Part shown: one piece after another, positions 1-64,000 of the stretch
How positions within the stretch are numbered: position 1 is the stretch's first letter
Layout: each line of letters opens with the position of its first letter
From: Gordonibacter urolithinfaciens
Lineage (GTDB): Bacteria > Actinomycetota > Coriobacteriia > Coriobacteriales > Eggerthellaceae
Direction: 5' to 3'
Assembly: GCF_900199375.1 (NCBI RefSeq)
Contig: NZ_LT900217.1
Location: forward strand, 2,170,001 to 2,234,000
Length of the DNA: 64,000 bases
Translations under genes and position numbers: made by a program
Notes under the pieces: model-generated
The model's input: the letters and a program-made list of their open reading frames with translations, nothing else
The model's database searches: none
What the model was told of the DNA's origin: nothing

Positions 1-1602
1 TGGATGCACACGCCCACCGAGTTCAAGGAGGGCATGTACTGCTACGGCACGAAGCCGAAGAACCTCGAGGTCGTGGGCATGCCGAACGGCCACGACTGGT
101 CGCCGGCCGACGAGGACTGGCATTTGCCGGAGGGCTGGAAGGACATCGTCCTCAACGGCATGGAAGACCTCATGAAGAAGTACCGCTCGTTCAAGCTGTA
201 CATGGACGTGTGCGTGCGCTGCGGTGCCTGCGCCGACAAGTGCCACTTCTACCAGGGCACGGGCGACCCCAAGAACATGCCGGTGGTGCGCGCGGAGCTG
301 CTGCGCTCGGTGTACCGCCGCTACTTCACCACGTCCGGCAAGCTGCTCGGCGAGCTGGTGGGCGCGCGCGACCTCACCGAGGACGTCATCAAGGAATGGC
401 ACTACTACTTCTACCAGTGCACGGAGTGCCGCCGCTGCTCGGTGTTCTGCCCCTACGGCATAGACCAGGCCGAGATCACCCTCATGGGCCGCGAGCTGCT
501 GAACCTGCTGGGCCTGAACACGGAATGGATAGCCGGGCCGGTTGCCAACTGCTACATGAAGGGCAACCACGTGGGCCTCGAGCCCCAGACCATCATGAGC
601 AACATCGAGTTCCTCATGGAGGACCTGCAGGACATCACCGGCAAGACCATCAACCCGTCGTTCAACCGCAAGGGCGCCGAGATCCTGTTCGTGGTGCCGT
701 CGGGCGACTTGTACGCCGAGCCCGGCACGTACACGTTCATGGGCTACATGCTGCTGTTCGAGCAGCTGGGGCTGGACTACACGCTGTCCACGTACGCATC
801 GGAGGGCGGCAACTTCGGCTTCTTCACGGCCAACGACATGGCCAAGCGCCTGAACGCGAAGATGTACGCCGAGGCGAAGCGCCTGGGCGTGAAGTGGATA
901 CTGGGCGGCGAGTGCGGCCACATGTGGCGCCTGGTGAACCAGTACATGGACACGTGGAACGGCCCGGCGGACTTCCTGAAGGTTCCCGTGTCGCCCATCA
1001 CCGGCACGCGGTTCGAGAACGCGGCCTCCACGAAGATGGTGCACATCACCGAGTTCACGGCCGACCTGCTGTACCACGACAAGATCAAGGTGGACCCGAG
1101 CCGCAACGACCATCTGGTGGTCACGTACCACGACTCGTGCAACACCTCGCGCGCCATGGGCCTTTTGGAGGAGCCGCGCTACATCATCAACAAGGTGTGC
1201 AACCACTTCCACGAGATGCCCGAGGAGACCATCCGCGAGAAGACGCTGTGCTGCGGCAGCGGGTCGGGCCTGAACGCGGGCGAGAACATGGAGCTGCGCA
1301 TGCGCGGCGGCTTCCCCCGCGCGAACGCCGTGCGCCACGTGCGCGACAAGTACGGCGTGAACACGCTGGCGAACATCTGCGCGCTCGACCGCGCGTCGTT
1401 CCCGGCCCTCATGGACTACTGGGTGCCCGGGACGAAGGTCATGGGCGTGCACGAGCTGGTGGGCAACGCGCTCGTGCTGGACGGCGAGGGCGAGCGCACG
1501 CTCGACCTGCGCCTGGAGGAGCTGCCGAAGAAGCTCGCGCCGGCGCCCGCGGAGGGCGCGGGGGCGGCGCGCGACGGGGAAGGCGGGGCGGACCATGTAT
1601 AA
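1..1602 (+). CDS. dsrK: DsrK, Fe-S subunit of the DsrMKJOP complex (probably 5'-partial)
   Basis: HdrD/CCG-family iron-sulfur protein of the sulfite-reduction membrane complex, thought to act on the DsrC trisulfide/disulfide at the cytoplasmic face. Counting from the ATG at 4, two ferredoxin-type [4Fe-4S] motifs are visible (Cys 70/73/76/80 and 139/142/145/149), followed by HDSCNTS and CCGSGSG motifs typical of the heterodisulfide-reductase catalytic Cys-rich domain. The frame is open to the left edge and a Trp codon precedes the ATG, so the true start may lie upstream. It overlaps dsrJ by 8 nt, and dsrM would be expected immediately upstream. The order K-J-O-P-C-N makes DsrK more likely than HmcF or TmcB. 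Family assignment is from recognised motifs and gene order. Confidence 0.92.
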   Translation, partial: WMHTPTEFKEGMYCYGTKPKNLEVVGMPNGHDWSPADEDWHLPEGWKDIVLNGMEDLMKKYRSFKLYMDVCVRCGACADKCHFYQGTGDPKNMPVVRAELLRSVYRRYFTTSGKLLGELVGARDLTEDVIKEWHYYFYQCTECRRCSVFCPYGIDQAEITLMGRELLNLLGLNTEWIAGPVANCYMKGNHVGLEPQTIMSNIEFLMEDLQDITGKTINPSFNRKGAEILFVVPSGDLYAEPGTYTFMGYMLLFEQLGLDYTLSTYASEGGNFGFFTANDMAKRLNAKMYAEAKRLGVKWILGGECGHMWRLVNQYMDTWNGPADFLKVPVSPITGTRFENAASTKMVHITEFTADLLYHDKIKVDPSRNDHLVVTYHDSCNTSRAMGLLEEPRYIINKVCNHFHEMPEETIREKTLCCGSGSGLNAGENMELRMRGGFPRANAVRHVRDKYGVNTLANICALDRASFPALMDYWVPGTKVMGVHELVGNALVLDGEGERTLDLRLEELPKKLAPAPAEGAGAARDGEGGADHV

Positions 1603-1984
1603 GGGAGGAAGGATCATCGCCTTCGCGGCGCTGTTCTGCCTGGCGGTGCTGTCGCCGTTCATCGTGAACCTGGCCAACGCCGCGCCGGCCCCCGAGACGA
1701 GCCTCGACACGCCCGCCATCAACGCGCAGCAGGCGAAGGAGTGCGTGGCGTCGACGGAGTACATGAAGGACAACCACATGCAGCTGCTCGACGAGTGGCG
1801 CAACGACGTGGTGCGCGACGGCTCGCGCGAGTACGAGAGCGCGTCGGGGCAGGTGTACGAGAAGAGCTTGGACGGCACCTGCCTGGAATGCCACTCGAAC
1901 CGCGAGGAGTTCTGCGATTCCTGCCACGACTACGCGTCGGTCGATCCGTACTGCTGGGACTGCCACGACGGCGAAGCGTCATGA
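1595..1984 (+). CDS. dsrJ: DsrJ, periplasmic triheme cytochrome c
   Basis: A protein of 129 residues with an N-terminal signal/anchor helix (about residues 7-29, ending ANAA) and three CxxCH haem-c motifs near the C-terminus (CLECH 96-100, CDSCH 107-111, CWDCH 120-124). One membrane anchor plus three closely spaced haems matches DsrJ of the DsrMKJOP complex, the periplasmic-side electron carrier. The start overlaps the end of dsrK by 8 nt, implying translational coupling, with a GA-rich stretch ahead of the ATG serving as ribosome site. It is short even for the family, but all three haem sites are intact. Confidence 0.9.
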   Translation: MYKGGRIIAFAALFCLAVLSPFIVNLANAAPAPETSLDTPAINAQQAKECVASTEYMKDNHMQLLDEWRNDVVRDGSREYESASGQVYEKSLDGTCLECHSNREEFCDSCHDYASVDPYCWDCHDGEAS

Positions 1985-2039
1985 GGCGCGGGCGGCCAAG
2001 GCGTTTCACGGGGGCGATGAGAGGAGCCGGGTACCGGTC

Positions 2040-2816
2040 ATGAAGAGACGTGATTTTCTGATAGCGGGAGCTGCGCTCGGCGTTGCCGGCCTGGGGTGCC
2101 TGGGCGGCTGCAGCTCGTACACCGGGACGGCCCGAGCGTCCGCAGGCGGCGTCGAGGGCCGGCATTGGGGGTTCGTGGTCGACGTGGAGCGGTTCAACCG
2201 CGAGGCCGACATGGGCAAGATCCAGGCGGCGTGCCATCATGCCCACAACGTTCCCGACATCGGCGATCCGAAGGAGGAGGTCAAGTGGATATGGGGCGAG
2301 CCTTTCGAGGCCAGCTTCGCCGACATCCACTCCGAGCACCCCTCGCGCGAACTGGAAGAAGCCACCGTGCCGGTGCTCTGCAACCACTGCGAGGAGCCGC
2401 CGTGCGTGCGCGTGTGCCCCACGAAGGCCACGTTCAAGCGAGACGACGGCATCGTCGAGATGGACTACCACCGCTGCATCGGCTGCCGGTTCTGCATGGC
2501 GGCCTGCCCCTACGGCGCGCGCAGCCTGAACTTCCGCGATCCGGGGCCGTGCCTCGACGAGGTCGATCCCTCCTATCCCACGCGCACGAAGGGCGTGGTG
2601 GAGAAGTGCATGATGTGCGCTGACCGCATCGACGCGGGCGAGCTGCCGCTGTGCGTGGAGGCGTCGAACGGCACCATCCTGTTCGGCGACCTGAACGATC
2701 CGGACTCCGACGTGCGCCGTGCGCTCGACGAGTCGTTCGCCGTGAGAAGGCGCACGTCGCTCGGCACCGGCCCGAGCGTCTACTACATGATCAAGGGAGG
2801 CGAGGCGCATGCTTGA
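2040..2816 (+). CDS. dsrO: DsrO, Tat-exported 4Fe-4S ferredoxin-like subunit
   Basis: A protein of 258 residues beginning with a twin-arginine signal (KRRDFL, then a hydrophobic stretch to about residue 25), so it is folded before export. It is rich in Cys clusters of the DMSO-reductase beta-subunit type: CNHCEEPPCVRVCP from residue 114, CIGCRFCMAACPYG, and a CMMCADRI-type cluster, enough for several [4Fe-4S] centres. It pairs with the NrfD-like DsrP encoded next, which it overlaps by 8 nt. The GC residues after the signal could also serve as a lipobox (LGGC), so lipidation is possible but not shown. Confidence 0.9.
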   Translation: MKRRDFLIAGAALGVAGLGCLGGCSSYTGTARASAGGVEGRHWGFVVDVERFNREADMGKIQAACHHAHNVPDIGDPKEEVKWIWGEPFEASFADIHSEHPSRELEEATVPVLCNHCEEPPCVRVCPTKATFKRDDGIVEMDYHRCIGCRFCMAACPYGARSLNFRDPGPCLDEVDPSYPTRTKGVVEKCMMCADRIDAGELPLCVEASNGTILFGDLNDPDSDVRRALDESFAVRRRTSLGTGPSVYYMIKGGEAHA

Positions 2817-4074
2817 GAAGGCTTTGCGCGGCTCTAAGGGCTACTATGCCTGGGTCGGCATCCTGCTGCTGGGCATCGTCGCGGGCGTGGCCGCCTATGC
2901 GAACCAGCTGGCGAACGGCCTCACGCTCACCGGCATGAGCCGCGACGTATCGTGGGGCCTGTACATCTCCCAGTTCGTGTTCCTGGTGGGCGTGGCGGCC
3001 TCGGGCGTCATGGTGGCCATCCCGTACTACCTGCACCATTTCAAGACCTACGCGAAGATCGTCGTCATCGGCGAGTTCATGGCGGTGGCGGCCGTGCTCA
3101 CGGCCGTGCTGTTCATTGTGGTGGACTTGGGCCAGCCTATGCGCGTGCTGAACGTGATCCTGTTCCCCACGCCGAACTCCATCCTGTTCTGGGACATGTG
3201 CGTGCTCTCTTCGTACCTGGTGGTGAACCTGGTCATCGGGTGGACGGTGCTCGGCGCCGAGAAGAAGGGCTTCCCGCCGCCCCGGTGGACGCATGTGCTG
3301 AGCATCATCGCCATTCCGCTGGCCATCGGCATCCACACGGTCACGGCGTTCTTGATCTCGGGTTTGGCGGGGCGCGAGTACTGGCTCACGGCCATCATGG
3401 CCGCGCGTTTCCTGGCTTCCGCGTTCGCCGCAGGGCCGGCGCTGCTCATCGTGCTGTGCCTGGTGCTGCGCAAGACCGCGCGGTTCAACGTGAGCGACAA
3501 GGCCATCGACTCGCTCGCGAAGACGGTGTGCTACGCCATGATCGCCAACGTGTTCTTCTTCATACTCGAGGTGTTCACGGCCTTCTACAGCAACATGCCC
3601 GGGCACAAGGCTCCCATCGAGTACCTGTTCTTCGGCTTGGACGGCCATGCGCAGCTCGTTCCCGTCATGTGGCTGGCGGCTGTGCTGGCCATCGGGGGCA
3701 TCCTGCTTCTGCTCGTGCCCAAGCTGCGGCGTTCCCACAAGGTGCTCGTGCCGGCGCTTGCGGCGGTGTTCTTCGCCTGCCTGATCGACAAGGGGCTGGG
3801 CCTCGTGCTGGGCGGCTTCGTGCCGAACTCGTTCGAGCAGGTGGTGGAGTATATCCCCAATCCGAACGAGCTCCTGGTCATCGTGGGCGTGTACAGCATC
3901 GGGGCGCTCGCGCTCACCGTGCTGTGCAAGGTGGCCGTGGGCGTGCGCGCCGAGAACGGCGACCTCGCCCCGGTGCCGGCGGCGCCGAAAGGCGCGGGCG
4001 CGGAGGCGGGCGACGGCCGCGCGGAAGGTGGCGTCGCGGTGGGCGGTGCCCTGGAGGAGCCGGCCGCCTCGTAG
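2809..4074 (+). CDS. dsrP: DsrP, NrfD/PsrC-family quinone-interacting membrane subunit
   Basis: A polytopic protein of 421 residues with about ten hydrophobic helices and a charged cytoplasmic tail (last ~45 residues, Ala/Gly/Glu-rich). It belongs to the NrfD/PsrC family, which oxidises or reduces menaquinone next to a DsrO-type ferredoxin subunit. It lies in the complex operon between dsrO (8 nt overlap) and dsrC. Motifs such as DVSWGLYISQFVF near the first helices resemble the family, and the size is usual for DsrP/HybB-like proteins. Confidence 0.9.
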   Translation: MLEKALRGSKGYYAWVGILLLGIVAGVAAYANQLANGLTLTGMSRDVSWGLYISQFVFLVGVAASGVMVAIPYYLHHFKTYAKIVVIGEFMAVAAVLTAVLFIVVDLGQPMRVLNVILFPTPNSILFWDMCVLSSYLVVNLVIGWTVLGAEKKGFPPPRWTHVLSIIAIPLAIGIHTVTAFLISGLAGREYWLTAIMAARFLASAFAAGPALLIVLCLVLRKTARFNVSDKAIDSLAKTVCYAMIANVFFFILEVFTAFYSNMPGHKAPIEYLFFGLDGHAQLVPVMWLAAVLAIGGILLLLVPKLRRSHKVLVPALAAVFFACLIDKGLGLVLGGFVPNSFEQVVEYIPNPNELLVIVGVYSIGALALTVLCKVAVGVRAENGDLAPVPAAPKGAGAEAGDGRAEGGVAVGGALEEPAAS

Positions 4075-4086
4075 AGACGAGCATCG

Positions 4087-4108
4087 GCCGGCGGAGCAGT
4101 CCGTCGGC
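4087..4108 (+). other. Hairpin between dsrP and dsrC
   Basis: A 9-bp stem (GCCGGCGGA / TCCGTCGGC, one G-U) with loop GCAG lies 40 nt before dsrC. No T-tract follows, so it is probably an mRNA-processing or stability element rather than a terminator. DsrC is usually made in excess of the membrane complex, and such a hairpin at the 5' end of its message could help. Confidence 0.4.
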
Positions 4109-4147
4109 TGGTCATAGATGATGCACGACGATCAAAGGAGGATAGCT

Positions 4148-4462
4148 ATGGCTGAGTTGGTGGTTGGAGATCGCACGCTCGCGCTCGACGAGGACGGGTT
4201 CCTCGAGGACGCCAGCCTGTGGGACGAAGAGGTTGCGGAGAAGCTCGCCGAGACCGAGGACGTGGTGCTGACCGACGAGCACTGGGAGGTCATCAACTAC
4301 CTGCGCGGGTACTACGCCGAGTTCGGCGTGGCCCCCATGGTGCGCAAGATGCTGAGGGACACCGGCAAGTCCAACGCCGAGATCTACGAGCTGTTCCCCA
4401 GCGGCCCCGGCAAGGGAGCCTGCAAGATCGCCGGCCTGCTGAAGCCGACCGGCTGCGTGTAG
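4148..4462 (+). CDS. dsrC: DsrC, sulfur-carrier partner of dissimilatory sulfite reductase
   Basis: A TusE/DsrC-family protein of 104 residues. The start was chosen at the ATG preceded by AAAGGAGG with good spacing. The C-terminal arm keeps both redox cysteines, Cys92 in GKGACK and Cys103 as the penultimate residue (PTGCV), separated by ten residues. True DsrC uses both to carry a sulfur atom as a trisulfide released from DsrAB, while TusE-type homologues keep only the last one. The product would then be reduced by DsrMKJOP, encoded upstream. Hairpins flank the gene on both sides. Confidence 0.95.
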   Translation: MAELVVGDRTLALDEDGFLEDASLWDEEVAEKLAETEDVVLTDEHWEVINYLRGYYAEFGVAPMVRKMLRDTGKSNAEIYELFPSGPGKGACKIAGLLKPTGCV

Positions 4463-4470
4463 GCCTTCGC

Positions 4471-4503
4471 GTCCGGGCGCGTTGGAGGGAGACGCGCCCG
4501 GAC
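4471..4503 (+). terminator. Strong hairpin between dsrC and dsrN (attenuator or mRNA 3' end)
   Basis: A perfect 12-bp GC-rich stem (GTCCGGGCGCGT / ACGCGCCCGGAC) with a 9-nt loop starts 8 nt after the dsrC stop. GTTTT occurs only 8 nt downstream of the stem, so termination may be partial. It could separate high dsrC expression from low dsrN expression. Confidence 0.5.
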
Positions 4504-4515
4504 GGGGGACGTTTT

Positions 4516-6054
4516 ATGTCAGCTATAGAGACGACAGGCCCGGTTGTGCCCCGGGTCATGATTGCCGCGCCCCATGGCAGGAGCGGCAAGACGGTCCTCA
4601 CGCTGGGGCTGCTGCGCGCGCTGCGCCGGCAAGGGTGCGCTGTCCAGCCCTTCAAGAAGGGCGCCGACTTCATCGACCCTGGCTGGCATACGGTGGCAGC
4701 CGGCAGGACGAGCCGCAACCTTGACCGCTACTTCATGGAGCCCGACCAGATACGCGCCGTGGTGCGCGGGGCATCGGCGGGCGCCGACGTGTGCGTGGTC
4801 GAGGCCGCCATGGGCCTGTACGACGGGCTGGATGCCGAGGGCAGCACGTCATCGGCCGAGATAGCTAAGATCACGGCCACGCCGGTCGTCCTCGTGCTGG
4901 ACGTGACGCGCATGACGCGGACGGCGGGCGCCCTCGTTCTGGGATGCTGCGCGTTCGATACGGACGTGCGCATAGCGGGGGTCATCTTGAACCGGGTGCG
5001 CGGGGCGCGGCAGCGCGCGCTGGTCACGGAGGTGATCGAGCGCACGTGCGGCATTCCCGTGGTGGGCGCGGTTCCGGCCGATGCGCGGCTCAACGTGCCC
5101 GACCGCCATCTGGGCCTCGTGACGAGCGGCGAGACCGATGAGCGGGAGCGCCTGCTCGACGGTATTGCCGACGTGGTGGCGGAGTGGGTGGATCTGGATG
5201 CCGTGAGGGCCATCGCGGCGAGCGCGGGGGAGCTGCCGGCAGCGGAGGCATCGACCGACGCGGTGCCCCAGGCGGCGTGGGCGGCCGCGCACGGCGAGGC
5301 TGAGAGCGAAGTCGCCGCCTCCGCCCCTACCGGCGCGCAGGCAAGCGGGGTTACCGGCCCTGCTGCACCGGCTGGAGTCGTGCGCGGGGATGCTGATGCC
5401 GCGCGGGCGACCATCGCCGTCGTGCGCGACGAGGCGTTCTCGTTCTACTACCCCGAGAACCTTGCCGCGCTCGAGCGCGCGGGCGCGCGCCTGGTGTTCG
5501 TGCGCAGCCTGGGAGACGAGGCCTTGCCGTTCGACGTGGACGGGCTGTACGTGGGCGGCGGCTTCCCCGAGGAGTTCGCCGAGCAGCTGCAGGCCAACGA
5601 GGCTTTCCGCCGCAGCGTGCGCGAGCGCGCCGAGCACGGCCTGCCCGTGTACGCCGAATGCGGCGGCCTCATGTACCTGGGACGCCGCCTGGTGCATCGC
5701 GGCCGGAGCTACGACATGGCGGGCGTGCTGGGCTTGGACACGGTCGTGCAGGACAGGCAGACGGCGCACGGTTACGCCCGCGCCGTCGTGGACGCGTCCG
5801 GCTCCTGGCTCGATCCCGGCATGGTGCTCGTGGGCCACGAGCACCATCACTCGCAGGCGACGGACCTCGACCCCGCTCTGCGGTTCGCCTATGCGGTGGA
5901 GCGCGGCCGCGGCATCGTGCCCGGCTTCGACGGCGCGTGCACCGGCAACGTGGTGGCCGGCTACCTGCACGTGAACGCCCTCGCCTCGCCTGCATGGGCC
6001 CCCAGCTTCGTGCGGGCGGCCGAGCGTTACCGCGCGCTACGCAGCGCGCGATAA
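4516..6054 (+). CDS. dsrN: DsrN, siroheme amidase (cobyrinic acid a,c-diamide synthase family)
   Basis: A CobB/CbiA-type glutamine amidotransferase of 512 residues. The N-terminal ATP-binding domain has a P-loop-like APHGRSGKT near residue 19 and a GADFIDPG motif. The C-terminal GATase domain has the catalytic Cys in YAECGGLMYLG and the His in AGYLHVNA. An Ala-rich low-complexity linker of about 60 residues joins the halves. In dsr loci this family member, DsrN, amidates siroheme for DsrAB. The position right after dsrC supports that over a cobalamin role, as no other cobalamin genes are in view. The ATG at 4516 follows GGGGGAC. Confidence 0.88.
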   Translation: MSAIETTGPVVPRVMIAAPHGRSGKTVLTLGLLRALRRQGCAVQPFKKGADFIDPGWHTVAAGRTSRNLDRYFMEPDQIRAVVRGASAGADVCVVEAAMGLYDGLDAEGSTSSAEIAKITATPVVLVLDVTRMTRTAGALVLGCCAFDTDVRIAGVILNRVRGARQRALVTEVIERTCGIPVVGAVPADARLNVPDRHLGLVTSGETDERERLLDGIADVVAEWVDLDAVRAIAASAGELPAAEASTDAVPQAAWAAAHGEAESEVAASAPTGAQASGVTGPAAPAGVVRGDADAARATIAVVRDEAFSFYYPENLAALERAGARLVFVRSLGDEALPFDVDGLYVGGGFPEEFAEQLQANEAFRRSVRERAEHGLPVYAECGGLMYLGRRLVHRGRSYDMAGVLGLDTVVQDRQTAHGYARAVVDASGSWLDPGMVLVGHEHHHSQATDLDPALRFAYAVERGRGIVPGFDGACTGNVVAGYLHVNALASPAWAPSFVRAAERYRALRSAR

Positions 6055-6143
6055 CCATCTCGAAGCGGCTGCGCGGCAAGCCTCCCCCTGGGCGCCGCGC
6101 ACGCCGCCACCGTTCCTTCTCCGTGCTCGGTCGCCGGATGCGC

Positions 6144-6149
6144 TACAAT
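6144..6149 (+). promoter_or_regulatory. Probable -10 element for hisS
   Basis: TACAAT lies 40 nt before the hisS start in the context GCTACAATAGC. The same TACAATAG core precedes phoB and aroC in this window, which suggests a recurring housekeeping -10. No clear -35 is visible. Confidence 0.45.
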
Positions 6150-6189
6150 AGCGGGCAATCGAAACGCACGAGACGAAAAGGAACTCTCC

Positions 6190-7551
6190 ATGGCAATCCA
6201 ATCCCCCGAAGGCACGCGCGACCTGCTTCCCGACGAGGCGAAGTTCTGGGCGCGCTTCAAGGCCGTGGCCGCGGACATCTTCGGCCGCTACGGCTACCTG
6301 CCCATCGAGACGCCGCTGTTCGAGCAGACGGAGCTCTTCGTGCGCGGCATCGGCGAGGCCACCGACGTGGTGTCGAAGGAGATGTTCACCGCCATCTCGG
6401 GCCAGAACCTGCAAACGCTCCTTGACGGCGGCTCCATCAAGGCGAAGAGCCGCCTGTCGCTGCGGCCCGAGGGCACGGCCGGCGTCGTGCGCGCCGTGGT
6501 GCAGCACGACCTGGTGCCGCAGGGCGCGCAGCCGGCGAAGCTCATGTACGCAGGCCCGATGTTCCGCGCCGAGCGCCCGCAGAAGGGCCGCCAGCGCCAG
6601 TTCAACCAGGTGGGCATCGAGTGCCTGGGCGCCGAGGAGCCCAGCGTGGACGCCGAGGGCATCATCATGCTCATGCGCTTCTACGCCGCCATCGGCATCC
6701 CGGTGGAGAGCACGCGCCTGCTCGTGAACTCCATGGGATGCGACGCGTGCCGCCCGGCCTACCGCGAGGCCGTGCGTTCCTACCTGGCCGAGCATGCGGG
6801 CGAGCTCTGCGAGGAATGCAACCGCCGCGCGGAGATCAACCCGCTGCGCGCGTTCGACTGCAAGAACCCCGGATGCGCCGCCGTCATGGAGGGCGCGCCG
6901 AAGATCACCGACCACCTGTGCGACGACTGCCGCGAGCACTACGAGGCCGTGAAGTCCTACCTGGACGGCGCGGGGCTCGCCTACGTGGAGGACCCGAAGC
7001 TCGTGCGCGGGCTCGACTACTACACGCGCACGGTGTTCGAGGTGCAGGTGACCGAGGGAATGGGCAGCCAGAACGCCATCGGCGGCGGTGGGCGCTACGA
7101 CAAGCTGGCCCAGGAGGTGGGCGGCCGTCCCACGCCCGGCTTCGGCTGGGCGCTCGGCTACGAGCGCTGCGTGCTGGCGCTCGAGGCGGCGGGCGGTGCG
7201 TTCCCGCCGGCCGCGCGCTGCGACTTCTTCGTGGCGTGCGTGGACGACTCGGTGCGCGCGGAAGCCTTCTCGCTCGTGCAGGCCCTGCGCGACGCCGGTT
7301 TCGCCGGCGAGGTCGACCACCAGCACCGCAGCCTCAAGAGCCAGTTCAAGCTGGCCGACAAGCTGCATGCCTCCCATGTGGCCGTGCTCGGGCCCGACGA
7401 GCTGGCCGAGGGCAAGGTGAAGGTGCGCGACATGCAGACGCACGAGGAACGCCTCGCAGACTTTGCGGAAGCGAAGGCGCTGCTAGCCCGCTTGTCCGCC
7501 GAGCCCCAGGGCTGCGAGCCCCCGAATATCGAAGACGTGTTCGGCGCGTAG
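6190..7551 (+). CDS. hisS: Histidyl-tRNA synthetase
   Basis: A class II aminoacyl-tRNA synthetase of 453 residues that charges tRNA-His. The N-terminal PEGTRDLLPDEA, motif 2 (MFRAERPQKGRQRQFNQ) and the histidine-binding GLDYYTRTVFEV signature are all present, as is GGGGRYDKL. A C-terminal HGTP anticodon-binding domain follows. Its ATG has AAAGGAACTCTCC upstream. The length is slightly above the family norm of ~420-430, and nothing is missing. Confidence 0.97.
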   Translation: MAIQSPEGTRDLLPDEAKFWARFKAVAADIFGRYGYLPIETPLFEQTELFVRGIGEATDVVSKEMFTAISGQNLQTLLDGGSIKAKSRLSLRPEGTAGVVRAVVQHDLVPQGAQPAKLMYAGPMFRAERPQKGRQRQFNQVGIECLGAEEPSVDAEGIIMLMRFYAAIGIPVESTRLLVNSMGCDACRPAYREAVRSYLAEHAGELCEECNRRAEINPLRAFDCKNPGCAAVMEGAPKITDHLCDDCREHYEAVKSYLDGAGLAYVEDPKLVRGLDYYTRTVFEVQVTEGMGSQNAIGGGGRYDKLAQEVGGRPTPGFGWALGYERCVLALEAAGGAFPPAARCDFFVACVDDSVRAEAFSLVQALRDAGFAGEVDHQHRSLKSQFKLADKLHASHVAVLGPDELAEGKVKVRDMQTHEERLADFAEAKALLARLSAEPQGCEPPNIEDVFGA

Positions 7552-7615
7552 GGGCCCTGCACGCCGCGCGCGGGAAGCCCGGTGCCGCATGCGGCCGCGC
7601 GTTTCGGAAGCCGTT

Positions 7616-8578
7616 CTAATCGACGACGTTCTGCGGGTGGCCGTCCACGAAGGCCCCCACGTTGGCGGCGACGGTTGCCAGCAGGCGCTCGCGGGCCTCA
7701 TGGGTGGCCCAGGCGATGTGGGGCGTGACGACGATGTTCTCGCCCTTCGCCTGGAGCAGGGGGTTGTCGGGGCGCATGGGCTCGACCGATACCACGTCGG
7801 CGCCGAAGCCGGCCAGCTTGCCCGAGCGCAGCGCGTCCACCACGGCCTGCTCGTCCACGAGGGAGCCGCGCGCGGTGTTCAGCAGGTAGGACCCTTCCTT
7901 CATCTTGGCGAGCGCTGCGGCGTCCATCAGGTGCTCGGTCTCGGGCGTGGCCGGCACGTGCAGCGAAACCACGTCGGCCGTGGCCAGCAGCTCGTCCAGA
8001 TCCACCTGCCGCACGCCGTCGCCTTCCAGCTGCGGCTTGGGCGAGCGGTTCTCGAACACCACGGGCATGCCGAAGGCGCGGGCGATGCGGCCCACCGCCT
8101 GCCCGATGCTGCCCATGCCGACGATGCCCATCGTCTTTCCCGCCAGCTCCACGAGCGGCGTGCTCCAGAACGAGAAGTCCTTGGCGCGCGTCCAGCCGCC
8201 GTCCATGACCAGCTGGGAATGCTCGCCCACGTGCAGGCACAGCTCCAGCAAGAGCGCGAACGTCATCTGCGCCACGTCGGGCGTGGAGTAGGCCGGAACG
8301 TTCGACACCACGATGCCGCGTGCGCGCGCCGCATCGAGGTCGACCACGTTGTAGCCGGTGGACGTGAGCGCGATCATCTTGAGGCGCGGCGCCCAGCCGA
8401 GCGCCTCGGCGTCCCAGACCGTCTTGCTCGATACGACGATGCCGGCTTCGGCCACGCGCTGCGCCAGCTGGTCGCGCGGCGTGCGGTCGTACACGGTGAC
8501 GGTGCCGTACGATTCGAGGGCGTCCCAGCTAAGGTCGCCGGGGTTGTTCACGTATCCTTCGAGAACCGCGATGTTCAT
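7616..8578 (-). CDS. D-2-hydroxyacid dehydrogenase (hydroxypyruvate/glycerate type)
   Basis: An NAD-dependent D-isomer-specific 2-hydroxyacid dehydrogenase of 320 residues. The Rossmann motif GIVGMGSIGQAVGR and the C-terminal catalytic His in TPHIAWATHEAR are clear, with the usual Glu (VVSVEPM) and Arg (NTARGSLVDE) between them. The start was chosen at 8578 because AAGGAGCG lies just upstream, although the frame continues for about 110 codons into the structured RNA region. Substrate is not determinable, and glycerate/hydroxypyruvate is the usual default. It is convergent with hisS. Confidence 0.9.
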   Translation of the reverse strand: MNIAVLEGYVNNPGDLSWDALESYGTVTVYDRTPRDQLAQRVAEAGIVVSSKTVWDAEALGWAPRLKMIALTSTGYNVVDLDAARARGIVVSNVPAYSTPDVAQMTFALLLELCLHVGEHSQLVMDGGWTRAKDFSFWSTPLVELAGKTMGIVGMGSIGQAVGRIARAFGMPVVFENRSPKPQLEGDGVRQVDLDELLATADVVSLHVPATPETEHLMDAAALAKMKEGSYLLNTARGSLVDEQAVVDALRSGKLAGFGADVVSVEPMRPDNPLLQAKGENIVVTPHIAWATHEARERLLATVAANVGAFVDGHPQNVVD

Positions 8579-8731
8579 GGGCGCTCCTTCCCGCAGGTGC
8601 ACTGTTCGGCTTGCTCTGCCGGCGATTGTAGCACCGCGTGAACGGTGCGGCCTTCCGGGTGCCGAAGCGATGCGATGCGGTAACGCGGGCGGCTGCCCCT
8701 CGGGGCGGGAGGCAGGGAAGCGGGTGGCCTG

Positions 8732-8867
8732 AAAAGGATCGGCCCGGCGAGAGGGGAGCTCGCCGGGCCACAAGGAGGGGGATGTGCGGCGTTCTTGGAC
8801 GCCGCTACTGCTTTGCAAGGGGTTACAAGCAGTGCAAGTTGAAAGGAGGGGAGCCTTTTCACTTGCT
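8732..8867 (-). ncRNA. Repeated structured sRNA with C-rich loops, copy 1
   Basis: Read on the minus strand, four elements follow a -10: a 5' hairpin (8834-8866) with loop CTCCCCT, a hairpin (8807-8833) with ACCCCTT in the loop, a hairpin (8786-8805), a single-stranded CCCCTCCTTG, and a perfect 11-bp GC stem (8741-8769, loop CTCCCCT) followed by GATCCTTTTC that looks like a terminator. Copies 2 and 3 share the layout. The 8786-8805 stem changes sequence between copies with compensatory pairs, the hallmark of a conserved RNA. The C-rich loops resemble anti-Shine-Dalgarno seeds of base-pairing sRNAs. Ends are estimated to within a few nt. Confidence 0.72.
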
Positions 8868-8873
8868 GGGATC

Positions 8874-8925
8874 AGTATATAAGTTGGCCTTGAAGAACAT
8901 ATGGGCTGCACGTGCGCGTTTTGTC
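8874..8925 (-). promoter_or_regulatory. Promoter of sRNA copy 1 with two conserved upstream boxes
   Basis: On the minus strand the -10 TATACT (8874-8879) lies 7 nt before the first hairpin. CATATG (8898-8903) sits where a -35 would be, and ACAAAACG (8917-8924) lies further up. The three boxes have the same spacing in all copies (24 and 43 nt from the -10). No TTGACA is present, which suggests an activator or alternative sigma factor. Confidence 0.6.
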
Positions 8926-9018
8926 GATTATCGCCCCGTTTGCGTTACGCTCCCGTTACCTGGCGGGAGGCGGAGGGCGGAGCTGGCTGCCATGCCGTAT
9001 GGGGCCGGGGAAGCTCGG

Positions 9019-9154
9019 AAAAGGATCGGCCCGGCGAGAGGGGAGCTCGCCGGGCCACAAGGAGGGGATGATGCGGTGCCTATTGGGCACCGACTCTGCT
9101 TTTAAGGGGTAAAGCAGATGCAAACTGAAAAGGAGGGGAGCCTTTCGTTTGCTG
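9019..9154 (-). ncRNA. Repeated structured sRNA with C-rich loops, copy 2
   Basis: Same architecture as copy 1. Minus-strand hairpins lie at 9120-9152 (loop CTCCCCT), 9096-9117 (loop ACCCCTTA), 9074-9092 (stem CGGTGCC / GGCACCG) and 9028-9056 (terminator-like, loop CTCCCCT, then GATCCTTTTC). The 9074-9092 stem differs from copies 1 and 3 at paired positions, keeping complementarity. It is in tandem with copy 1, about 290 bp apart. Confidence 0.72.
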
Positions 9155-9160
9155 CCGCCT

Positions 9161-9212
9161 AGTATAAAAGTTGGCCTTGAAAAACATATGACGGAGGAGT
9201 GGCCGTTTTGTG
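9161..9212 (-). promoter_or_regulatory. Promoter of sRNA copy 2
   Basis: The minus-strand -10 TATACT is at 9161-9166, CATATG at 9185-9190 and ACAAAACG at 9204-9211. The spacings are identical to copies 1 and 3. The stretch CATATGTTTTTCAAGGCCAA is nearly the same as in copy 1. Confidence 0.6.
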
Positions 9213-9269
9213 AATTAGAGGGCTTGAAAGTAACAATTAGGTAAAGTTGCCGGCTTTTCCGTCCTTCCG

Positions 9270-10436
9270 TCAGGCGCCGCCTCCCGCAGGATCCGCCTCG
9301 CCCCCGTCCGGCCCGCCGACCGGCGCGTCGTCCGCGCCATCGCAGTCGACCTCGCACGCGATGCCCGCCGCCACGGGTACGAAGTCGCCCGCTCCCGGCG
9401 CCACGTCGCCGACGCCGCGCCGCAGGTACGCCCGCAGCGCCCGCAGCGCCGCCAGCTGCTCGGGTGCCAGCGCCCCCGACGCGCGGTCGGCCTTGAGCCC
9501 GGCCGCCAGCATGCCCAGGAAGCGCGCGCTCACCACGGCCACGATGGTGGTGGCCAGCACCAGCTGCACGCCGGCCAGCTGCTCGACCGCCCATGCTGCG
9601 CCCGAGAGCCCGGCGCCCTCCAGGGCTCCGGCCAGCCCGCGCGTGGCCAGCAGTCCCACGGCCATGGGAAAGGTCATGCCCGCGTAGCCGGGGTGGAACG
9701 CGACACCGAAGAACTTAGGCAGCTTCGCAACCACGTAGACCAGCGACACGGCCTCGCAGGCGAACAGCAGTCCCATGACCACGAGGTTGGGGTCGGGGAA
9801 CACGTTCACATACGACACGAGGCACATGCTGCACGGTCCCAGCATGATAGCCTGCGAGTGCATCATGGCCTCGGCCACCTCGCAGCGCTTCATGCGCCAC
9901 AGCATGAACGGCGTCACCGCCACGTAGATGGCGATTCCCCACACCACGATGCCCACCGCCAGCGGTTCGGGCATGAACGGCATGCCCGCCACCGTTGACA
10001 CCATCACCCCGTTCGTGGTGACGTACCAGCTGGGCATGAACGTCTTCCATTCGAACCGCCGCAGGAAAAACCGGGCGAAGAACACCGCCACATGCACGCA
10101 CAGCAGGCCCAGCATGGCGAAGAACACTGCCTGCGCGGCCGCCCATGCGGCCGGGAACAGCTGTGCGTAGAACACGCACAGAACCATGACCAGCATGGGA
10201 ACCGTCGGGTAGAGTGCGGCCAGCATGGGGTTGGCGTACTCGGCCGCCACCACGCTGCGCAGATGGAAGGCGATCTTCAACGCGTACAGCACCACGACCG
10301 CCGTGGCGGCGGCAACGGCGAGCCAGTGCACGATCGGGAATCCGAGCGTGTCGTACACGCCGCTCAGCACCAGCAGGCCGAGCGCGGCCGGCACGACGGG
10401 GAGCGGCAGCTTCGAGACCTTGTCCTTGACGTACAT
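9270..10436 (-). CDS. TDT/SLAC1-TehA family anion or dicarboxylate transporter
   Basis: A membrane protein of 388 residues with about ten hydrophobic helices, followed by a charged, Asp/Gly-rich cytoplasmic tail of ~75 residues. The pattern of paired helices and motifs such as GPCSMCLVSYVN and FHPGYAGMTFPMAVG matches the tellurite-resistance/dicarboxylate transporter (TDT, TehA/SLAC1) family, channels and carriers for anions. The ATG at 10436 has GAAGGGGGAA upstream. It stands alone, with sRNA copy 2 downstream and copy 3 upstream on the same strand. The substrate cannot be inferred. Confidence 0.75.
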   Translation of the reverse strand: MYVKDKVSKLPLPVVPAALGLLVLSGVYDTLGFPIVHWLAVAAATAVVVLYALKIAFHLRSVVAAEYANPMLAALYPTVPMLVMVLCVFYAQLFPAAWAAAQAVFFAMLGLLCVHVAVFFARFFLRRFEWKTFMPSWYVTTNGVMVSTVAGMPFMPEPLAVGIVVWGIAIYVAVTPFMLWRMKRCEVAEAMMHSQAIMLGPCSMCLVSYVNVFPDPNLVVMGLLFACEAVSLVYVVAKLPKFFGVAFHPGYAGMTFPMAVGLLATRGLAGALEGAGLSGAAWAVEQLAGVQLVLATTIVAVVSARFLGMLAAGLKADRASGALAPEQLAALRALRAYLRRGVGDVAPGAGDFVPVAAGIACEVDCDGADDAPVGGPDGGEADPAGGGA

Positions 10437-10543
10437 GCTTCCCCCTTCGTCGGTGCGCCCGCACGGGTGCGCGGCCCCATGATAAAGCCGGGGGTCCCTC
10501 CGATCAATCAGGTAATTCCCGCCGGGGCAAAACGGTCCGTAGG

Positions 10544-10676
10544 AAAGGATCGGCCCGGCGAGAGGGGAGCTCGCCGGGCCACAAGGAGGGGATGATGCGA
10601 TGCTCTTGGGCATCGCTACTGCTTTGTAAGGGGTACAAGCAGTGCAAACTAAAAGGAGGGGAGCCTTTCGCTTGCA
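10544..10676 (-). ncRNA. Repeated structured sRNA with C-rich loops, copy 3
   Basis: Minus-strand hairpins lie at 10644-10675 (loop CTCCCCT), 10618-10643 (loop with ACCCCTT), 10597-10616 (GCGATGC / GCATCGC) and 10552-10580 (terminator-like, followed by GATCCTTTCC). It has the best -10 of the three (TATAAT). It is separated from copies 1 and 2 by the transporter gene, so the family is dispersed rather than a single tandem array. Confidence 0.72.
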
Positions 10677-10682
10677 GGGCCC

Positions 10683-10735
10683 ATTATAGACGCAGGGGTT
10701 GAAAAACCTATGGTGCAGGCGTGTTCGTCTTGTGC
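10683..10735 (-). promoter_or_regulatory. Promoter of sRNA copy 3
   Basis: The minus-strand -10 TATAAT is at 10683-10688, the CATAGG box at 10707-10712 (in place of CATATG) and ACAAGACG at 10726-10733. Offsets from the -10 are 24 and 43 nt, exactly as in copies 1 and 2, although the surrounding bases differ. Confidence 0.6.
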
Positions 10736-10941
10736 AACGGCCGTGCACGGTCGGTGAATTGCAGGCTGGGTCCGCACGGCTGCCGCTCGCGGACGCTCGG
10801 CAACCGCTCGCGTGCAAGGCACCTGGCCGGCCGCCGTGCGGCCGTTTCGGCTCCTTCTGTCGAAGGAACGGGTTTTCCCGACGCCCGCTGCGCGTGCCGC
10901 GACGTTTGGGTATCATAGTGGAATCGAAGAAAGGAGCCTCC

Positions 10942-11898
10942 ATGCCCGATATCGCGCTGCGCTTCCACAAGGACATGCTCGTGCTGTCCGCCCCCCTCGC
11001 CGCCGTGCTCGCCCGCCAGGGTGTCGACGTGGCACGCGACCTGGAGTACCTGAACCTCATCGAGCCGGAGGCCGTGCGCGACGCGCTGCGCTTGGAGTCC
11101 ATCGCCGGCGCCCAGTGCCTCGTTGCCGGCACGGAGGGCATCGCGCCCGCCCGCCTGGCCCACCACGGCATGGAAGACCGCTTGGGCGACCTCGCCCGCG
11201 CGGCGCTCGGCATTGTGGGCTCGCTCAAGCCCCAGCACGTGCTGGCGGAGGTGGGGCCGTGCGGGCTGCCGCTCGACGGCTCAAGCGCGGCATCGCTCAA
11301 CGAGAACCGCAGCCAGTACGCCCGCGCCGCACGCGCGTTCGAGGGCGCTGCGCTCGACGCGTTCCTGTTGGGAGGGTTCGCGAACCCCGTCGACCTCAAG
11401 TGCGCGCTCATGGGCTTGCGGCAGGCGAGCGACCTGCCCGTGTTCGCGGCCATCGACGTGGACGGCGACGGCCTCGTTGCCGACGGCCGCATGGCGGTCG
11501 AGGAGGCCGTGGCCCTGATGGGCGAGTTCGGCGCCTCCGTGGCGGGCATCACCACCGGCGCGCCCGCCGATCGGGCCGCGGAGCTCGTCGAGCGTGCCTG
11601 CGCCTCGACCGACCTGCCGGTGCTCGTGCAGCTGCGCGTGGCCGACCATGCGCCGCGGCAGGGGGCCTCCACGCCCGAGAACCCCTACTACTGCCCCGAC
11701 GTCATGGTCGACGCCGCCGCGCGCCTGCGGGCGGCGGGCGCCCAGTTCCTGCGCGCCGTGGGCGATGCCACGCCGGCCTACACCGGCGCGCTGGCCGCGG
11801 CCACGGACGGCTTCGACGTCGTGGCGCCCCGCGGCGCCGATCCAGCCGAGGACGAGGACGATCTGGCGACTCTGCTGTCTGCCGTGCGGGGGAGGTAG
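10942..11898 (+). CDS. Homocysteine S-methyltransferase-like TIM-barrel protein lacking zinc ligands
   Basis: A protein of 318 residues whose N-terminus (VARDLEYLNLIEPEAVRDAL, GAQCLVAGTEG) and overall barrel pattern resemble the MetH/BhmT homocysteine-methyltransferase domain. The three Zn-binding cysteines of that family are not there. The region equivalent to GxNCxxGP reads GITTGAP, and the position of the terminal GGCCGT motif reads RAVGDAT. It therefore probably does not methylate homocysteine. AAAGGAGCCTCC precedes the ATG. The small gene at 11902 starts 3 nt after its stop, so the two are likely co-expressed. The role is unknown, and the assignment to the fold is moderate. Confidence 0.65.
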   Translation: MPDIALRFHKDMLVLSAPLAAVLARQGVDVARDLEYLNLIEPEAVRDALRLESIAGAQCLVAGTEGIAPARLAHHGMEDRLGDLARAALGIVGSLKPQHVLAEVGPCGLPLDGSSAASLNENRSQYARAARAFEGAALDAFLLGGFANPVDLKCALMGLRQASDLPVFAAIDVDGDGLVADGRMAVEEAVALMGEFGASVAGITTGAPADRAAELVERACASTDLPVLVQLRVADHAPRQGASTPENPYYCPDVMVDAAARLRAAGAQFLRAVGDATPAYTGALAAATDGFDVVAPRGADPAEDEDDLATLLSAVRGR

Positions 11899-11901
11899 CG
11901 C

Positions 11902-12171
11902 ATGGCCTCCGGCTCCAACATCGAGCGCAGCCCGCACTACGGCGCCCTGCAGGACCTGGTGGACGGCCTGTTCGCCAGCGCTTCGGCCGACGACGCCGTG
12001 CGCCGCCTCGACGCGGTGATAGCCGCCGAGGCCGCCGACCTCCCCGACGACCTCATGGAGGTGGTCAGGCTGCTCCCCCCGGGGTCCTACACCCGCCAGC
12101 GCCTCTGCGACCAGATCAACTCGTCTATAGGCGGACACGCCTGGGGCCAGGTCTACGGCACGGTGGAGTAG
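11902..12171 (+). CDS. Small conserved-looking protein, function unknown
   Basis: A soluble, acidic protein of 89 residues with no motif I recognise. GGGGGAGG lies 5 nt before its ATG, inside the stop region of the preceding homocysteine-methyltransferase-like gene, so translation is probably coupled. The C-terminus (SYTRQRLCDQINSSIGGHAWGQVYGT) is the most constrained-looking part and contains one Cys. It may be a partner or regulator of the upstream protein. Confidence 0.75.
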   Translation: MASGSNIERSPHYGALQDLVDGLFASASADDAVRRLDAVIAAEAADLPDDLMEVVRLLPPGSYTRQRLCDQINSSIGGHAWGQVYGTVE

Positions 12172-12332
12172 GCCCCTCTCGCCATCGGTTCAGATCGGGC
12201 GTTGAGGGGCCTGCGCTTGGGAAGCCCCTCGCGCACCAAGCCCCTCCGATCAAGAGCGCCCTGCATTTCTGAAGTTCCTGTGATGCCCTTCGTGATTCAC
12301 GAATGGAAGTCAATTTGTAACATATATCCCCC
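12172..12332. other. Non-coding stretch before nrdD with a short palindrome
   Basis: No gene is seen. The only notable feature is the perfect inverted repeat TTCGTGATTCACGAA (12289-12303), 30 nt before the predicted nrdD -35, which could be a transcription-factor site. Base composition becomes AT-rich from about 12300. Confidence 0.4.
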
Positions 12333-12402
12333 TTGTTTTCCTTCTCGCTCGCAGGTACTATATGTCCACGCTAGATCGATAATCCCCCACAACATATTGT
12401 GG
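12333..12402 (+). promoter_or_regulatory. nrdD promoter with two candidate NrdR boxes
   Basis: The -35 TTGTTT (12333-12338), 17-nt spacer and -10 TACTAT (12356-12361) form a reasonable promoter. GTACTATATGTCCACG (12355-12370) and the palindrome CCACAACATATTGTGG (12387-12402) resemble paired NrdR boxes. Their centres are 32 bp apart, about three helical turns, as is usual for this repressor of ribonucleotide reductase genes. The first box covers the -10. Confidence 0.5.
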
Positions 12403-12492
12403 AAAAATGACTTAAAGACAGTGGAAACTCGGGGCATAACCGCGGTAAAACCACTGTTCGCAAAAGGAAAACGGCAGAGAGGAACGGCACGC

Positions 12493-14820
12493 ATGGTCAC
12501 CACCATCATCAAGCGCGACGGGCGCACGGCGGAATTCAACGAGGGCAAGATCGCCGAGGCGGTGGAACGCGCGTTCCAGGCATGCGGCGCCATGCAGGAC
12601 CGCACGGCTGCCGAGGACATCGCGCGCAAGGTGGTGGAGAAGCTGGAGAGCGGCGCCATCGAGGGCGTGCCCACGGTGGAGGGCGTGCAGGACCTGGTAG
12701 AGGAGACGCTTATCGAGTCCGGCTTCGTGCAGACGGCCAAGTCCTACATCCTCTACCGCGCCGAGCGCAGCCGTGCCCGCGACGTGAACAGCCGACTCAT
12801 CCAGACGCTCAAGGACATTACCTTCTCCAAGGCCAGCGACTCGGACATGAAGCGCGAGAACGCCAACATCGACGCCGACACCGCCATGGGCACCATGCTC
12901 AAGTACGGTTCCGAGTCGGCCAAGCAGTTCTACGAGATGTGCGTCATCGATCCGAAGTTCGCGCGCGCCCACCGCGAGGGCGACATCCATATCCACGACA
13001 TGGACTTCTACACGCTCACCACCACGTGCTGCCAGATCGAGCTGAAGAAGCTCTTCAAGGGCGGCTTCTCCACGGGGCACGGCGTGCTGCGCGAGCCGAA
13101 CGACATCACGAGCTACGCGGCGCTCGCGTGCATCGCCATCCAGTCCAACCAGAACGACCAGCACGGCGGGCAGGCCATCTGCGACTTCGACTACGGTTTG
13201 GCCGAGGGCGTGAAGAAGACGTACCGCCGCCTGTACAAGAAGCACCTGGCCGAGGCGGTCGACCTGCTGGTCGACGGCGTGGTGGACGATGCGCGCGCAT
13301 TCGCGCAGGACGTGCTTGCGGCCGTCGAGGAGCAGACGGGCCTCTGGGCCAGCCTCAAGATGGACGAGGGCTTCGAGGCTGCGGTGCGCGAGGCGCTCGT
13401 CGCAGCCGGCGTGGGCGAGCCGCTTGCGGACAAGGCGCTCGCCTACACGGCGAAGAACGCGCACGCCGACACCGACCGCGCCACGTTCCAGGCCATGGAG
13501 GCGCTCGTGCACAACCTGAACACCATGCACTCCCGCGCCGGCGCGCAGACGCCGTTCAGCTCGGTGAACTACGGCATGGACACGTCCCCCGAGGGGCGCA
13601 TGGTGGTGAAGAACATGCTGCTGGCCACCGAGGGGGGCCTCGGCTCCGGCGAGACGCCCATCTTCCCCGTGCAGATCTTCCGCGTGAAGGAGGGCGTGAA
13701 CTACAACCCCGAGGACCCGAACTACGACCTGTTCAAGCTGGCCATGCATTGCTCGGCAAAGCGCCTGTTCCCCAACTTCAGCTTCCTGGACGCGCCGTTC
13801 AACATCCAGTACTACCAGGGCACGCCGGAGACCGAGATCGCCTACATGGGCTGCCGCACGCGCGTCATGGGCAACGTGTACGATCCCGACCGCGAGGTCA
13901 CGCCCGGGCGGGGCAACCTGTCGTTCACGTCCATCAACCTGCCGCGCCTGGCCATCCGCAGCAAGGGCGACCTTGACCTGTTCTTCGACCTGCTGGACGC
14001 GAAGCTGGCGCTCACGGTGGGGCAGCTCGACGAGCGCTTCGAGATACAGGCGCGCAAGAAGGTGTACAACGCGCCGTTCCTCATGGGCCAGGGCGTGTGG
14101 ATCGACTCCGAGAAGCTGGCTCCCGGCGACGAGCAGCGCGAGGTGCTGAAGCACGGCACGCTTTCCGTGGGCTTCATCGGCTTGGCGGAGGCGCTCGTGG
14201 CGCTCACCGGCCAGCACCACGGCCAGTCGCAGGCGTCGCAGAACCTGGGGCTCGAGATCATCGGGCACATGCGCGGCTACCTGGACCGTCTGTCGGCCGA
14301 GCGCAAGATGAACTACGGCCTGATCGCCACGCCCGCCGAGGGCCTGTCCGGCCGCTTCGTGCGCATGGACCGCGCGCGCTACGGCTCCATCGAGGGCGTC
14401 ACCGACCGCGACTACTACACGAACGGCTTCCATGTGCCGGTGTACTACGACATCAGCGCGTTCGACAAGATAGAGATCGAGGCGCCGTACCACGCGCTCA
14501 CGAACGCGGGCCACATCTCCTACGTTGAGCTCGACGGCGACCCGTCCGAGAACCTGGAGGCGTTCGAGGCCGTCATCCGCCACATGAAGGACAGCGGCAT
14601 CGGCTACGGCTCGGTGAACCACCCGGTGGACCGCGACCCGGTGTGCGGCTACAACGGCATCATCGGCGACGTGTGCCCCAAGTGCGGCCGCACGGAGGAA
14701 GAGCACGGCATGGCCTTCGAGCGCATCCGCCGCATCACCGGCTACCTGGTGGGCACCCTCGACCGCTTCAACGACGCCAAGCGCGCCGAAGAGGCCGATC
14801 GGGTCAAGCACCAGATGTAG
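12493..14820 (+). CDS. nrdD: Anaerobic (class III) ribonucleoside-triphosphate reductase
   Basis: A glycyl-radical enzyme of 775 residues making deoxyribonucleotides without oxygen. The N-terminal ~90 residues are an ATP-cone (IIKRDGRTAEFNEGKIAEAVERAF). The middle holds family motifs (HIHDMDFYTLTTTCCQIEL, AGAQTPFSSVNYG). The C-terminus has the zinc-binding CGYNGIIGDVCPKCGR and a RRITGYLVGTLDRFNDAK segment containing the radical Gly. The activase nrdG follows 210 bp downstream. AGAGGAACGG lies ahead of the ATG. Regulation by NrdR is suggested by the upstream boxes. Confidence 0.96.
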   Translation: MVTTIIKRDGRTAEFNEGKIAEAVERAFQACGAMQDRTAAEDIARKVVEKLESGAIEGVPTVEGVQDLVEETLIESGFVQTAKSYILYRAERSRARDVNSRLIQTLKDITFSKASDSDMKRENANIDADTAMGTMLKYGSESAKQFYEMCVIDPKFARAHREGDIHIHDMDFYTLTTTCCQIELKKLFKGGFSTGHGVLREPNDITSYAALACIAIQSNQNDQHGGQAICDFDYGLAEGVKKTYRRLYKKHLAEAVDLLVDGVVDDARAFAQDVLAAVEEQTGLWASLKMDEGFEAAVREALVAAGVGEPLADKALAYTAKNAHADTDRATFQAMEALVHNLNTMHSRAGAQTPFSSVNYGMDTSPEGRMVVKNMLLATEGGLGSGETPIFPVQIFRVKEGVNYNPEDPNYDLFKLAMHCSAKRLFPNFSFLDAPFNIQYYQGTPETEIAYMGCRTRVMGNVYDPDREVTPGRGNLSFTSINLPRLAIRSKGDLDLFFDLLDAKLALTVGQLDERFEIQARKKVYNAPFLMGQGVWIDSEKLAPGDEQREVLKHGTLSVGFIGLAEALVALTGQHHGQSQASQNLGLEIIGHMRGYLDRLSAERKMNYGLIATPAEGLSGRFVRMDRARYGSIEGVTDRDYYTNGFHVPVYYDISAFDKIEIEAPYHALTNAGHISYVELDGDPSENLEAFEAVIRHMKDSGIGYGSVNHPVDRDPVCGYNGIIGDVCPKCGRTEEEHGMAFERIRRITGYLVGTLDRFNDAKRAEEADRVKHQM

Positions 14821-14990
14821 GTGGCTCCGGCGGCCTGCCGGCTGCCGGAACTACTCGACGCTGCGGCCGCCCGTGGTGCCCGATCTTGCGGCGATGGCGG
14901 AGGCTCGCGTACCGAAGCACGCTTCGCCTCTGCCATCCCTACGATCTCGGGCACCACGGGCGGCCTCGCTGACTTACTACGCCAACCTGT
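14821..14990 (+). repeat. Two-hairpin dispersed repeat, copy A (between nrdD and nrdG)
   Basis: A CGACGCTGCGG core (from 14857) is followed by a long inverted repeat. The arm CCGCCCGTGGTGCCCGA (14867-14883) pairs perfectly with 14947-14963, and inner arms GATGGCGGAGGC / GCCTCTGCCATC extend the stem. The segment 14881-14950 closely matches 51111-51180 (copy B), and the core recurs at 57879-57888 (copy C). It is non-coding here and sits in the nrdD-nrdG gap. Confidence 0.7.
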
Positions 14991-15030
14991 TCGATTATTA
15001 TGCGCCCCTCGGGTGCATGCGAGGCTGCTT

Positions 15031-15576
15031 ATGACTGCTCCCAACACTATACGTCTCTTCGGCACGGCCCCGGACTCCATCGTCGACGGGCCGGGGCTGC
15101 GCTTCGCCGTGTTCGTGCAGGGGTGCACGCACGGCTGCCCCGGCTGCCATAATCCCGAGAGCCAGCCGTGCGCGGGCGGAGAGGAGCGCGACATCGACGG
15201 TCTTGTGGCCGAGATCGCGGCCAACAAGCTGGCGCAGGGCGTGACCATCTCGGGCGGGGAGCCTTTTGAGCAAGCGGCCGCCTGCGCCGAGCTGGCGCGC
15301 CGCTGCCATGCGCTCGGCCTGAACGTGTGGACGTATTCGGGCTACACCTACGAGCAGCTGGCCGCGGGCGTGCCCGACCCGGCGGCGCGCGACCTGCTCG
15401 AGCAGACCGACGTGCTGGTGGACGGCCCGTTCGTGCAGGCGAAGCATTCCTTCGACCTCAAATGGCGCGGTTCCTCCAACCAGCGGCTCGTGGACGTGCC
15501 CGCCACGCGGCGAGAGGGCCGCATCGTGCTCTGGGAGCCGCGCGAGGTCGAGCCGCCGAAGCCCCCTTCCTGGTAA
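15031..15576 (+). CDS. nrdG: Anaerobic ribonucleotide reductase activating protein (radical SAM)
   Basis: A radical-SAM enzyme of 181 residues that installs the glycyl radical on NrdD. The cluster motif CTHGCPGCHNPESQ is present near residue 32, and the SAM-binding GGEP motif is in TISGGEPF. The start at 15031 was chosen because the IRLFGTAPDSIVDGPG sequence that follows is the normal N-terminus. The upstream open frame is translated repeat A. No strong ribosome site is visible. It is co-directional with nrdD and separated from it by the repeat. Confidence 0.94.
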   Translation: MTAPNTIRLFGTAPDSIVDGPGLRFAVFVQGCTHGCPGCHNPESQPCAGGEERDIDGLVAEIAANKLAQGVTISGGEPFEQAAACAELARRCHALGLNVWTYSGYTYEQLAAGVPDPAARDLLEQTDVLVDGPFVQAKHSFDLKWRGSSNQRLVDVPATRREGRIVLWEPREVEPPKPPSW

Positions 15577-15600
15577 GCATCGCGCCCTTCCCTTTTCCCC

Positions 15601-15658
15601 TTGCACAAAAGGACGATCATGTGATACTATCCTTTCAATCATTTGATTGAAAGGATAG
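15601..15658 (+). promoter_or_regulatory. Promoter and operator of the HTH/zeta toxin-antitoxin operon
   Basis: The -35 TTGCAC (15601-15606) and -10 TACTAT (15625-15630) are followed by a perfect 14-bp inverted repeat, CTATCCTTTCAATC (15627-15640) / GATTGAAAGGATAG (15645-15658). It overlaps the -10 and ends just before the antitoxin ATG. This is a typical autorepression operator for an HTH antitoxin. Confidence 0.7.
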
Positions 15659-15661
15659 GCT

Positions 15662-16231
15662 ATGAGCGACGATATCACTCCTTCCGAGATCAAGCGCATC
15701 CGCAAGAAGTACGGCTTGACGCAGCAGGCGTTCGCCCGGCTTCTCGGAATCGGCGAGGCCAGCATGGTGCGCTACGAGAACGGCCAGCCTCCCAGCAAGG
15801 CGAACGCTAACCTTATCCGCGCCGCCGCACACACCGCTTTCATGCGCGAATGCCTGGAGCGCGATGGCGAGTCCATCCCGCCCGCGCAGCGCGAGAGCGC
15901 GGAGAAGGTCATATACGCGATGGTCACATTCGATGACAAGGGGGAGATCATGGATATCAACGAGATGTACATGCTCACGCTCGAGCAGGAGATCCTCAAC
16001 GAGAAGGCCGCCGAGATCCTGGCGGAGGTGTCGCGGCTTCGCCGCGAGGCGGAGAAGCGGGGCGACGAAGAGGGCATGCTGGTCTATGACGATGTCATTT
16101 CGCTGATCGCCGAGAGGAAGGGGCAGATCATCAGGGAAGTGGACGGGAGCGAGAAAAAGCTCGCGGAGATACGCGGGGCCATCGACGGGCTCGCGCGCTT
16201 CGCGCGTTTCCATGCGGCGAAGGCCGCATGA
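15662..16231 (+). CDS. HTH antitoxin/repressor of a zeta-type toxin (PezA-like)
   Basis: A protein of 189 residues with an N-terminal XRE/MqsA-like helix-turn-helix (residues ~7-45, KKYGLTQQAFARLLGIGEASMVRYENG) and a C-terminal helical region. That region is rich in Glu/Arg heptad-like stretches (LRREAEKRGDEEGM) that could bind the toxin. AAAGGA precedes the ATG. It overlaps the zeta toxin gene by ATGA, the classic antitoxin-toxin order. It probably represses its own promoter through the palindrome immediately upstream. Sequence similarity to PezA itself is limited to architecture. Confidence 0.82.
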   Translation: MSDDITPSEIKRIRKKYGLTQQAFARLLGIGEASMVRYENGQPPSKANANLIRAAAHTAFMRECLERDGESIPPAQRESAEKVIYAMVTFDDKGEIMDINEMYMLTLEQEILNEKAAEILAEVSRLRREAEKRGDEEGMLVYDDVISLIAERKGQIIREVDGSEKKLAEIRGAIDGLARFARFHAAKAA

Positions 16232-17025
16232 TGAAAGCCGATCCGGGCGCTTTCAGCGAGGAAGAGTTTGCCGGCGAGTTTCAGTCGATAGCTAAGCACC
16301 TCGTGCTCGAATCGCGTTGCGCGCCGTCTGCACATCCCCGGGCGGTTCTGCTCGGGGGGCAGAGCGGAGCGGGGAAGACAGCGCTCCACGAGCTTTGCGT
16401 CAAGGGTTTCAAGGATGGGAGCATCGTCATCAACGGCGACGAGTACCGCTCACACCATCCACGCTTCGCCGAGCTGGACGCCCAGTACGGGCCCGAGGCG
16501 GTGGCTCATACCGCCGCATGGGCGGGACAGATGGTAGAGGCGCTGGTCAAAGCTCTGTCATCCGCCCGCTGCAACCTCGTCGTCGAAGGAACGCTGCGCA
16601 CCTCGCAGGTGCCGCTGGACACGGCTGCGCTGCTACGGGGCAAAGGCTATCGCGTGTCGTTGGCGCTCATGGCCGTCAAGCCCGAGATATCGCTCGTCAG
16701 CTGCCAGATCCGCTACGAGCTCATGCGCATGGCCGGCACGACGCCGCGTGCGACCGATCCCGCCCATCACAACAAGATCGTTGCCGACATCGTCCAGAAC
16801 GTGGGCGTCTTGGAAAGCTCGGGCCTGTTCGACGAGATCCGGCTTTACTCGCGCGAAAGAGAGTTGCTGTACCCGCTTGAGGGGGACGCGCGCCGCGCCG
16901 CCGACGTGCTCGAGGCGGTGCTCTTCGGCCCGTGGACTCCTACGGAACGGGAGCACTACGAGTTCCTGGAGGCAAAGCTCGCCTCGCTGCAGGGAGGGGC
17001 GTCCCTCCCGTCGGAGCGGCCTTAG
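16228..17025 (+). CDS. Zeta-toxin family kinase (PezT-like)
   Basis: A P-loop kinase of 265 residues. Walker A GGQSGAGKT is near residue 43, the zeta motif NGDEYRSHHPRF follows, and VVEGTLRTSQVP carries the conserved Glu and Arg. Zeta/PezT toxins phosphorylate UDP-N-acetylglucosamine and block peptidoglycan synthesis. The gene overlaps the HTH antitoxin by 4 nt (ATGA). All catalytic motifs look intact, so the module is probably active. Confidence 0.88.
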   Translation: MMKADPGAFSEEEFAGEFQSIAKHLVLESRCAPSAHPRAVLLGGQSGAGKTALHELCVKGFKDGSIVINGDEYRSHHPRFAELDAQYGPEAVAHTAAWAGQMVEALVKALSSARCNLVVEGTLRTSQVPLDTAALLRGKGYRVSLALMAVKPEISLVSCQIRYELMRMAGTTPRATDPAHHNKIVADIVQNVGVLESSGLFDEIRLYSRERELLYPLEGDARRAADVLEAVLFGPWTPTEREHYEFLEAKLASLQGGASLPSERP

Positions 17026-17228
17026 AGCCGCGGGACCGGCCGGAGGTGCACGAGGCTGGCCGCAGGGGACGCCGAGGTCGCCCCGAGCCGCCCAGAGGTC
17101 GCCCGGAGCTGCGCCGGGGGTCGCCGGTGAGCCACACCGAGGTTTCCGGGGGTCGCCCTTGTGTAGTCCCGTACTTGGTAACATGCCCGTTAGGTTCGTT
17201 TCGCGGCATTCCGTGGTAGGATAAAAAC

Positions 17229-18185
17229 ATGGAACAACTCGAACACTATATACAGGGCATCGTGCACGTCGATTGGCTGACCACGGCCTTGGCGGCTGCC
17301 GTCATCCTCGCGGTCACGGCCATCTTCGCGCGCCTTACCGTTCGCTTCATGCGCAAGATGCTGCACTACAACGAGGAGAAGAACCTTCCCTCCAGCTCCA
17401 TCTTCGTCAACATCGCCCGCGGCGCCGTATGGCTGCTGGGCGTGTGCATCATGCTGTCCACCTGCTACGGCGTGGACGTGAGCGCCGCCATCACCGCGCT
17501 CGGCATCGGCGGCATCGCCATCTCGCTCGGCTTCCAGGACACCATCGCCAACCTCATCGGCGGCTTGCAGGTCAGCCTGCTGCGCATCATCAAGCCCGGC
17601 GACAACATCGAGGTGGGCTCGTCGTCCGGCGTGGTGAAGGACATCACCTGGCGCCACACCACCATCAGGAACAGCAAGGGGGAGGAAGTCGTCATCCCCA
17701 ACTCCATCATCAACAAGACGGCGCTCACGCACCTGCCGCCCACGAACCAGGTGAGCCTGCCCATCGTGGTGGTCACACCCGGCGAGCACCTGAACGACGT
17801 GGCGGCGGCCATCGAGCACGAGGCATCCGAGGCGGCGGGGTCGGTGGCGAAGCTGACGAAGGAGCCGAAGCTGTCCTTCTCGGCCATCACCGACGGCGGC
17901 TATGTGGGATCCATCACGTTCAAGGTGGCCGACAGCCGCACGAGCGCCCGGGCGGGCGATGCCGTGCTGCGGGCCGTGGCGCCCCTCACGCGCGCCGGAG
18001 CGCCCGAGGCGGCCGGCAAGGTTCTCGAGGAGGCTCGGCAGGAGGCCGAGGAAGCATCGGAGGAGGCTGCCGAGAAGCCCAAGTCCAAGCCCGCGGTAAA
18101 GGCGAGCAGCAGGCAGGCCTCTCCTACGAGCCTGCGCAAGCGCATGGCGCGCATGTTCCGAACGAGCAAAGGGGGTCGATCATGA
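17229..18185 (+). CDS. mscS: Small-conductance mechanosensitive channel, MscS family
   Basis: A membrane protein of 318 residues with three hydrophobic helices. The third contains the Gly/Ala-rich pore (ITALGIGGIAISLGFQDTIANLIGG) followed by the beta-domain (IKPGDNIEV, IPNSIINKT). It relieves hypo-osmotic pressure. The last ~60 residues are a Lys/Glu/Ala-rich extension beyond the usual fold. AGGA lies 7 nt before the ATG. It overlaps the downstream DUF2804 gene by ATGA. Confidence 0.93.
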   Translation: MEQLEHYIQGIVHVDWLTTALAAAVILAVTAIFARLTVRFMRKMLHYNEEKNLPSSSIFVNIARGAVWLLGVCIMLSTCYGVDVSAAITALGIGGIAISLGFQDTIANLIGGLQVSLLRIIKPGDNIEVGSSSGVVKDITWRHTTIRNSKGEEVVIPNSIINKTALTHLPPTNQVSLPIVVVTPGEHLNDVAAAIEHEASEAAGSVAKLTKEPKLSFSAITDGGYVGSITFKVADSRTSARAGDAVLRAVAPLTRAGAPEAAGKVLEEARQEAEEASEEAAEKPKSKPAVKASSRQASPTSLRKRMARMFRTSKGGRS

Positions 18186-19267
18186 ACGAGAAACGCCTTG
18201 AGGGCCCGGGTCCGCTGCATCGCGAGGACGGCGCGCTCTCCGCATGCGGGTGGGCCACCCAGCTGGAGCTCGCCTACGACCGCACGCGCATCAAAGCGCC
18301 CGGGTGGCGCATCAAGGAGTGGGACTACTACTTGGTGAACGACGGCGCCTATGCCGTGGCGCTCACGCTGGGCGACCTGGGTTACCTCGGCCTTGTCTCG
18401 GCGTCGGTCATCGACTTCGCGCAGGCGGCCTACAAGACCACGAGCGTCATCACGCCCTTTCCGCTCGGACGCTTCCGCCTTCCTTCCACCTCGCGGGAAG
18501 GCGTCTCGTCCTTCGAGAACGGGCGCGTGTCCTTCCGCTTCGAGGCAGGGAACGGCGAGCGCCGGCTGCACGCCCGTTTTGCGCAGTTCGACGGCGACGA
18601 CGACCTCGTGTTCGACGCCGTGCTCTCCGACGAGCCCGAGGAAACCATGGTCATTGCCACGCCGTGGGCCGAGGATCCGCTCGCCTTCTACTACAATCAG
18701 AAGATCGTGGCCATGCGCGCCCGTGGCAGCTTCAAGAAGGGCCTGCTGGTACACGGGTTCGCACCCGACGACTCGTTCGGCTTGCTAGATTGGGGCCGCG
18801 GCGTGTGGACGCGCGACAACACGTGGTTCTGGGGCGTGGCGCAAGGCTGGCAGGACGGGCGGGGCGGAGCCCGGCCGGGCTCGCACTGCTTCGGCCTGAA
18901 CCTGGGCTACGGTTTCGGCGACACGTCGGCCGCCTCGGAGAACATGGCGTTCGTGGACGGCGTGTGCCACAAGCTGCACCGCGTGGACTTCGGCGTGCCC
19001 GAGAAGCCCGCCGCGGCCAACGCCCGCAAGGTCGCCGACCGCTACGACCTGCTGGCCCCTTGGCACGTCACCGACGACGAGGGCCGCCTCGATGTGACGT
19101 TCACCCCGCTGCTCGACCGTGCGGACTGCATCAACGCCCTGGTCGTGCGCACCGACCAGCACCAGGTGTTCGGCACGTTCGACGGCACGGTGGTGCTCGA
19201 CGACGGCACGCCCTTCCGCATCGCCGGCCTGCAGGGATCAGCCGAGGTCGTGCACAACGTGTACTAG
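18182..19267 (+). CDS. DUF2804 domain-containing protein
   Basis: A soluble protein of 361 residues matching the DUF2804 pattern: KEWDYYLV near the start, FNQ/YYNQKI in the middle, DWGRGVWTRDNTWFWGVAQG, and FGLNLGYGFGD. No signal peptide or catalytic site is known to me for this family. It is translationally coupled to mscS (ATGA overlap), which may mean a membrane- or lipid-related role, but this is only context. It ends against a REP-like palindrome and a strong terminator. Confidence 0.85.
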   Translation: MNEKRLEGPGPLHREDGALSACGWATQLELAYDRTRIKAPGWRIKEWDYYLVNDGAYAVALTLGDLGYLGLVSASVIDFAQAAYKTTSVITPFPLGRFRLPSTSREGVSSFENGRVSFRFEAGNGERRLHARFAQFDGDDDLVFDAVLSDEPEETMVIATPWAEDPLAFYYNQKIVAMRARGSFKKGLLVHGFAPDDSFGLLDWGRGVWTRDNTWFWGVAQGWQDGRGGARPGSHCFGLNLGYGFGDTSAASENMAFVDGVCHKLHRVDFGVPEKPAAANARKVADRYDLLAPWHVTDDEGRLDVTFTPLLDRADCINALVVRTDQHQVFGTFDGTVVLDDGTPFRIAGLQGSAEVVHNVY

Positions 19268-19371
19268 GGTGTGACAGGGGGACGACGGGGATAACGTCAC
19301 GTTCTTGGGCGCTTTGCGGCCTTGCGTCTCATTGGGGAACGTGACATTATCCCCGTCCCCCTGTCACACCC
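19268..19371. repeat. REP-like palindromic element, copy R1
   Basis: Long inverted repeat. The left arm GGGTGTGACAGGGGGACGAC..GATAACGTCACGTT (19268-19303) pairs with AACGTGACATTATCCCCGTC..CACACCC (19338-19371). It shares the GACGGGGAT..ATCCCCGTC core with copies at 42321 and 52289. It lies between convergent genes. Such elements are often spread by REP-associated tyrosine transposases, and none is encoded in this window. Confidence 0.7.
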
Positions 19372-19382
19372 TTGTCACACGG

Positions 19383-19412
19383 AGCGGCCCGCCGATCGGC
19401 GGGCCGCTTTTC
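19383..19412 (+). terminator. Rho-independent terminator after the DUF2804 gene
   Basis: A perfect 11-bp stem AGCGGCCCGCC / GGCGGGCCGCT with loop GATC, followed by TTTTC. It ends the mscS-DUF2804 transcript. It is symmetrical, so it could also act weakly on the opposing pilus operon. Confidence 0.85.
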
Positions 19413-19447
19413 ACGTTCCAGGCAGGCTGCTTGTGGAGGCCGGCTTC

Positions 19448-20521
19448 CTACAGCCCCTCGGTTTCGAAGCGCTTCTTCAGCGCCTCCTGGTGGATGCTGT
19501 ACTGCAGCGCCATCTCCTTGGCCACGCGCCCGCTCTTCACCAGGTCGAACAGGCTCTGGTCCATCGTGCGCATGCCCTCTGCTCCGCCCGCGGCTATCAC
19601 GCTGTCTATCTGGTGCGTCTTCTCCTCGCGGATGAGGTTGCGGATGGCCGTGTTCGTGACCATGATCTCGAAGGCGGGCACCACCTCGCCGTCCACCGTG
19701 GGCACGAGCTGCTGCGACACGATGGCGTCCAGCACCATGGACAACTGCATACGTATCTGGCGCTGCTGCGAGGCGGGGAAGGCGTCGATGATACGGTCCA
19801 CCGTGCCGGCCGCGCCCGTGGTGTGCAGCGTGCTGAACAGCAGCTGCGCCATCTCCGCGGCGGTGACGGCCGTGCCGATGGTCTCGTAGTCGCGCATCTC
19901 GCCCAAGAGGATGACGTCCGGGCTCTCGCGCATGGCCGAGCGCAGCGCCTCGCCGTAGGTGGCGATGTCGGTGGGCACCTCGCGCTGCGTCACGATGCAG
20001 CTGCCGTGCTTGTGGACGTACTCGATGGGGTCCTCCATGGTGATGATGTGCCCGCTGCGCTCGTGGTTCAGCTTGTCGATGATGCAGGCCAGCGTCGTGG
20101 ACTTGCCCGCGCCCGCCGGTCCCGTGACCAGCACGAGGCCCTTCTGCAGGCGGGCCAGGCGCAGCACCTCGTCGGGGATGTGGAAGTCGGCCGGGTTCGG
20201 CAGGCCGAACGGGATGACGCGGATGACGGCGCCGAACGACCCGCGCTGGCGGAACACGTTCGAGCGGAAGCGCCCCACGCCCGCGATGGCGAACGAGAAG
20301 TCGTCGTCGTGGTTGCCGTTGTCCACGAAGCTCTTCATGCTGCGGCCGCTCACCTCGTAGATGGCGCGCACGAACGTCTCGGTGTCGTCGGGCATGAGCG
20401 GCGCCGAGTCCAGGCGGATCTGCCTCCCGCTCACCTCGTAAGACAGCGGCAGGCCTGCAATGATGAAGATGTCGGACGCCTTCGCATCCACCATCTCCCG
20501 CAGCAGCTCTTCAAGTTTCAT
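19448..20521 (-). CDS. pilT: PilT-type (twitching/retraction) secretion ATPase
   Basis: A GspE/PilT superfamily hexameric ATPase of 357 residues. Walker A is GPAGAGKST, the Asp box and Walker B are in VILLGEMRDYETI, and a His box is in LLFSTLHTTGA. The C-terminal AIRNLIRE motif is diagnostic of PilT retraction ATPases rather than PilB. AGGAG precedes the ATG. It is the last gene of the pilus-like operon, and no PilB-type assembly ATPase is present next to it. It lies 10 nt after the preceding gene. Confidence 0.92.
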   Translation of the reverse strand: MKLEELLREMVDAKASDIFIIAGLPLSYEVSGRQIRLDSAPLMPDDTETFVRAIYEVSGRSMKSFVDNGNHDDDFSFAIAGVGRFRSNVFRQRGSFGAVIRVIPFGLPNPADFHIPDEVLRLARLQKGLVLVTGPAGAGKSTTLACIIDKLNHERSGHIITMEDPIEYVHKHGSCIVTQREVPTDIATYGEALRSAMRESPDVILLGEMRDYETIGTAVTAAEMAQLLFSTLHTTGAAGTVDRIIDAFPASQQRQIRMQLSMVLDAIVSQQLVPTVDGEVVPAFEIMVTNTAIRNLIREEKTHQIDSVIAAGGAEGMRTMDQSLFDLVKSGRVAKEMALQYSIHQEALKKRFETEGL

Positions 20522-20531
20522 CTCATCGCTC

Positions 20532-20999
20532 CTATCGTGTCTGCGCAGCGCCCGACCACAGCGTCTCGCCTGCGCCGCTCTCCGTCCACAGCGTCGTAGC
20601 CTTCCACGACGCCACGCTGTAGGTGGCGTCCGCGTGTATCTGCAGCACGACGGCGAGCGCACGCCCGCTGTCGGCAGTGAATTCCGCCTTGACCGTCGAT
20701 CCGTCCAGCTCGGCATCCGCCGGCAGCGCCGCGCGAACGGCGGCCAGCGCCTCGGCCAGCCCGCCGCCCGCCGCCCGTACCGGTGCCAGCGCGGCGTCGA
20801 TGTCGGCTGCGAACTCCTGGCCCGCCCGCTCGTTGGCGTACGTGTCGGCGGTGAAGGACGCCTGCCGCTCGGCGGCGGCGTACGTGGCCTGCGCCGTCGT
20901 CACCGAGAGCACGGCCATGACGGCCAGGCACAGGATGATGACGAGGGCGAACAGGCTGATGGGCCCTATGCGCACCGATCCGCGTCCCCGCGTGGTCAT
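20532..20999 (-). CDS. Pilus-operon membrane protein with single N-terminal helix (unknown)
   Basis: A protein of 155 residues with a short basic N-terminus, one hydrophobic helix (about residues 13-33) and an Ala-rich extracytoplasmic domain. The layout fits a minor-pilin-like or assembly protein, but no prepilin peptidase site is obvious. It overlaps the upstream gene by ATGA and precedes pilT by 10 nt. The function is inferred only from the operon. Confidence 0.75.
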   Translation of the reverse strand: MTTRGRGSVRIGPISLFALVIILCLAVMAVLSVTTAQATYAAAERQASFTADTYANERAGQEFAADIDAALAPVRAAGGGLAEALAAVRAALPADAELDGSTVKAEFTADSGRALAVVLQIHADATYSVASWKATTLWTESGAGETLWSGAAQTR

Positions 21000-21511
21000 G
21001 CGACATCGCCCCCTTCCGCTGCTGCCGCATCCGGCGCGCGGCCGATGTCCGTGCCCGCGGTGCCGTCGCTCACGTAGCGAGACGTCTCCAGCTCGTAGAC
21101 TGCCTCGCCGCCGCAGGATACCGTGATGTTCGCGCGGTACAGCGTACCGTCCTCCGTGCGCTCGGGCACGACCTCGCGCGACACGACATAGGCGTCCTCC
21201 GCATCGGCTCCCGTGCCCGTCTCCGAGCCCAGCGTGCCGCCGTCGCCGTCGAAAGCCTCGCTCGACGTGCCCGCGAGCGGCGCGGCCGCGAACTCCTCCG
21301 CCGCGTTCGATGCCAGCAGCACGGCCTGCGTCAGCTTGCGCTCCTCCACGCCGCGGTTGTGCGCCGCGCCGAACAGCTGCATGAACACCGCCAGCGCGAA
21401 CGCCAGAAACACCAAAAGCACCAGCGCCTCCACTACGAACGCGGTGCCGTGCCAGGTAGTATCGGAGCCGCGGCGGGCGGCGAGCAGCGAGTCGGCCGGT
21501 TTCCTTGCCAT
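20996..21511 (-). CDS. Minor-pilin-like membrane protein in the pilus operon
   Basis: A protein of 171 residues starting at the ATG at 21511, which has GGGGAGG 8 nt upstream. The GTG at 21520 lacks this spacing. One hydrophobic helix (FVVEALVLLVFLAFALAVFM) with a Glu just inside it, as in type IV pilin-like helices, is followed by an Asp/Glu/Gly-rich domain containing one Cys. It overlaps both neighbours or nearly so. I call it pseudopilin-like with moderate confidence. Confidence 0.7.
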   Translation of the reverse strand: MARKPADSLLAARRGSDTTWHGTAFVVEALVLLVFLAFALAVFMQLFGAAHNRGVEERKLTQAVLLASNAAEEFAAAPLAGTSSEAFDGDGGTLGSETGTGADAEDAYVVSREVVPERTEDGTLYRANITVSCGGEAVYELETSRYVSDGTAGTDIGRAPDAAAAEGGDVA

Positions 21512-21512
21512 G

Positions 21513-22055
21513 CTAGGCACCTCCCCTCACGCTGCGCAGCGCCACCTGCACGCTGCCGTCGTCCGTGTCCACGGTGAGCAGCCCGTCCTCGTAGGAGAAC
21601 GCGAAGCGCTGCGAGGCGACGATGGGGGTGGCCTTCTCCGGCGTGTACGCCGCGTCGGCCAGTGCGTACTCTTCCACGATGGAACCCTGGTAGGCGTAGA
21701 TGCGCGTCTCGAACGTGCCGCTGTCCAGCCGCTCGGTCAGCACGAGCGAGCGGCCCTCGGGGCCCTTGCCCGCGCCGACGGCGTCCACGGAGTCGGCCGC
21801 GCGCACGCTGTTGGCGATGAGACCCGTAGCCAGGCGCGACGCGTCGGCCTGCTCGCGCACGTCCACCAAGGCGCGGTAGAGCCCTGTGCCGGCCATGATG
21901 GCAATGAGCAGCGCCACGATGAACAGCGCGAACAGCAGCACCGTGAACAGCCGCCCGAAGTTCTGGCCGCCTTCGGCCCGCTGGACCACGCCCCTGCTGG
22001 TCAAAGCCTCCATAACCGCATCCTCGTCCCGCCCGGAAGGGCGCTCGCCCCTCAT
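21513..22055 (-). CDS. Pilus-operon membrane protein (possibly DUF4860)
   Basis: A protein of 180 residues with a ~33-residue cytoplasmic N-terminus, one hydrophobic helix (LFTVLLFALFIVALLIAIMAG) and an extracytoplasmic domain of beta-rich appearance. The sequence recalls DUF4860 proteins found in similar actinobacterial pilus clusters, but I cannot confirm this. It overlaps the upstream gene by ATGA and ends 2 nt before the next start, so the set is tightly coupled. Confidence 0.72.
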   Translation of the reverse strand: MRGERPSGRDEDAVMEALTSRGVVQRAEGGQNFGRLFTVLLFALFIVALLIAIMAGTGLYRALVDVREQADASRLATGLIANSVRAADSVDAVGAGKGPEGRSLVLTERLDSGTFETRIYAYQGSIVEEYALADAAYTPEKATPIVASQRFAFSYEDGLLTVDTDDGSVQVALRSVRGGA

Positions 22056-22378
22056 CGCGGAACCACCACGACGCTCGGCATGATGTTCTCGGCGAACACC
22101 TCGTAGGTTATCACGTAGTCACCGCGGTTCACACGCAGGCCGTAGCTCTGCTCCAGGTGCTCGAGCGAGGAGGGGTAGGAACCCTCGATGGCGCAGCACT
22201 GCTTCGCGCTGTCCAGGATGGCGTTGCGCACGGACACGGCACCCTGCTCGCGCAGGTTCTGACCGACGGCCCCCGCCGCGAACCAGCCGCCCACGGCCAG
22301 CGCCAGCACGAGCGCAAGGGCGGCGAGCCTCATGCCCCGCCGGCGCCTCCGCTGCTTTGTCGAACGCTCGTGGTACAT
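22052..22378 (-). CDS. Small pseudopilin-like membrane protein
   Basis: A protein of 108 residues with a very basic N-terminus (KQRRRRRG), one hydrophobic helix and a short domain containing CCAIEGSYPSSLEHLEQSYGL. That layout (Cys, EGxYP, LExxYGL) is common in small pseudopilins of Gram-positive pilus loci. It sits 9 nt after the GspF/PilC gene. The start could also be the inner ATG (MRLAALAL). Confidence 0.72.
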   Translation of the reverse strand: MYHERSTKQRRRRRGMRLAALALVLALAVGGWFAAGAVGQNLREQGAVSVRNAILDSAKQCCAIEGSYPSSLEHLEQSYGLRVNRGDYVITYEVFAENIMPSVVVVPR

Positions 22379-22387
22379 CGCCGCGCC

Positions 22388-23440
22388 CTAGCCGATCGAT
22401 CCCATGATGCCGATGAGCGGCAGCATGACCGAAACGAGCGTGGCGCCCACGGCCACGGTCAGGAAGGCGGCGAGCGCGGGCTCCACGCCGTCCACCAGGC
22501 GGTCCATCTTCATGATGGCATCGTCGAAGAATGTGAGCGACAGGCGGCCCAGCACGTCCTCCACGCTGCCGGAGCGTGCGCCGATGGTGAGCATGCGGGC
22601 GTACACGGGCTCGAAAACGCCGCTGTCGGACACCGCCTGCGCCAGGCTCTTCGGCGCGGACAGGTCGAGCATCGCCTCGCGCGCCCCCTCGAGCTGCTGT
22701 CTGAGCGTGCGGTGGTCGACCATGGACACGGCCTCCTTCATGGCCGTGTCGGTGTCGATGCCCGAGGCCACGTACGTGGCCAGCGCCGACGTGAAGCGGC
22801 TCAAGGCCAGCTGGTACATGGTGTTGCGCGTGAAGGGCATGCGCTCGGCGACGCGCATGATGCTGCGGCGCCCGCCCTCGCTGCGCATGGCCACCGCCAT
22901 GGCCAGCACGATAACCGTGCACACGAGCGTCACGGCCAGCGCCGCCCACCCGATGCCGATGGAGGCGCCCACGGCGTTGAACGACCCGGCCGCCAGGTTG
23001 CCCGACAGGCTCTCGTACACGTTCACGAACACGGGCAGGATGACGGCCACGGTGAAGGCCAGGATGACGGACATGACGCACAGCAGGGCGGCGGGGTAGA
23101 CGATGCTCGAGCGCATCTTCGCGAACAGCCGCCCCTCCTCGTCGTAGTACACGGCCAGGGTGCGCAGCGTGGGCTCCAAGCGGCCCGACACCTCGCCCAC
23201 GCCCACCATGTCCACGACGTGGCGCGGGAAGAAGCCCGATCCGTCGAGGGCCCTCGCCAGCGGCTCGCCGGCGATAAGCCGAAGGTACACGGCGTCGCAC
23301 GCGCGCTTGAAGGCGCCGTCCTCCATGTTCTCGCCCAGCAGGCCCACGGCTTCGTCGGTCTGGATGCCGGCGGCCAGCATGATGGCGACGCTCTCGCAGA
23401 ACGCGCTTACGGCGCTGCTCTCAAGCACGGTAGTGGCCAT
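22388..23440 (-). CDS. GspF/PilC-type inner-membrane pilus platform protein
   Basis: A protein of 350 residues with two GspF (T2SSF) domains, each ending in hydrophobic helices (around residues 120-180 and 320-345). The motifs GEPLARALDGSGFFPRHVVDMVGVGEVSGRLE and ARSGSVEDVLGRLS are the usual repeat signatures. It forms the membrane platform on which the ATPase acts. AAGGAG lies upstream. It is second in the operon after the transglutaminase lipoprotein. Confidence 0.92.
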   Translation of the reverse strand: MATTVLESSAVSAFCESVAIMLAAGIQTDEAVGLLGENMEDGAFKRACDAVYLRLIAGEPLARALDGSGFFPRHVVDMVGVGEVSGRLEPTLRTLAVYYDEEGRLFAKMRSSIVYPAALLCVMSVILAFTVAVILPVFVNVYESLSGNLAAGSFNAVGASIGIGWAALAVTLVCTVIVLAMAVAMRSEGGRRSIMRVAERMPFTRNTMYQLALSRFTSALATYVASGIDTDTAMKEAVSMVDHRTLRQQLEGAREAMLDLSAPKSLAQAVSDSGVFEPVYARMLTIGARSGSVEDVLGRLSLTFFDDAIMKMDRLVDGVEPALAAFLTVAVGATLVSVMLPLIGIMGSIG

Positions 23441-23505
23441 AATCTCATTCGCTCCTTGTCCGACTTTGCGCTTCGGGCCCTTGCGGTATCGTGCTCGGCC
23501 CGCAC

Positions 23506-24510
23506 TCAGTACGTGTACCGGTCAGTGTATTCCTTCGCGTCCCCCACGTACTTCCCCGACCCGCCGGCGGCGGCAAACGTCAAGTCGATGCGCGTCCACG
23601 TGTCGGGGTCGACGCTCACCTCGACGCTCCTCCAGCTTCCATCAAGATATACCAAATTCCATGCATGGTAAATATTATCAGGGGAAACGTAGCCGGTGAC
23701 GATCTTCGTGGGAATTCCAAGGCTTCGCAGCATGGCGGCTCCCAGGCTCACGTAGTCGAAGCAGATGCCCTTTCCCTCGGCCAACGTGGCGTCGGGGTCG
23801 GGCACGTAGCCCGTGGCGTCGGCCAGTCGCTCGGCCTTCTCGGTGTCGTAGCTGATGTTCTCGGCGATCCAGGTGTAGATGCTGCGCAGCACGTCGCCCT
23901 CGTTCCGGGCGCCGGCTGCAAGCTCGCTCGCCTTCGTCACGCAGGCGCTGTCCGCGTCGTAGTCGCAGAACACGTTCGGACGCAGGAAGGGCTCGAACTC
24001 GCTCGCGAGCACCGCGTCTACGGTGGTTCCGTTGATGGACACGTAGCGGTCGCCCTCGGTGTTCTGCATGACCTGCACGTCGTAGGTGCCGTCGCCCATG
24101 GTGAACGGCACGGAAATGGGCGTGCCGTCGCCGGGCAGGTCGTAGTTGCGCTTCACGCCGTCCTTGGTGACCAGCAGCTTCAGGCGGCTCGCGTTCTGCG
24201 CCGAGGCCGCCACGTAGCCGAGCGAGGCATGCGAGACGTCTATCATGCTGTCGTGGCCGACCACGGAGGCGTCGGCGTCGAAGGGGGAGGTTGCCAGCGC
24301 CGGGCGCTCGAAGGCGGGGCCGCTCGTCGCGCCCTCGCTGTCGCCGGCGCCCACGGTGCCGCCCCCGCCGCCCGGGGTGGCACCACTGTCGGAGTCGCCG
24401 CATCCCGCAAGCGGAGCCAATGCAACGGCCAGCAGAAACGCGAGCGCGGTCGCAGAGGCGCGGCGCAACGCCGTCGTCTGGCGGGGCTTGCATGCGCCGG
24501 GACGTTTCAC
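23506..24510 (-). CDS. Transglutaminase-like lipoprotein
   Basis: The GTG start at 24510 was chosen because AAGGA lies 7 nt upstream and a clean lipoprotein signal follows (basic start, hydrophobic run, LAPLAGC with the lipid Cys at residue 37). The mature part begins Gly-rich and ends in a transglutaminase-like fold. The catalytic triad candidates are Cys in GKGICFDYVS, His in NIYHAWNLVYLDG and Asp in SVDPDTW. It is probably exported to the outer face of the membrane, where it could crosslink or process surface proteins. It heads the pilus-like operon, 65 nt before the GspF gene. Confidence 0.85.
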   Translation of the reverse strand: MKRPGACKPRQTTALRRASATALAFLLAVALAPLAGCGDSDSGATPGGGGGTVGAGDSEGATSGPAFERPALATSPFDADASVVGHDSMIDVSHASLGYVAASAQNASRLKLLVTKDGVKRNYDLPGDGTPISVPFTMGDGTYDVQVMQNTEGDRYVSINGTTVDAVLASEFEPFLRPNVFCDYDADSACVTKASELAAGARNEGDVLRSIYTWIAENISYDTEKAERLADATGYVPDPDATLAEGKGICFDYVSLGAAMLRSLGIPTKIVTGYVSPDNIYHAWNLVYLDGSWRSVEVSVDPDTWTRIDLTFAAAGGSGKYVGDAKEYTDRYTY

Positions 24511-24577
24511 GGACCAATCCTTCGTGTTCAGGTTCGGCAGGGCGCAGCGCGACGGGCGGAGCCCTGGAGTCGTGTCC

Positions 24578-24583
24578 ATTATA
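24578..24583 (-). promoter_or_regulatory. Probable -10 of the pilus-like operon
   Basis: On the minus strand TATAAT lies about 68 nt before the GTG start of the lipoprotein gene. It would fall within an ORF begun at the upstream ATG, which supports the GTG start. No good -35 is visible. Confidence 0.5.
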
Positions 24584-25027
24584 GCGTGTCCGAAACCGGG
24601 TCCTCTGCGCGTTCCGCACGTCCATAATCGTCCCGGCGCCGTCTCGGGAAGAGGCGAGGGAGGGGAAGCGAGCGGTCGTTTATCGCCTGCGAACGGTATT
24701 CAACAGGGGGGTCAACGGTAAATTGAGACTCACTATGAGGGTGGAGAGGCGAGCTTTGCCGCCCTGATCTCCATAATTGCGTGTTTTCGAGCAGCAATTA
24801 TGGAAACGGTATTTGGAAGGAGTGGTCGGGGCACCTCCGGCATTCGATATGTGATCGCATTTGTGGTAAAATCTCATACGGATTTTGCCGTGCTTTTTCG
24901 CGGGGCATAATCTACCGCGTCAAGAATGCACATGGCATGTCAGAAAACGTATAGGCGAATCTAACGCACGCGGTGCCCCTTGAGAAGCGGGGCCCCTGAA
25001 GAGGTACCTGAGGATTCGGTGATACGT
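24584..25027. other. Intergenic region between pilus operon and giant adhesin
   Basis: No gene is seen. The region is AT-richer than its surroundings and contains the inverted repeat CCATAATTGC (24771-24780) / GCAATTATGG (24794-24803), a possible operator. CATAAT at 24906-24911 could be a -10 for the adhesin gene, about 115 nt before its start. Confidence 0.4.
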
Positions 25028-28000
25028 ATGAGCATGCTGGAAAAACTAAGCGACGCGAAGAACACGTTCGAGGGCAAGGCGCTGGCCGTCTTCATGTCCC
25101 TGGTGATGGTGCTCTCCTTCATCAACTTCTCTTCCTTCGCCGATGCGGCCGAGAACGGCACGTCGCCCGACGCCCCCGAGGCGCAGGCGGACGATCCGTC
25201 GAGCGAGCCCGCCGAAACCCCGGCTCCCGAATCCGCACCTTCAGCCGAGCCCGAGGCCGCCGCCCCGGCGGAGATCCCGGAGGCTTCCGAGCCGCCCGCG
25301 CAGAGCGAGGCGACCGTCCCGCCCGCGTCCGAGCCCGAACCCGACCTCCCCACCGCCGAGCCCGGCGTGGCCGTGGTGGGCGTAGAGCTCGACCATGCGT
25401 ACCTCGTTGTTGCCGACCAGGAGATAGCACTGCCGCTGACTTCTTTCAAAACATCGCTCAACAAAGATCTCGTGTTCGAGGTCAAGCCTGACGGCGGCTA
25501 CCAGATCGACAAAGTTGTGGCGAAGAGCAAAGCCGACGGGACCGAGAGGCCGCTGGAGCCTCAAGCAGATGGATCTTACCGGCTCGCTGCCTCGGAAGTG
25601 AGCAGCAACCTCGTTATAAAGCCGGTGGTGGCGCTTGCTCCCGAGCTGGATGGCGCGGTCGACGACGCTGACGGGCCGTCTGCGAAACCTGCCGAGGGCG
25701 AATTGGCCGACGGCAGCGATTCGGGTCTCGAAGCACCGAAGTCCGAAGCGGACGGCAATGCCGCAACACCGTTTGGTCTTGACAACACTCTCGGAGTTGA
25801 AGCCATCGGCGTTCCTACCGAGCTTACCGTAGATCCAGCGACGCTCAAGCTCAATGTCGGCGCTTCAAGCAAGCTCAAGGCCATTGTCGAGCCGGTCGGA
25901 TCCAATGGCAAAGTTGTCTGGACTTCGAGCGATCCAAGCGTGGCGAAGGTTACCGATGACGGCACGGTGAAGGCCTTGTCGGGCGGCACAACCACCATCA
26001 CGGCGCGTTCGGTTGCCAACCCGGCTCTTGCAAACGTATCCGTGGTTACCGTAACAGAGTCGCGTACTGTGAAGTTCAAGACCAACACGGGCGAGGGCGA
26101 GATAAAGAGCCTCGCCACAACGTCAGAGGTCGGTTCAACCATAATCATGCCCGAGCTCCCCGATGGGGCTGTTAATAATTGGCCTGCGAACAGGGTTTTC
26201 GTGGGATGGAGCGTTGATCAGCGTGCGGTTACCTCGGGCGGCAAGGACCACTACACTAATCCTGTCTTCGCTCCCGGATCGTCCTATGTCGTGCCCTCCG
26301 GAAAAGGCAATATCGAACTTTACGCGATCTACTCGGCGCAAAATATCGGTGCGGATTTTTACTTGCGTATCGACGGACAATTCCCGGCAGAGCCGCAGGG
26401 ACACAGCAATTCTGGGTACGTCAAGATTGGCTGGGTTGAAAATGCTATCAAGGTCGGCAAGTTCGTCACCGACACCACTGGCGCGATGGTGAGCGCCAAC
26501 CTTGCTGCAACGCCGAATGACGCGATGATTCAGAAGGCGTGTGCGGGCAATCCGAAACTGAGCTTCGATCCGGAGACGCAGACCGTCATCTGGTATGTTA
26601 TCAAAAACGAGGAGACGTGGCATGTCGACGGTGCTATCCGCGACAAAGCGTCAGTAGTGCTGGCCTACAGTCCCAATATTCCTGCTGGAGAGACTTTGAG
26701 CGGCACCTTCCCCAATACAAAGGCCTATGCCGCAGGCGCTTCGGTAAAGGTTGAAAGCGGAAAAGCCGACTGGCGCGCCGGCTACACGTTCAAGGAGTGG
26801 AATACAGAACCCGATGGATCCGGTACCTCCTACCAGGGTGGTTACTCCATCACCCTGAACGAATCGAAGACGCTCTATGCCATTTGGTCGCCGAAGGACG
26901 GTACGAACTACCGTATCCAAGACTATCTGCAAAACGCCGACGGATCGTGGCCCGACGAGCCATCGCATGCCACATCGGCCAGTGGGAAAACGGGCGCTAC
27001 GGTGTACGCCGATACGACGAAATCGTACACCGGCTACACTTTTGATGCCGGTAACGACAAGAACGTGCTGACCGGCAAGGTGGCGGGGGACGGCTCTCTC
27101 GTGTTGAAGAGGTACTATGCTATCAACACCTGCAAGGTCACGTATCTTCCGGGCGATTACGGAGCGTTTGATGCTGTTACGTACGAGGCCAAGTTCGGCA
27201 CCGCAACGCCGGAGTTCCAAGGTGAGAAGGACGAGAACGACAAGCCGTTGGGCAAGCAAGGCTACAACTTCGCCGGGTGGGCGCCGAGCGTGACCGAAAC
27301 GGTGGAGGCTGAAACGACCGAGTACGTGGCCCAGTGGACGGAGATGCCGGTTATCAACGTCCTGGTCAAAAGCGAGGATAAGGAAGTGGTGTACAACGGT
27401 GCCGAACATGTGGTCGACGTTGTTTCCGAGAACCTCGTTTACGAAGGCTTGCCTGCGGGCTACAAGATCCACAACCTGAGCGCATCCGGCCGCGGCACCG
27501 AGGCGGGCGAGTACGATATCGCCATCGACGGCACCCCTGTCGTTCTTAACGAAAAAGACGAGGATGTTACCGGTCGGTTCTTCATCGCGCGCAACAAGAA
27601 CAAGCTGACGGTCAAGAAGGCCCCGCTCACCATTACGGCCCCCACGAAAGAGAAGGTGTACGACGGCACCCCGCTGACGTTCGACCTGAACGACATTATC
27701 ACAGGCGAGGGCCTGGTCAAAGGTCTGGTCGATGGCCAGCAACTGGTCGGCATCGACCTGTTCGGCTCCATCACCGATGCCGGTACGGTGGAATCGTCCG
27801 TTCTCCAGGCGGTCATTACGAGCGGGTCTGAGAACGTGACGCGCAATTACAACATCACTTGCGAGCCGGGCACGCTGACCGTGAAAGAGTTCGAGGGCGA
27901 GATCGTTGCGACTACCGAAGGCGGCGAGTATCCCTACGACGGGGATTCCCATGGAGCGACGGTGAGCGTTAGCAGTCTGCCGGAAGGCTATACGCTGGTA

Positions 28001-31000
28001 ACAGCTTCCTCGAACGCCAGCGCGACCGATGTGACCGAAGAGCCCGTGGTGGCGAAGGTCGACACGCTGCGCATCATCAACAAGGCCGGCGTCGATGTGA
28101 CGGACAAGCTTAACATCGTCAAGAAGGAGGAGGGCACGATTGTCGTCAAGCCTGCCAAGCTGTACGTGAAGACGCGTACTGCCTCCAAGCCCTACGACGG
28201 TACCCCGCTCACGGCCGCCGGTGAGATGACTGGTTTGGTGAACAACGAGACCGCCGCTTTCACCACCACTGGCACGGCCACCGAGGTCAATGCGCCCGAA
28301 GGCACCCCTAACACGTACACGATAGACTGGAACGGCAGCGCCAAGAAGTCCAACTATACGGTCGAGGAGGATCTTGGCACGCTGACGGTGAAAGAGTTTG
28401 CCGGCGAGATCGTTGCGAAGGCCGAAGGCGGCAGGTACCCCTACGACGGGAACCCCCATGGGGCGACGGTGAGCGTAAGTGCTCTGCCAACAGGCTACAC
28501 GCTGGCAGAGGCCTCGTCGAGCGCCAGCGCGACCGATGTGACCGAAGAGCCCGTGGTGGCGAAGGTCGACACGCTGCGCATCATCAACAAGGCCAGCGTC
28601 GATGTGACCGACAGGCTGAATATAAAGAAGATCGACGGACAGATCGAGGTTACGCCGGCGCCGCTGGCTGTGAGGATCGTGGGCAATTTCGCCCTTGAAG
28701 CCTATACCGGCGAAACGTTCACGGTCGACGGTTTCATTATCGATACCCCCATCGGGGACAAGGCGACGATCGCTCTCAAGGAGGGTGTGGCCGCCCATGC
28801 CGAAGGTGCGGATGCGGGCACGTACCCCATGGGCCTGACGGCCGACAGCTTCAACGTCTCGTCTCGCAACTACGAGGTGACGTTGGAGGTTGTGGACGGC
28901 TTCTTGCGGATATCCCCGCTTGACACGCTCGAGGTGGCGGCCGAGGACGTCAAGGAACTGTACGACGGCAACCTGTACGGCATCGAGGCCGTTTCATCCG
29001 CCAAGGACGGACGTACGTCCGTAAAGTACTACAACGAGGCCACCGACGCATTCGACCTTGATAAGTCGCCGGTGTTCAAGGATGCCGGCACATATACCGT
29101 GCGGTTCCAGGCAACCAACCCGAACTACAGCAACGTTGCCGAAGGCTCCGCAACCGTCACCATCGAGAAGCGCACGGTGACGCTGGAGAGCGCGAGCGCC
29201 TCTCGGCAGTACAACGGCGAAGCGCTTGTAGCCCCCACGGTGAAGGTGGGCGGTGACGGGTTCGTTGCCGGCGAGGAGCCTGCTTACGAGGTGACCGGTT
29301 CCGCGACCAACGTCGCCGACACGCGTGACGAAAACAACGAGTTCGCTTATACGTTCCCCGAGGGCGTGAACGCGGACAACTACGAAGTGACCACGCTGTT
29401 CGGCACCCTGGCCATCACGCCGGCGCCTTTGCTGGTAACGGTGACGGGCAAGCATGCATCGGTTCCCTACGATGGGGGCCTGCATGAGGTCGACGGCTTC
29501 GGCGACGATGCCGCAGGCAAGGCGACGATCGCTCTCAAGGAGGGTGCGGCCGCCCATGCCGAGGGCACGGATGCGGGCGAGTACTTCATGGGCCTCACGC
29601 CCGACAGCTTCGACGTCTCCTCGCCGAACTACACGGTGACGCTGAACGTGGTCGACGGCTACCTGCGCATCGACCCGGCGGGGGAGATGTCCGTTTCGGC
29701 CAGCGACGTGGCTAAGACCTATGACAGCAACCGCTACGGCGTGAAGGCCGAGGCTTCGGTGGAGGGCGCGACGATCCGCTACTGCGATCCGGCTACGGGC
29801 GAGTACACCTTGAAAGAATCCCCGACGTTCCTCGATTGGACGGACGGCCCGCAGACGGTGGAGTTCCAAGCGACCCATCCGAACTACCAGACGGCGTATG
29901 GAACCGCAACCGTTACCATCGACAAGCGCACGGTGGTTCTGCGCTCCGGCGATGCCGAGCGGGAATACGACGGAACGGCGCTCGTCAAGCACGAGGCAAG
30001 CGTTGTCGACGGGGCGTTCGTCCGCGGCCAAGAGCCCGAAATCGCCTATTACGGCTCCGCGACGAACGTCGCCGACACGCACGACGGCAACAACGGGTTC
30101 TCCTACGAGTTCCCTGAAGGCGTGAACGCGGACAACTACCAAGTAACCACGCTGTTCGGCACCCTTACCATCACGCCTGCTCCCTTGCTGGTAACGGTGA
30201 CGGGCGCGTTCGACAACGTGACGTTTGATGGGAAGCCCCATACGGTGGAGGGCTTCACGGTGGGCGACGAGGCCGCCGGGGGGAAGGCGACCATCGCGTT
30301 GAAGGACGGCGAGCGGGCGTATGCCGAGGGCGTGGCGGCAGGCCGGTATCCCATGAACCTGACCGCGGAGCAGTTCACGGTGCAGTCCGATAACTACCGC
30401 GTGACGTTGAACGTGATCGACGGCTACCTGAACATCGACAAGGCGGGCACGTTGAGCGTCGATGCCCAGCCGGTCGTCAAAACCTACGATGGGTCGGGCT
30501 ACGGTGTGGAGGCCAAGGCCTCGGTCGACGGGGCCCATATCAGGTACTACAACGCGGAAACGGATGCGTACGACCTGACGGAATCGCCGAAATACGCGGA
30601 CGCGGGAACCTATACCGTGAAATTCCAAGCTGCCCTTGATAACTACAACACCGCCGAGGGCGCGGCGACCGTGACCATCAACCCGCGTGCCGTCACGCTG
30701 ACCAGCGCCGATGCGGCCAAACCGTACGACGGTACGCCGCTGGTCGCCGAGGACGTCATCGTGTCCGGCGGCTTCGTGACCGGCGAGGGCGCTGCGTATT
30801 CCGACTTCGCGTCGCTGACCGATGCGGGCACGACGTCCAATACCTTCGACTACCGCCTGAACGAGGGAACGAAGGCATCGAACTACAAGGTGAGGAAAAT
30901 CCCCGGCACGCTCGAGGTGGAGAAGGCCCCGCTGGCCGTCCGCATCCAGGGCGCTGTGAAATCGGTCGCCTACAACGGCGCGCTCCAAGCGGTCGACGGC

Positions 31001-33853
31001 TACAAGGTGCTCGACGACGTTGCCGGCAAGGCCTCGATCGAGCTTGCCGGAAACGCCGCCGCCCATGCCGAAGGCGTGGACGTGGGCGAGTACCCCATGG
31101 GCCTCTCCCCCGAAAGCTTCTCGGTGACGTCGCGCAACTACGAGGTGACGCTGGAAGTGGCCGACGGGAAGCTTGCCATAAGCCCCTCCGGCGCCTTGAC
31201 GGTTTCGGCCGAGCCCGTGAGTGCCATGTACGACGGGAAGCGCCAGGGCGTCGAGCCGACCGCATCCCTTCCCGGCGCGAAGATCAGCTACTGGTCCGCC
31301 GAGAGCGGCGACTACACGCTCGATGCGTGCCCGACGTACCTCGACGTGACCGACGGGCCCCAGGCGGTGAAATTCAAGGCGACGCTTCCGAACCATCAGG
31401 ACGCCTACGGCGAGACCACCGTGGAGGTAACGGTGCGCCCTGTCTCGGTGACGAGCGCCGATGGCGAGAAAGTCTACGATGGCAACCCGCTGACGAACGC
31501 GACCGTAACCGTGGGCGGCTTTGGCTTCGTGAACGGCGAGGAGCCCGCGTTCGCCGTAACCGGCTCGCAGACCGATGCGGGATCTGCGCCCAACGCCTTC
31601 GCCTATGCTTTCCCCGGGGGCGTGCGCGAGGGCAACTACGCGATAACCAAGAACGAGGGAACCTTGACGGTGCGCAAGGCCCCCTTGACGGTAAACGTGG
31701 TGGGCAACCACGACACGGTGACGTTCGACGGTAGGTCGCACCAGGTCGACGGTTTTGCCGACGATGCTGCCGGCAGGGCCATCATCAAGCTCAAAGACGG
31801 CGTGCTCGCCCACGCCGAGGGCACCGACGCGGGAACCTACCCGATGGGGCTCACGGCCGACAGCTTCGACGTTGCGTCGAGGAACTACGACGTGACGCTG
31901 ACGGTGACGGACGGCTACCTTGCCATCAACCCGGCAGGGGTCATGACGGTGGCCGCCGACAACGTTTCGAAGAGGTACGACGGCAAGCGGGTGGGCGTCC
32001 AGGCGACGGCCTCGGTCGAAGGCGCCGAGGTCAGGTACTTCAACGCGGACACGGGGGCGTTCGACCTCGAAGAGTCGCCGACGTTCCTCGACGCGACGGA
32101 GGGTGCCGCCGTTGTGCGCTTCCAGGCCACGCACCCGAACTACGCGACCGTCGAGGGCTCGGCAACCGTGACGATTGACAAGCGGTCGGTGGTGCTGACG
32201 TCGGACGATGCGAGCAAGACGTACGACGGCGAAGCGCTTTCTGCAGAGCGCGTGACAGTGTCCGGCGAGGGCTTCGCCGACGGCGAGGGAGCCGTCTATA
32301 CCGATTTCGCGAGCATCGTCGATGCGGGCAGCGTACCGAACGCGTTCGCATACCGACTTGAAGAGGGAACCCATGCCGGCAACTACGATGTTACCGTCGT
32401 CCCGGGCGTGTTGAGCGTTGCGAAGGCCCCGCTGGCGATCACGGTGACGGGCAACCAGGCTGCAGCTGTCTACGACGGCGCGAACCACCTCGCCGAAGGC
32501 TACGTCGTCGACGGCGCCGACGGCAAGGCCGAGGTCGTGCTGCGGGACGGCGTGCTCGCCCGTGCCGAGGGAACCGACGCCGGTACCTACCCGATGGGGC
32601 TCGCGGCCGACAGCTTCGAGGTGCGGTCGAATAACTACGACGTGACGCTGACGGTGGTGGACGGCTCGCTGTCGGTGGCGCCTGCCAAGCTGCTCATCTC
32701 GGCCAACGACGCGAGCAAGAGGTACGGGCAAGCCGATCCTGCGCTGACGGCGTCGGTTGCGGGCCTGGTTGGGGGCGACGCCTTCTCCGGCTCGTATAAC
32801 GTGACGCGCGTCGAGGGCGAGTCGGTCGGCACGTATGCGATCACCGTCGAGGACGCGGTCTCGGGCGATCCGAACTATGTGGTCGAAGTGGCTCCGGGCT
32901 CCTTCACCATCGTTCCCGCCGACGCCGTTTCCCTCGTGGTAGGCGGCGGCACGAAGGTCTACGACGGCACGCCGCTGGTGCCGACGGGCTTCACGCCGTC
33001 CGGCTTGGCCGACGGCGATTACGTGGAGGTGGTGTACAGCGGCTCGCAGACCGATGCCGGCTCGAGCGCCTCGGGCCTCGCGAGCTACGTTATCCGCAAC
33101 GCCGCGGGCGAGGACGTGACGGCCAACTACGAGAACGTCAACGTGGTGCCCGGTGATTTGACCGTGACGCCTGCGGCTGCCATGATCGTCGTGGCCGATG
33201 CGGCCAAGGTGGCCGGCGCGGCCGATCCGACGTTCACCGGCACGGTGACAGGGCTCGTCGACGAGGGTGACCTCGGGAGGGTTGCCTTTGTCCGCTCGAA
33301 CGGCGACGAGGCTCCCGGAACCTACGTCGACGCGCTCACGGCGTCCTTCACCGACAATCCGAATTACACGGTGACGGTCGTCCCCGGCACGTTCACCATC
33401 ACGGCCGCCCCGGTGGTTCCTCCGGCGCCGGTCACGCCGGCCACGCCGACGCCCGGCACGCCGGTGCCCCCGGTCACGCCGGCCACGCCGACGCCCGGCA
33501 CGCCGGTGCCCCCGGTTACGCCGGGCGTAACGCCCGAGGGCACGCCTCCGGCTGCAGCGGCGGTAATCGAGGTCCTCGAGGACGCTGTCACTCCGTTGGC
33601 TGGCCCGCAGGAGGAGACGATCGGCGACAACGAGAACCCGCTCGCAGGCTTCAACCGGGTGAACTGCTGGGTGCACTACTATCTCATCCTGGGCATCATC
33701 GTCACGGTGATCTACGGAGCGGGCGTGCTGGTGCGGCGCATCAACTTCACGCGCAAGCTCAAGGGCTTCGAGAACGACGTGCTCGGCATCGAGGACGAGC
33801 AGGCGGCTGCCCCGTTCGCGGCGCCGTTCGCGACGGATGGCAGGGAGGCCTAG
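25028..33853 (+). CDS. Giant MBG-domain surface protein (adhesin-like)
   Basis: About 2941 residues. It has an N-terminal signal (VFMSLVMVLSFINFSSFADA), a Pro/Glu-rich linker, a bacterial Ig-like (Big2) domain near residues 270-345, and InlB/Listeria-Bacteroides repeats to about residue 770. About 23 MBG-type repeats (xYDGxP..) follow to about 2790, then a Pro/Thr stretch and one C-terminal membrane helix with a short basic then acidic tail. There is no LPXTG motif, so the helix anchors it. The MBG part is organised in an A-B-C order repeated about five times. Start: the ATG at 25028, though GTG 25019 with AGGA close by is possible. It probably acts as a surface stalk or adhesin. Confidence 0.85.
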   Translation: MSMLEKLSDAKNTFEGKALAVFMSLVMVLSFINFSSFADAAENGTSPDAPEAQADDPSSEPAETPAPESAPSAEPEAAAPAEIPEASEPPAQSEATVPPASEPEPDLPTAEPGVAVVGVELDHAYLVVADQEIALPLTSFKTSLNKDLVFEVKPDGGYQIDKVVAKSKADGTERPLEPQADGSYRLAASEVSSNLVIKPVVALAPELDGAVDDADGPSAKPAEGELADGSDSGLEAPKSEADGNAATPFGLDNTLGVEAIGVPTELTVDPATLKLNVGASSKLKAIVEPVGSNGKVVWTSSDPSVAKVTDDGTVKALSGGTTTITARSVANPALANVSVVTVTESRTVKFKTNTGEGEIKSLATTSEVGSTIIMPELPDGAVNNWPANRVFVGWSVDQRAVTSGGKDHYTNPVFAPGSSYVVPSGKGNIELYAIYSAQNIGADFYLRIDGQFPAEPQGHSNSGYVKIGWVENAIKVGKFVTDTTGAMVSANLAATPNDAMIQKACAGNPKLSFDPETQTVIWYVIKNEETWHVDGAIRDKASVVLAYSPNIPAGETLSGTFPNTKAYAAGASVKVESGKADWRAGYTFKEWNTEPDGSGTSYQGGYSITLNESKTLYAIWSPKDGTNYRIQDYLQNADGSWPDEPSHATSASGKTGATVYADTTKSYTGYTFDAGNDKNVLTGKVAGDGSLVLKRYYAINTCKVTYLPGDYGAFDAVTYEAKFGTATPEFQGEKDENDKPLGKQGYNFAGWAPSVTETVEAETTEYVAQWTEMPVINVLVKSEDKEVVYNGAEHVVDVVSENLVYEGLPAGYKIHNLSASGRGTEAGEYDIAIDGTPVVLNEKDEDVTGRFFIARNKNKLTVKKAPLTITAPTKEKVYDGTPLTFDLNDIITGEGLVKGLVDGQQLVGIDLFGSITDAGTVESSVLQAVITSGSENVTRNYNITCEPGTLTVKEFEGEIVATTEGGEYPYDGDSHGATVSVSSLPEGYTLVTASSNASATDVTEEPVVAKVDTLRIINKAGVDVTDKLNIVKKEEGTIVVKPAKLYVKTRTASKPYDGTPLTAAGEMTGLVNNETAAFTTTGTATEVNAPEGTPNTYTIDWNGSAKKSNYTVEEDLGTLTVKEFAGEIVAKAEGGRYPYDGNPHGATVSVSALPTGYTLAEASSSASATDVTEEPVVAKVDTLRIINKASVDVTDRLNIKKIDGQIEVTPAPLAVRIVGNFALEAYTGETFTVDGFIIDTPIGDKATIALKEGVAAHAEGADAGTYPMGLTADSFNVSSRNYEVTLEVVDGFLRISPLDTLEVAAEDVKELYDGNLYGIEAVSSAKDGRTSVKYYNEATDAFDLDKSPVFKDAGTYTVRFQATNPNYSNVAEGSATVTIEKRTVTLESASASRQYNGEALVAPTVKVGGDGFVAGEEPAYEVTGSATNVADTRDENNEFAYTFPEGVNADNYEVTTLFGTLAITPAPLLVTVTGKHASVPYDGGLHEVDGFGDDAAGKATIALKEGAAAHAEGTDAGEYFMGLTPDSFDVSSPNYTVTLNVVDGYLRIDPAGEMSVSASDVAKTYDSNRYGVKAEASVEGATIRYCDPATGEYTLKESPTFLDWTDGPQTVEFQATHPNYQTAYGTATVTIDKRTVVLRSGDAEREYDGTALVKHEASVVDGAFVRGQEPEIAYYGSATNVADTHDGNNGFSYEFPEGVNADNYQVTTLFGTLTITPAPLLVTVTGAFDNVTFDGKPHTVEGFTVGDEAAGGKATIALKDGERAYAEGVAAGRYPMNLTAEQFTVQSDNYRVTLNVIDGYLNIDKAGTLSVDAQPVVKTYDGSGYGVEAKASVDGAHIRYYNAETDAYDLTESPKYADAGTYTVKFQAALDNYNTAEGAATVTINPRAVTLTSADAAKPYDGTPLVAEDVIVSGGFVTGEGAAYSDFASLTDAGTTSNTFDYRLNEGTKASNYKVRKIPGTLEVEKAPLAVRIQGAVKSVAYNGALQAVDGYKVLDDVAGKASIELAGNAAAHAEGVDVGEYPMGLSPESFSVTSRNYEVTLEVADGKLAISPSGALTVSAEPVSAMYDGKRQGVEPTASLPGAKISYWSAESGDYTLDACPTYLDVTDGPQAVKFKATLPNHQDAYGETTVEVTVRPVSVTSADGEKVYDGNPLTNATVTVGGFGFVNGEEPAFAVTGSQTDAGSAPNAFAYAFPGGVREGNYAITKNEGTLTVRKAPLTVNVVGNHDTVTFDGRSHQVDGFADDAAGRAIIKLKDGVLAHAEGTDAGTYPMGLTADSFDVASRNYDVTLTVTDGYLAINPAGVMTVAADNVSKRYDGKRVGVQATASVEGAEVRYFNADTGAFDLEESPTFLDATEGAAVVRFQATHPNYATVEGSATVTIDKRSVVLTSDDASKTYDGEALSAERVTVSGEGFADGEGAVYTDFASIVDAGSVPNAFAYRLEEGTHAGNYDVTVVPGVLSVAKAPLAITVTGNQAAAVYDGANHLAEGYVVDGADGKAEVVLRDGVLARAEGTDAGTYPMGLAADSFEVRSNNYDVTLTVVDGSLSVAPAKLLISANDASKRYGQADPALTASVAGLVGGDAFSGSYNVTRVEGESVGTYAITVEDAVSGDPNYVVEVAPGSFTIVPADAVSLVVGGGTKVYDGTPLVPTGFTPSGLADGDYVEVVYSGSQTDAGSSASGLASYVIRNAAGEDVTANYENVNVVPGDLTVTPAAAMIVVADAAKVAGAADPTFTGTVTGLVDEGDLGRVAFVRSNGDEAPGTYVDALTASFTDNPNYTVTVVPGTFTITAAPVVPPAPVTPATPTPGTPVPPVTPATPTPGTPVPPVTPGVTPEGTPPAAAAVIEVLEDAVTPLAGPQEETIGDNENPLAGFNRVNCWVHYYLILGIIVTVIYGAGVLVRRINFTRKLKGFENDVLGIEDEQAAAPFAAPFATDGREA
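28015..28594 (+). repeat. Pair of 73-bp identical direct repeats inside the adhesin gene
   Basis: 28015-28087 and 28522-28594 are identical over 73 bp (CGCCAGCGCGACCGATGTGA... to AACAAGGCC). They lie 507 bp apart, a multiple of three, so recombination would remove or add exactly 169 codons in frame. Confidence 0.8.
33428..33511 (+). repeat. Two 42-bp tandem repeats encoding the Pro/Thr linker
   Basis: Two perfect copies of a 42-bp unit (33428-33469 and 33470-33511), with a partial third after. The unit encodes a 14-residue Pro/Thr/Gly-rich block just before the C-terminal membrane helix. It could vary in copy number by slippage in frame. Confidence 0.8.
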
Positions 33854-33854
33854 C

Positions 33855-34454
33855 ATGAGGAAGAGCAACTGGCTGATACTGGCCGTCTTGGCCGTGGCCG
33901 CGGGCCTTTTCCTGTGGCTGTGGTACTACCTGGGCTTCAACTTCGTGGACGACCCGTTCGACCTGGTGCTCGCCGTGGTATGGTGGGCGGTGGTTCTGGT
34001 GCTGGTCGTGGGCATCCACACTGCCGAGAAAAGGCGCCGGCGCCGCGTGCGCACGGCCTACCTCGCGCCGGGGGTGCTGTTCAACAGCGAGGCCGGGTTC
34101 GTCGACCTCGAAGCGTTCGAGGAGGGTACCACCCTCGCGGACGCGATCGAGCAGACGCTCGTCGGCCTGAAGTACACGTTCGACCGCAAGGATCCAGCCG
34201 ACGAGGACGAGGCGGCGACAGGGCCCGGCGGCATCCCGTCCTCTGCCGTGAACATCGACGGGCGTTCGGCATCCGGCGAAGCGGCCGCCTCCGCCAAGCC
34301 TCGCGGAACCGTGAGGTTCGAGCGCATCGTGCGCACGGACAAGTTCGACAAGGACGATGCCGACAAATGGGAAGGCGAGGTCGTTGACGTGAGGACGCAG
34401 GAAGCCACGCCCTTCAAGGGCAAGGAGGAGCTCTCCGTCCTTCTCGCGGCGTAG
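33855..34454 (+). CDS. Small membrane protein coupled to the adhesin gene
   Basis: A protein of 199 residues starting directly after the adhesin stop. Two hydrophobic helices (residues ~5-22 and 38-55) are followed by a basic patch (EKRRRRRVR) and a soluble C-terminal domain of ~140 residues. No motif is recognised. The position suggests a partner in export or anchoring of the adhesin. It ends before a terminator-like hairpin shared with the convergent molbindin gene. Confidence 0.78.
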   Translation: MRKSNWLILAVLAVAAGLFLWLWYYLGFNFVDDPFDLVLAVVWWAVVLVLVVGIHTAEKRRRRRVRTAYLAPGVLFNSEAGFVDLEAFEEGTTLADAIEQTLVGLKYTFDRKDPADEDEAATGPGGIPSSAVNIDGRSASGEAAASAKPRGTVRFERIVRTDKFDKDDADKWEGEVVDVRTQEATPFKGKEELSVLLAA

Positions 34455-34488
34455 TCCCGCCAGCCGGCCTCCCGGTAAAGCGCAAAAA

Positions 34489-34524
34489 GCAGGCGACCCC
34501 TCGAATGAACGAGGGGTCGCCTGC
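34489..34524 (-). terminator. Terminator of the molbindin gene (probably bidirectional)
   Basis: A perfect 15-bp stem GCAGGCGACCCCTCG / CGAGGGGTCGCCTGC with a 6-nt loop. On the minus strand TTTTTG follows, so it ends the molbindin transcript. On the plus strand the tail is weaker. Confidence 0.85.
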
Positions 34525-34550
34525 TGTAAGAACCGAAGGAGCGCGCAGCG

Positions 34551-34763
34551 CTAGTCGTCGACCCCGATGATCACCGACGAGGCCTTGACGATGGCGTAGG
34601 CCTCCTTGCCCACTTCCAGCTCCAGCTCCTTGAGCGACCCCATGGAGATGGTCGACGTGATAAGCTGGCCGCCCTCCAGCTCCATGATCACGATGGCGTT
34701 GACCGCTCCCGGATGAATGGCCGTGATGGTGCCCTTCAGCGTGTTGCGTGCAGAAAGCTTCAT
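34551..34763 (-). CDS. Molybdenum-pterin-binding (Mop/TOBE) protein, molbindin
   Basis: A single Mop/TOBE domain of 70 residues (SARNTLKGTITAIHPGAVNAIVIMELEGG...). These small proteins assemble into oligomers that bind molybdate or tungstate in the cytoplasm. AAAGGGG lies upstream of the ATG. It is divergent from pstS and is not next to any mod transporter here. Confidence 0.9.
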   Translation of the reverse strand: MKLSARNTLKGTITAIHPGAVNAIVIMELEGGQLITSTISMGSLKELELEVGKEAYAIVKASSVIIGVDD

Positions 34764-34884
34764 TGAATCAATGCACCCCTTTCGGGTCGTCCCCTCGTTC
34801 CAAACCGTCCCCTCCATTGTAACGCCCCTGGTGCATTCGTGCGAGCAGAACCGCAACTCGCGAGAGCAAGCCGGCTCTTCCGAG

Positions 34885-34940
34885 GCTTTACCAAGATTTG
34901 ACCGGCCCGAGACAGAGGCTTGATGCTCTTTCTTCATCAT
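34885..34940 (+). promoter_or_regulatory. Pho-box-like motif upstream of pstS
   Basis: GCTTTACCAAGATTTGACC (34885-34903) matches the sequence upstream of phoB at 16 of 19 positions. A CATCAT (34935-34940) at a matching distance could be the -10. Repeated TTxACC half-sites 11 nt apart fit a PhoB-type direct-repeat site. Confidence 0.5.
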
Positions 34941-35027
34941 GTTCCGTGCGGCGCTGCTCCGTCGAGGGCGGCACTGCGCGAAGCGAACAGATACGCGCCC
35001 GGGAGGGGCGCCGAGGAAAGGAAGAGC

Positions 35028-35945
35028 ATGAAGAAGCGTTTGGTGATGATGGCGATGGGAGCCCTGCTCGCGCTGAGCGCATTCGGCCTCATGGGCTGCT
35101 CCGGCGGCGGCAACGCCGGTTCCGGAGACGGCGGCGAGGGCGATGGCGCAGCGGGCACGGTCCCGTCCGGCGAGGTCTCCGTGTACTCGCGCGAGGACGG
35201 CTCCGGCACGCGCGGGGCGTTCGTCGAACTCATGGGCATCGAGGAGAAGGACGCCAGCGGCGAGAAGGTCGACATGACCACCACGTCTGCCGCCATCACG
35301 AACTCCACCTCGGTCATGATGACGTCGGTGGCGGGCGACGAGAACGGCATCGGCTATATCTCGCTCGGCTCGCTGAACGACACGGTCAAGGCCCTCAAGA
35401 TCGACGGCGCCGAAGCCACGGCCGCCAACGTGAAGAGCGGCGACTACCAGGTGGCCCGCCCGTTCAACATCGTGACGAAGGACGGGCTGTCCGATGTGGC
35501 GCAGGACTTCATCGATTTCATCATGAGCTCCGACGGCCAGAAGATCGTCGAGGAGGAGGGCTACATCTCCGTTGCCGATAGCGCCGCCGCGTACACCGGC
35601 TCCGGCCAGTCCGGCAAGATCGTCATCGCGGGCTCCTCTTCGGTGACCCCTGTCATGGAGAAGCTGGCCGAGGCCTACAAGGCCATCAACTCCGGCGTGA
35701 CCATCGAGGTCAACCAGTCAGACTCCACCACCGGCGTGAACATGGCCACGGAAGGCACCTGCGACATCGGCATGGCCTCCCGCGAGCTCAAGGACTCCGA
35801 GACCGGCGTCACCCCCACGGTCATCGCCCAGGACGGCATCGCCGTCATCGTGAACAATGCCTCCAACGTTGACGGGCTTTCCTCCGAGCAGGTGAAGGGC
35901 ATCTACACCGGCGAGATCGCGAACTGGGAAGACGTTCTGGCATAA
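35028..35945 (+). CDS. pstS: Phosphate-binding lipoprotein PstS, apparently circularly permuted
   Basis: A protein of 305 residues with a lipoprotein signal (LMGC, Cys24) and AAAGGAAGAGC before the ATG. The two halves of the phosphate-binding fold occur in reversed order. The SREDGSGTRGAF motif that normally lies in the second half is at residues 54-65, and the usual first-half motif AGSSSVTPVMEKLAE appears only near residue 202, followed by EGTCDIGMASREL and IYTGEIANWEDV at the C-terminus. This is a circular permutation rather than a frameshift or fusion of two genes. It heads pstSCAB. Confidence 0.9.
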   Translation: MKKRLVMMAMGALLALSAFGLMGCSGGGNAGSGDGGEGDGAAGTVPSGEVSVYSREDGSGTRGAFVELMGIEEKDASGEKVDMTTTSAAITNSTSVMMTSVAGDENGIGYISLGSLNDTVKALKIDGAEATAANVKSGDYQVARPFNIVTKDGLSDVAQDFIDFIMSSDGQKIVEEEGYISVADSAAAYTGSGQSGKIVIAGSSSVTPVMEKLAEAYKAINSGVTIEVNQSDSTTGVNMATEGTCDIGMASRELKDSETGVTPTVIAQDGIAVIVNNASNVDGLSSEQVKGIYTGEIANWEDVLA

Positions 35946-35976
35946 AGCCCGGCGACCCGATTGACAAGGAACCCGC

Positions 35977-36837
35977 ATGTCTCACGTACATCTCAAGGAA
36001 GGCATTGCGAAGGCGCTGTTCGTGGCTGCCGCGGGGATTTCGATCCTCGCGGTGGCCCTCATCTGCGTATTCCTCTTCGCGAATGGCGTGCCGGCCATCG
36101 CCCAGATAGGCCTTCCGGAATTCCTCTTCGGCACCACCTGGCGTCCCGCCAACGACGTCTATGGCATCTTCCCGATGATCGTGGGCAGCATCTACGTGAC
36201 CGCCGGCGCCATCATCGTGGGCGTGCCCACGGGGCTCTTGTGCGCCATCTTCCTCTCACGGTTCGCCGGCGGGCGCGTGGCGGCGGTGCTCAAGCCCGGC
36301 GTGGAGCTTCTGGCGGGCATCCCTTCGGTGGTCTATGGCTTCTTCGGCCTGGTGGTCATGGTGCCGTTCATTCGCGACAACATGCCGGGGCGCGGTCTCT
36401 CGCTTCTGGCGGCCGCCGTGCTGCTGGGCATCATGATCCTGCCCACCATCATCACCGTGACGCAGAGCGCGCTCGATGCCGTTCCCAAGAAATACTACGA
36501 GGGGGCCCTGGCGCTCGGCGCCGATCACGAGCGCTCGGTGTTCCGCGTCATCGTGCCCGCTGCGGTGTCCGGCATCATGGCCGGCATCGTGCTGGGCGTG
36601 GGCCGCGCGATCGGCGAGACGATGGCCGTCATCATGGTGGCCGGCAACCAACCGGCTATTCCGGGCAGCATCTTCGACGGCGTGCGCACCATGACGGCGA
36701 ATATCGTGTTGGAGATGGGCTATGCGGCCGACCTGCATCGCGGTGCGCTCGTGGCCACCGGCGTGGTTCTGTTCGTGTTCATCCTGTTTATAACCATGCT
36801 GTTCAACGTCATCAAGAAACGAGGTGAGATGAAGTGA
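35977..36837 (+). CDS. pstC: Phosphate ABC transporter permease PstC
   Basis: A permease of 286 residues with about six hydrophobic helices and the inner-membrane coupling loop (EGALALGADHERSVFRVIVPAAVSGIMAGIVLGVGRAIGET). AAGGA lies before the ATG. It forms the membrane channel together with PstA, whose GTG start overlaps the pstC stop by 4 nt. Confidence 0.94.
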   Translation: MSHVHLKEGIAKALFVAAAGISILAVALICVFLFANGVPAIAQIGLPEFLFGTTWRPANDVYGIFPMIVGSIYVTAGAIIVGVPTGLLCAIFLSRFAGGRVAAVLKPGVELLAGIPSVVYGFFGLVVMVPFIRDNMPGRGLSLLAAAVLLGIMILPTIITVTQSALDAVPKKYYEGALALGADHERSVFRVIVPAAVSGIMAGIVLGVGRAIGETMAVIMVAGNQPAIPGSIFDGVRTMTANIVLEMGYAADLHRGALVATGVVLFVFILFITMLFNVIKKRGEMK

Positions 36838-37811
36838 CCACCCGCAAGCTGACCATAGCCTACGAGGCGGCCGATGCGTCCGCGGCCGGCTCTTCTGGTT
36901 CGATCAACCCGAGTGACCGTTTTGATGCGCTCTATCAAGTTGTCGAGGCGCGTCATAACAAAACACGCCGCATCGTGTCGACCCTCTTGCGGTGGATCGT
37001 GTACGCGGGCGCTGTCATCACGTCGTTGGTGCTGGCCTTCATCGTGGGGTATATCCTGGTCAACGGCGTTCCCTACCTGACGCCGAGCCTGTTCGAGTGG
37101 GAGTACGATTCCACGAACGTCTCGCTCATGCCTGCGCTCGTCAACACGCTCGTCATGGCGGGGCTCTCGCTGCTCATGGCGGTGCCCGTGGGCGTGGGGT
37201 CGGCTATCTACCTGGTGGAATATGCGAAGCGCGGCAGCCGCTTCGTGCAGATCGTGCGTACCACCACCGAGACGCTGCAGGGCATCCCCTCCATCATCTA
37301 CGGCCTGTTCGGCCTGCTGTTCTTCGTGACGGCGCTCCAGTGGGGCCTGTCGCTTCTGGCGGGTGCCTGCACGCTGGCCATCATGGTGCTACCGGTGGTC
37401 ATGCGCACCACCGAGGAGGCGCTGCTGGCCGTACCGGACGCCTACCGCGAAGGCGGCTTCGGTTTGGGCGCGGGTCGTTTGCGCACGGTCTTCCGCTGCG
37501 TGCTGCCCTCCGCCGTGCCCGGCATCCTGGGAGGCGTGATCCTCGCGCTCGGGCGCTGCGTGGGCGAGGTTGCGGCGCTCATTTTCACGGCAGGCTCCAT
37601 TGCCGCCATTCCGAACTTCGCCGAGGGCGCGGCCGCGCTCTTCGATTCCACCCGCACCCTGGCCGTGCATATGTACGTGCTATCGAGCGAGGGGCTGCAT
37701 GTGAACGAAACCTACGCCACGGCGGTTGTCCTGCTGGTCATGGTGGTGCTGCTGAACCTCATGGCCACCTTCGCCGCCAAGAAGATGAACAAGGGAGGCA
37801 CCAATGACTAA
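36834..37811 (+). CDS. pstA: Phosphate ABC transporter permease PstA
   Basis: A protein of 325 residues, GTG start overlapping pstC. It has a ~50-residue cytoplasmic extension and then six helices. Coupling-loop features ([44 protein letters not shown]) are typical. Its 3' end overlaps pstB by 8 nt. The N-terminal extension is Ala/Ser-rich and of unknown role. Confidence 0.93.
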
Positions 37812-38670
37812 TGCGACTCTGGAGAGGGCTGCTGTGACGAGCGCCCCGGCCACCTACCTGCCGCATGCGCAGGGCCGGGCGGCCGAGCGCAAGGCGGCCC
37901 GCAAGGCGCCCGCCGACGCTCCGGCCAAGATGGGCGTGCGCGACCTGAACCTGTACTACCAGGACTTCCAGGCGCTCAAGGGCATCAACCTGGAGTTTCC
38001 GAAGAACCAGGTGACCGCGCTCATAGGCCCGTCGGGCTGCGGCAAATCCACCCTGCTGAAGAGCCTTAACCGCATGAACGACCTTGTGGAGGGCTGCCGT
38101 ATCGAGGGCGAGATCACCCTCGACGGCCGCAACGCCTACAACGACATCGACGTGAACAGCCTGCGCCGCCGTGTGGGCATGGTGTTCCAGCAGCCGAACC
38201 CGTTCCCCATGAGCGTGTACGACAACGTGGCGTTCGGTCCGCGCACCCACGGCATAAAGAGCCGCGCCGACCTGGACGAGATCGTGGAGCAGAGCCTGCG
38301 CGACGCCGCCATCTGGGACGAGCTGAAGGACCGCCTGAAGAAGAACGCGCTCGGCCTGTCCGGCGGCCAGCAGCAGCGCCTGTGCATCGCCCGCGCGCTG
38401 GCCGTGCGCCCCGAGGTGCTGCTCATGGACGAGTCCACGAGCGCGCTCGACCCCATCTCCACCGCGAAGATCGAGGATCTTGTGGGCGAGCTCAAGAGCA
38501 AGTACACGGTGATCATGGTGACGCACAACATGCTGCAGGCACTGCGCGTGTCCGACAAGACGGCGTTCTTCCTGCTGGGCGAGATGGTGGAGGCCGGCGA
38601 CACCGACGACATCTTCACCAGCCCCTCCGACCCCCGCACCGCCGACTACGTGGCCGGGCGGTTCGGGTAG
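37804..38670 (+). CDS. pstB: Phosphate ABC transporter ATP-binding protein PstB
   Basis: An ATPase of 288 residues with Walker [10 protein letters not shown], signature [15 protein letters not shown] and Walker [14 protein letters not shown]. The ~40-residue N-terminal extension precedes the normal start of PstB ([19 protein letters not shown]). It energises PstCA. No phoU follows, and the regulators phoBR come next. Confidence 0.95.
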
Positions 38671-38682
38671 AAGGAGTGAGGC

Positions 38683-38739
38683 GCTTTACGCAAATTTGAC
38701 CTCTCGGAGGCTGCGGCTGCGCGGCGCCTGGCTTACAAT
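38683..38739 (+). promoter_or_regulatory. Pho-box-like motif and -10 of phoBR
   Basis: GCTTTACGCAAATTTGACC (38683-38701) closely matches the pstS-upstream motif. TACAAT (38734-38739) is a probable -10. This suggests phoBR autoregulation from its own promoter after pstB. Confidence 0.5.
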
Positions 38740-38789
38740 AGGCCCAACACGCGGCCGGGACGGCCGGGAGACCCCATGGAGCAACTGCG

Positions 38790-39479
38790 ATGATCTACTA
38801 CGTTGAAGACGATACCAATATCCGCGACCTTACGGTGTACGCGCTCAAGCAGGCCGGTTTCGAGGCGGCGGGCTTTGCCGCGGCGGGGGAGTTCTTCGTC
38901 GCCTGCAAACGGCGCCTGCCGGAGCTCGTGCTGCTGGACATCATGCTGCCCGAGGTGGACGGCCTGGAGATCCTGCACATGCTGCGGGAGGACCCGGCCA
39001 CGAAGCACCTGCCCGTCATGATGCTCACGGCCAAGGGCACGGAGTTCGACACGGTGAGCGGCCTCGATGCCGGCGCCGACGACTACCTGGCCAAGCCGTT
39101 CGGCATGATGGAGCTGGTGAGCCGCGTGAACGCGCTCATGCGTCGCGCCGCCGCGCCGGCCGTGGCGGCCGACGACGAGTTCTCGTGCGGCCCCATTGCG
39201 CTCACGGTGTCGTCGCACGACGTCTCCGTGGACGGCGAGAACGTTGCGCTCACGCTCAAGGAGTTCGACCTTCTGCGCACGCTCATGCAGAACGAGGGGC
39301 ATGTGCTGTCGCGTCGCCAGCTTTTGGAGGACGTGTGGGGCATGACCTACGTGGGCGAGACGCGCACGGTCGACGTGCACATCCAGACGCTTCGGCAGAA
39401 GCTCGCGGCGGCCGTCGAGGGCGCAGACGCCTACATCCAGACGGTGCGTGGCGTGGGCTACTGCGTCAAGCAGCCATGA
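38790..39479 (+). CDS. phoB: Response regulator, OmpR/PhoB family
   Basis: A regulator of 229 residues. The receiver domain has Asp53-type phosphorylation in VLLDIMLPEVDG, an MMLTAKG Thr/Lys pair, and a C-terminal winged helix (LKEFDLLRTLMQNEGHVLSRRQLLEDVWG). GGAG lies 8 nt before the ATG. Position right after pstSCAB and before a sensor kinase makes a phosphate-sensing role likely. Confidence 0.92.
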   Translation: MIYYVEDDTNIRDLTVYALKQAGFEAAGFAAAGEFFVACKRRLPELVLLDIMLPEVDGLEILHMLREDPATKHLPVMMLTAKGTEFDTVSGLDAGADDYLAKPFGMMELVSRVNALMRRAAAPAVAADDEFSCGPIALTVSSHDVSVDGENVALTLKEFDLLRTLMQNEGHVLSRRQLLEDVWGMTYVGETRTVDVHIQTLRQKLAAAVEGADAYIQTVRGVGYCVKQP

Positions 39480-39531
39480 GCTTCCGCATGCGGGGCCTTC
39501 CCCGGCGGGGCGGCGCGGGACGGAGCGCCCG

Positions 39532-40950
39532 ATGAGTCCTACGCACCTGCGGGTCAAGAGCCTCTCCGGCAAGATATTCTCGGGCGTTTTGGCGTTCACG
39601 CTGGGCGTCATCCTCGTGCTGGGCGTGGTCATGACCACCATCTACTATATGTCCTACGAGCACGACGCCGAGGCCGAGCTCGCCGCCAGCGCGCAGGACG
39701 CTGCGGCTTACCTCAACGCGTCGCCCACCACGGCGAACATCCCCGCGCTGGAGGAGCAGTTCGCCGGCCTCACCCGCTACACGCTCATCGCGGCCGACGG
39801 CCAGGTGCTCTACGACAGCGCCGCCGACCCTGCCGCCATGGAGAACCACGCCGGGCGTCCCGAGGTCCGCGAGGCGGGGGAGAACGGCCAGGCGGCCACC
39901 ATGCGCTTTTCCGACACGCTGGGCACCGACACGGTGTACGCCGCCGTGAAGCTGGACGACGGCAGCATCATCCGCCTGTCCGAGTCGCGCCACTCGCTTC
40001 TGGCCTTCCTGGGCGATATGCTGGTGCCGGTGCTCGTGGCCGTGATCGTGGCCGCCGTCCTCGTGTTCGTGCTGTCCAAGACGCTCACGCGGCGCATTAT
40101 GAAGCCCATCGACGCGCTCAACTTCGCCGACCCGCTGGAGAACGAGATATACGAGGAGATGGACCCGCTGCTCATCCGCATCGACGAGCAGCAGCGCCTG
40201 CTCAAGCAGCAGAACCGCGAGCTGGCCCAGGCCGAGAACCTGCGCCGGGACTTCTCCAGCAACGTGAGCCACGAGATGAAGACCCCGCTGCAGGTCATCT
40301 CGGGCTACGCCGAGCTCATGAAGAACGACATGGTGCAGCCGGCCGATCGCCAGAAGTTCGCCGCCCTCATCTACGAGGAGGCGCAGGCCATGCGCTCGCT
40401 CATCAACGACGTGCTCACGCTGTCGCGCCTGGACGAGTCCGCGTTCGGCGACGACGCGGTGCTCATCGACTTGCACGCCGTGGCCGAGCGCGTGGCGGGC
40501 CGCCTGGGCAGCTTCGCCGCCGACCAGCAGGTGCAGGTGCGCGTGGAGGGCACCGCGGCGCGTATCGCCGGCAGCGAGACGCTGGCCGAGGAGATGCTCT
40601 ACAACCTCATAGAGAACGGCATCCGCTACAACCATGAGGGCGGCAGCGTGGTCATGCGCGTGGAGGCGGAACCGCCGGCTCGGCCGGGCGGCGGGCTGCC
40701 GGGCGAGGACGCGGCGGGCCAGGTGGTCGTGCGCGTGAGCGACACGGGCCCCGGCATTCCCGAGGAGCTGCGCGAGAAGGTGTTCGAGCGCTTCTTCCGC
40801 GTGGACAAGAGCCGTTCGAAGGAGACGGGCGGCACGGGCCTCGGCCTGGCCATCGTGAAGCACGCCGTGCTCTACCATCACGGCTCCATCGAGGTGGAGA
40901 GCGCCGAGGGCGCCGGCACCACGTTCGTCCTGCGGTTCCCGGCCGCCTAG
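39532..40950 (+). CDS. phoR: Sensor histidine kinase, PhoR-like
   Basis: A protein of 472 residues with an N-terminal membrane helix, extracytoplasmic sensor domain (about residues 40-165), second helix, HAMP-like segment, and kinase core. The phospho-His is in SSNVSHEMKTPL, with N box NLIENGIRYN, G1 DTGPGIP and G2 GGTGLGLAIVKH. GGAGC precedes the ATG at 39532. The extracytoplasmic domain has no clear known fold. It pairs with the regulator encoded just upstream. Confidence 0.92.
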   Translation: MSPTHLRVKSLSGKIFSGVLAFTLGVILVLGVVMTTIYYMSYEHDAEAELAASAQDAAAYLNASPTTANIPALEEQFAGLTRYTLIAADGQVLYDSAADPAAMENHAGRPEVREAGENGQAATMRFSDTLGTDTVYAAVKLDDGSIIRLSESRHSLLAFLGDMLVPVLVAVIVAAVLVFVLSKTLTRRIMKPIDALNFADPLENEIYEEMDPLLIRIDEQQRLLKQQNRELAQAENLRRDFSSNVSHEMKTPLQVISGYAELMKNDMVQPADRQKFAALIYEEAQAMRSLINDVLTLSRLDESAFGDDAVLIDLHAVAERVAGRLGSFAADQQVQVRVEGTAARIAGSETLAEEMLYNLIENGIRYNHEGGSVVMRVEAEPPARPGGGLPGEDAAGQVVVRVSDTGPGIPEELREKVFERFFRVDKSRSKETGGTGLGLAIVKHAVLYHHGSIEVESAEGAGTTFVLRFPAA

Positions 40951-41241
40951 CTCACGCGCCATACAACTCACCAGGCGAAAGGCGGCGTGGTAGAAAACGT
41001 GCCAGGTATACGCAGGTTTTCTGCAAGGTTCGAGCGGCTTTTCCGCCAGCTTCCTGTATGATCCTCGCGGCTCCGGCGCAAGGATCATGCGTGCTTCTCA
41101 CGGTCATCTGCACCCTTTCTCAACGGTTCCCCTGCAAGGTCGCGGCGCTATGCTCGTGCGGGCAGGCGAGGGCGAAGGCGCTGCGGGGCCGATCTGCCGG
41201 AGTTCCTCCTCCCTTGCAAAGTGATAACTATTTTGTTATCA
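40951..41241. promoter_or_regulatory. Intergenic region with operator-like palindrome before the RelE-like toxin
   Basis: No gene is seen from 40951 to the toxin start. A perfect palindrome TGATAAC (41222-41228) / GTTATCA (41235-41241) lies ~20 nt before the toxin start and fits an operator for the XRE antitoxin. A hairpin ATGATCCT (41058-41065) / AGGATCAT (41081-41088) is also present. Confidence 0.5.
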
Positions 41242-41261
41242 TGCAGCGAAAGGCGGGAAGG

Positions 41262-41627
41262 ATGTACAAAGTAGAGTTGTACCATGATGCAAAGGGGCGA
41301 TCGGAGCTGCTCGACACTTTGCGCAAGCTGGAGGATAAGAGCAGTACGGACAAAGAGGCGAGGACGGCGTATTTAAGCATGCTCAAGGCTATTTCCGAGC
41401 TGGAAGGGCATGGCACGAGGATCGGTATGCCGACCGTTCGCCATGTGAGAGGCGAGATATGGGAGCTCAGGCCGAAATCCCAGCGGGTGTTCTTTTTCTT
41501 CTGGAAGGACAATACGTTCGTTTTGCTGCATTCCTATATTAAGAAAACCCAGAAGACGCCTCGGCGCGAGATAATGAAAGCCGAGCGTAAAAAACGCGAT
41601 TGGATAGCGAGGCATGCCGATGAGTAA
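41262..41627 (+). CDS. RelE/HigB-like toxin (phage-derived Gp49-like family)
   Basis: A basic protein of 121 residues with the RelE/HigB-like layout of phage Gp49-related toxins (RHVRGEIWELRPKSQRVFFFFWKDNTFVLLHSYIKKTQKTPRREIMKAE). These toxins act as ribosome-associated mRNA endonucleases. The toxin gene precedes the antitoxin, the usual order for higBA-type modules, and overlaps it by 8 nt. Start: ATG at 41262, following AAAGGCGGGAAGG. A GC lower than its neighbours suggests horizontal origin. Confidence 0.85.
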   Translation: MYKVELYHDAKGRSELLDTLRKLEDKSSTDKEARTAYLSMLKAISELEGHGTRIGMPTVRHVRGEIWELRPKSQRVFFFFWKDNTFVLLHSYIKKTQKTPRREIMKAERKKRDWIARHADE

Positions 41628-41919
41628 AAACGAGGGTTGCTATACCTTCCAAGACTACCTGAAAGAAGCGAAGCTCACTCCTGCCGAGCGCGAGGAGATC
41701 CGGCTGGACGTGGAGCTCACGGGGAGGCTGATCGAGGCGCGCGAGGCGCGGGGGATGACGCAGCGCGATTTGGCGGAGGCGAGCGGCCTCAAGCAGCCGG
41801 CCATTGCCCGCATCGAGTCGCATCGCTCGGTGCCGCGCGTGGACACGCTGCTCAAGCTGCTGGTGCCGCTGGGCTACACGCTCAAGATCGTGCCGCTCGA
41901 AGGCAGCGACCGTCTTTGA
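41620..41919 (+). CDS. XRE-family antitoxin (HigA-like)
   Basis: A protein of 99 residues with a C-terminal HTH (MTQRDLAEASGLKQPAIARIESHRSVPRVDTLLKLL) and an N-terminal region that would wrap the toxin. Start chosen at 41620, with GCGAGG upstream. The ATG at 41614 is an alternative. It overlaps the toxin gene by 8 nt. It likely represses the pair through the palindrome at 41222-41241. Confidence 0.87.
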   Translation: MSKNEGCYTFQDYLKEAKLTPAEREEIRLDVELTGRLIEAREARGMTQRDLAEASGLKQPAIARIESHRSVPRVDTLLKLLVPLGYTLKIVPLEGSDRL

Positions 41920-42320
41920 GCGGCGACTGGAAGGCGACTGCCCCCGACTCATCGTTCGAAGGCGTCTCCCCTGATCGTGGCGCCGAAAGCGCCGCGGCCC
42001 CTTGGAAACGCCGAGGCGCTGGCAACCTCGCGGTTCCCAGCGCCTTCTCTGCGTTGCGTGAAGAGCCCCACCCCCGGCCAGAAGGATGAACCCACCTCAA
42101 AAGGTGGGTGCTCGCAGCCCGTTTCCTGGCTTTCGTATCAACGGACACGAATCTCCATTCCGCGCGCTATCTTGAGCTCCCTCATGTTATAGCATCGGTC
42201 CATCGCAAAGTATGGCTTCGAGGGCAGGACCTGATTCAGAGTATACGTGCGTTTCAGGCGAAGAAAAGTCTTGACATCCTCCGTCACCCGATATTCAACA
42301 GACGCACACAAGCCCCCTGT
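41920..42320. other. Region without clear genes; possible gene remnant on minus strand
   Basis: Nothing with convincing start signals is seen. A minus-strand frame at 42138-42320 (ending ...KIARGMEIRVR) has protein-like composition but runs into the REP-like element R2 and lacks a plausible start, so it may be a gene tail. A hairpin ACCCACCT / AGGTGGGT lies at 42090-42109. Confidence 0.35.
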
Positions 42321-42461
42321 GGGGTGTGACAAGGGTGTGACAAGGGGGTGTGACAAGGGGGTGTGACAAGGGGACGGGGATGATGTCTCATTCCGCCTGC
42401 GCCTAACGAGTTTGGAAGACATCAGGGAACGAGACATCATCCCCGTCCCCTTGTCACACCC
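42321..42461. repeat. REP-like palindromic element, copy R2, with direct GTGTGACAAGGG repeats
   Basis: GTGTGACAAGGG is repeated four times (42323-42370), then the inverted repeat GGGGACGGGGATGATGTCTC pairs with GAGACATCATCCCCGTCCCC (42431-42450). The latter is followed by TTGTCACACCC, matching the flanking direct repeats. The central part is shared with R1 and R3. It abuts the rarA start region. Confidence 0.75.
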
Positions 42462-42497
42462 TATCCATACAGACGTTCGCATGCTATCATGGTTGCC

Positions 42498-43847
42498 ATG
42501 GATACGCTATTCACCGAAATGGAAAACGAGCGCAAGTCGGAAGTCGCCCCTCTGGCAGTGCGCATGCGCCCGCGCTCGCTCGACGAGCTCGTGGGGCAGG
42601 ACGAGGCCGTGGGGCCCGGCAGCTGGCTGCGCAACGCCATCGAGCAGGATCGCTTGAGCTCGGTCATCCTGTTCGGGCCGGCGGGCACGGGCAAGACGTC
42701 GCTCGCGCACATCGTGGCCGAGACGACGAAGGCCACGTTCGTGGAGGTGTCGGCCATCGGCGGCACGGTATCGGATCTGCGCCGGGAGATCGATGCGGCC
42801 GACAAGCGCCTGACCATGAGCGGCCTGCGCACCATCTTGTTCGTCGACGAGATCCACCGATTCAACCGCAGCCAGCAGGACGCGCTGCTCCACGCCGTGG
42901 AGGATCGCGTGCTCGTGCTGGTGGGCGCCACCACGGAGAACCCGTTCTTCGAGGTGAACTCGGCGCTCATCAGCCGCTCCCGCATCGTGGAGCTGCACGG
43001 GCTGTCGGACGGCGACATCGGGGATCTGGTCGACCGCGCCGTGGCCGACCAGCGCGGGCTCGGCGGCCGGTACCGGTTGGATGAGAAGGCGCGCGAAGCC
43101 ATCGTTCTCTTGGCCGGCGGCGACGGCCGCGGGGCGCTCACCACGCTCGAGCTGGCGGCCGGCATGGTGGAGCCCGGGACGGCGAAGAAGCCTGCGAGGA
43201 TCACCGAGAACAATGTGCGCGCCGCCACGCCGCATCGCACGCTGCCCTACGACAAGAACAAGGACCTGCACTACGACGTCATCTCGGCGTTCATCAAGTC
43301 CATGCGCGGCAGCGACCCCGACGCCGCGCTGTACTGGCTCGCCCGCATGATCGACGGGGGAGAGGACCCGAAGTTCATCGCGCGCCGCATGTTCATCGCC
43401 GCGTCGGAGGACATCGGCAACGCCGACCCGCAGGCGTTGCTCGTGGCCGAGGCCGCGTTCAAGTCGGCCGAGGTCATCGGCTATCCCGAGTGCCGCATCA
43501 ACCTGGCGCAGGCCGCCATCTACCTGGCGCTCGCGCCGAAGAGCAACGCGGCGGAGGCGGGCATCGACGCGGCGCTGGCCGAGGTGCGCAACGGCCCGGC
43601 CCGCAACGTGCCCGACCACCTGCGCGACCGCCACCGCCCCGGCTCCGAGAGCTACGGCACGTACCGCTACCCGCACAGCTATCCCGGTGGCTGGGTCGAG
43701 CAGCGCTACCTGCCCGACGGTCTCGAGCGCGGCGCCTTCTACCGCCCGAGCGACCGCGGTTGGGAGGCGTACCGCGCCGACGCGGCCGCGCGCGACCGTT
43801 TCGAGGCGGGCGGCAACGGGCAAAACCCCACGTCGCGCTCAAAGTAA
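42498..43847 (+). CDS. rarA: Replication-associated recombination protein A (RarA/MgsA)
   Basis: An AAA+ ATPase of 449 residues acting at stalled replication forks. Walker A GPAGTGKTS, Walker B ILFVDEIHRFN, sensor 1 GATTENPF and a C-terminal MgsA domain (GSDPDAALYWLARMIDGGEDPKFIARR) are present. The start at 42498 (MDTLF...) was chosen as it fits the family N-terminus. The ATG at 42489 is possible, and no clear ribosome site is seen for either. The REP-like element R2 ends 37 bp upstream. Confidence 0.94.
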   Translation: MDTLFTEMENERKSEVAPLAVRMRPRSLDELVGQDEAVGPGSWLRNAIEQDRLSSVILFGPAGTGKTSLAHIVAETTKATFVEVSAIGGTVSDLRREIDAADKRLTMSGLRTILFVDEIHRFNRSQQDALLHAVEDRVLVLVGATTENPFFEVNSALISRSRIVELHGLSDGDIGDLVDRAVADQRGLGGRYRLDEKAREAIVLLAGGDGRGALTTLELAAGMVEPGTAKKPARITENNVRAATPHRTLPYDKNKDLHYDVISAFIKSMRGSDPDAALYWLARMIDGGEDPKFIARRMFIAASEDIGNADPQALLVAEAAFKSAEVIGYPECRINLAQAAIYLALAPKSNAAEAGIDAALAEVRNGPARNVPDHLRDRHRPGSESYGTYRYPHSYPGGWVEQRYLPDGLERGAFYRPSDRGWEAYRADAAARDRFEAGGNGQNPTSRSK

Positions 43848-43956
43848 CCGATCGGCTACCGCCTGTGTAAGCCGGGTGAAAACGTGACTCGATCTGTATA
43901 GAATCCGAGGTGGAAATGGTATAGTGAAAACTCGCTTTAGCTCAGGAGGCGTTCCC

Positions 43957-44721
43957 ATGGATATCAGCGAAGTCATCAGCATAGCGTTGCCCATCGTCTA
44001 CGTGCTTGTCGGCGCAGCGCTCATCTGGCTCGTCGTCGAGCTGGTCATGACGGTGCGCAGGACGCGCAAGACCGTCGAGGAGGTCCAGAAGCAGGTCGAG
44101 CCCACCCTCGCCAGCGTGGAGCGCATCACGGCCTCGCTCGAGCCCGTGGCGGCGAAGGTCGACCCGCTCGTCGAGCGCGTGTCGCTCACCGTGGACGCCG
44201 CAAACCTCGAGATCATGCGCGTGGACCAGATCCTCGAGGACGTGAACGAGATCACCGACTCCGTCTCCTCGGCCGTCGACGCCGTCGACACGGTCACGAG
44301 CGCCCCCATGGAGCTGGTGAACAACGTGACGAACCGCATGCGCAGCGCGTTCAAGCCGAAGCGCGCAAGCGACGAGTCCGTGGCGCTCGGCCGCGAGAAG
44401 GCCGCCGACGCCACGGTGGGCGACGCGGTGAAGAGCGTGGCGAAGGGCACGGCGGCCGTGGCCGGGGCGGCCGTGGCCGACCAGCGCGAGCACATGGCCG
44501 AGCAGCGCGCGGAGCGCGAGGAGAAGGCCGCCGCCAAGCGCGCCGCCGCCGAGAAGACCTCCGAGGCCGCCGCGAGCATGGCCGACGCCGTGACGTCCGC
44601 CGCCGCCTCCGATGCCGACGCCGCGACCCGCTACTTCACGTACGAGGGCGGCACCGAGGCCGGTTCGTCCGGGGCGAAGGCGGCTGGCACCGTGTCCGGC
44701 CAGGATAAACCTGAGGCATAG
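43957..44721 (+). CDS. DUF948-like single-pass membrane protein
   Basis: A protein of 254 residues with a membrane helix at residues ~9-30, then a long amphipathic helical region (VEEVQKQVEPTLASVERITASLEPVAAKV...) resembling DUF948 proteins, and an Ala/Glu/Lys-rich tail. CAGGAGG precedes the ATG. It is followed after 15 nt by the AI-2E-family gene. DUF948 proteins may be envelope-associated; the function is unknown. Confidence 0.78.
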   Translation: MDISEVISIALPIVYVLVGAALIWLVVELVMTVRRTRKTVEEVQKQVEPTLASVERITASLEPVAAKVDPLVERVSLTVDAANLEIMRVDQILEDVNEITDSVSSAVDAVDTVTSAPMELVNNVTNRMRSAFKPKRASDESVALGREKAADATVGDAVKSVAKGTAAVAGAAVADQREHMAEQRAEREEKAAAKRAAAEKTSEAAASMADAVTSAAASDADAATRYFTYEGGTEAGSSGAKAAGTVSGQDKPEA

Positions 44722-44736
44722 CGAGGAGCCGGCCCG

Positions 44737-46032
44737 GTGGATCCCGAACAGAACGAGCGCGAGCAGGCCAAGGCGCTGAAGGCACGACGCCGCTTCCTCA
44801 CGGTGTGGACCATCGTGGGGGCCATCCTGCTGACGGGCGTCCTCGTGTACCTCTTCAACCTGTTGAGCGTGCCGGTGGGCATCGTCATCTGGTCCGTGGT
44901 GATCGTGTTCTGCCTGCGCGGCCCCGTGAACAAGCTGGAGAAGCTGGGCGTTCCCCGCCTGGCCGGGACGGCGATAGCCTACGTGCTCATGTTCGTGGTG
45001 CTGGCGCTGGTGGGCCTGCTCATGTTCTCGCCGGCCTTCGGCGTGGGCGACCAGTTCACGAATCTCATCCAAAGCGTGCCCGGCTACATCCAAACCATCG
45101 CGAACTGGGGCAACGACCTGTATGCCCGGTATGCCGACGTGCTGCAGAACGACACGGTGCAAGGATGGATCACCGACGCGTTCAACGCCCTCGTGGCATG
45201 GGCTTCCACGTTCGCGCGCGACAGCGCCTCGGGGGTGGTGGCCATCGGCACCGGCGTGGTGAACACGTTCGTGGCGCTTGGCTTCGCGCTGGTCGTGGCG
45301 TTCTGGATGCTCATGGAGCTGCCCGACCTCGGCCGCGAGAGCGAGCGCCTCGTCGGCCCGAAGCACCGCGAGGACCTGGAGATGCTGCACGTCACGTTCA
45401 CGCGCGTCATGGGCGGCTATATCAAGGGCATGCTTCTCCAGTGCGCCATCATCGGGGTGGGCTGCTTTGTGCTGTTCGGCGTCATCGGCATCCCGAACTA
45501 CGCCGCCCTGGGCGGTATCGCCGGCCTGCTGAACATCATCCCCATCGTGGGCCCGTGGCTGGGCGGTGCGCTCGCGGCCGTGGTGGGCGTGTTCGTGAGC
45601 CCCTGGATCGCGCTCGTGGCGCTGCTGGGCACCATCGCCATCCAGCAGATCGTCTACACGTTCGTGTCGCCGAAGATCATGGCGAACTCGGTGGACGTGC
45701 ACCCGGCCCTCACCCTCATCGCTTTGATGGCCGGCTCGGCCATCGGCGGCGCCATGAGCGGCTTCACCGGCTCGCTCGTGGGTATGCTGGCCTCGATTCC
45801 GGCCGTGGCCGTGGCGAAGTCGGTGTTCGTGTACTACTTCGAGAAGCGCACAGGCCGCCAGCTCGTGGCCAAGGACGGGGTGTTCTTCCAGGGCACGCCG
45901 GCTGACGGCGATGCCGTCGACCCCATAGCCGACGCCATCGCGCCGCATCCCGACGCGTCGGCCGCGTACGAGCGTGGGGAGCAGCGGAAGGCCGACGCAG
46001 AAAAGAAGGCGCGGCAGAACAAAGAACGCTAA
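44737..46032 (+). CDS. AI-2E family transporter (PerM/YdiK-like)
   Basis: A membrane protein of 431 residues with about eight helices arranged as in the PerM/TqsA family (long periplasmic loop, then GGYIKGMLLQCAIIG, IPNYAALGGIAGLLNIIPIVGPWLG). GTG start preceded by GAGGAG. Members export autoinducer-2 or act in osmotic response, and the substrate is unclear here. A ~55-residue acidic/basic tail follows the last helix. Confidence 0.87.
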   Translation: MDPEQNEREQAKALKARRRFLTVWTIVGAILLTGVLVYLFNLLSVPVGIVIWSVVIVFCLRGPVNKLEKLGVPRLAGTAIAYVLMFVVLALVGLLMFSPAFGVGDQFTNLIQSVPGYIQTIANWGNDLYARYADVLQNDTVQGWITDAFNALVAWASTFARDSASGVVAIGTGVVNTFVALGFALVVAFWMLMELPDLGRESERLVGPKHREDLEMLHVTFTRVMGGYIKGMLLQCAIIGVGCFVLFGVIGIPNYAALGGIAGLLNIIPIVGPWLGGALAAVVGVFVSPWIALVALLGTIAIQQIVYTFVSPKIMANSVDVHPALTLIALMAGSAIGGAMSGFTGSLVGMLASIPAVAVAKSVFVYYFEKRTGRQLVAKDGVFFQGTPADGDAVDPIADAIAPHPDASAAYERGEQRKADAEKKARQNKER

Positions 46033-46159
46033 ACTGTCTCCAGCACGTTTTGGGCGGGCCCGGCGCCTCGGTGCCGCGGGCGCCTTGAGCATAGGGGGCA
46101 TCGGGGAGGTTTGGCCGATGCGCAGACCAGAGGACCAACGGGAAAGAAAGATAGACGAC

Positions 46160-48808
46160 ATGGAGTATATGAGCACTGCCGAGATACGCGAGAAGTACCT
46201 GAGCTACTTCGAGGCGAAGGGCTGCAAGCGCTGGCCTTCGTCCTCGCTGATTCCCGACGACCCGTCGCTTCTGCTGACGAGCGCCGGCATGGTGCAGTTC
46301 AAGCCCTACTTCCTGCAGCAGAAGCAGCTCGAGGCGCCTTACGTGGGCACCACGACCGCGCAGAAGTGCGTGCGCACGAACGACATCGATATCATCGGCA
46401 CCACGGGCCGCCACCTGAGCTTCTTCGAGATGCTCGGCAACTTCAGCTTCGGCGCGTACTTCAAGAAGGAGATGTGCGCCTGGGCCTACGAGTTCTCCAC
46501 CGAGGTGCTGGGCCTGCCCGCCGAGCGCCTGTACTTCACCGTGTACCTCGACGACGACGAGACCATCGAGATCTGGAAGGGCCTCGGCGTGCCCGAGGAC
46601 CACATCTCGCGCCTGGGCGAGGAGGACAACTTCTGGCGCGCCGGACCCACCGGCCCGTGCGGCCCGTGCTCCGAGATCTACTACGACCAGGGCGAGGAGT
46701 TCGGCTGCGGCAGCCCCGACTGCGCGCCGGGCTGCGACTGCGACCGTTTCCTGGAGTACTGGAACCTCGTGTTCACCCAGTACGACGGCCAGGAGGACGG
46801 CTCGTTCGTGCCGCTGCCGAAGAAGAACATCGATACCGGCATGGGCTTGGAGCGCATCGCGGCCATCATGCAGGGCGTGCAGTCGAACTACGAGACCGAC
46901 GTGCTGCGCAGCCTCGTGGGCGTGGGCGAGCGCCTGACCGGCGCCGTGTACGGGGCCGACGCCGAGGCCGACCTGTCGCTGCGCATCATGGCCGACCACA
47001 GCCGCTCGGTGACGTTCATGATCGCCGACGGCATTTTGCCCTCCAACGAGGGCCGCGGCTACGTGCTGCGCCGCCTGCTGCGCCGCGCCGTGATGAAGGG
47101 GCACCTGCTGGGCCTGGACAAGCCCTTCCTCAACGAGTACGTTGACGAGATCGTGAACCTCATGGGCGACGTGTACCCCGAGATTGTGGAGAACCGCGAG
47201 CTGGCTCGCCGCGTCATCCTGTCCGAGGAGGAGCGCTTCGGCGCCACGCTGCGCCAGGGCCGCGCCTTCCTCGACGAGGCGCTGGCCGGGATAGAGGGCG
47301 AGGTGCTGCCGGGCGACCGCGCTTTCACGCTGCACGACACCTACGGCTTCCCCGTGGAGGTCACGCGCGAGCTGTGCGGCGAGCGTGGCATCGAGGTGGA
47401 CATGGAGGGCTTCGGCCGCTGCATGGACGAGCAGCGCGAGCGCGCCCGCGCTGCCAATACGAAGGATGCCGAGGCGGCTTGGTCCACGTACGGCGGCGTG
47501 ATGAACGAGATCTTGGAGGCCGTGGGGCCCACCGAGTTCCTCGGCTACACGAAGAGCGAGGCGGATGCGCGCGTGCTGGCGATCGTGAAGGACGGCCAGC
47601 AGGTAGACGTGCTGGAAGCGGGCGAGGAGGGCCGCGTGGTGCTGGACGCCACGCCGTTCTACGCCGAGAAGGGCGGCCAGATCGGCGATACGGGCGTTCT
47701 GGCCGAAGACGGCGTCGTCGTGGCGGTGCTCGATACCAAGGAGCCCGAGAAGGGCTTGATCGCGCATACCGTCAAGGTGATGGACGAGCTGGCAGGCGGG
47801 CGCATCCAAGTGGGCGACACCGTTCATGCCGCCATCGACGTGCCCCGCCGCGAGCGCATACGCCGCAACCACACGGCCACGCATATCCTGCACTGGGCGC
47901 TGCGCCAGGTGCTGGGCGATCACGTGAAGCAGGCCGGCAGCTACGTTGCCGACAGTCGCCTGCGCTTCGACTTCACGCACTTCGAGGCCATGACGGCCGA
48001 GCAGATCGCCGAGGTGGAGCGCCTGGCGAACGAGAAGGTCATGGAGAACCATCCCGTGCGCGCCTACGAGACCTCGCTCGCGTCGGCCCGCGAGGCCGGC
48101 GTCATGGCGCTCTTCGGCGAGAAGTACGGCGAGTTCGTGCGCGTGCTGGACATCGAAGGGTTCTCGCAGGAGCTCTGCGGCGGCACGCACGTGTCGGCAA
48201 CGAGCGAGATCGGTTTCGTGAAGATCACGTCCGAGACGAGCGTGGGTGCGAACCTGCGCCGTATCGAGGCAGTGACCAGCTTCGACGCCCTGGCGTATAT
48301 GAACCGCGTGGAGGTGGAGCTCAAGGAGAGCGCCGAGGCGCTGCGCGTGCCCCTGTTCGACGTGAGCGAGCGCACCGCCGCCAACGTGAAGCAGCTCAAG
48401 GAGCTGCAGACGAAGATGAAGCGCAACCGCCAGACCATCGCAGACGACGGCATCTCGTCGCTGGTGGAAGGCGCCGTCGAGGCGAAGGGCGGCTATCACG
48501 TGGTGTTCGGGCGCCTGCCCGAGGCCGACGCAGGGCAGATGCGCAACGCATGGGACGTGCTGCGCGCGCGTCTGGGCAAGCCGGGCGCCGCGGTGCTGGC
48601 CACCGAGAAGGACGGCAAGCCCACGCTCTTGGCCGCTGGCACGCCGGAGGCGGTGGAGGCGGGTTTCGACGCCGGTGCCGTTATCAAGGCGATCTCCGGC
48701 AACATCAAGGGCGGCGGCGGCGGGAAGGCCGCCATGGCGCAAGCGGGCGGCAAAGACGCCTCGGGGATCGATGCAGCGCTCGAGGCTGCTCGGGAGATGC
48801 TGCTGTAA
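46160..48808 (+). CDS. alaS: Alanyl-tRNA synthetase
   Basis: A protein of 882 residues. Class II catalytic core (TSAGMVQFKPYF, TTAQKCVRTNDIDIIGTTGRHLSFFEMLGNFSFGAYFK), editing domain with zinc motif HTATHILHWALR and CGGTHVSATSEIG, and a C-terminal oligomerisation domain rich in Gly. Start at 46160, preceded by GAAAGAAAG. The ATG at 46169 is an alternative. It begins the alaS-ruvX-mltG-yqeG-aro block. Confidence 0.97.
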   Translation: MEYMSTAEIREKYLSYFEAKGCKRWPSSSLIPDDPSLLLTSAGMVQFKPYFLQQKQLEAPYVGTTTAQKCVRTNDIDIIGTTGRHLSFFEMLGNFSFGAYFKKEMCAWAYEFSTEVLGLPAERLYFTVYLDDDETIEIWKGLGVPEDHISRLGEEDNFWRAGPTGPCGPCSEIYYDQGEEFGCGSPDCAPGCDCDRFLEYWNLVFTQYDGQEDGSFVPLPKKNIDTGMGLERIAAIMQGVQSNYETDVLRSLVGVGERLTGAVYGADAEADLSLRIMADHSRSVTFMIADGILPSNEGRGYVLRRLLRRAVMKGHLLGLDKPFLNEYVDEIVNLMGDVYPEIVENRELARRVILSEEERFGATLRQGRAFLDEALAGIEGEVLPGDRAFTLHDTYGFPVEVTRELCGERGIEVDMEGFGRCMDEQRERARAANTKDAEAAWSTYGGVMNEILEAVGPTEFLGYTKSEADARVLAIVKDGQQVDVLEAGEEGRVVLDATPFYAEKGGQIGDTGVLAEDGVVVAVLDTKEPEKGLIAHTVKVMDELAGGRIQVGDTVHAAIDVPRRERIRRNHTATHILHWALRQVLGDHVKQAGSYVADSRLRFDFTHFEAMTAEQIAEVERLANEKVMENHPVRAYETSLASAREAGVMALFGEKYGEFVRVLDIEGFSQELCGGTHVSATSEIGFVKITSETSVGANLRRIEAVTSFDALAYMNRVEVELKESAEALRVPLFDVSERTAANVKQLKELQTKMKRNRQTIADDGISSLVEGAVEAKGGYHVVFGRLPEADAGQMRNAWDVLRARLGKPGAAVLATEKDGKPTLLAAGTPEAVEAGFDAGAVIKAISGNIKGGGGGKAAMAQAGGKDASGIDAALEAAREMLL

Positions 48809-48912
48809 GGCTCTGGGCTGGGGCTGTCCGACGCGGCACGCGCTCGGGCAGCCTTGGCTCGCGCGAACAGCCCGTTGGGCCAGCTTGCACACGACCAGGA
48901 AAGGCCCTTAGC

Positions 48913-49323
48913 ATGCGCATCATGGCGCTCGACATAGGCGAAACGCGGGTGGGCGTCGCGGTGTGCGACCCGGGGGAGCGGGTGGCGTCGCCGGTGTGCG
49001 TGCTGCCGGCTGCCGAGGTGCTCTCCTGTGCGAAGCCGTTCCGCCGGCTGCTGGAGGACTGGGAGCCGGAGCTGCTGCTGTGCGGCTTGCCCTATACGCT
49101 GGCCGGCCAGGAAGGGCCGCAGGCTGCGCGTATCCGTACGGCGGCCGATGCCATCACGAAGGCGTGCGGCATCCCCCACGAGTTCGCCGACGAGCGGTTG
49201 AGCTCGCAGGAGGCCAAACGGAGTTTGCGTGAAAAGGGCATGGGCGAGCGGGAGATGCGCGGCAAAATAGATATGATAGCCGCAAGTCTGTTCTTGCAGG
49301 CGTGGCTTGATGCGCGCCGTTAG
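48913..49323 (+). CDS. ruvX: Putative pre-16S rRNA nuclease / Holliday junction resolvase (YqgF/RuvX)
   Basis: A protein of 136 residues with the RNase-H-like fold motifs of the YqgF family: ALDIGETRVGVAVCD at the start, LLCGLPYTLAGQEGPQA in the middle, and DERLSSQEAKRSL plus the final KIDMIAASLFLQAWLD. It is likely a nuclease for 16S rRNA maturation. The ATG at 48913 starts MRIMALDIGE. It is located between alaS and mltG as in many Gram-positives. Confidence 0.92.
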   Translation: MRIMALDIGETRVGVAVCDPGERVASPVCVLPAAEVLSCAKPFRRLLEDWEPELLLCGLPYTLAGQEGPQAARIRTAADAITKACGIPHEFADERLSSQEAKRSLREKGMGEREMRGKIDMIAASLFLQAWLDARR

Positions 49324-49349
49324 GCAAGCCGAAAGGTAGAGGAACGTCC

Positions 49350-50501
49350 ATGCCCCCACGGAAGCAAGTCACGTATTCGCAGCGCCCGAACCATGCGGCC
49401 CGCTCGGCGCACGCGCGCGGCGAGCGCGAATTCCGCACCTACGACACCAGCTATATCCGCCCGAAACAGAGCAAGGGCCCGAAGATCTTCGCGGCGGTGC
49501 TTGCCGTCGTCGTTATCGGTGGCCTGGTTTGGGGCGGGCTCACCCTGTTCAACAGCTGCTCGGGCACGCCGGCAGAGCTCCTTGCCGAAGGCCAGGAGGC
49601 CACCGTCGTGGTGGAGCAGGGCTCCGGTGCCAAGGCCATCGGGGAGCAGCTCGTGGAGAAGAAGCTGGTGGGAAGTGCTTCCGACTTCACGAAGCGCGTG
49701 AACGAGATGGGCGTGGAGTCCCAGCTCAAGCCCGGCACCTACACGTTCGCGGGCGGAACGTCGCTCGACGACATCGTCAGGCAGCTTGCCGCAGGCCCCG
49801 ACATGGGCAACGCGCTGACCATCCCCGAAGGCTACAAGCTCTCCGACATCGCCGCGGCCGTCGCCACGGCCTCCGAGGGCCGCATCACGGCCGAGGCCTT
49901 CACGGCCGCGGCATCCGATGCCAGCGTGTACGCGGCCAGCTACAGTTTCCTGGCCGATGCGGGCACGAACTCCCTCGAGGGCTTCCTTTTCCCCAAGACC
50001 TACGCCGTGGCCGACGACGCAACGGCCGACTCGCTCGTCCGCATGATGCTCGACCAGTTCCAGAAGGAGACGGCGGGCCTCGACTGGTCGTACCCGCAAT
50101 CGCAGGGGCTCTCCATCTACGACGCCGTGAACCTGGCCTCCATCGTGGAGAAGGAGTCGAGCGGCGACGAGCAGATCCGCGCCCAGGTGGCCGCCGTGTT
50201 CTACAACCGCCTGGAGACGACGGGCGAGCCCAGCTACGGCTTCCTGCAAAGCGATGCAACGACCGCCTACGAGGTGGGCCACGATCCCACGCCCGAGGAG
50301 GTGCACGCCGAGACGCCGTACAGCACGTACACGAACAAGGGCCTTCCGCCCACGCCCATCTGCTCACCGAGCCTCGACTGCCTCAAGGCCGTGTGCGCGC
50401 CCGACCAGGAATCGCTCGGCAAGTACTTCTTCTTCTACTTCGAGGGAGACAGCTACTACTTCACCGAAACGTATGAAGACCATATGGGCACGTTCTCGTA
50501 G
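49350..50501 (+). CDS. mltG: Endolytic murein transglycosylase MltG
   Basis: A protein of 383 residues with a cytoplasmic N-terminus, one membrane helix (about residues 46-66), and a YceG domain containing the catalytic Glu in NLASIVEKESS and the usual EGFLFPKTY. It cleaves nascent peptidoglycan at the membrane. GAAAGGTAGAGGAACG precedes the ATG. Typical size. Confidence 0.94.
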   Translation: MPPRKQVTYSQRPNHAARSAHARGEREFRTYDTSYIRPKQSKGPKIFAAVLAVVVIGGLVWGGLTLFNSCSGTPAELLAEGQEATVVVEQGSGAKAIGEQLVEKKLVGSASDFTKRVNEMGVESQLKPGTYTFAGGTSLDDIVRQLAAGPDMGNALTIPEGYKLSDIAAAVATASEGRITAEAFTAAASDASVYAASYSFLADAGTNSLEGFLFPKTYAVADDATADSLVRMMLDQFQKETAGLDWSYPQSQGLSIYDAVNLASIVEKESSGDEQIRAQVAAVFYNRLETTGEPSYGFLQSDATTAYEVGHDPTPEEVHAETPYSTYTNKGLPPTPICSPSLDCLKAVCAPDQESLGKYFFFYFEGDSYYFTETYEDHMGTFS

Positions 50502-50550
50502 GGCGTCTGCTCCGAGTATCTGACCGACCCTATCTGCAAAGCAGCCGACC

Positions 50551-51303
50551 ATGCCGCTTCTTGAACCCGACCGCTATTTCTCGCGCCTATCGCACGTCGA
50601 CATCGAGCGCGACTTGCTGGCGCTCGGCTTCCGCTTCGTGCTGCTCGACATCGACAACACCATCCTCACGCGCGACACGCATGAGGTGCCGCGCGACGCG
50701 GGTTTCTGGCTCGCGAAGGCGCGCGACGCGGGCATCGCGTTCTGCCTCGTGTCCAACAACTGGCACGAGGGCGTCTACCAGCTGGCGAACCGCCTGTCGC
50801 TGCCCATCGTGGCGAAGGCCGTGAAGCCGCTGCCGCCCGCGTTCCTCATGGCCCTGGGCAAGATAGGGGCCACGCGCGATGCCACCGTCGTCATTGGCGA
50901 CCAGCTGGTCACCGACGTGCTGGGCGCCCACTTCCTGGGCATGAAGGCCTACCTGCTGGCCCCGCTCGTCGAGCAGGACCTGCCCCACACGCTTCTGCTG
51001 CGCAACTTCGAGCGCCTGGTCACGGGCGAGCGGAAGCCCGAGGGAGCTGGCGTTCCGACAGCTTGCCAGCCGTCGGAACCGGCCGACGCTGCGGCTTCCC
51101 CCGGCACCCGATCTCGCGGCGATGCCGGAGGCTCGCGTACCGAAGTACGCTTCGCCTCCGCCATCCCCACGATCTCGGGTACTGGGGAAACCCTCGCTGA
51201 CCTTGGTGGACCTGTGAGCGGGGGGACTGGGAAAGCCCTTGCAGACTTGGGTGGACCTGCGGTGGAAACCGACGAACCTGCTAGAACGGGAGGAGCTTCA
51301 TGA
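50551..51303 (+). CDS. yqeG: YqeG-family HAD phosphatase with repeat-derived C-terminal extension
   Basis: HAD IIIA-type phosphatase. The nucleophile motif is VLLDIDNTIL (Asp33, Asp35), motif II is CLVSNN, Lys is in KAVKPLPPA, and the final motif is VIGDQLVTDVLG. The HAD core ends near residue 163. The remaining ~87 residues are encoded by the two-hairpin repeat (copy B), and this stretch looks like translated non-coding DNA (GGSRTEVRFASAIPTISG) rather than a domain. It overlaps aroE by ATGA. The substrate is unknown. Confidence 0.9.
   Translation: MPLLEPDRYFSRLSHVDIERDLLALGFRFVLLDIDNTILTRDTHEVPRDAGFWLAKARDAGIAFCLVSNNWHEGVYQLANRLSLPIVAKAVKPLPPAFLMALGKIGATRDATVVIGDQLVTDVLGAHFLGMKAYLLAPLVEQDLPHTLLLRNFERLVTGERKPEGAGVPTACQPSEPADAAASPGTRSRGDAGGSRTEVRFASAIPTISGTGETLADLGGPVSGGTGKALADLGGPAVETDEPARTGGAS
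51042..51230 (+). repeat. Two-hairpin dispersed repeat, copy B, inside the yqeG 3' end
   Basis: A hairpin TTCCGAC / GTCGGAA (51054-51079) is followed by the CGACGCTGCGG core (51084-51094) and a long imperfect inverted repeat (CCGGCACCCGATC... / ...GATCTCGGGTACTGG). It is closely similar to copy A over ~70 bp. Here it is read in frame as protein. Two related short repeats (CCTTGGTGGACCTG-like) follow. Confidence 0.7.
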
Positions 51304-52247
51304 GCAAGCTGGAAACTGCCGAGAGCCTGTACTTGCTGGGGCATCCCATCGAGCATTCGAAGTCGCCGGTCATGTACAACGCGGTGTACGCGAGGCTGGG
51401 GTTGCCGTGGCGCTACGAGTTGGCCGACTTGGCCGGTGAGGAGGAGGCGCGGGCGTTCTTGGCCGCGCGGGACTTCCTGTCGGTGAACATCACCACGCCG
51501 TACAAACCGCACGCTTTCGAGGCGGCCACGCACAAGGCGGCATCGGCCAAGCTCGCACGTGGGGCGAACCTGCTGGTCAAGCATGGGGAAGCGCTGCTTG
51601 CGTACAACACGGACGGCCAGGGCTGCGTGGCCTTCCTCGAGCGCATGGGCTTCGACTTCGCCGGGGCGTCGGTGGCGGTGTGCGGCACGGGCCCCACGGC
51701 GCTCGCCATCCTGCACGCCTGCGCCGTCGCCGGGGCCCGCGAGGTCGTGCTTGTCGGGCGCGACAGGGAGCGCGCGCAGTCCGTGCTGCAGGATTACGTC
51801 GACGAGTTCGGGCGGCTGTCGTCGGCCGCGATCGACCTGCCGGCGGCGAGCGAGCACCACCGCAGCTTCCGCGAGGCCTACGACGCCACCGCGTTCAAGT
51901 TCGGCAGCTACGCAACGTCCACGCAGGCCATAAGCGCCGCCGACCTCGTGGTGAACGCCACGCCCCTTGGCATGCAGGCAGGCGACCCGGCCCCGTTCGA
52001 CGGGGCTCTCTTCCAGCCCGGGCAGCGCGCGTTCGACGTGGTGTACGGCCACGGCGAGACGGCCTTCGCCGCCGGCGCCCGCGCCGCTGGCTGCACGGTT
52101 TCGGACGGCGCGGGCATGCTCGTGGCCCAGGCCGTGGCCAGTGTGCGCACCGTCTGCGACATCGCCGGCGTCGACGTCGACCTGGACGCGATCGACCTGT
52201 TCGAGGTCATGGCCGAAGCGGCGGGGTTCTCGATTCCGACAGCCTAG
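51300..52247 (+). CDS. aroE: Shikimate dehydrogenase
   Basis: A protein of 315 residues. Substrate-binding motifs YLLGHPIEHSKSPVMYNAVY and VNITTPYKP, a glycine-rich NADP loop VAVCGTGPTALA, and VNATPLGM are all present. It converts 3-dehydroshikimate to shikimate. It overlaps yqeG by ATGA and is followed, after the REP-like element R3, by aroC. Slightly longer than the family norm of ~275 because of an inserted segment around residues 185-205. Confidence 0.93.
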   Translation: MSKLETAESLYLLGHPIEHSKSPVMYNAVYARLGLPWRYELADLAGEEEARAFLAARDFLSVNITTPYKPHAFEAATHKAASAKLARGANLLVKHGEALLAYNTDGQGCVAFLERMGFDFAGASVAVCGTGPTALAILHACAVAGAREVVLVGRDRERAQSVLQDYVDEFGRLSSAAIDLPAASEHHRSFREAYDATAFKFGSYATSTQAISAADLVVNATPLGMQAGDPAPFDGALFQPGQRAFDVVYGHGETAFAAGARAAGCTVSDGAGMLVAQAVASVRTVCDIAGVDVDLDAIDLFEVMAEAAGFSIPTA

Positions 52248-52288
52248 GTGCTCCGCCGTTCTTCAGGTGGCGAAGCGAAGCCGACATT

Positions 52289-52363
52289 GGGGGGAGACAG
52301 GGGGACGGGGATGATGTCTCATTCGTTGAATGAGACATCATCCCCGTCCCCCTGTCTCCCCCC
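52289..52363. repeat. REP-like palindromic element, copy R3
   Basis: A near-perfect palindrome of about 75 bp: GGGGGGAGACAGGGGGACGGGG...GAATGAGACATCATCCCCGTCCCCC. It shares the central GACGGGGATGATGTCTCATT with R2. It lies between aroE and aroC. Confidence 0.8.
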
Positions 52364-52467
52364 TGTCTCCCCAAAGGGCGCTTTGCGTCGCCTGCCCTCG
52401 TTTCGTTCGCTTCATGGCGATCTGGTACGACGGGCGAACCATCGTTCGCTCTGCCGTGCGGCTGCGG

Positions 52468-52473
52468 TACAAT
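52468..52473 (+). promoter_or_regulatory. Probable -10 for aroC
   Basis: TACAAT lies 36 nt before the aroC ATG in the context GGTACAATAGG, like those before hisS and phoB. A TTCGCT 17 nt upstream could be a weak -35. Confidence 0.45.
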
Positions 52474-52509
52474 AGGCGCAAAACGACGACAGCGGGAAAG
52501 CGGACCAAT

Positions 52510-53682
52510 ATGCGCTACCTAACAGCGGGCGAGAGCCACGGCCCGGCCCTCACGGCCATCGTGGATGGCGTGCCGGCAGGCCTCAAGATCTCCGAAGACC
52601 AGATAAACAGCGACCTGGCGCGCCGCCAGTCGGGCTACGGCCGGGGTGGGCGCCAGGCTATCGAGCGCGACCGCGTGCGCGTGACCTCCGGTGTGCGCTT
52701 CGGCCGCACCATCGGCTCGCCGGTGGCGCTCACGGTGGCGAACCGCGACTGGGAGAACTGGACCGACCGCATGGCCGCGTTCGGCGACGTGCCGTCCGAC
52801 CTTATGCGCGAGGTGTGCCCGCGCCCCGGCCACGCCGACCTCGTGGGCGCCCTCAAGACGAACACCGACGACTGCCGCAACATCCTCGAACGAGCGAGCG
52901 CCCGCGAGACGGCGGCGCGCGTCGCCGCCGCCGGCATCGCCCGCGAGTTTTTGGCCGAGCTCGGGGTGGAGGTGTTCTCCTACGTGGCCTCCATCGGCGA
53001 CGTGTCGCTCGACGAAGACGACCCGATGCTCGCCGCACCCGACTACAAGCCGCTCGACATCGAGCTCTCCGACGTGCGGTGCCCGGACGAGGAGGCCACC
53101 GAGGCCATGAAGGCCGCCATCGACGCCGCGCGCGAGGCGGGGGAGAGCCTGGGCGGCACGTTCCGCGTCGTGGCCACGGGCCTTCTGCCCGGCGTGGGCG
53201 GCTACGCCACCGCAGGCGAGCGACTGACCGGCCGCATCGGCGCCGCGCTGTTCTCCATACCGGCTATCAAGGGCGTGGAGTTCGGCCTGGGATTCCAGGC
53301 GGCGCGCCGTCCCGGCTCGCAGGTGCACGATCCCATCGAGCTGGACCCCAAGGCCGGCTTCACGCGCACCCGCAACAACGCGGGCGGCCTGGAAGGCGGC
53401 ATGACCACGGGCATGCCGCTCATCGTGACGGCGGCCATGAAGCCCATCCCCACGCTCATGACGCCGCTCTCCACGGTGAACCTGGACACGCTCGAGCCCG
53501 AGGAGGCCTCGCGCGAGCGCAGCGACGTGTGCGCCGTGCCGGCCTGCGCCGTGGTGGCCGAGGCCGAGGTGGCCATCGTGCTGGCCGACGCCTACCTGGA
53601 GAAGTTCGGGCATGACAACATGACCGACATCAAGGCAGCCGTGAAGTCCTACCGGCAGCGCCTGCGGACGCTGTCCCGGTGA
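52510..53682 (+). CDS. aroC: Chorismate synthase
   Basis: A protein of 390 residues with AGESHGPALTAIVDGVPAG, GRGGRQAIERDRV, and the FMN-site motif ERASARETAARVAAAGIA. Usual length, start at 52510. It forms chorismate from 5-enolpyruvylshikimate-3-phosphate. Its TGA overlaps the start of aroK. Confidence 0.96.
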   Translation: MRYLTAGESHGPALTAIVDGVPAGLKISEDQINSDLARRQSGYGRGGRQAIERDRVRVTSGVRFGRTIGSPVALTVANRDWENWTDRMAAFGDVPSDLMREVCPRPGHADLVGALKTNTDDCRNILERASARETAARVAAAGIAREFLAELGVEVFSYVASIGDVSLDEDDPMLAAPDYKPLDIELSDVRCPDEEATEAMKAAIDAAREAGESLGGTFRVVATGLLPGVGGYATAGERLTGRIGAALFSIPAIKGVEFGLGFQAARRPGSQVHDPIELDPKAGFTRTRNNAGGLEGGMTTGMPLIVTAAMKPIPTLMTPLSTVNLDTLEPEEASRERSDVCAVPACAVVAEAEVAIVLADAYLEKFGHDNMTDIKAAVKSYRQRLRTLSR

Positions 53683-54266
53683 TGCGCATGAGCGGAACGA
53701 GCCTGCCGCCGCAGAACCGCCCCGCGCGCATCGTGTCCGAGCTGGCGAAGCCGGTGTTCTTCGTGGGTTTCATGGGCGCGGGCAAAACGTCCGTGGCGCG
53801 CAAGCTCGCGCGCACGTGCGGCATTGCCTCGGTCGACATGGACACCTACCTGGAGCGCCGCGAGGGCAGGCGCGTGCGGGAGCTCTTCGCCGAGGCGGGC
53901 GAGGAGGCTTTCCGCGCCATCGAGACCGACGTGCTGCGCGAGTTGGCGGGAAAGGACCCGCTGCTCGTGTCCTGCGGGGGCGGGGCTGTGCTGGCTCCTG
54001 AGAACCGTGCCATCCTGGCCGAGCGGGGATATGTGGTGTACCTGCAGGTCACAGCCGACGAGGCGGCTTCGCGCATCAGCGACGTGTCCACGCGCCCCCT
54101 GTTCCGCGACCTCGAGACGGCCCGTGCGACCATCGAGGCGCGCCTTCCGCTGTATGAGGACGTGGCCGATGCCGTGGTGAACACGGCCGGAAAGAGCGTG
54201 GCGGCCATCGCGCGCGAGGTGCGCGGCGTGCTGGAGAGAGAGGGAATCCTGTGGCAACGAAAGTGA
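53682..54266 (+). CDS. aroK: Shikimate kinase
   Basis: A P-loop kinase of 194 residues: Walker A GFMGAGKTSVA, SVDMDTYLERREGRRVRELF, and the shikimate-binding SCGGGAVLAPENR. The start overlaps the aroC stop (TGATG). The ~25 N-terminal residues extend beyond the usual start. It overlaps aroB by 16 nt. Confidence 0.95.
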   Translation: MRMSGTSLPPQNRPARIVSELAKPVFFVGFMGAGKTSVARKLARTCGIASVDMDTYLERREGRRVRELFAEAGEEAFRAIETDVLRELAGKDPLLVSCGGGAVLAPENRAILAERGYVVYLQVTADEAASRISDVSTRPLFRDLETARATIEARLPLYEDVADAVVNTAGKSVAAIAREVRGVLEREGILWQRK

Positions 54267-55369
54267 TCGTGAACATTCCCGGCGAGGAGCCGTACGACGT
54301 GCGCATCGGTGCCGGCGTGCTCGATGCGCTGGGTGCGCGCATGCGCGGCGTCCCATCGCTCGATCAGGCGGAGCGCGTGCTGGTCGTCACCGACGAGAAC
54401 GTGGCGCCGCTCTACCGCGATCGGGCGAGGGAATCGCTGGCATCCGCAGGCTTCCGCGTGTCGGACATCGTGGTGCCGGCGGGCGAGGACACGAAGTCGG
54501 TTGAGGTGGCGAGCGAGATATGGGAGGCCATGGCGCAGCTGGCGCTTGGCCGCGACTGCGCCGTGGTGGCCTTGGGCGGCGGCGTGGTGGGCGATCTGGC
54601 CGGGTTCGTCGCCTCCACGTACATGCGCGGCGTGACGCTCGTGCAGGCGCCTACCACGTTGCTTTCGATGGTTGACTCGTCGGTGGGGGGCAAGACGGGC
54701 GTGAACCTCACGGCCGGCAAGAACCTCGTGGGCACGTTCAAGCAGCCGGCGTACGTGTGCGCCGATACGGGAGCGCTTTACACGCTGCCCGAGCGAGAAT
54801 GGGCGTGCGGCTGCGCCGAGGTGGCGAAGTCGGCCGTCATCGATTCCGACGAGTTCTTCTTCTGGCTGGCGGAGGCCGCCGGCGCCCTCGCAGAGCGCGA
54901 CGAGGCCGTCGTGGCCGAGGCCATCGCCCGTTGCGTCGTGTTCAAGGCCGACGTCGTGGCCGAGGACAAGGCGGAGAGCCGCGGGGTGCGCGAGTGCCTG
55001 AACTACGGCCACACGCTCGGGCATGCCGTGGAGGCGCTGGCGGGCTACGGCGCGTTCTCGCACGGCGCCGCCGTGGCCGAGGGCATGCGCTTCGCCGCGC
55101 GCCTCGCGGCGGCGCTCGCGGGCGCGCCGCTCGAGTTCGTGGCCGCGCAGGACGACCTGCTGGACGCGCTGGGGCTTCCCGCGCTCGCCTGGTCGGCCGA
55201 ACCGGCGGATATGCTCGCCGCCATGAAGCGTGACAAGAAGGCCCGCCACGGGCAGGTTCGCTTCGTCCTTCCGCGCGACGTGGGCTCCTGGGAGCTCCGC
55301 GACGTGGACGACGCCGTCATCTTGGAGCACTTGGAGGCCTGGGCGCGCTCGAAGGAGGCGCTCTCGTGA
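54251..55369 (+). CDS. aroB: 3-dehydroquinate synthase
   Basis: A protein of 372 residues, GTG start inside aroK's end. The NAD-binding GGGVVGDLAGFVASTYMRGV and metal-binding His residues (NYGHTLGHAVEAL, Glu in the AEVAK region) are present. It converts DAHP to 3-dehydroquinate. Its stop overlaps the aroQ fusion start (GTGA). Confidence 0.96.
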   Translation: MATKVIVNIPGEEPYDVRIGAGVLDALGARMRGVPSLDQAERVLVVTDENVAPLYRDRARESLASAGFRVSDIVVPAGEDTKSVEVASEIWEAMAQLALGRDCAVVALGGGVVGDLAGFVASTYMRGVTLVQAPTTLLSMVDSSVGGKTGVNLTAGKNLVGTFKQPAYVCADTGALYTLPEREWACGCAEVAKSAVIDSDEFFFWLAEAAGALAERDEAVVAEAIARCVVFKADVVAEDKAESRGVRECLNYGHTLGHAVEALAGYGAFSHGAAVAEGMRFAARLAAALAGAPLEFVAAQDDLLDALGLPALAWSAEPADMLAAMKRDKKARHGQVRFVLPRDVGSWELRDVDDAVILEHLEAWARSKEALS

Positions 55370-57204
55370 AGCGGATACTGGTGCTGAACGGCCCGAACCT
55401 CGACATGCTGGGCGTGCGCGAGCCGGGCGTGTACGGCTCGGAGACGCTTGCCGACCTCGAGCGTCTGGTGACGGAGCACGGCGAGCGCCGCGGCGCGGCC
55501 GTCGCCTGCTTCCAGTCGAACAGCGAGGGCGAGCTGGTGGAGGCCGTGCACGCCGCACGCGGCGCCTACGACGGCATCGTGTACAACCCCGGCGCGCACA
55601 CGCACTATTCCTATGCGCTGCGCGATGCCGTGGGCGGCATCGACGTGCCCTGCGCAGAGGTGCACATCTCGGACGTCGATGCGCGCGAGCCTTTCCGGCG
55701 CGTTTCGGTCATCGCGCCCGCCTGCGTGGCGCAGGTGAAAGGCCGCGGTTTCCAGGGCTACTGCGACGCCCTCGATCTGCTGCTTGAGGGCGTCTCCGAG
55801 CGCCTGGGCGAAGGCTACGAGCAGCGCTACCCGGCCGGCCAGGTAATCGTCGGCGGGCGAGGCTTGCTGCAGGAGGACGAGGAGGGCGAAGCCGTCCCGC
55901 TGACGCTGCCTGCAGGGACCGCCCAGACCAGCGCGGCCGACCACCACCAAGCACCGATCGAGAGCCCTGCCGGTCTGCCTCCCCAGCCGCCGGCGCAAGG
56001 CGACGTGGGCCCGCGTTTGGATCGCCTCCGCGCCGCTTGCGCGGACGACGGCATCGATGCGTTCCTCGTACGCGACACCTCGAACATCGCCTGGCTCACC
56101 GCCTTCGACGGCGTATTCGACGACGAGAGCGCCCATGCCCTGCTCGTCACGCCGAGCGCCGCCGTGCTCCACACCGACTCGCGCTACGTCGATTCCGCAC
56201 GCGTCGCTGCCTCGGACGGCCCCATCGCCGTCGACGACGCGCGGAAGACCCATGCGAAGTTCGCCGCCGATGCCCTTCAGGGGCCGAGCAATGCCGAAAG
56301 ATCCTCTGGCGCGGATGCCGCGCCCGAAGGCGTCCGCGGCGGGATCCCTGCGAGCACTCTCGGGAGCACCCCTGCCAACCCTGCGCTACCAGCCGTCCTC
56401 GGCATCGAGGACTCCCTCTCGCTCGGCGAGTTCCGCGCCCTCGAGGCCACGCTCGCCGAGGCTCCCGGCTCCGTCCCGATCCTGCGCGAGACGAGCCGCT
56501 TCGTTCTCGACCTGCGCGCCGTCAAGGAGCCGACCGAGGTCGCGCGCCTGAGCGCCGCCCAAGCCGTCACCGACGCCGCGTTTGCGCACATTGTCGCGTT
56601 CATGCGCCCCGGCATGACCGAGCGGGAGGTCCAGATGGAGCTGGAGGACTTCATGCGCCGCCATGGTGCCGGGGGCCTCGCGTTCCCCTCCATCGTGGCC
56701 GCGGGCCCGAACGGCGCGAGCCCCCACGCCGTACCGGGCGCCACGCTGCTCGAGGCGGGCCAGTGCGTCGTGCTCGATTTCGGGGCCCGTGCCTACGGCT
56801 ACTGCTCGGACATGACGCGTACCGTGTTCCTGGGCGAGCCCGACGAGCGCCTGCGCGCCGCCTACGAGGCCATCCGGCAGGCGAACGAGCAGGTGGAGGC
56901 AGCGCTTCGCCCCGGCGTCACCGGCAAGGACATGCACGAGCTAGCCGAGCGCGTGCTGGCGGACCACGGCTTCGCGGGCAAGATGGGCCACAGCTTGGGC
57001 CACGGCGTGGGCATCGATATTCACGAGGAGCCGAACCTCTCGCCGCGCAACCCGCACCCGCTCGTTCCCGGCAACGTGGTCACGGTGGAGCCGGGCGTCT
57101 ACCTAAGCGGCGAGTTCGGCATGCGCCTGGAGGACTTCGGCGTCATAACCCGTGATGGTTTCGCAGTTTTCACCCAATCGACGCATGACATGGTTATAAT
57201 ATAG
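55366..57204 (+). CDS. aroQ: Fusion: type II 3-dehydroquinate dehydratase (AroQ) + M24 Xaa-Pro peptidase
   Basis: A protein of 612 residues. Residues 1-145 form a complete AroQ (ILVLNGPNLDMLGVREP, QSNSEGELVEAVH, NPGAHTHYSYALRDAV). After a ~60-residue Pro/Gln-rich linker, residues ~205-605 form a creatinase/M24 aminopeptidase. Metal ligands are visible as Asp in VLDFGARA and SDMTRTV, His in GHSLGHGVG, and Glu in TVEPGVYL and RLEDFGV. AroQ, Xaa-Pro peptidase and efp are adjacent separate genes in Bacillus, so the fusion probably arose by loss of the aroQ stop. Domains appear intact. Confidence 0.88.
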   Translation: MKRILVLNGPNLDMLGVREPGVYGSETLADLERLVTEHGERRGAAVACFQSNSEGELVEAVHAARGAYDGIVYNPGAHTHYSYALRDAVGGIDVPCAEVHISDVDAREPFRRVSVIAPACVAQVKGRGFQGYCDALDLLLEGVSERLGEGYEQRYPAGQVIVGGRGLLQEDEEGEAVPLTLPAGTAQTSAADHHQAPIESPAGLPPQPPAQGDVGPRLDRLRAACADDGIDAFLVRDTSNIAWLTAFDGVFDDESAHALLVTPSAAVLHTDSRYVDSARVAASDGPIAVDDARKTHAKFAADALQGPSNAERSSGADAAPEGVRGGIPASTLGSTPANPALPAVLGIEDSLSLGEFRALEATLAEAPGSVPILRETSRFVLDLRAVKEPTEVARLSAAQAVTDAAFAHIVAFMRPGMTEREVQMELEDFMRRHGAGGLAFPSIVAAGPNGASPHAVPGATLLEAGQCVVLDFGARAYGYCSDMTRTVFLGEPDERLRAAYEAIRQANEQVEAALRPGVTGKDMHELAERVLADHGFAGKMGHSLGHGVGIDIHEEPNLSPRNPHPLVPGNVVTVEPGVYLSGEFGMRLEDFGVITRDGFAVFTQSTHDMVII

Positions 57205-57283
57205 CGGCAAAATACCTGCGTGCCGCCGCCCCAGACGAGTGCAGTACCGCGGTCGGCGCGAGCTATCGAAAGGAACCAAGGGA

Positions 57284-57844
57284 ATGGCAATCTCTACCGC
57301 CGACTTTAAGAACGGCATGTGCATCGAGTACAACGGCAAGCTGTGCACCATCGTGGAGTTCCAGCATGTGAAGCCCGGCAAGGGCGGCGCGTTCGTCCGC
57401 ACGAAGCTCAAGGACATCAAGACCGGCCGTGTCATCGACAACACGTTCAATGCGGGCGTGAAGGTGGAGTCCGTGCGCCTCGAGTCGAAGAAGCTCCAGT
57501 ACCTGTACAACGATGGCGCCGACTTCAACTTCATGGACAACGACACCTACGAGCAGACGGCCGTCTCGGCCGAGATGGTGGGCGACGCCGCCCAGTGGCT
57601 CAAGGAGAACGACGAGGCCACGCTGCTCTACGCCGGCGACGAGCTGATCAGCATCGAGCCCCAGATGTTCGTGGAGCTCGAGGTCACGCACACCGAGCCC
57701 GGCTTCAAGGGCGACACGGCTACGAACACGACGAAGCCCGCCACGCTGGAGACCGGCGTGGAGCTGCAGGTTCCCACGTTCGTCGAGATCGGCGACATCC
57801 TGCAGATCGATACCCGCGACGGCCGCTTCATCAAGCGCGTCTAA
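57284..57844 (+). CDS. efp: Elongation factor P
   Basis: A protein of 186 residues with the three beta-barrel domains of EF-P. The conserved Lys in the N-terminal loop (HVKPGKGGAFVRTKLK) is present. The C-terminal signature EIGDILQIDTRDGRFIKRV is complete. It relieves stalling at polyproline. AAAGGAACC is upstream. The adjacency to an Xaa-Pro peptidase is common. Confidence 0.96.
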   Translation: MAISTADFKNGMCIEYNGKLCTIVEFQHVKPGKGGAFVRTKLKDIKTGRVIDNTFNAGVKVESVRLESKKLQYLYNDGADFNFMDNDTYEQTAVSAEMVGDAAQWLKENDEATLLYAGDELISIEPQMFVELEVTHTEPGFKGDTATNTTKPATLETGVELQVPTFVEIGDILQIDTRDGRFIKRV

Positions 57845-57850
57845 GGTGCT

Positions 57851-57990
57851 CTGTCGGCCTGCGGGCCGACAGAAATGCTCGACGCTGCGAGGCCTCCTGG
57901 CACCGGATCTCGACCCTTTCATGCTGTTCCCACGTGCGAGAAGCACGGTAGACCGCATGATGGGCCGACCTTGGGTGCCAGGGGGCCTCT
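57851..57990 (+). repeat. Two-hairpin dispersed repeat, copy C, downstream of efp
   Basis: A perfect hairpin CTGTCGGCC / GGCCGACAG (57851-57872) is followed by the CGACGCTGCG core (57879-57888). A long inverted repeat follows: GAGGCCTCCTGGCACC (57889-57904) pairs with 57974-57989. The inner part differs from copies A and B, so only the arrangement and the core are conserved. Confidence 0.65.
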
Positions 57991-58000
57991 TGTTGTTTTT
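57974..58000 (+). terminator. Terminator-like end of efp transcript (right arm of copy C)
   Basis: The right arm of the copy C inverted repeat is followed directly by TTGTTGTTTTT (57990-58000), giving a long stem plus a T-rich tail on the plus strand. Confidence 0.6.
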
Positions 58001-58017
58001 GCCCCGAGCCTGAGAAA

Positions 58018-58046
58018 GAAGGCGCCGCCTCTCGGGCGGCGCCTTC
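58018..58046 (-). terminator. Terminator of the capsule-regulation operon
   Basis: A perfect 12-bp stem GAAGGCGCCGCC / GGCGGCGCCTTC with a short loop. On the minus strand TTTCTTTC follows. It directly follows the CpsB-like stop. Confidence 0.8.
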
Positions 58047-58049
58047 ATG

Positions 58050-58682
58050 CTAGTACTTCTGGGCGATCTTGATGGCTTTGCGGTAGTCGGCGTAGTCCTC
58101 CACGCAGTGGGCGTCCGAGGCGATGTAATCCACCAGGTTGTTCTCCAACAGCTTGAGCGCCGCCCGCTTGCTGTTGCTGCGGAACCCGCCTGCGGCGAAG
58201 TTCCCCGACAGCTGCAGCAGGCAACCCAGATCCTTCATCTCCTCGGCAACGCCGATGTCGTTCTGCACGGGCCGGTAGCGCTCCGGATGCGCGATGATGG
58301 GCTGGATGCCCTGGCCTTGCAGGTTGTAGATGATGCGCTGCCAATTCGGCGGCAGGCTGGCCACGCCGAATTCCAGTAGCAGCAGGTTCGTGCCCTCGAA
58401 GCAGAGGTGCGACGCGTTGTCGATTCCGAAGCTTATCAGGTTCTCCCAGTACACCTCGAAACCCAACGTCATCTGAAAGCCCTGCGAATGCGCGAACCGG
58501 CTGAGCACATCGAAGTGGTCGACGATGCGCTGATAGTCGAAGCGCGAGCCCCGGCAGTGGGGCGTGCAGACGATGTTGTCGATGCCCGACTTGCGGGCAG
58601 CGTTGAGCATGGCCTGCGACTCGGCGAAGTCGCTCGACCCGTCGTCGACGTCGAACAGGATATGGCAATGGAGGTCGAACAT
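58050..58682 (-). CDS. cpsB: CpsB/Wzb-type PHP-family tyrosine-protein phosphatase
   Basis: A protein of 210 residues of the PHP phosphoesterase type: DLHCHILFDVDDGS with metal-binding His residues, CTPHCRGS, IIAHPERYRP and ASDAHC. It dephosphorylates the CpsD tyrosine kinase encoded next and controls exopolysaccharide chain output. It is the last gene of the minus-strand operon. Confidence 0.92.
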   Translation of the reverse strand: MFDLHCHILFDVDDGSSDFAESQAMLNAARKSGIDNIVCTPHCRGSRFDYQRIVDHFDVLSRFAHSQGFQMTLGFEVYWENLISFGIDNASHLCFEGTNLLLLEFGVASLPPNWQRIIYNLQGQGIQPIIAHPERYRPVQNDIGVAEEMKDLGCLLQLSGNFAAGGFRSNSKRAALKLLENNLVDYIASDAHCVEDYADYRKAIKIAQKY

Positions 58683-58712
58683 CCGCGGAACCCGCTTCCT
58701 GGCAACCTTCGC

Positions 58713-59645
58713 CTACGAGCGCGTCCGGTTCTTGTGGCGCGGCGCCTTGCCGCCCGGCGTCATGGCCTTGAAAGCGTTGGGCGCGTAAGGGTTGCCCGCT
58801 CCAGGGGCGACGGCCTGCCCGTCCGGCATGCCCGTGCGCGGCTGCTGCGCCGCAGGGCGGGAGGACGAGGCACGGCGTGGGGACGTGTGCCCTTCCTTCT
58901 CCCAGGACACGGGGTTGTTCAGGTCGGAAGGCATGGCGGATGGCTCGAAGTCCTCCTTGTTCACGCGCTTGCCGTCCTGCGTGTAGTAGGCGTAGTAGTA
59001 GCTGCTCTCGTCATCGGTGCAGAACGTCATGACGGTGCCCAGGATGCGGGCATCGGCCACACGGAGCTGCTGGGCGCACTTCGCCACGAGGGAGCGCTTC
59101 GTCTGGTTCTGGCGGATGACCAGCAGCGTGCCGTCCACCAGGCTGCTCAAGATGGCGGCATCCACGAACAGCGACACGGGGGGCGTGTCGAAGATCACGT
59201 AGTCGAACGAGTCGCGCAGCTTGTCCACCAGCGACGCGAAGCGCTTCGTGCTCAGGATGTCCGCGGGGCTCGGGATGTTCGGCTCGGCGTCGAGGAAGTA
59301 CAGGTTCGGGATGTGCGTCGGCAGGATGGCGTCGTTGAGCGAGGCCGAGCCCGAGAGGGCGGCGTACAGGCCGCTTGTCGGGTGGATGTCGAGCAGCTTG
59401 CCCAGGGAGCGGCGGCGCATGTCGGTCTCCACGATGAGCACCTTCTTGCTCGCCGTGGCGATGGCGTTCGCAAGGTTCGTGGACACGATGGTCTTGCCCT
59501 CGTTCTGCTCCGAGGAGGTGACCACGATGGTCTTCACCTTCTCGTCCACCGAGGCGAAGCGGATGTTCGCCAGAAGCGTCTTCGACGCGTTGGAAAGCTG
59601 CGGATGCTCGAAGCGCGCGAGGATCTTCTTGCTCTTCTTGGCCAT
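58713..59645 (-). CDS. cpsD: CpsD/Wze-type BY-kinase (tyrosine autokinase)
   Basis: A protein of 310 residues with a MinD-like P-loop (SSEQNEGKTIVSTNLA), Walker A' VLIVETDMRRRSLG and a later Asp-containing VIFDTPPV. A Tyr cluster (SSYYYAYYTQDGKR) lies around residue 225, followed by a basic, Arg/Ser/Pro-rich tail. BY-kinases usually have the Tyr cluster at the very end, so the ~80-residue extra tail is unusual. It is paired with the Wzz-like modulator 2 nt upstream. Confidence 0.9.
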   Translation of the reverse strand: MAKKSKKILARFEHPQLSNASKTLLANIRFASVDEKVKTIVVTSSEQNEGKTIVSTNLANAIATASKKVLIVETDMRRRSLGKLLDIHPTSGLYAALSGSASLNDAILPTHIPNLYFLDAEPNIPSPADILSTKRFASLVDKLRDSFDYVIFDTPPVSLFVDAAILSSLVDGTLLVIRQNQTKRSLVAKCAQQLRVADARILGTVMTFCTDDESSYYYAYYTQDGKRVNKEDFEPSAMPSDLNNPVSWEKEGHTSPRRASSSRPAAQQPRTGMPDGQAVAPGAGNPYAPNAFKAMTPGGKAPRHKNRTRS

Positions 59646-59646
59646 G

Positions 59647-60309
59647 TTAGTTCCCCTTACCCTTCAGCGCGGGTATGCGGCCCAGGACGGGCAGCCCCAG
59701 AAGCTCCTCGGCTTCCTCGGGGCTCTTCACGGTGGTATCGATGAGGTCGAGCAGCACGATAAGGGCCACGGCGAAGAACAGGCCTGCCAAGAAGGCGACG
59801 GCGGTGTACATGATGCGGTTCGGGCCCGAGGGGGCGTTGGGAACCTGGGCGGCGTCGACGATGTTGACGGCCTTGAGCTCCATGACCTCCACGGCGGTAT
59901 CGGCCGTCTGCTTGGCCAGCTCGTTGGCAATCTGCGCCACGGCCTCGGGCTTCTTGCCCGTGACGCTCAACGTGATCACGCGGTTCGTGGTGGCCGAGGT
60001 CACCTTGATGTCGTAACCCTTGAGCGTGCTCATGCCCAGCGACTGGGCGGTGGCGTCGATCACGCGGTTCGACTGGGCCATGACGGCGATGTCGTTCGCC
60101 AGCTGCTGGCTGGCCGTGGTATCGCTGCTCGTGATGTTCGAGCTCTGCTCGTCGGTTTTGTTGAGCACGTAGAGCGATACGTCGGACGTGTAGTCGTTCG
60201 ACATGAATCCCCAGCAGTAAATGGCGGTGGCTCCCGCGAAAACGAGCGGGAACACGACGACCAGGTACCACTTCTTCCGAAGCAGGTGGAGCAGTTCTAG
60301 CAAGGTCAC
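59647..60309 (-). CDS. cpsC: CpsC/Wzz-like chain-length modulator and kinase activator
   Basis: A protein of 220 residues with two membrane helices (about residues 14-33 and 170-192) bracketing an extracytoplasmic helical region, as in CpsC/CapA/Wzz. The C-terminal tail after helix 2 (VKSPEEAEELLGLPVLGRIPALKG) normally activates the separate BY-kinase encoded immediately downstream. Confidence 0.92.
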   Translation of the reverse strand: MTLLELLHLLRKKWYLVVVFPLVFAGATAIYCWGFMSNDYTSDVSLYVLNKTDEQSSNITSSDTTASQQLANDIAVMAQSNRVIDATAQSLGMSTLKGYDIKVTSATTNRVITLSVTGKKPEAVAQIANELAKQTADTAVEVMELKAVNIVDAAQVPNAPSGPNRIMYTAVAFLAGLFFAVALIVLLDLIDTTVKSPEEAEELLGLPVLGRIPALKGKGN

Positions 60310-60357
60310 GGGTTATCTCTCCTTATAAGCCCAGGTACCGCGTTTCCAGGTCGAATG

Positions 60358-61563
60358 CTAGTCGACCTGACGGTAGTACACGTCCAAAACCGTCTCGTAG
60401 ACGGCATTCTTGTCGAGGTAGTACTCGGCGTATTTCTCGCCCTGCTGCATCTCGCCCGGGAGCGTGGTCACGTTGAGGCTCGTGATGCCGCTCGAGAGCA
60501 CCGATGTGGCCAGGTAGCCGAACTCGCTGACGCCCAGGTTGGTGATGGAGTACTCGCCGGCCGTGTTGAACAGGTCCAGCAGCGTGCCCACGTTGCCCTG
60601 GGCCATGCCGAGCGCCTGCGCGGCGAAGGCCTTGATGTACTGCACCTGGCGCGCCTGGCGGTCGAGCGAGGACGTGAGGACCGACGTGTCGCGCCACTGC
60701 ACATAGCGCAGCGCGTTGTTGCCGAACAGCACGGTGTCCTGCCCCTCCACGATGCCCGTGTTGGGGATGCTCTGCAGCGGCGTGAGCGCCACGCCGCCTA
60801 TGGCGTCGTTCAGCGGGCCGACGCCGCTCAAGTCGAGCGCGAAGTAGTAGGAGATGGGCATGTTGTACAGTACGCGCGAGGCCACGGTGGTGGTGTACTG
60901 GCAGCTGGTTTCCCTGCCGTCGCCGTAGCTGTACGCCAGGCACAGCTGCATCTTGTCAAGGCCGATGAACGCGCTGCCCACGAATTCGCCCACTTCCACC
61001 ATGCTGTCGCGGGGAAGGCCGATGGCGGTGGCCTCGCCGGTTTCCGTATCGAGCGCCATCACCATGACGGCGTCTGCTTGGCCGGCCTTCTCGCCCACCT
61101 CGGCGGGTGCCGTGCGGTCGAAGCCGATGATGCAGATGGAGACCATGTTCTCGTTCAGGGCATAGGTGTGGCCGTTGTATTTGACGGTCTTGCCCTCGTC
61201 GTAGGCTACGGCGTTCTCGGCGGTTTGGATGTCCTCGGCTTGGGAGGCCTCGTGGATGGCGCCTTCGCCGGCTTTGATGGTGCTCATAATGCCCCAGGCC
61301 GTGCCGCCGCCCACCAGGGCCACCACGACCAGTACGACAAGCGCGACGCGAATGCGCTTCTTGCGTTTCGAGTGGCTCCGCTTGCGCTTGCGGATCAGCA
61401 CTTCCTGGTTCTGGGAGGCCGTCTGCTGGGCAAAGAACTCGGACGAGTCGGCTCGCCCTTCCGTTGGCTGACCCGCCGTCTGCTGGGGAGCCTGGGTGGA
61501 GGGGGATCCGCTTCGAGGCGCACGCGAGGGCGGCGTCGGTCGGTTAGTAGGTCGGTTGATCAT
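60358..61563 (-). CDS. LytR-CpsA-Psr (LCP) family glycopolymer transferase
   Basis: A protein of 401 residues with a Lys/Arg-rich cytoplasmic N-terminus, one membrane helix (about residues 70-90) and an LCP domain (IIGFDR, ADAVMVMAL, IGLPRDSMVEV, GGVALTPLQ..., LRYVQWRD). LCP proteins attach teichoic-acid or capsule-like polymers to peptidoglycan or mycolic acids. The start overlaps the end of sortase B by 20 nt. Confidence 0.91.
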   Translation of the reverse strand: MINRPTNRPTPPSRAPRSGSPSTQAPQQTAGQPTEGRADSSEFFAQQTASQNQEVLIRKRKRSHSKRKKRIRVALVVLVVVALVGGGTAWGIMSTIKAGEGAIHEASQAEDIQTAENAVAYDEGKTVKYNGHTYALNENMVSICIIGFDRTAPAEVGEKAGQADAVMVMALDTETGEATAIGLPRDSMVEVGEFVGSAFIGLDKMQLCLAYSYGDGRETSCQYTTTVASRVLYNMPISYYFALDLSGVGPLNDAIGGVALTPLQSIPNTGIVEGQDTVLFGNNALRYVQWRDTSVLTSSLDRQARQVQYIKAFAAQALGMAQGNVGTLLDLFNTAGEYSITNLGVSEFGYLATSVLSSGITSLNVTTLPGEMQQGEKYAEYYLDKNAVYETVLDVYYRQVD

Positions 61564-62401
61564 CTATTAAAACTCCAGTAACGATGTAGCGGCTGGTTGT
61601 GTGATTGGTGTCGCTCATGCAGGTGCTCAACTGCACTATTTTATCATCAATTGACAGTTCCGTGTCGCTTCGGGTGTTAACCAGCAGAGAATCCGGATGC
61701 ATGACGAAGTTGAAGTATTCCTGGCGCACCGTCGGATCGGAGAGGTTGTAGGAGTTCAGGATATGGCGGTCGTCGTACAGGTAGGCCGAGACAACGCGGT
61801 AGGTGAGCGCATGCCCCGGCGTGTAGATATACAGCGTGTCATGCTCGTTGAAGAAGTCCTCGTTCTCGAAGTAGTGCAGGGTGGAGAACATGGTGCCGTT
61901 CTGCAGGTTGTGGCCGTAGAGCACCGTCACGGGGTCGCTGAAATCGGTGTTGTTGGCCATCTCGGTGTAGATGGCTCCTTCGATGGCGTAGTCGCCGTCT
62001 TTGTTATGGTCGAGGTAGAGGAAGTCGTTCGTGGCGCTCTGCAGCACAGGAAGGTTCACATCGGTGCCGGGAACGTGGATCCACGCGTAGATATCGGGGT
62101 TCTCCTGCTTCAGCGACGTGAAGTCGATGGGGTTTTCCACCCGGTTGTCGGCGGTATCCTGTGCGGGTTGCTCCACCACCGGTTCCGGCGTGTTCTTCAT
62201 CTCCTCGGCCACGCGGTCGAGCTCGGCTTGCTGCCAGATCAGATAGCCGCACCCGGCGGCGACGCCGCACAGGAGAAAGGCGAGGAGCACCGCGAGGATG
62301 ATAATGGAGCGCTTCTTCTTCCTCGCCTCGAGGGGGCTGGCGGCCTTCGCGTGCTTGGGCTGGAGGTCGTCGCTTCGTTGTTCCAAAGGCGCTTTCGGCA
62401 T
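61544..62401 (-). CDS. srtB: Class B sortase
   Basis: A protein of 285 residues. Basic cytoplasmic start, one membrane helix (about residues 33-53), catalytic His in VLYGHNLQN, Cys in VQLSTCMSD and Arg in TTSRYIVTG. Likely anchors the neighbouring SPQTG surface protein. The ATG at 62401 is chosen although no strong ribosome site is visible. A TTG further up is an alternative. It overlaps the LCP gene downstream by 20 nt. Confidence 0.92.
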   Translation of the reverse strand: MPKAPLEQRSDDLQPKHAKAASPLEARKKKRSIIILAVLLAFLLCGVAAGCGYLIWQQAELDRVAEEMKNTPEPVVEQPAQDTADNRVENPIDFTSLKQENPDIYAWIHVPGTDVNLPVLQSATNDFLYLDHNKDGDYAIEGAIYTEMANNTDFSDPVTVLYGHNLQNGTMFSTLHYFENEDFFNEHDTLYIYTPGHALTYRVVSAYLYDDRHILNSYNLSDPTVRQEYFNFVMHPDSLLVNTRSDTELSIDDKIVQLSTCMSDTNHTTSRYIVTGVLIDDQPTY

Positions 62402-62481
62402 AGGAAGGACCGCTCGCTTTCGTAAAGGTGTTTCGTACCTCAAGTGTTGAGGCTATGGTAGCAAACCGTTTGCCCATAAAA

Positions 62482-62511
62482 GAAGAGACCTGTTGTAAAA
62501 CAGGTCTCTTC
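62482..62511 (-). terminator. Terminator/attenuator between the SPQTG protein gene and srtB
   Basis: A perfect 13-bp stem GAAGAGACCTGTT / AACAGGTCTCTTC with a 4-nt loop; on the minus strand TTTTAT follows. No good promoter is seen before srtB, so it may allow partial read-through and give more substrate than sortase. Confidence 0.8.
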
Positions 62512-62546
62512 GATACAAGTTCTATATAAGACTTGCGGTGTGCTTG

Positions 62547-63107
62547 CTACTCGGTGACCTTCTTGCGCAGGGCCACGAAGACAGCGCCGGCGGCGATGGC
62601 CGTCACGACGGTGGCGCCGGCAACGGTGCCGAGGTCAATGCCGGTCTGCGGGGAGGTGGAACCCGTGTTGGCCGTCGAGGAGGAAACGACGTCGCCGATC
62701 ACCACGGAGAAGATGGAGAGGCTGGGGGCCGTGAACGTCAGCGTGCCGTCGGAGGCAACAACGCCCGTGATGTTCTCGCCGGCTTCGCCGTTGCCATACT
62801 CAACGTAGACCGTGAAAGCGTGGTTGGCGTACTGGCTGCCAACGTTAAAGGAGAACGTCACGTTCGTGCCCGTGCCGTCGACCACAAACGACATCAGCGG
62901 GGTAACGCCCTCGGGAACCGTCTTGGCCGGCTTGTCAGAGGCGACAGGCGCGCTGACGGTGCCATTCTCGGCCTTGACGGTAACGGTGATGCCGCCAACG
63001 TTACCCGTTTCATTATTGCCGCTCGGGCTCGGGGCTGCCCATGCAAGCGTCGGAAGCGCAAGCATGAGAGCTGCAGCACAAGCAATCGCTGCAATCCTCT
63101 TCTTCAT
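62547..63107 (-). CDS. Sortase-anchored surface protein with SPQTG sorting signal
   Basis: A protein of 186 residues with an N-terminal Sec signal (MKKRIAAIACAAALMLALPTLAWA) and C-terminal SPQTG at residues 152-156, then a hydrophobic stretch and a basic tail (RKK). An N/SPQTx-type motif fits class B sortases, and the enzyme gene is the next one downstream. The mature ~120 residues are Thr/Val/Gly-rich and probably beta-stranded, with no recognised domain. AAGGA precedes the ATG. Strong promoter upstream. Confidence 0.85.
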   Translation of the reverse strand: MKKRIAAIACAAALMLALPTLAWAAPSPSGNNETGNVGGITVTVKAENGTVSAPVASDKPAKTVPEGVTPLMSFVVDGTGTNVTFSFNVGSQYANHAFTVYVEYGNGEAGENITGVVASDGTLTFTAPSLSIFSVVIGDVVSSSTANTGSTSPQTGIDLGTVAGATVVTAIAAGAVFVALRKKVTE

Positions 63108-63169
63108 TAAATCCTTCTTTCCTTGGGTGCTCTTCACGCGAACACAGTTTTACAGCCTTGCCCTTCTGA

Positions 63170-63199
63170 ATGATAGCGGCCGTTCGACGCGTTTGTCAA
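63170..63199 (-). promoter_or_regulatory. Strong promoter for the SPQTG protein gene and capsule operon
   Basis: On the minus strand a consensus -35 TTGACA (63194-63199), an 18-nt spacer and -10 TATCAT (63170-63175). Transcription would start about 55 nt before the ATG at 63107. The best sigma-70-type promoter in the window. Confidence 0.8.
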
Positions 63200-63885
63200 T
63201 GAGAAATTGATCTTTTGCCTCGTAAACGTAGTAATTCCTCTTTAACGGGGCGTTCTTCGTGTTGTGCAACAAAGAGGCTCGCCAACGGTTGCGGGCAGCT
63301 TGCCGGCGTCAATGGCGGGGAAGGGGGGAGAGGCGGCTTGCAGATTCTCCATACGACAACCATATAAGACCGGTTCGTACAACCGTTCTGAAATTGTTGG
63401 TTGAGGAAAAGCGGGGGGGGGGGGCTTGATCGAGAAAAACGACTCCTGGAAAAAGAATCTTCACATTTGGCGTTGCTAAACTGTAAACCTCAACCTATCA
63501 TTTATAATGACAACCGCCAGTTTTATCAGGGAATACATAATCTTTTGCTATGCATTTGAAGTTGTATTTCCATGGCGGCTGGTAAAAGGCCGGTTTTGGA
63601 ATGTCTGCGTTCTCGTAGGGACGTGCTTTCCAAAACGACGAAGCGAATCCGCGGAAATCATAAAGGGCTGCGCGAGCGCAAGCTGATCGTGCGCGCCCCT
63701 CCGCTTCTTTCGAGTCGTTCCGGTCGTGGCGGTTGAACCGCCGGGCATATCTTACAAGCGAGGGATCGTCGCTGGGTGCGCGTCTCGTTGCGAGTAGGAG
63801 GATGAATAACGTTGTCGTTTCGCATCGCCTTTCGGCGCATGGCGAAGCCTTACCTTTGTATAAGCCCTTCGGCAGGAGGCTGGCT
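63200..63885. other. Long intergenic region with poly-G tract and long leader before the NusG-like gene
   Basis: No gene is seen. A run of 12 G (63413-63424) is a potential slippage site. TATAAT at 63503-63508 is a likely plus-strand -10, giving a leader of ~370 nt before the NusG-like start. From 63425 the sequence is AT-richer. The leader may carry a loading or antitermination element, which I could not define. Confidence 0.5.
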
Positions 63886-64000
63886 ATGTGGTATGTCGTG
63901 CAGGTCGTCGGCGGCAGGGAGCGCCGTGTCCTCCATCTGGTGGAGCAGCTCGTCGATGATGACGTGCTGCAGGAGTGCTTCATCCCCCAGTACGAGATCA
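63886..64000 (+). CDS. NusG-like transcription antiterminator (LoaP/RfaH type), 3'-partial
   Basis: The first 38 residues (MWYVVQVVGGRERRVLHLVEQL...) match the start of a NusG N-terminal (NGN) domain. The gene runs off the window. AGGAGG lies 6 nt before the ATG. Position next to capsule genes suggests a LoaP/RfaH-like specialised NusG paralogue for a polysaccharide operon. An upstream in-frame ATG at 63802 would add 28 residues but has its AGGAGG directly against the start. Confidence 0.82.
   Translation, partial: MWYVVQVVGGRERRVLHLVEQLVDDDVLQECFIPQYEI

Follow-up and report, generated by a model that had tools for sequence, protein, structure and literature searches.

The window, a 64,000-nt stretch of the Gordonibacter urolithinfaciens genome, carries three copies of a predicted small RNA on its minus strand, at positions 8728–8872 (copy 1), 9015–9160 (copy 2) and 10539–10681 (copy 3). 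As annotated parts, the RNAs span 8732–8872, 9019–9160 and 10543–10681. Downstream of copy 1 lies a gene for a D-2-hydroxyacid dehydrogenase (7616–8578, minus strand), and copies 2 and 3 are separated by a gene for a transporter of the SLAC1/TehA type (9270–10436, minus strand; PF03595 was matched by the L025 homologue, with no NCBIfam match). On the plus strand, a gene with a homocysteine S-methyltransferase (SMT) domain, the usual neighbour of this RNA, runs divergently at 10942–11898 (PF02574 on the L070 homologue). The initial annotation had described three minus-strand copies of about 135 nt with four hairpins each, and this was confirmed: all three are matched by the covariance model, RNAalifold produced four hairpins from the three sequences, the last being a putative terminator, and the fold z-scores of copies 1, 2 and 3 were −8.0, −6.3 and −6.3 on the minus strand versus −3.6, −3.8 and −3.1 on the plus strand. 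No long open reading frame was present in the copies on either strand (the longest had 38 and 43 codons), and across the family the copy length varies from 127 to 154 nt, with all three phases represented.

An alignment of the family was built from 108 full-length copies, in which 95.3% of 3929 cells at the proposed pairs are paired. Changes on both sides were found at 38 of 38 pairs, in 539 such cells versus 118.7 after shuffling. Counted along a tree, this fitted alignment gave 165 double-change events at 35 of the 38 pairs, versus 3–7 when the partners were slid. An unfitted MAFFT alignment of the 65 homologues that stood highest in the model ranking returned the identical four hairpins, and on a tree it gave 39 double-change events at 16 of the 38 pairs (slid partners, 0–3). 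When all 138 copies were aligned by sequence alone, gaps were too numerous for RNAalifold, which recovered 4 pairs. Selection on RNA structure had been proposed from hairpin 3, whose pairs 4, 5 and 7 vary without loss of complementarity; that pattern is seen in the window copies, and the strong covariation in both the 65- and the 108-copy alignments upholds the proposal well past three copies.

The terminator-like end described earlier was borne out as far as the strong last hairpin is concerned but not in its U tract, which in the window copies is short (GAUCCUUUU, GAUCCUUUU and GAUCCUUUC). At least UUU occurs within the last 16 nt of 98 of the 108 family copies, and we rate the assignment of a terminator as only fair.

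In hairpins 1, 2 and 4 the C-rich runs sit in the loop, and a further one lies in the linker that joins hairpin 3 to hairpin 4, in agreement with the four C-rich displays per copy noted previously; their unpaired probability is mostly high, the linker of copy 2 excepted. This linker reads UCCCCCUCCUU in copy 1 (8772–8782, minus strand), where it forms a predicted single-stranded anti-Shine-Dalgarno element with an unpaired probability of 0.69–1.00, and UCCCCUCCUU in both other copies, being partly paired within the folded stretch in copy 2 (9059–9068, minus strand) and having an unpaired probability of 0.85–0.99 in copy 3 (10583–10592, minus strand). The string CCCCUCCU was found in the linker of 106 of the 108 family copies, and CCCUCCUUG is present in 16 of 17 loci fetched from other taxonomic families. 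The predicted fold displays CCCCUCC elements in loops and in a nearly invariant single-stranded linker. C-rich single-stranded repeats on a stable scaffold, often in several copies per genome, would also suit a decoy that uses its loops to sequester a C-binding protein (Rho, a KH-domain protein, a cold-shock protein or ribosomal protein S1) instead of pairing with mRNA. We regard a decoy as distinctly improbable, since what is conserved in the linker is one exact anti-Shine-Dalgarno core string, which base pairing fits better than does general C-richness.

Directly upstream of each copy, a promoter-like sequence was located on the minus strand, at 8873–8931 for copy 1 (3 mismatches, E = 2.0e-13), 9159–9218 for copy 2 (0 mismatches, E = 1.3e-15) and 10681–10740 for copy 3 (2 mismatches, E = 7.9e-12). 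These promoters sit outside the three segments delimited in the initial annotation and are absent from it. The −10 box is TATACT in copies 1 (8874–8879) and 2 (9161–9166) and TATAAT in copy 3 (10683–10688), and it is preceded by 11-bp repeats. Copy 2 has four of them (TTCAC/CCAC/TCATA/TTCAA) with an extra TTTAC-N6-GTTAC element further upstream; in copy 1 the first repeat is degenerate (TCGAC); and the four core repeats of copy 3 are accompanied by two outer ones, TTCACCGACCG and TGCACGGCCGT, that extend upstream as far as 10758. A TATACT or TATAAT box was found in 104 of the 108 copies, and the dinucleotide CA, at a spacing of exactly 11 bp, occurs at −46, −35, −24 and −13 in 90, 95, 101 and 90 of them, respectively (all four positions in 75 copies, at least three in 98). 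In the predicted promoter, 11-bp direct repeats of the kind used by OmpR/PhoB-type response regulators thus replace the −35 box. Promoter and fold together support the earlier suggestion that the minus strand is the one transcribed.

When a model of this promoter was applied to 10 genomes, with 150 candidates scored per genome, 21 strong sites were obtained, each just upstream of one of 23 RNA copies, most of these 21 promoters having been within the model. Genome G096 showed a site at just one of its three RNA copies. Among the 150 candidates scored in each of the 10 genomes, no other gene under an RNA-type promoter fell below an E value of 0.014. Weak partial matches near infA/rpmJ in three genomes, the genes being named by eye, correspond to a palindromic-looking stretch.

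Searching the Eggerthellaceae with a covariance model, a check proposed in the initial annotation, gave matches in 103 of 138 genomes. The model also matched 20 genomes of the order outside that family, of which one was set aside and some were weak (E up to 6e-4), and within a class-wide sample of 296 genomes all 64 matching ones belong to the Coriobacteriales. One match, L180 (genome G237, the sole match in family f4), is a doubtful member that has neither CCCUCCUUG nor a TATAAT box, and L171 is probably doubtful as well. Genomes contain one to four RNA copies, in a synteny common to several genera. Against Rfam 15, no family scored above its gathering cut-off for the RNA in the window or in 20 divergent loci, in line with the earlier remark that no named family of this layout was known for Coriobacteriia; two of the divergent loci returned two tRNAs and a glycine riboswitch, located beside the RNA. 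The titles and opening lines of abstracts of open-access papers likewise yielded no account of an RNA of this type in Coriobacteria.

The presence of three similar copies inside 2 kb might suggest a DNA-level repeat or mobile element devoid of RNA function. No plasmid matched the RNA at E up to 0.01, viral contigs gave no exact match to one RNA pattern, and a Tetrasphaera phage showed one 48-nt match over the last hairpin (E = 4e-3); nothing convincing therefore pointed to a known mobile element. The synteny across genera and the low copy number per genome also speak against such an element, and covariation and promoter conservation, in our view, exclude it. The Gordonibacter copies are, as far as comparative sequence analysis can establish, members of a previously unnamed RNA family that is found across the Coriobacteriales, is under structural selection and possesses its own predicted promoter and a terminator-like last hairpin.

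A role in cis, as leader or attenuator of the gene that follows (SLAC1 for copy 3, the dehydrogenase for copy 1), would be consistent with copies 3 and 1 lying upstream of minus-strand genes, and in the family the next recognised downstream gene is a same-strand dehydrogenase gene for 29 of 108 copies and a same-strand SLAC1 gene for 11. That gene is convergent, however, for 33 copies (galU in 32), 18 of which have it within 250 bp, and the commonest upstream neighbour is the divergent SMT gene (73 of 108). Because the usual neighbour is divergent and 18 copies end less than 250 bp from a convergent gene, we take the RNA to be a free-standing gene. The varied downstream genes, moreover, share one RNA, and copies 2 and 1 each have a full promoter, making a leader very improbable. 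Judged by sequence, the RNA is intergenic, is not a leader and has its own promoter and a terminator, the latter weak by the U tract in the window.

The pst-phoPR cluster is situated about 24 kb from the RNA copies, with the PhoP gene at 38790–39479, and activation by this PhoP, which would make the RNA a Pho-regulon sRNA, was attractive at first. The PHO-box promoters of Streptomyces are built of 11-nt direct repeat units, that of pitH2 having four in the core and two outside it (PMC7866108); the RNA promoters resemble these in their TTCAC-type 11-bp repeats, and copy 3 likewise has four core and two outer ones, whereas their half-sites are TTCAC/nCAC/TCATA/TTCAA. In the pstS and phoP promoters of this organism the half-sites are TTTAC/TTGAC (TTTAC-N6-TTGACC) and not the TTCAC/nCAC of the RNA promoters; the differing base is one that the RNA promoters almost invariably have as C. 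A pattern scan detected a TTTAC-type pair upstream of pstS in 7 genomes; most other pstS loci had none. At one locus, L107, a TTCAC-N6-TTGACC sequence was observed 1.3 kb upstream of the match. TTCAC pairs were not enriched in the window (33 versus 29 expected). Since the PhoP half-site of the pstS and phoP promoters does not occur in the RNA promoters, PhoP is not supported as the regulator, and membership of the Pho regulon appears unlikely.

Candidate targets were sought by scanning for AAGGAGGGG before ATG in five Gordonibacter and seven other genomes, and 90 genes were read; for the four other Gordonibacter genomes, the 24 loci read are part of their matches. Genes with AAGGAGGGG that recurred encode a DcuC-family transporter, seen in 8 genomes of 5 genera; a multihaem cytochrome c and an amino acid permease, seen in 4 and 3 genera, respectively; and a molybdopterin enzyme, seen in 4 Gordonibacter genomes. 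In five genomes, recurrence between genera amounted to 10 of 41 genes (3 groups) for AAGGAGGGG versus 18 of 71 (8 groups) for the control AAGGAGGCG, which had 99 matches there, part of them read. Matches of AAGGAGGGG before ATG were fewer than those of AAGGAGGCG in 8 of the 9 genomes compared (totals, 110 versus 196). Sites complementary to the C-rich elements hence exist, but as their genes recur no more than those of the control in these five genomes, it is complementarity that the target side draws upon, and none of the four recurrent genes is claimed as a target.

Taken together, the RNA is likely to be a multicopy, independently transcribed, trans-acting sRNA of about 135 nt that occludes Shine-Dalgarno sites. 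An OmpR/PhoB-family response regulator would bind the repeats and activate the copies in response to a signal of stress or nutrient status. Through the pairing with ribosome-binding sites that we infer, the redundant anti-Shine-Dalgarno elements would cover the AGGAGG(GG) sites of a set of mRNAs. Translation of the covered mRNAs would be blocked, and they would probably also be destabilised. Having several copies would raise the dose, and separate inputs may come from the outer promoter elements, which differ between copies.

Rfam holds models of both 6C RNA and LhrC. The 6C RNA of Actinobacteria, which shares its phylum with the Coriobacteriales RNA and has C-rich hairpin loops, differs in architecture and was not matched in the window or the 20 divergent loci; when window positions 8600–10900 were run through cmscan with E values of up to 10 allowed, the four matches obtained were at chance level and included neither LhrC nor 6C. 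IsrR of staphylococci is a trans-acting sRNA with three stem-loops, a terminator and three C-rich regions, whose interaction models include the Shine-Dalgarno and AUG of targets (PMC9410917); IsrR is Fur-regulated and unlike in sequence, while the promoter of the Coriobacteriales RNA consists of 11-bp repeats. LhrC1-5 of Listeria monocytogenes are multicopy sRNAs with CU-rich motifs in a stem-loop, a single-stranded stretch and the terminator structure; they require the response regulator LisR for expression and pair with lapB mRNA, and the paper groups their UCCC motif with those presumed to prevent the initiation of translation at the Shine-Dalgarno site (PMC4132741). The Coriobacteriales RNA has this multicopy nature and likewise repeats its CU-rich motifs in a loop, a single-stranded stretch and the terminator loop, but differs from what is described there in its four hairpins, CCCCUCCU rather than UCCC, high G+C and phylum. 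On the side of response-regulator control, what was observed is the 11-bp repeat array.

A broader reading, to which we assign a low probability, is that of an order-wide regulon controller in gut Coriobacteriales. A dedicated two-component system would act mainly via one sRNA family, a mimic of the anti-Shine-Dalgarno tail of 16S rRNA, and would tune transporters and anaerobic electron-transport enzymes (the DcuC-family transporter, multihaem cytochrome, amino acid permease and molybdopterin enzyme being candidates) via strong AAGGAGGGG sites, with paralogous copies receiving separate signals through outer promoter elements that differ between them. Human gut bacteria such as Eggerthella, Gordonibacter and their relatives are able to transform drugs as well as plant compounds, and for Eggerthella lenta DSM 2243 there are 21 public transcriptomes, recorded in the presence and absence of digoxin (Haiser et al., cited in PMC4620388). 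An RNA family with a model and a promoter signature would open post-transcriptional control in the Coriobacteriales to study, and, if the proposed function is true, theirs would be a second phylum with a multicopy, response-regulator-linked anti-Shine-Dalgarno design, presumably independent of Listeria LhrC.

The initial annotation had described three minus-strand copies of a four-hairpin RNA with C-rich loops, a description that held up on analysis. The copies were mapped to 8728–8872 (copy 1), 9015–9160 (copy 2) and 10539–10681 (copy 3) of the minus strand. They are the only ones found in this genome, as evidenced by three strong hits among 15 matches with E-values up to 10, and our second covariance model (R2) also returned three. 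Compared with shuffled sequence, folding of the minus strand gave z-scores of −8.0, −6.3 and −6.3 (copies 1, 2 and 3, respectively), while the plus strand of the same copies folded more weakly (−3.6, −3.8 and −3.1). In the predicted fold, which comprises four hairpins, C-rich runs occupy three of the loops (hairpins 1, 2 and 4) as well as the linker from hairpin 3 to hairpin 4. Nothing favored a peptide reading: RNA lengths range over 127–154 nt without keeping to one phase (all three occur), and no closed ATG frame exceeded 38 codons on the RNA strand or 43 on the other.

A DNA search identified relatives in 68 of the 138 genomes of the Eggerthellaceae. The first covariance model, built from the three window copies, retrieved 108 full-length copies in 73 sequences, and R2 was constructed from this set. 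R2 matched 103 of the 138 family genomes (76 of the 92 good ones) at 1–4 copies per genome; carriers include Eggerthella sinensis, Paraeggerthella hongkongensis, Enteroscipio rubneri, Rubneribacter badeniensis and Gordonibacter species. Across the order Coriobacteriales, 123 of 395 genomes were matched, 20 of them outside the Eggerthellaceae and spread over six other families. These 20 matches were weaker (E-values of 2e-10 to 6e-4), and CCCUCCUUG was retained in 16 of their 17 fetched loci. One locus, L180, the sole match in its family, lacked CCCUCCUUG and was discarded; this left 19 matching genomes from five other families, three of them known by model match alone. In a class-wide sample, for which the number of genomes from outside the order is not stated, 64 of 296 genomes were matched, all within the order. 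In copies from three of the families (f5, f6 and f8), the sequence GACTCGG is constant around hairpin 2 together with CCCUCCUUG in the linker (loci L158, L160, L163, L164, L166, L167, L168, L170, L173 and L175), and these copies perhaps constitute a distinct subfamily.

In the model-fitted alignment, 95.3% of cells paired vs. 79.5% after shuffling, and cells changed on both sides numbered 539 vs. 118.7. Since a fitted alignment is biased toward the structure, the test was repeated after aligning the 65 copies top-ranked by the first model with MAFFT, without fitting; from this alignment RNAalifold recovered the same four hairpins. Tree-based counting on this alignment gave 39 double-change events at 16 of 38 pairs, as opposed to 0–3 when the partners were slid by 1–3 columns, bearing out the earlier proposal of selection on RNA structure; 59 changes were pair-breaking. 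The corresponding values for the fitted alignment were 165 events at 35 of 38 pairs and 3–7 with slid partners. An alignment of all 138 copies together was too gappy.

As the initial annotation had anticipated, no named family was found: Rfam 15 at the gathering score had no family matching the RNA anywhere in the window, and relaxing the threshold around the copies yielded four chance-level matches (E-values of 3.5–7). In 20 divergent loci, Rfam 15 recognized two tRNAs and one glycine riboswitch adjoining the RNA and nothing on the RNA itself. Literature searches on small or noncoding RNA in Eggerthella, Eggerthellaceae, Coriobacteria and Gordonibacter gave no description in titles or the start of abstracts, with subscription journals mostly uncovered; under the same coverage, the work found on RNA motifs and covariation in Coriobacteria concerned ribosomal leaders. 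One paper notes RNA-seq of E. lenta DSM 2243 comprising 21 transcriptomes (PMC4620388).

A −10 box of TATACT or TATAAT lies 0–6 nt (mostly 1–2) before the modeled RNA start in 104 of the 108 copies, the others having TACAAT (two), TATTAT and TATAGT. Upstream of it, CA occurs at −46, −35, −24 and −13 from the box in 90, 95, 101 and 90 copies, a spacing of exactly 11 bp; all four are present in 75 copies and at least three in 98. Beyond these, CA exceeded 25 copies only at −44 (92, where it is the second half of CACA) and −7 (33). The array takes the form TTCACAAAACG / nnCACGnnnnn / nTCATATGTTT / TTCAAGG, extended upstream by two further repeats at copy 3. It is weaker in the 31 copies from distant genomes, where all four CA were found in 7 and at least three in 14. 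Of 104 distinct promoters, 21, mostly with a weaker box, were set aside; the other 83 align ungapped over 60 columns, a result that overstates uniformity. Repeats of 11 bp in place of a −35 box are typical of response regulators of the OmpR/PhoB family. The 11-nt repeat unit is also shared with the PHO boxes of Streptomyces, which consist of four core and two outer units at pitH2 (PMC7866108).

Scanning ten genomes with a promoter sequence model returned 21 strong sites, each directly upstream of an RNA copy (R2 counts 23 copies there), although this recovery is no test, as most of these promoters were already in the model. The other nine matches (E-values of 0.014–0.43) covered only part of the model; hence no other gene under the full array was seen in these genomes. 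A CACAAAATGCGCACA stretch common to three genomes (loci L262, L264 and L265) lies close to infA/rpmJ, genes identified by eye, and looks like the opening repeats of the RNA promoter.

The window also contains a pst-phoPR cluster (34.9–40.9 kb), and PhoP is not favored as the regulator of the RNA because the pst and phoP promoters carry TTTAC/TTGAC repeats. Candidate sites of the form TTTAC-N6-TTGACC at 34887–34903, before pstS, and 38685–38701, before phoP, are likely Pho boxes, and a pattern scan located a similar TTTAC-type pair upstream of pstS in 7 genomes. The pstS-like gene itself (35028–35945) matched the PstS model in two swapped stretches, profile positions 158–294 preceding 28–157, an arrangement resembling a circular permutation; 11 of the 21 genomes with a match, this one included, show the swap. 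An ORF of 2957 aa (24980–33853) appears by eye to contain many similar repeats and may encode a giant surface protein.

Among the 73 stretches, which differ in length, 52 contained a homocysteine S-methyltransferase-domain gene near the RNA and 36 a galU-type nucleotidyltransferase. The next recognized upstream gene was the divergent methyltransferase for 73 of the 108 copies. Downstream, the next recognized gene was convergent for 33 copies, and lay within 250 bp in 18 of them, for which a leader role is excluded. For 40 copies it was a same-strand dehydrogenase or SLAC1 transporter gene, as in the window; 28 copies had no recognized gene in their stretch. In the leaf order of a 65-copy tree, window copies 1, 2 and 3 each adjoin copies from other Gordonibacter genomes and not one another, copy 2 also adjoining one from another genus. 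The outer promoter type (a GTTAC element or extra CA repeats) tends to be the same within a group of the tree; taken with the leaf order, it suggests paralogues that are old and have been maintained. The methyltransferase-like gene is followed, likewise in other stretches, by a gene for a small conserved protein of ~90 aa (11902–12171); it had no NCBIfam match, and its homolog at L035:146-454 had no Pfam match.

While the surrounding helices vary, CCCCUCCU is present in the linker of 106 of the 108 copies, and 91 also have it in loop 1. This element, the complement of AGGAGGGG, includes the core of the anti-Shine-Dalgarno tail of 16S rRNA. The RNA would probably act by pairing through CCCCUCCU with AGGAGGGG-type ribosome sites on mRNAs. 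In design it resembles LhrC, the expression of which needs LisR (PMC4132741), and IsrR is cited beside LhrC as a comparison (PMC9410917). Membership in the LhrC family was rejected, as there was no match to its model.

Predicting targets by such pairing, as initially proposed, was not successful. With RNA genes excluded, AAGGAGGGG precedes ATG at 12 places in this genome, and some genes with the site recur across genera, for example a DcuC-family transporter in 8 of 12 scanned genomes. Recurrence was nevertheless no higher than for a control site, AAGGAGGCG, which we reasoned to be similar in ribosome-site strength (10 of 41 vs. 18 of 71 genes). Before ATG, AAGGAGGGG was rarer than AAGGAGGCG over nine genomes (110 vs. 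196 matches) and in eight individually, the exception being genome G063 (8 vs. 7).

On sequence grounds, the structure, promoter and gene status of the RNA are well supported, and by this evidence it is a real, new, order-wide family of structured sRNAs whose functional kind is already known.
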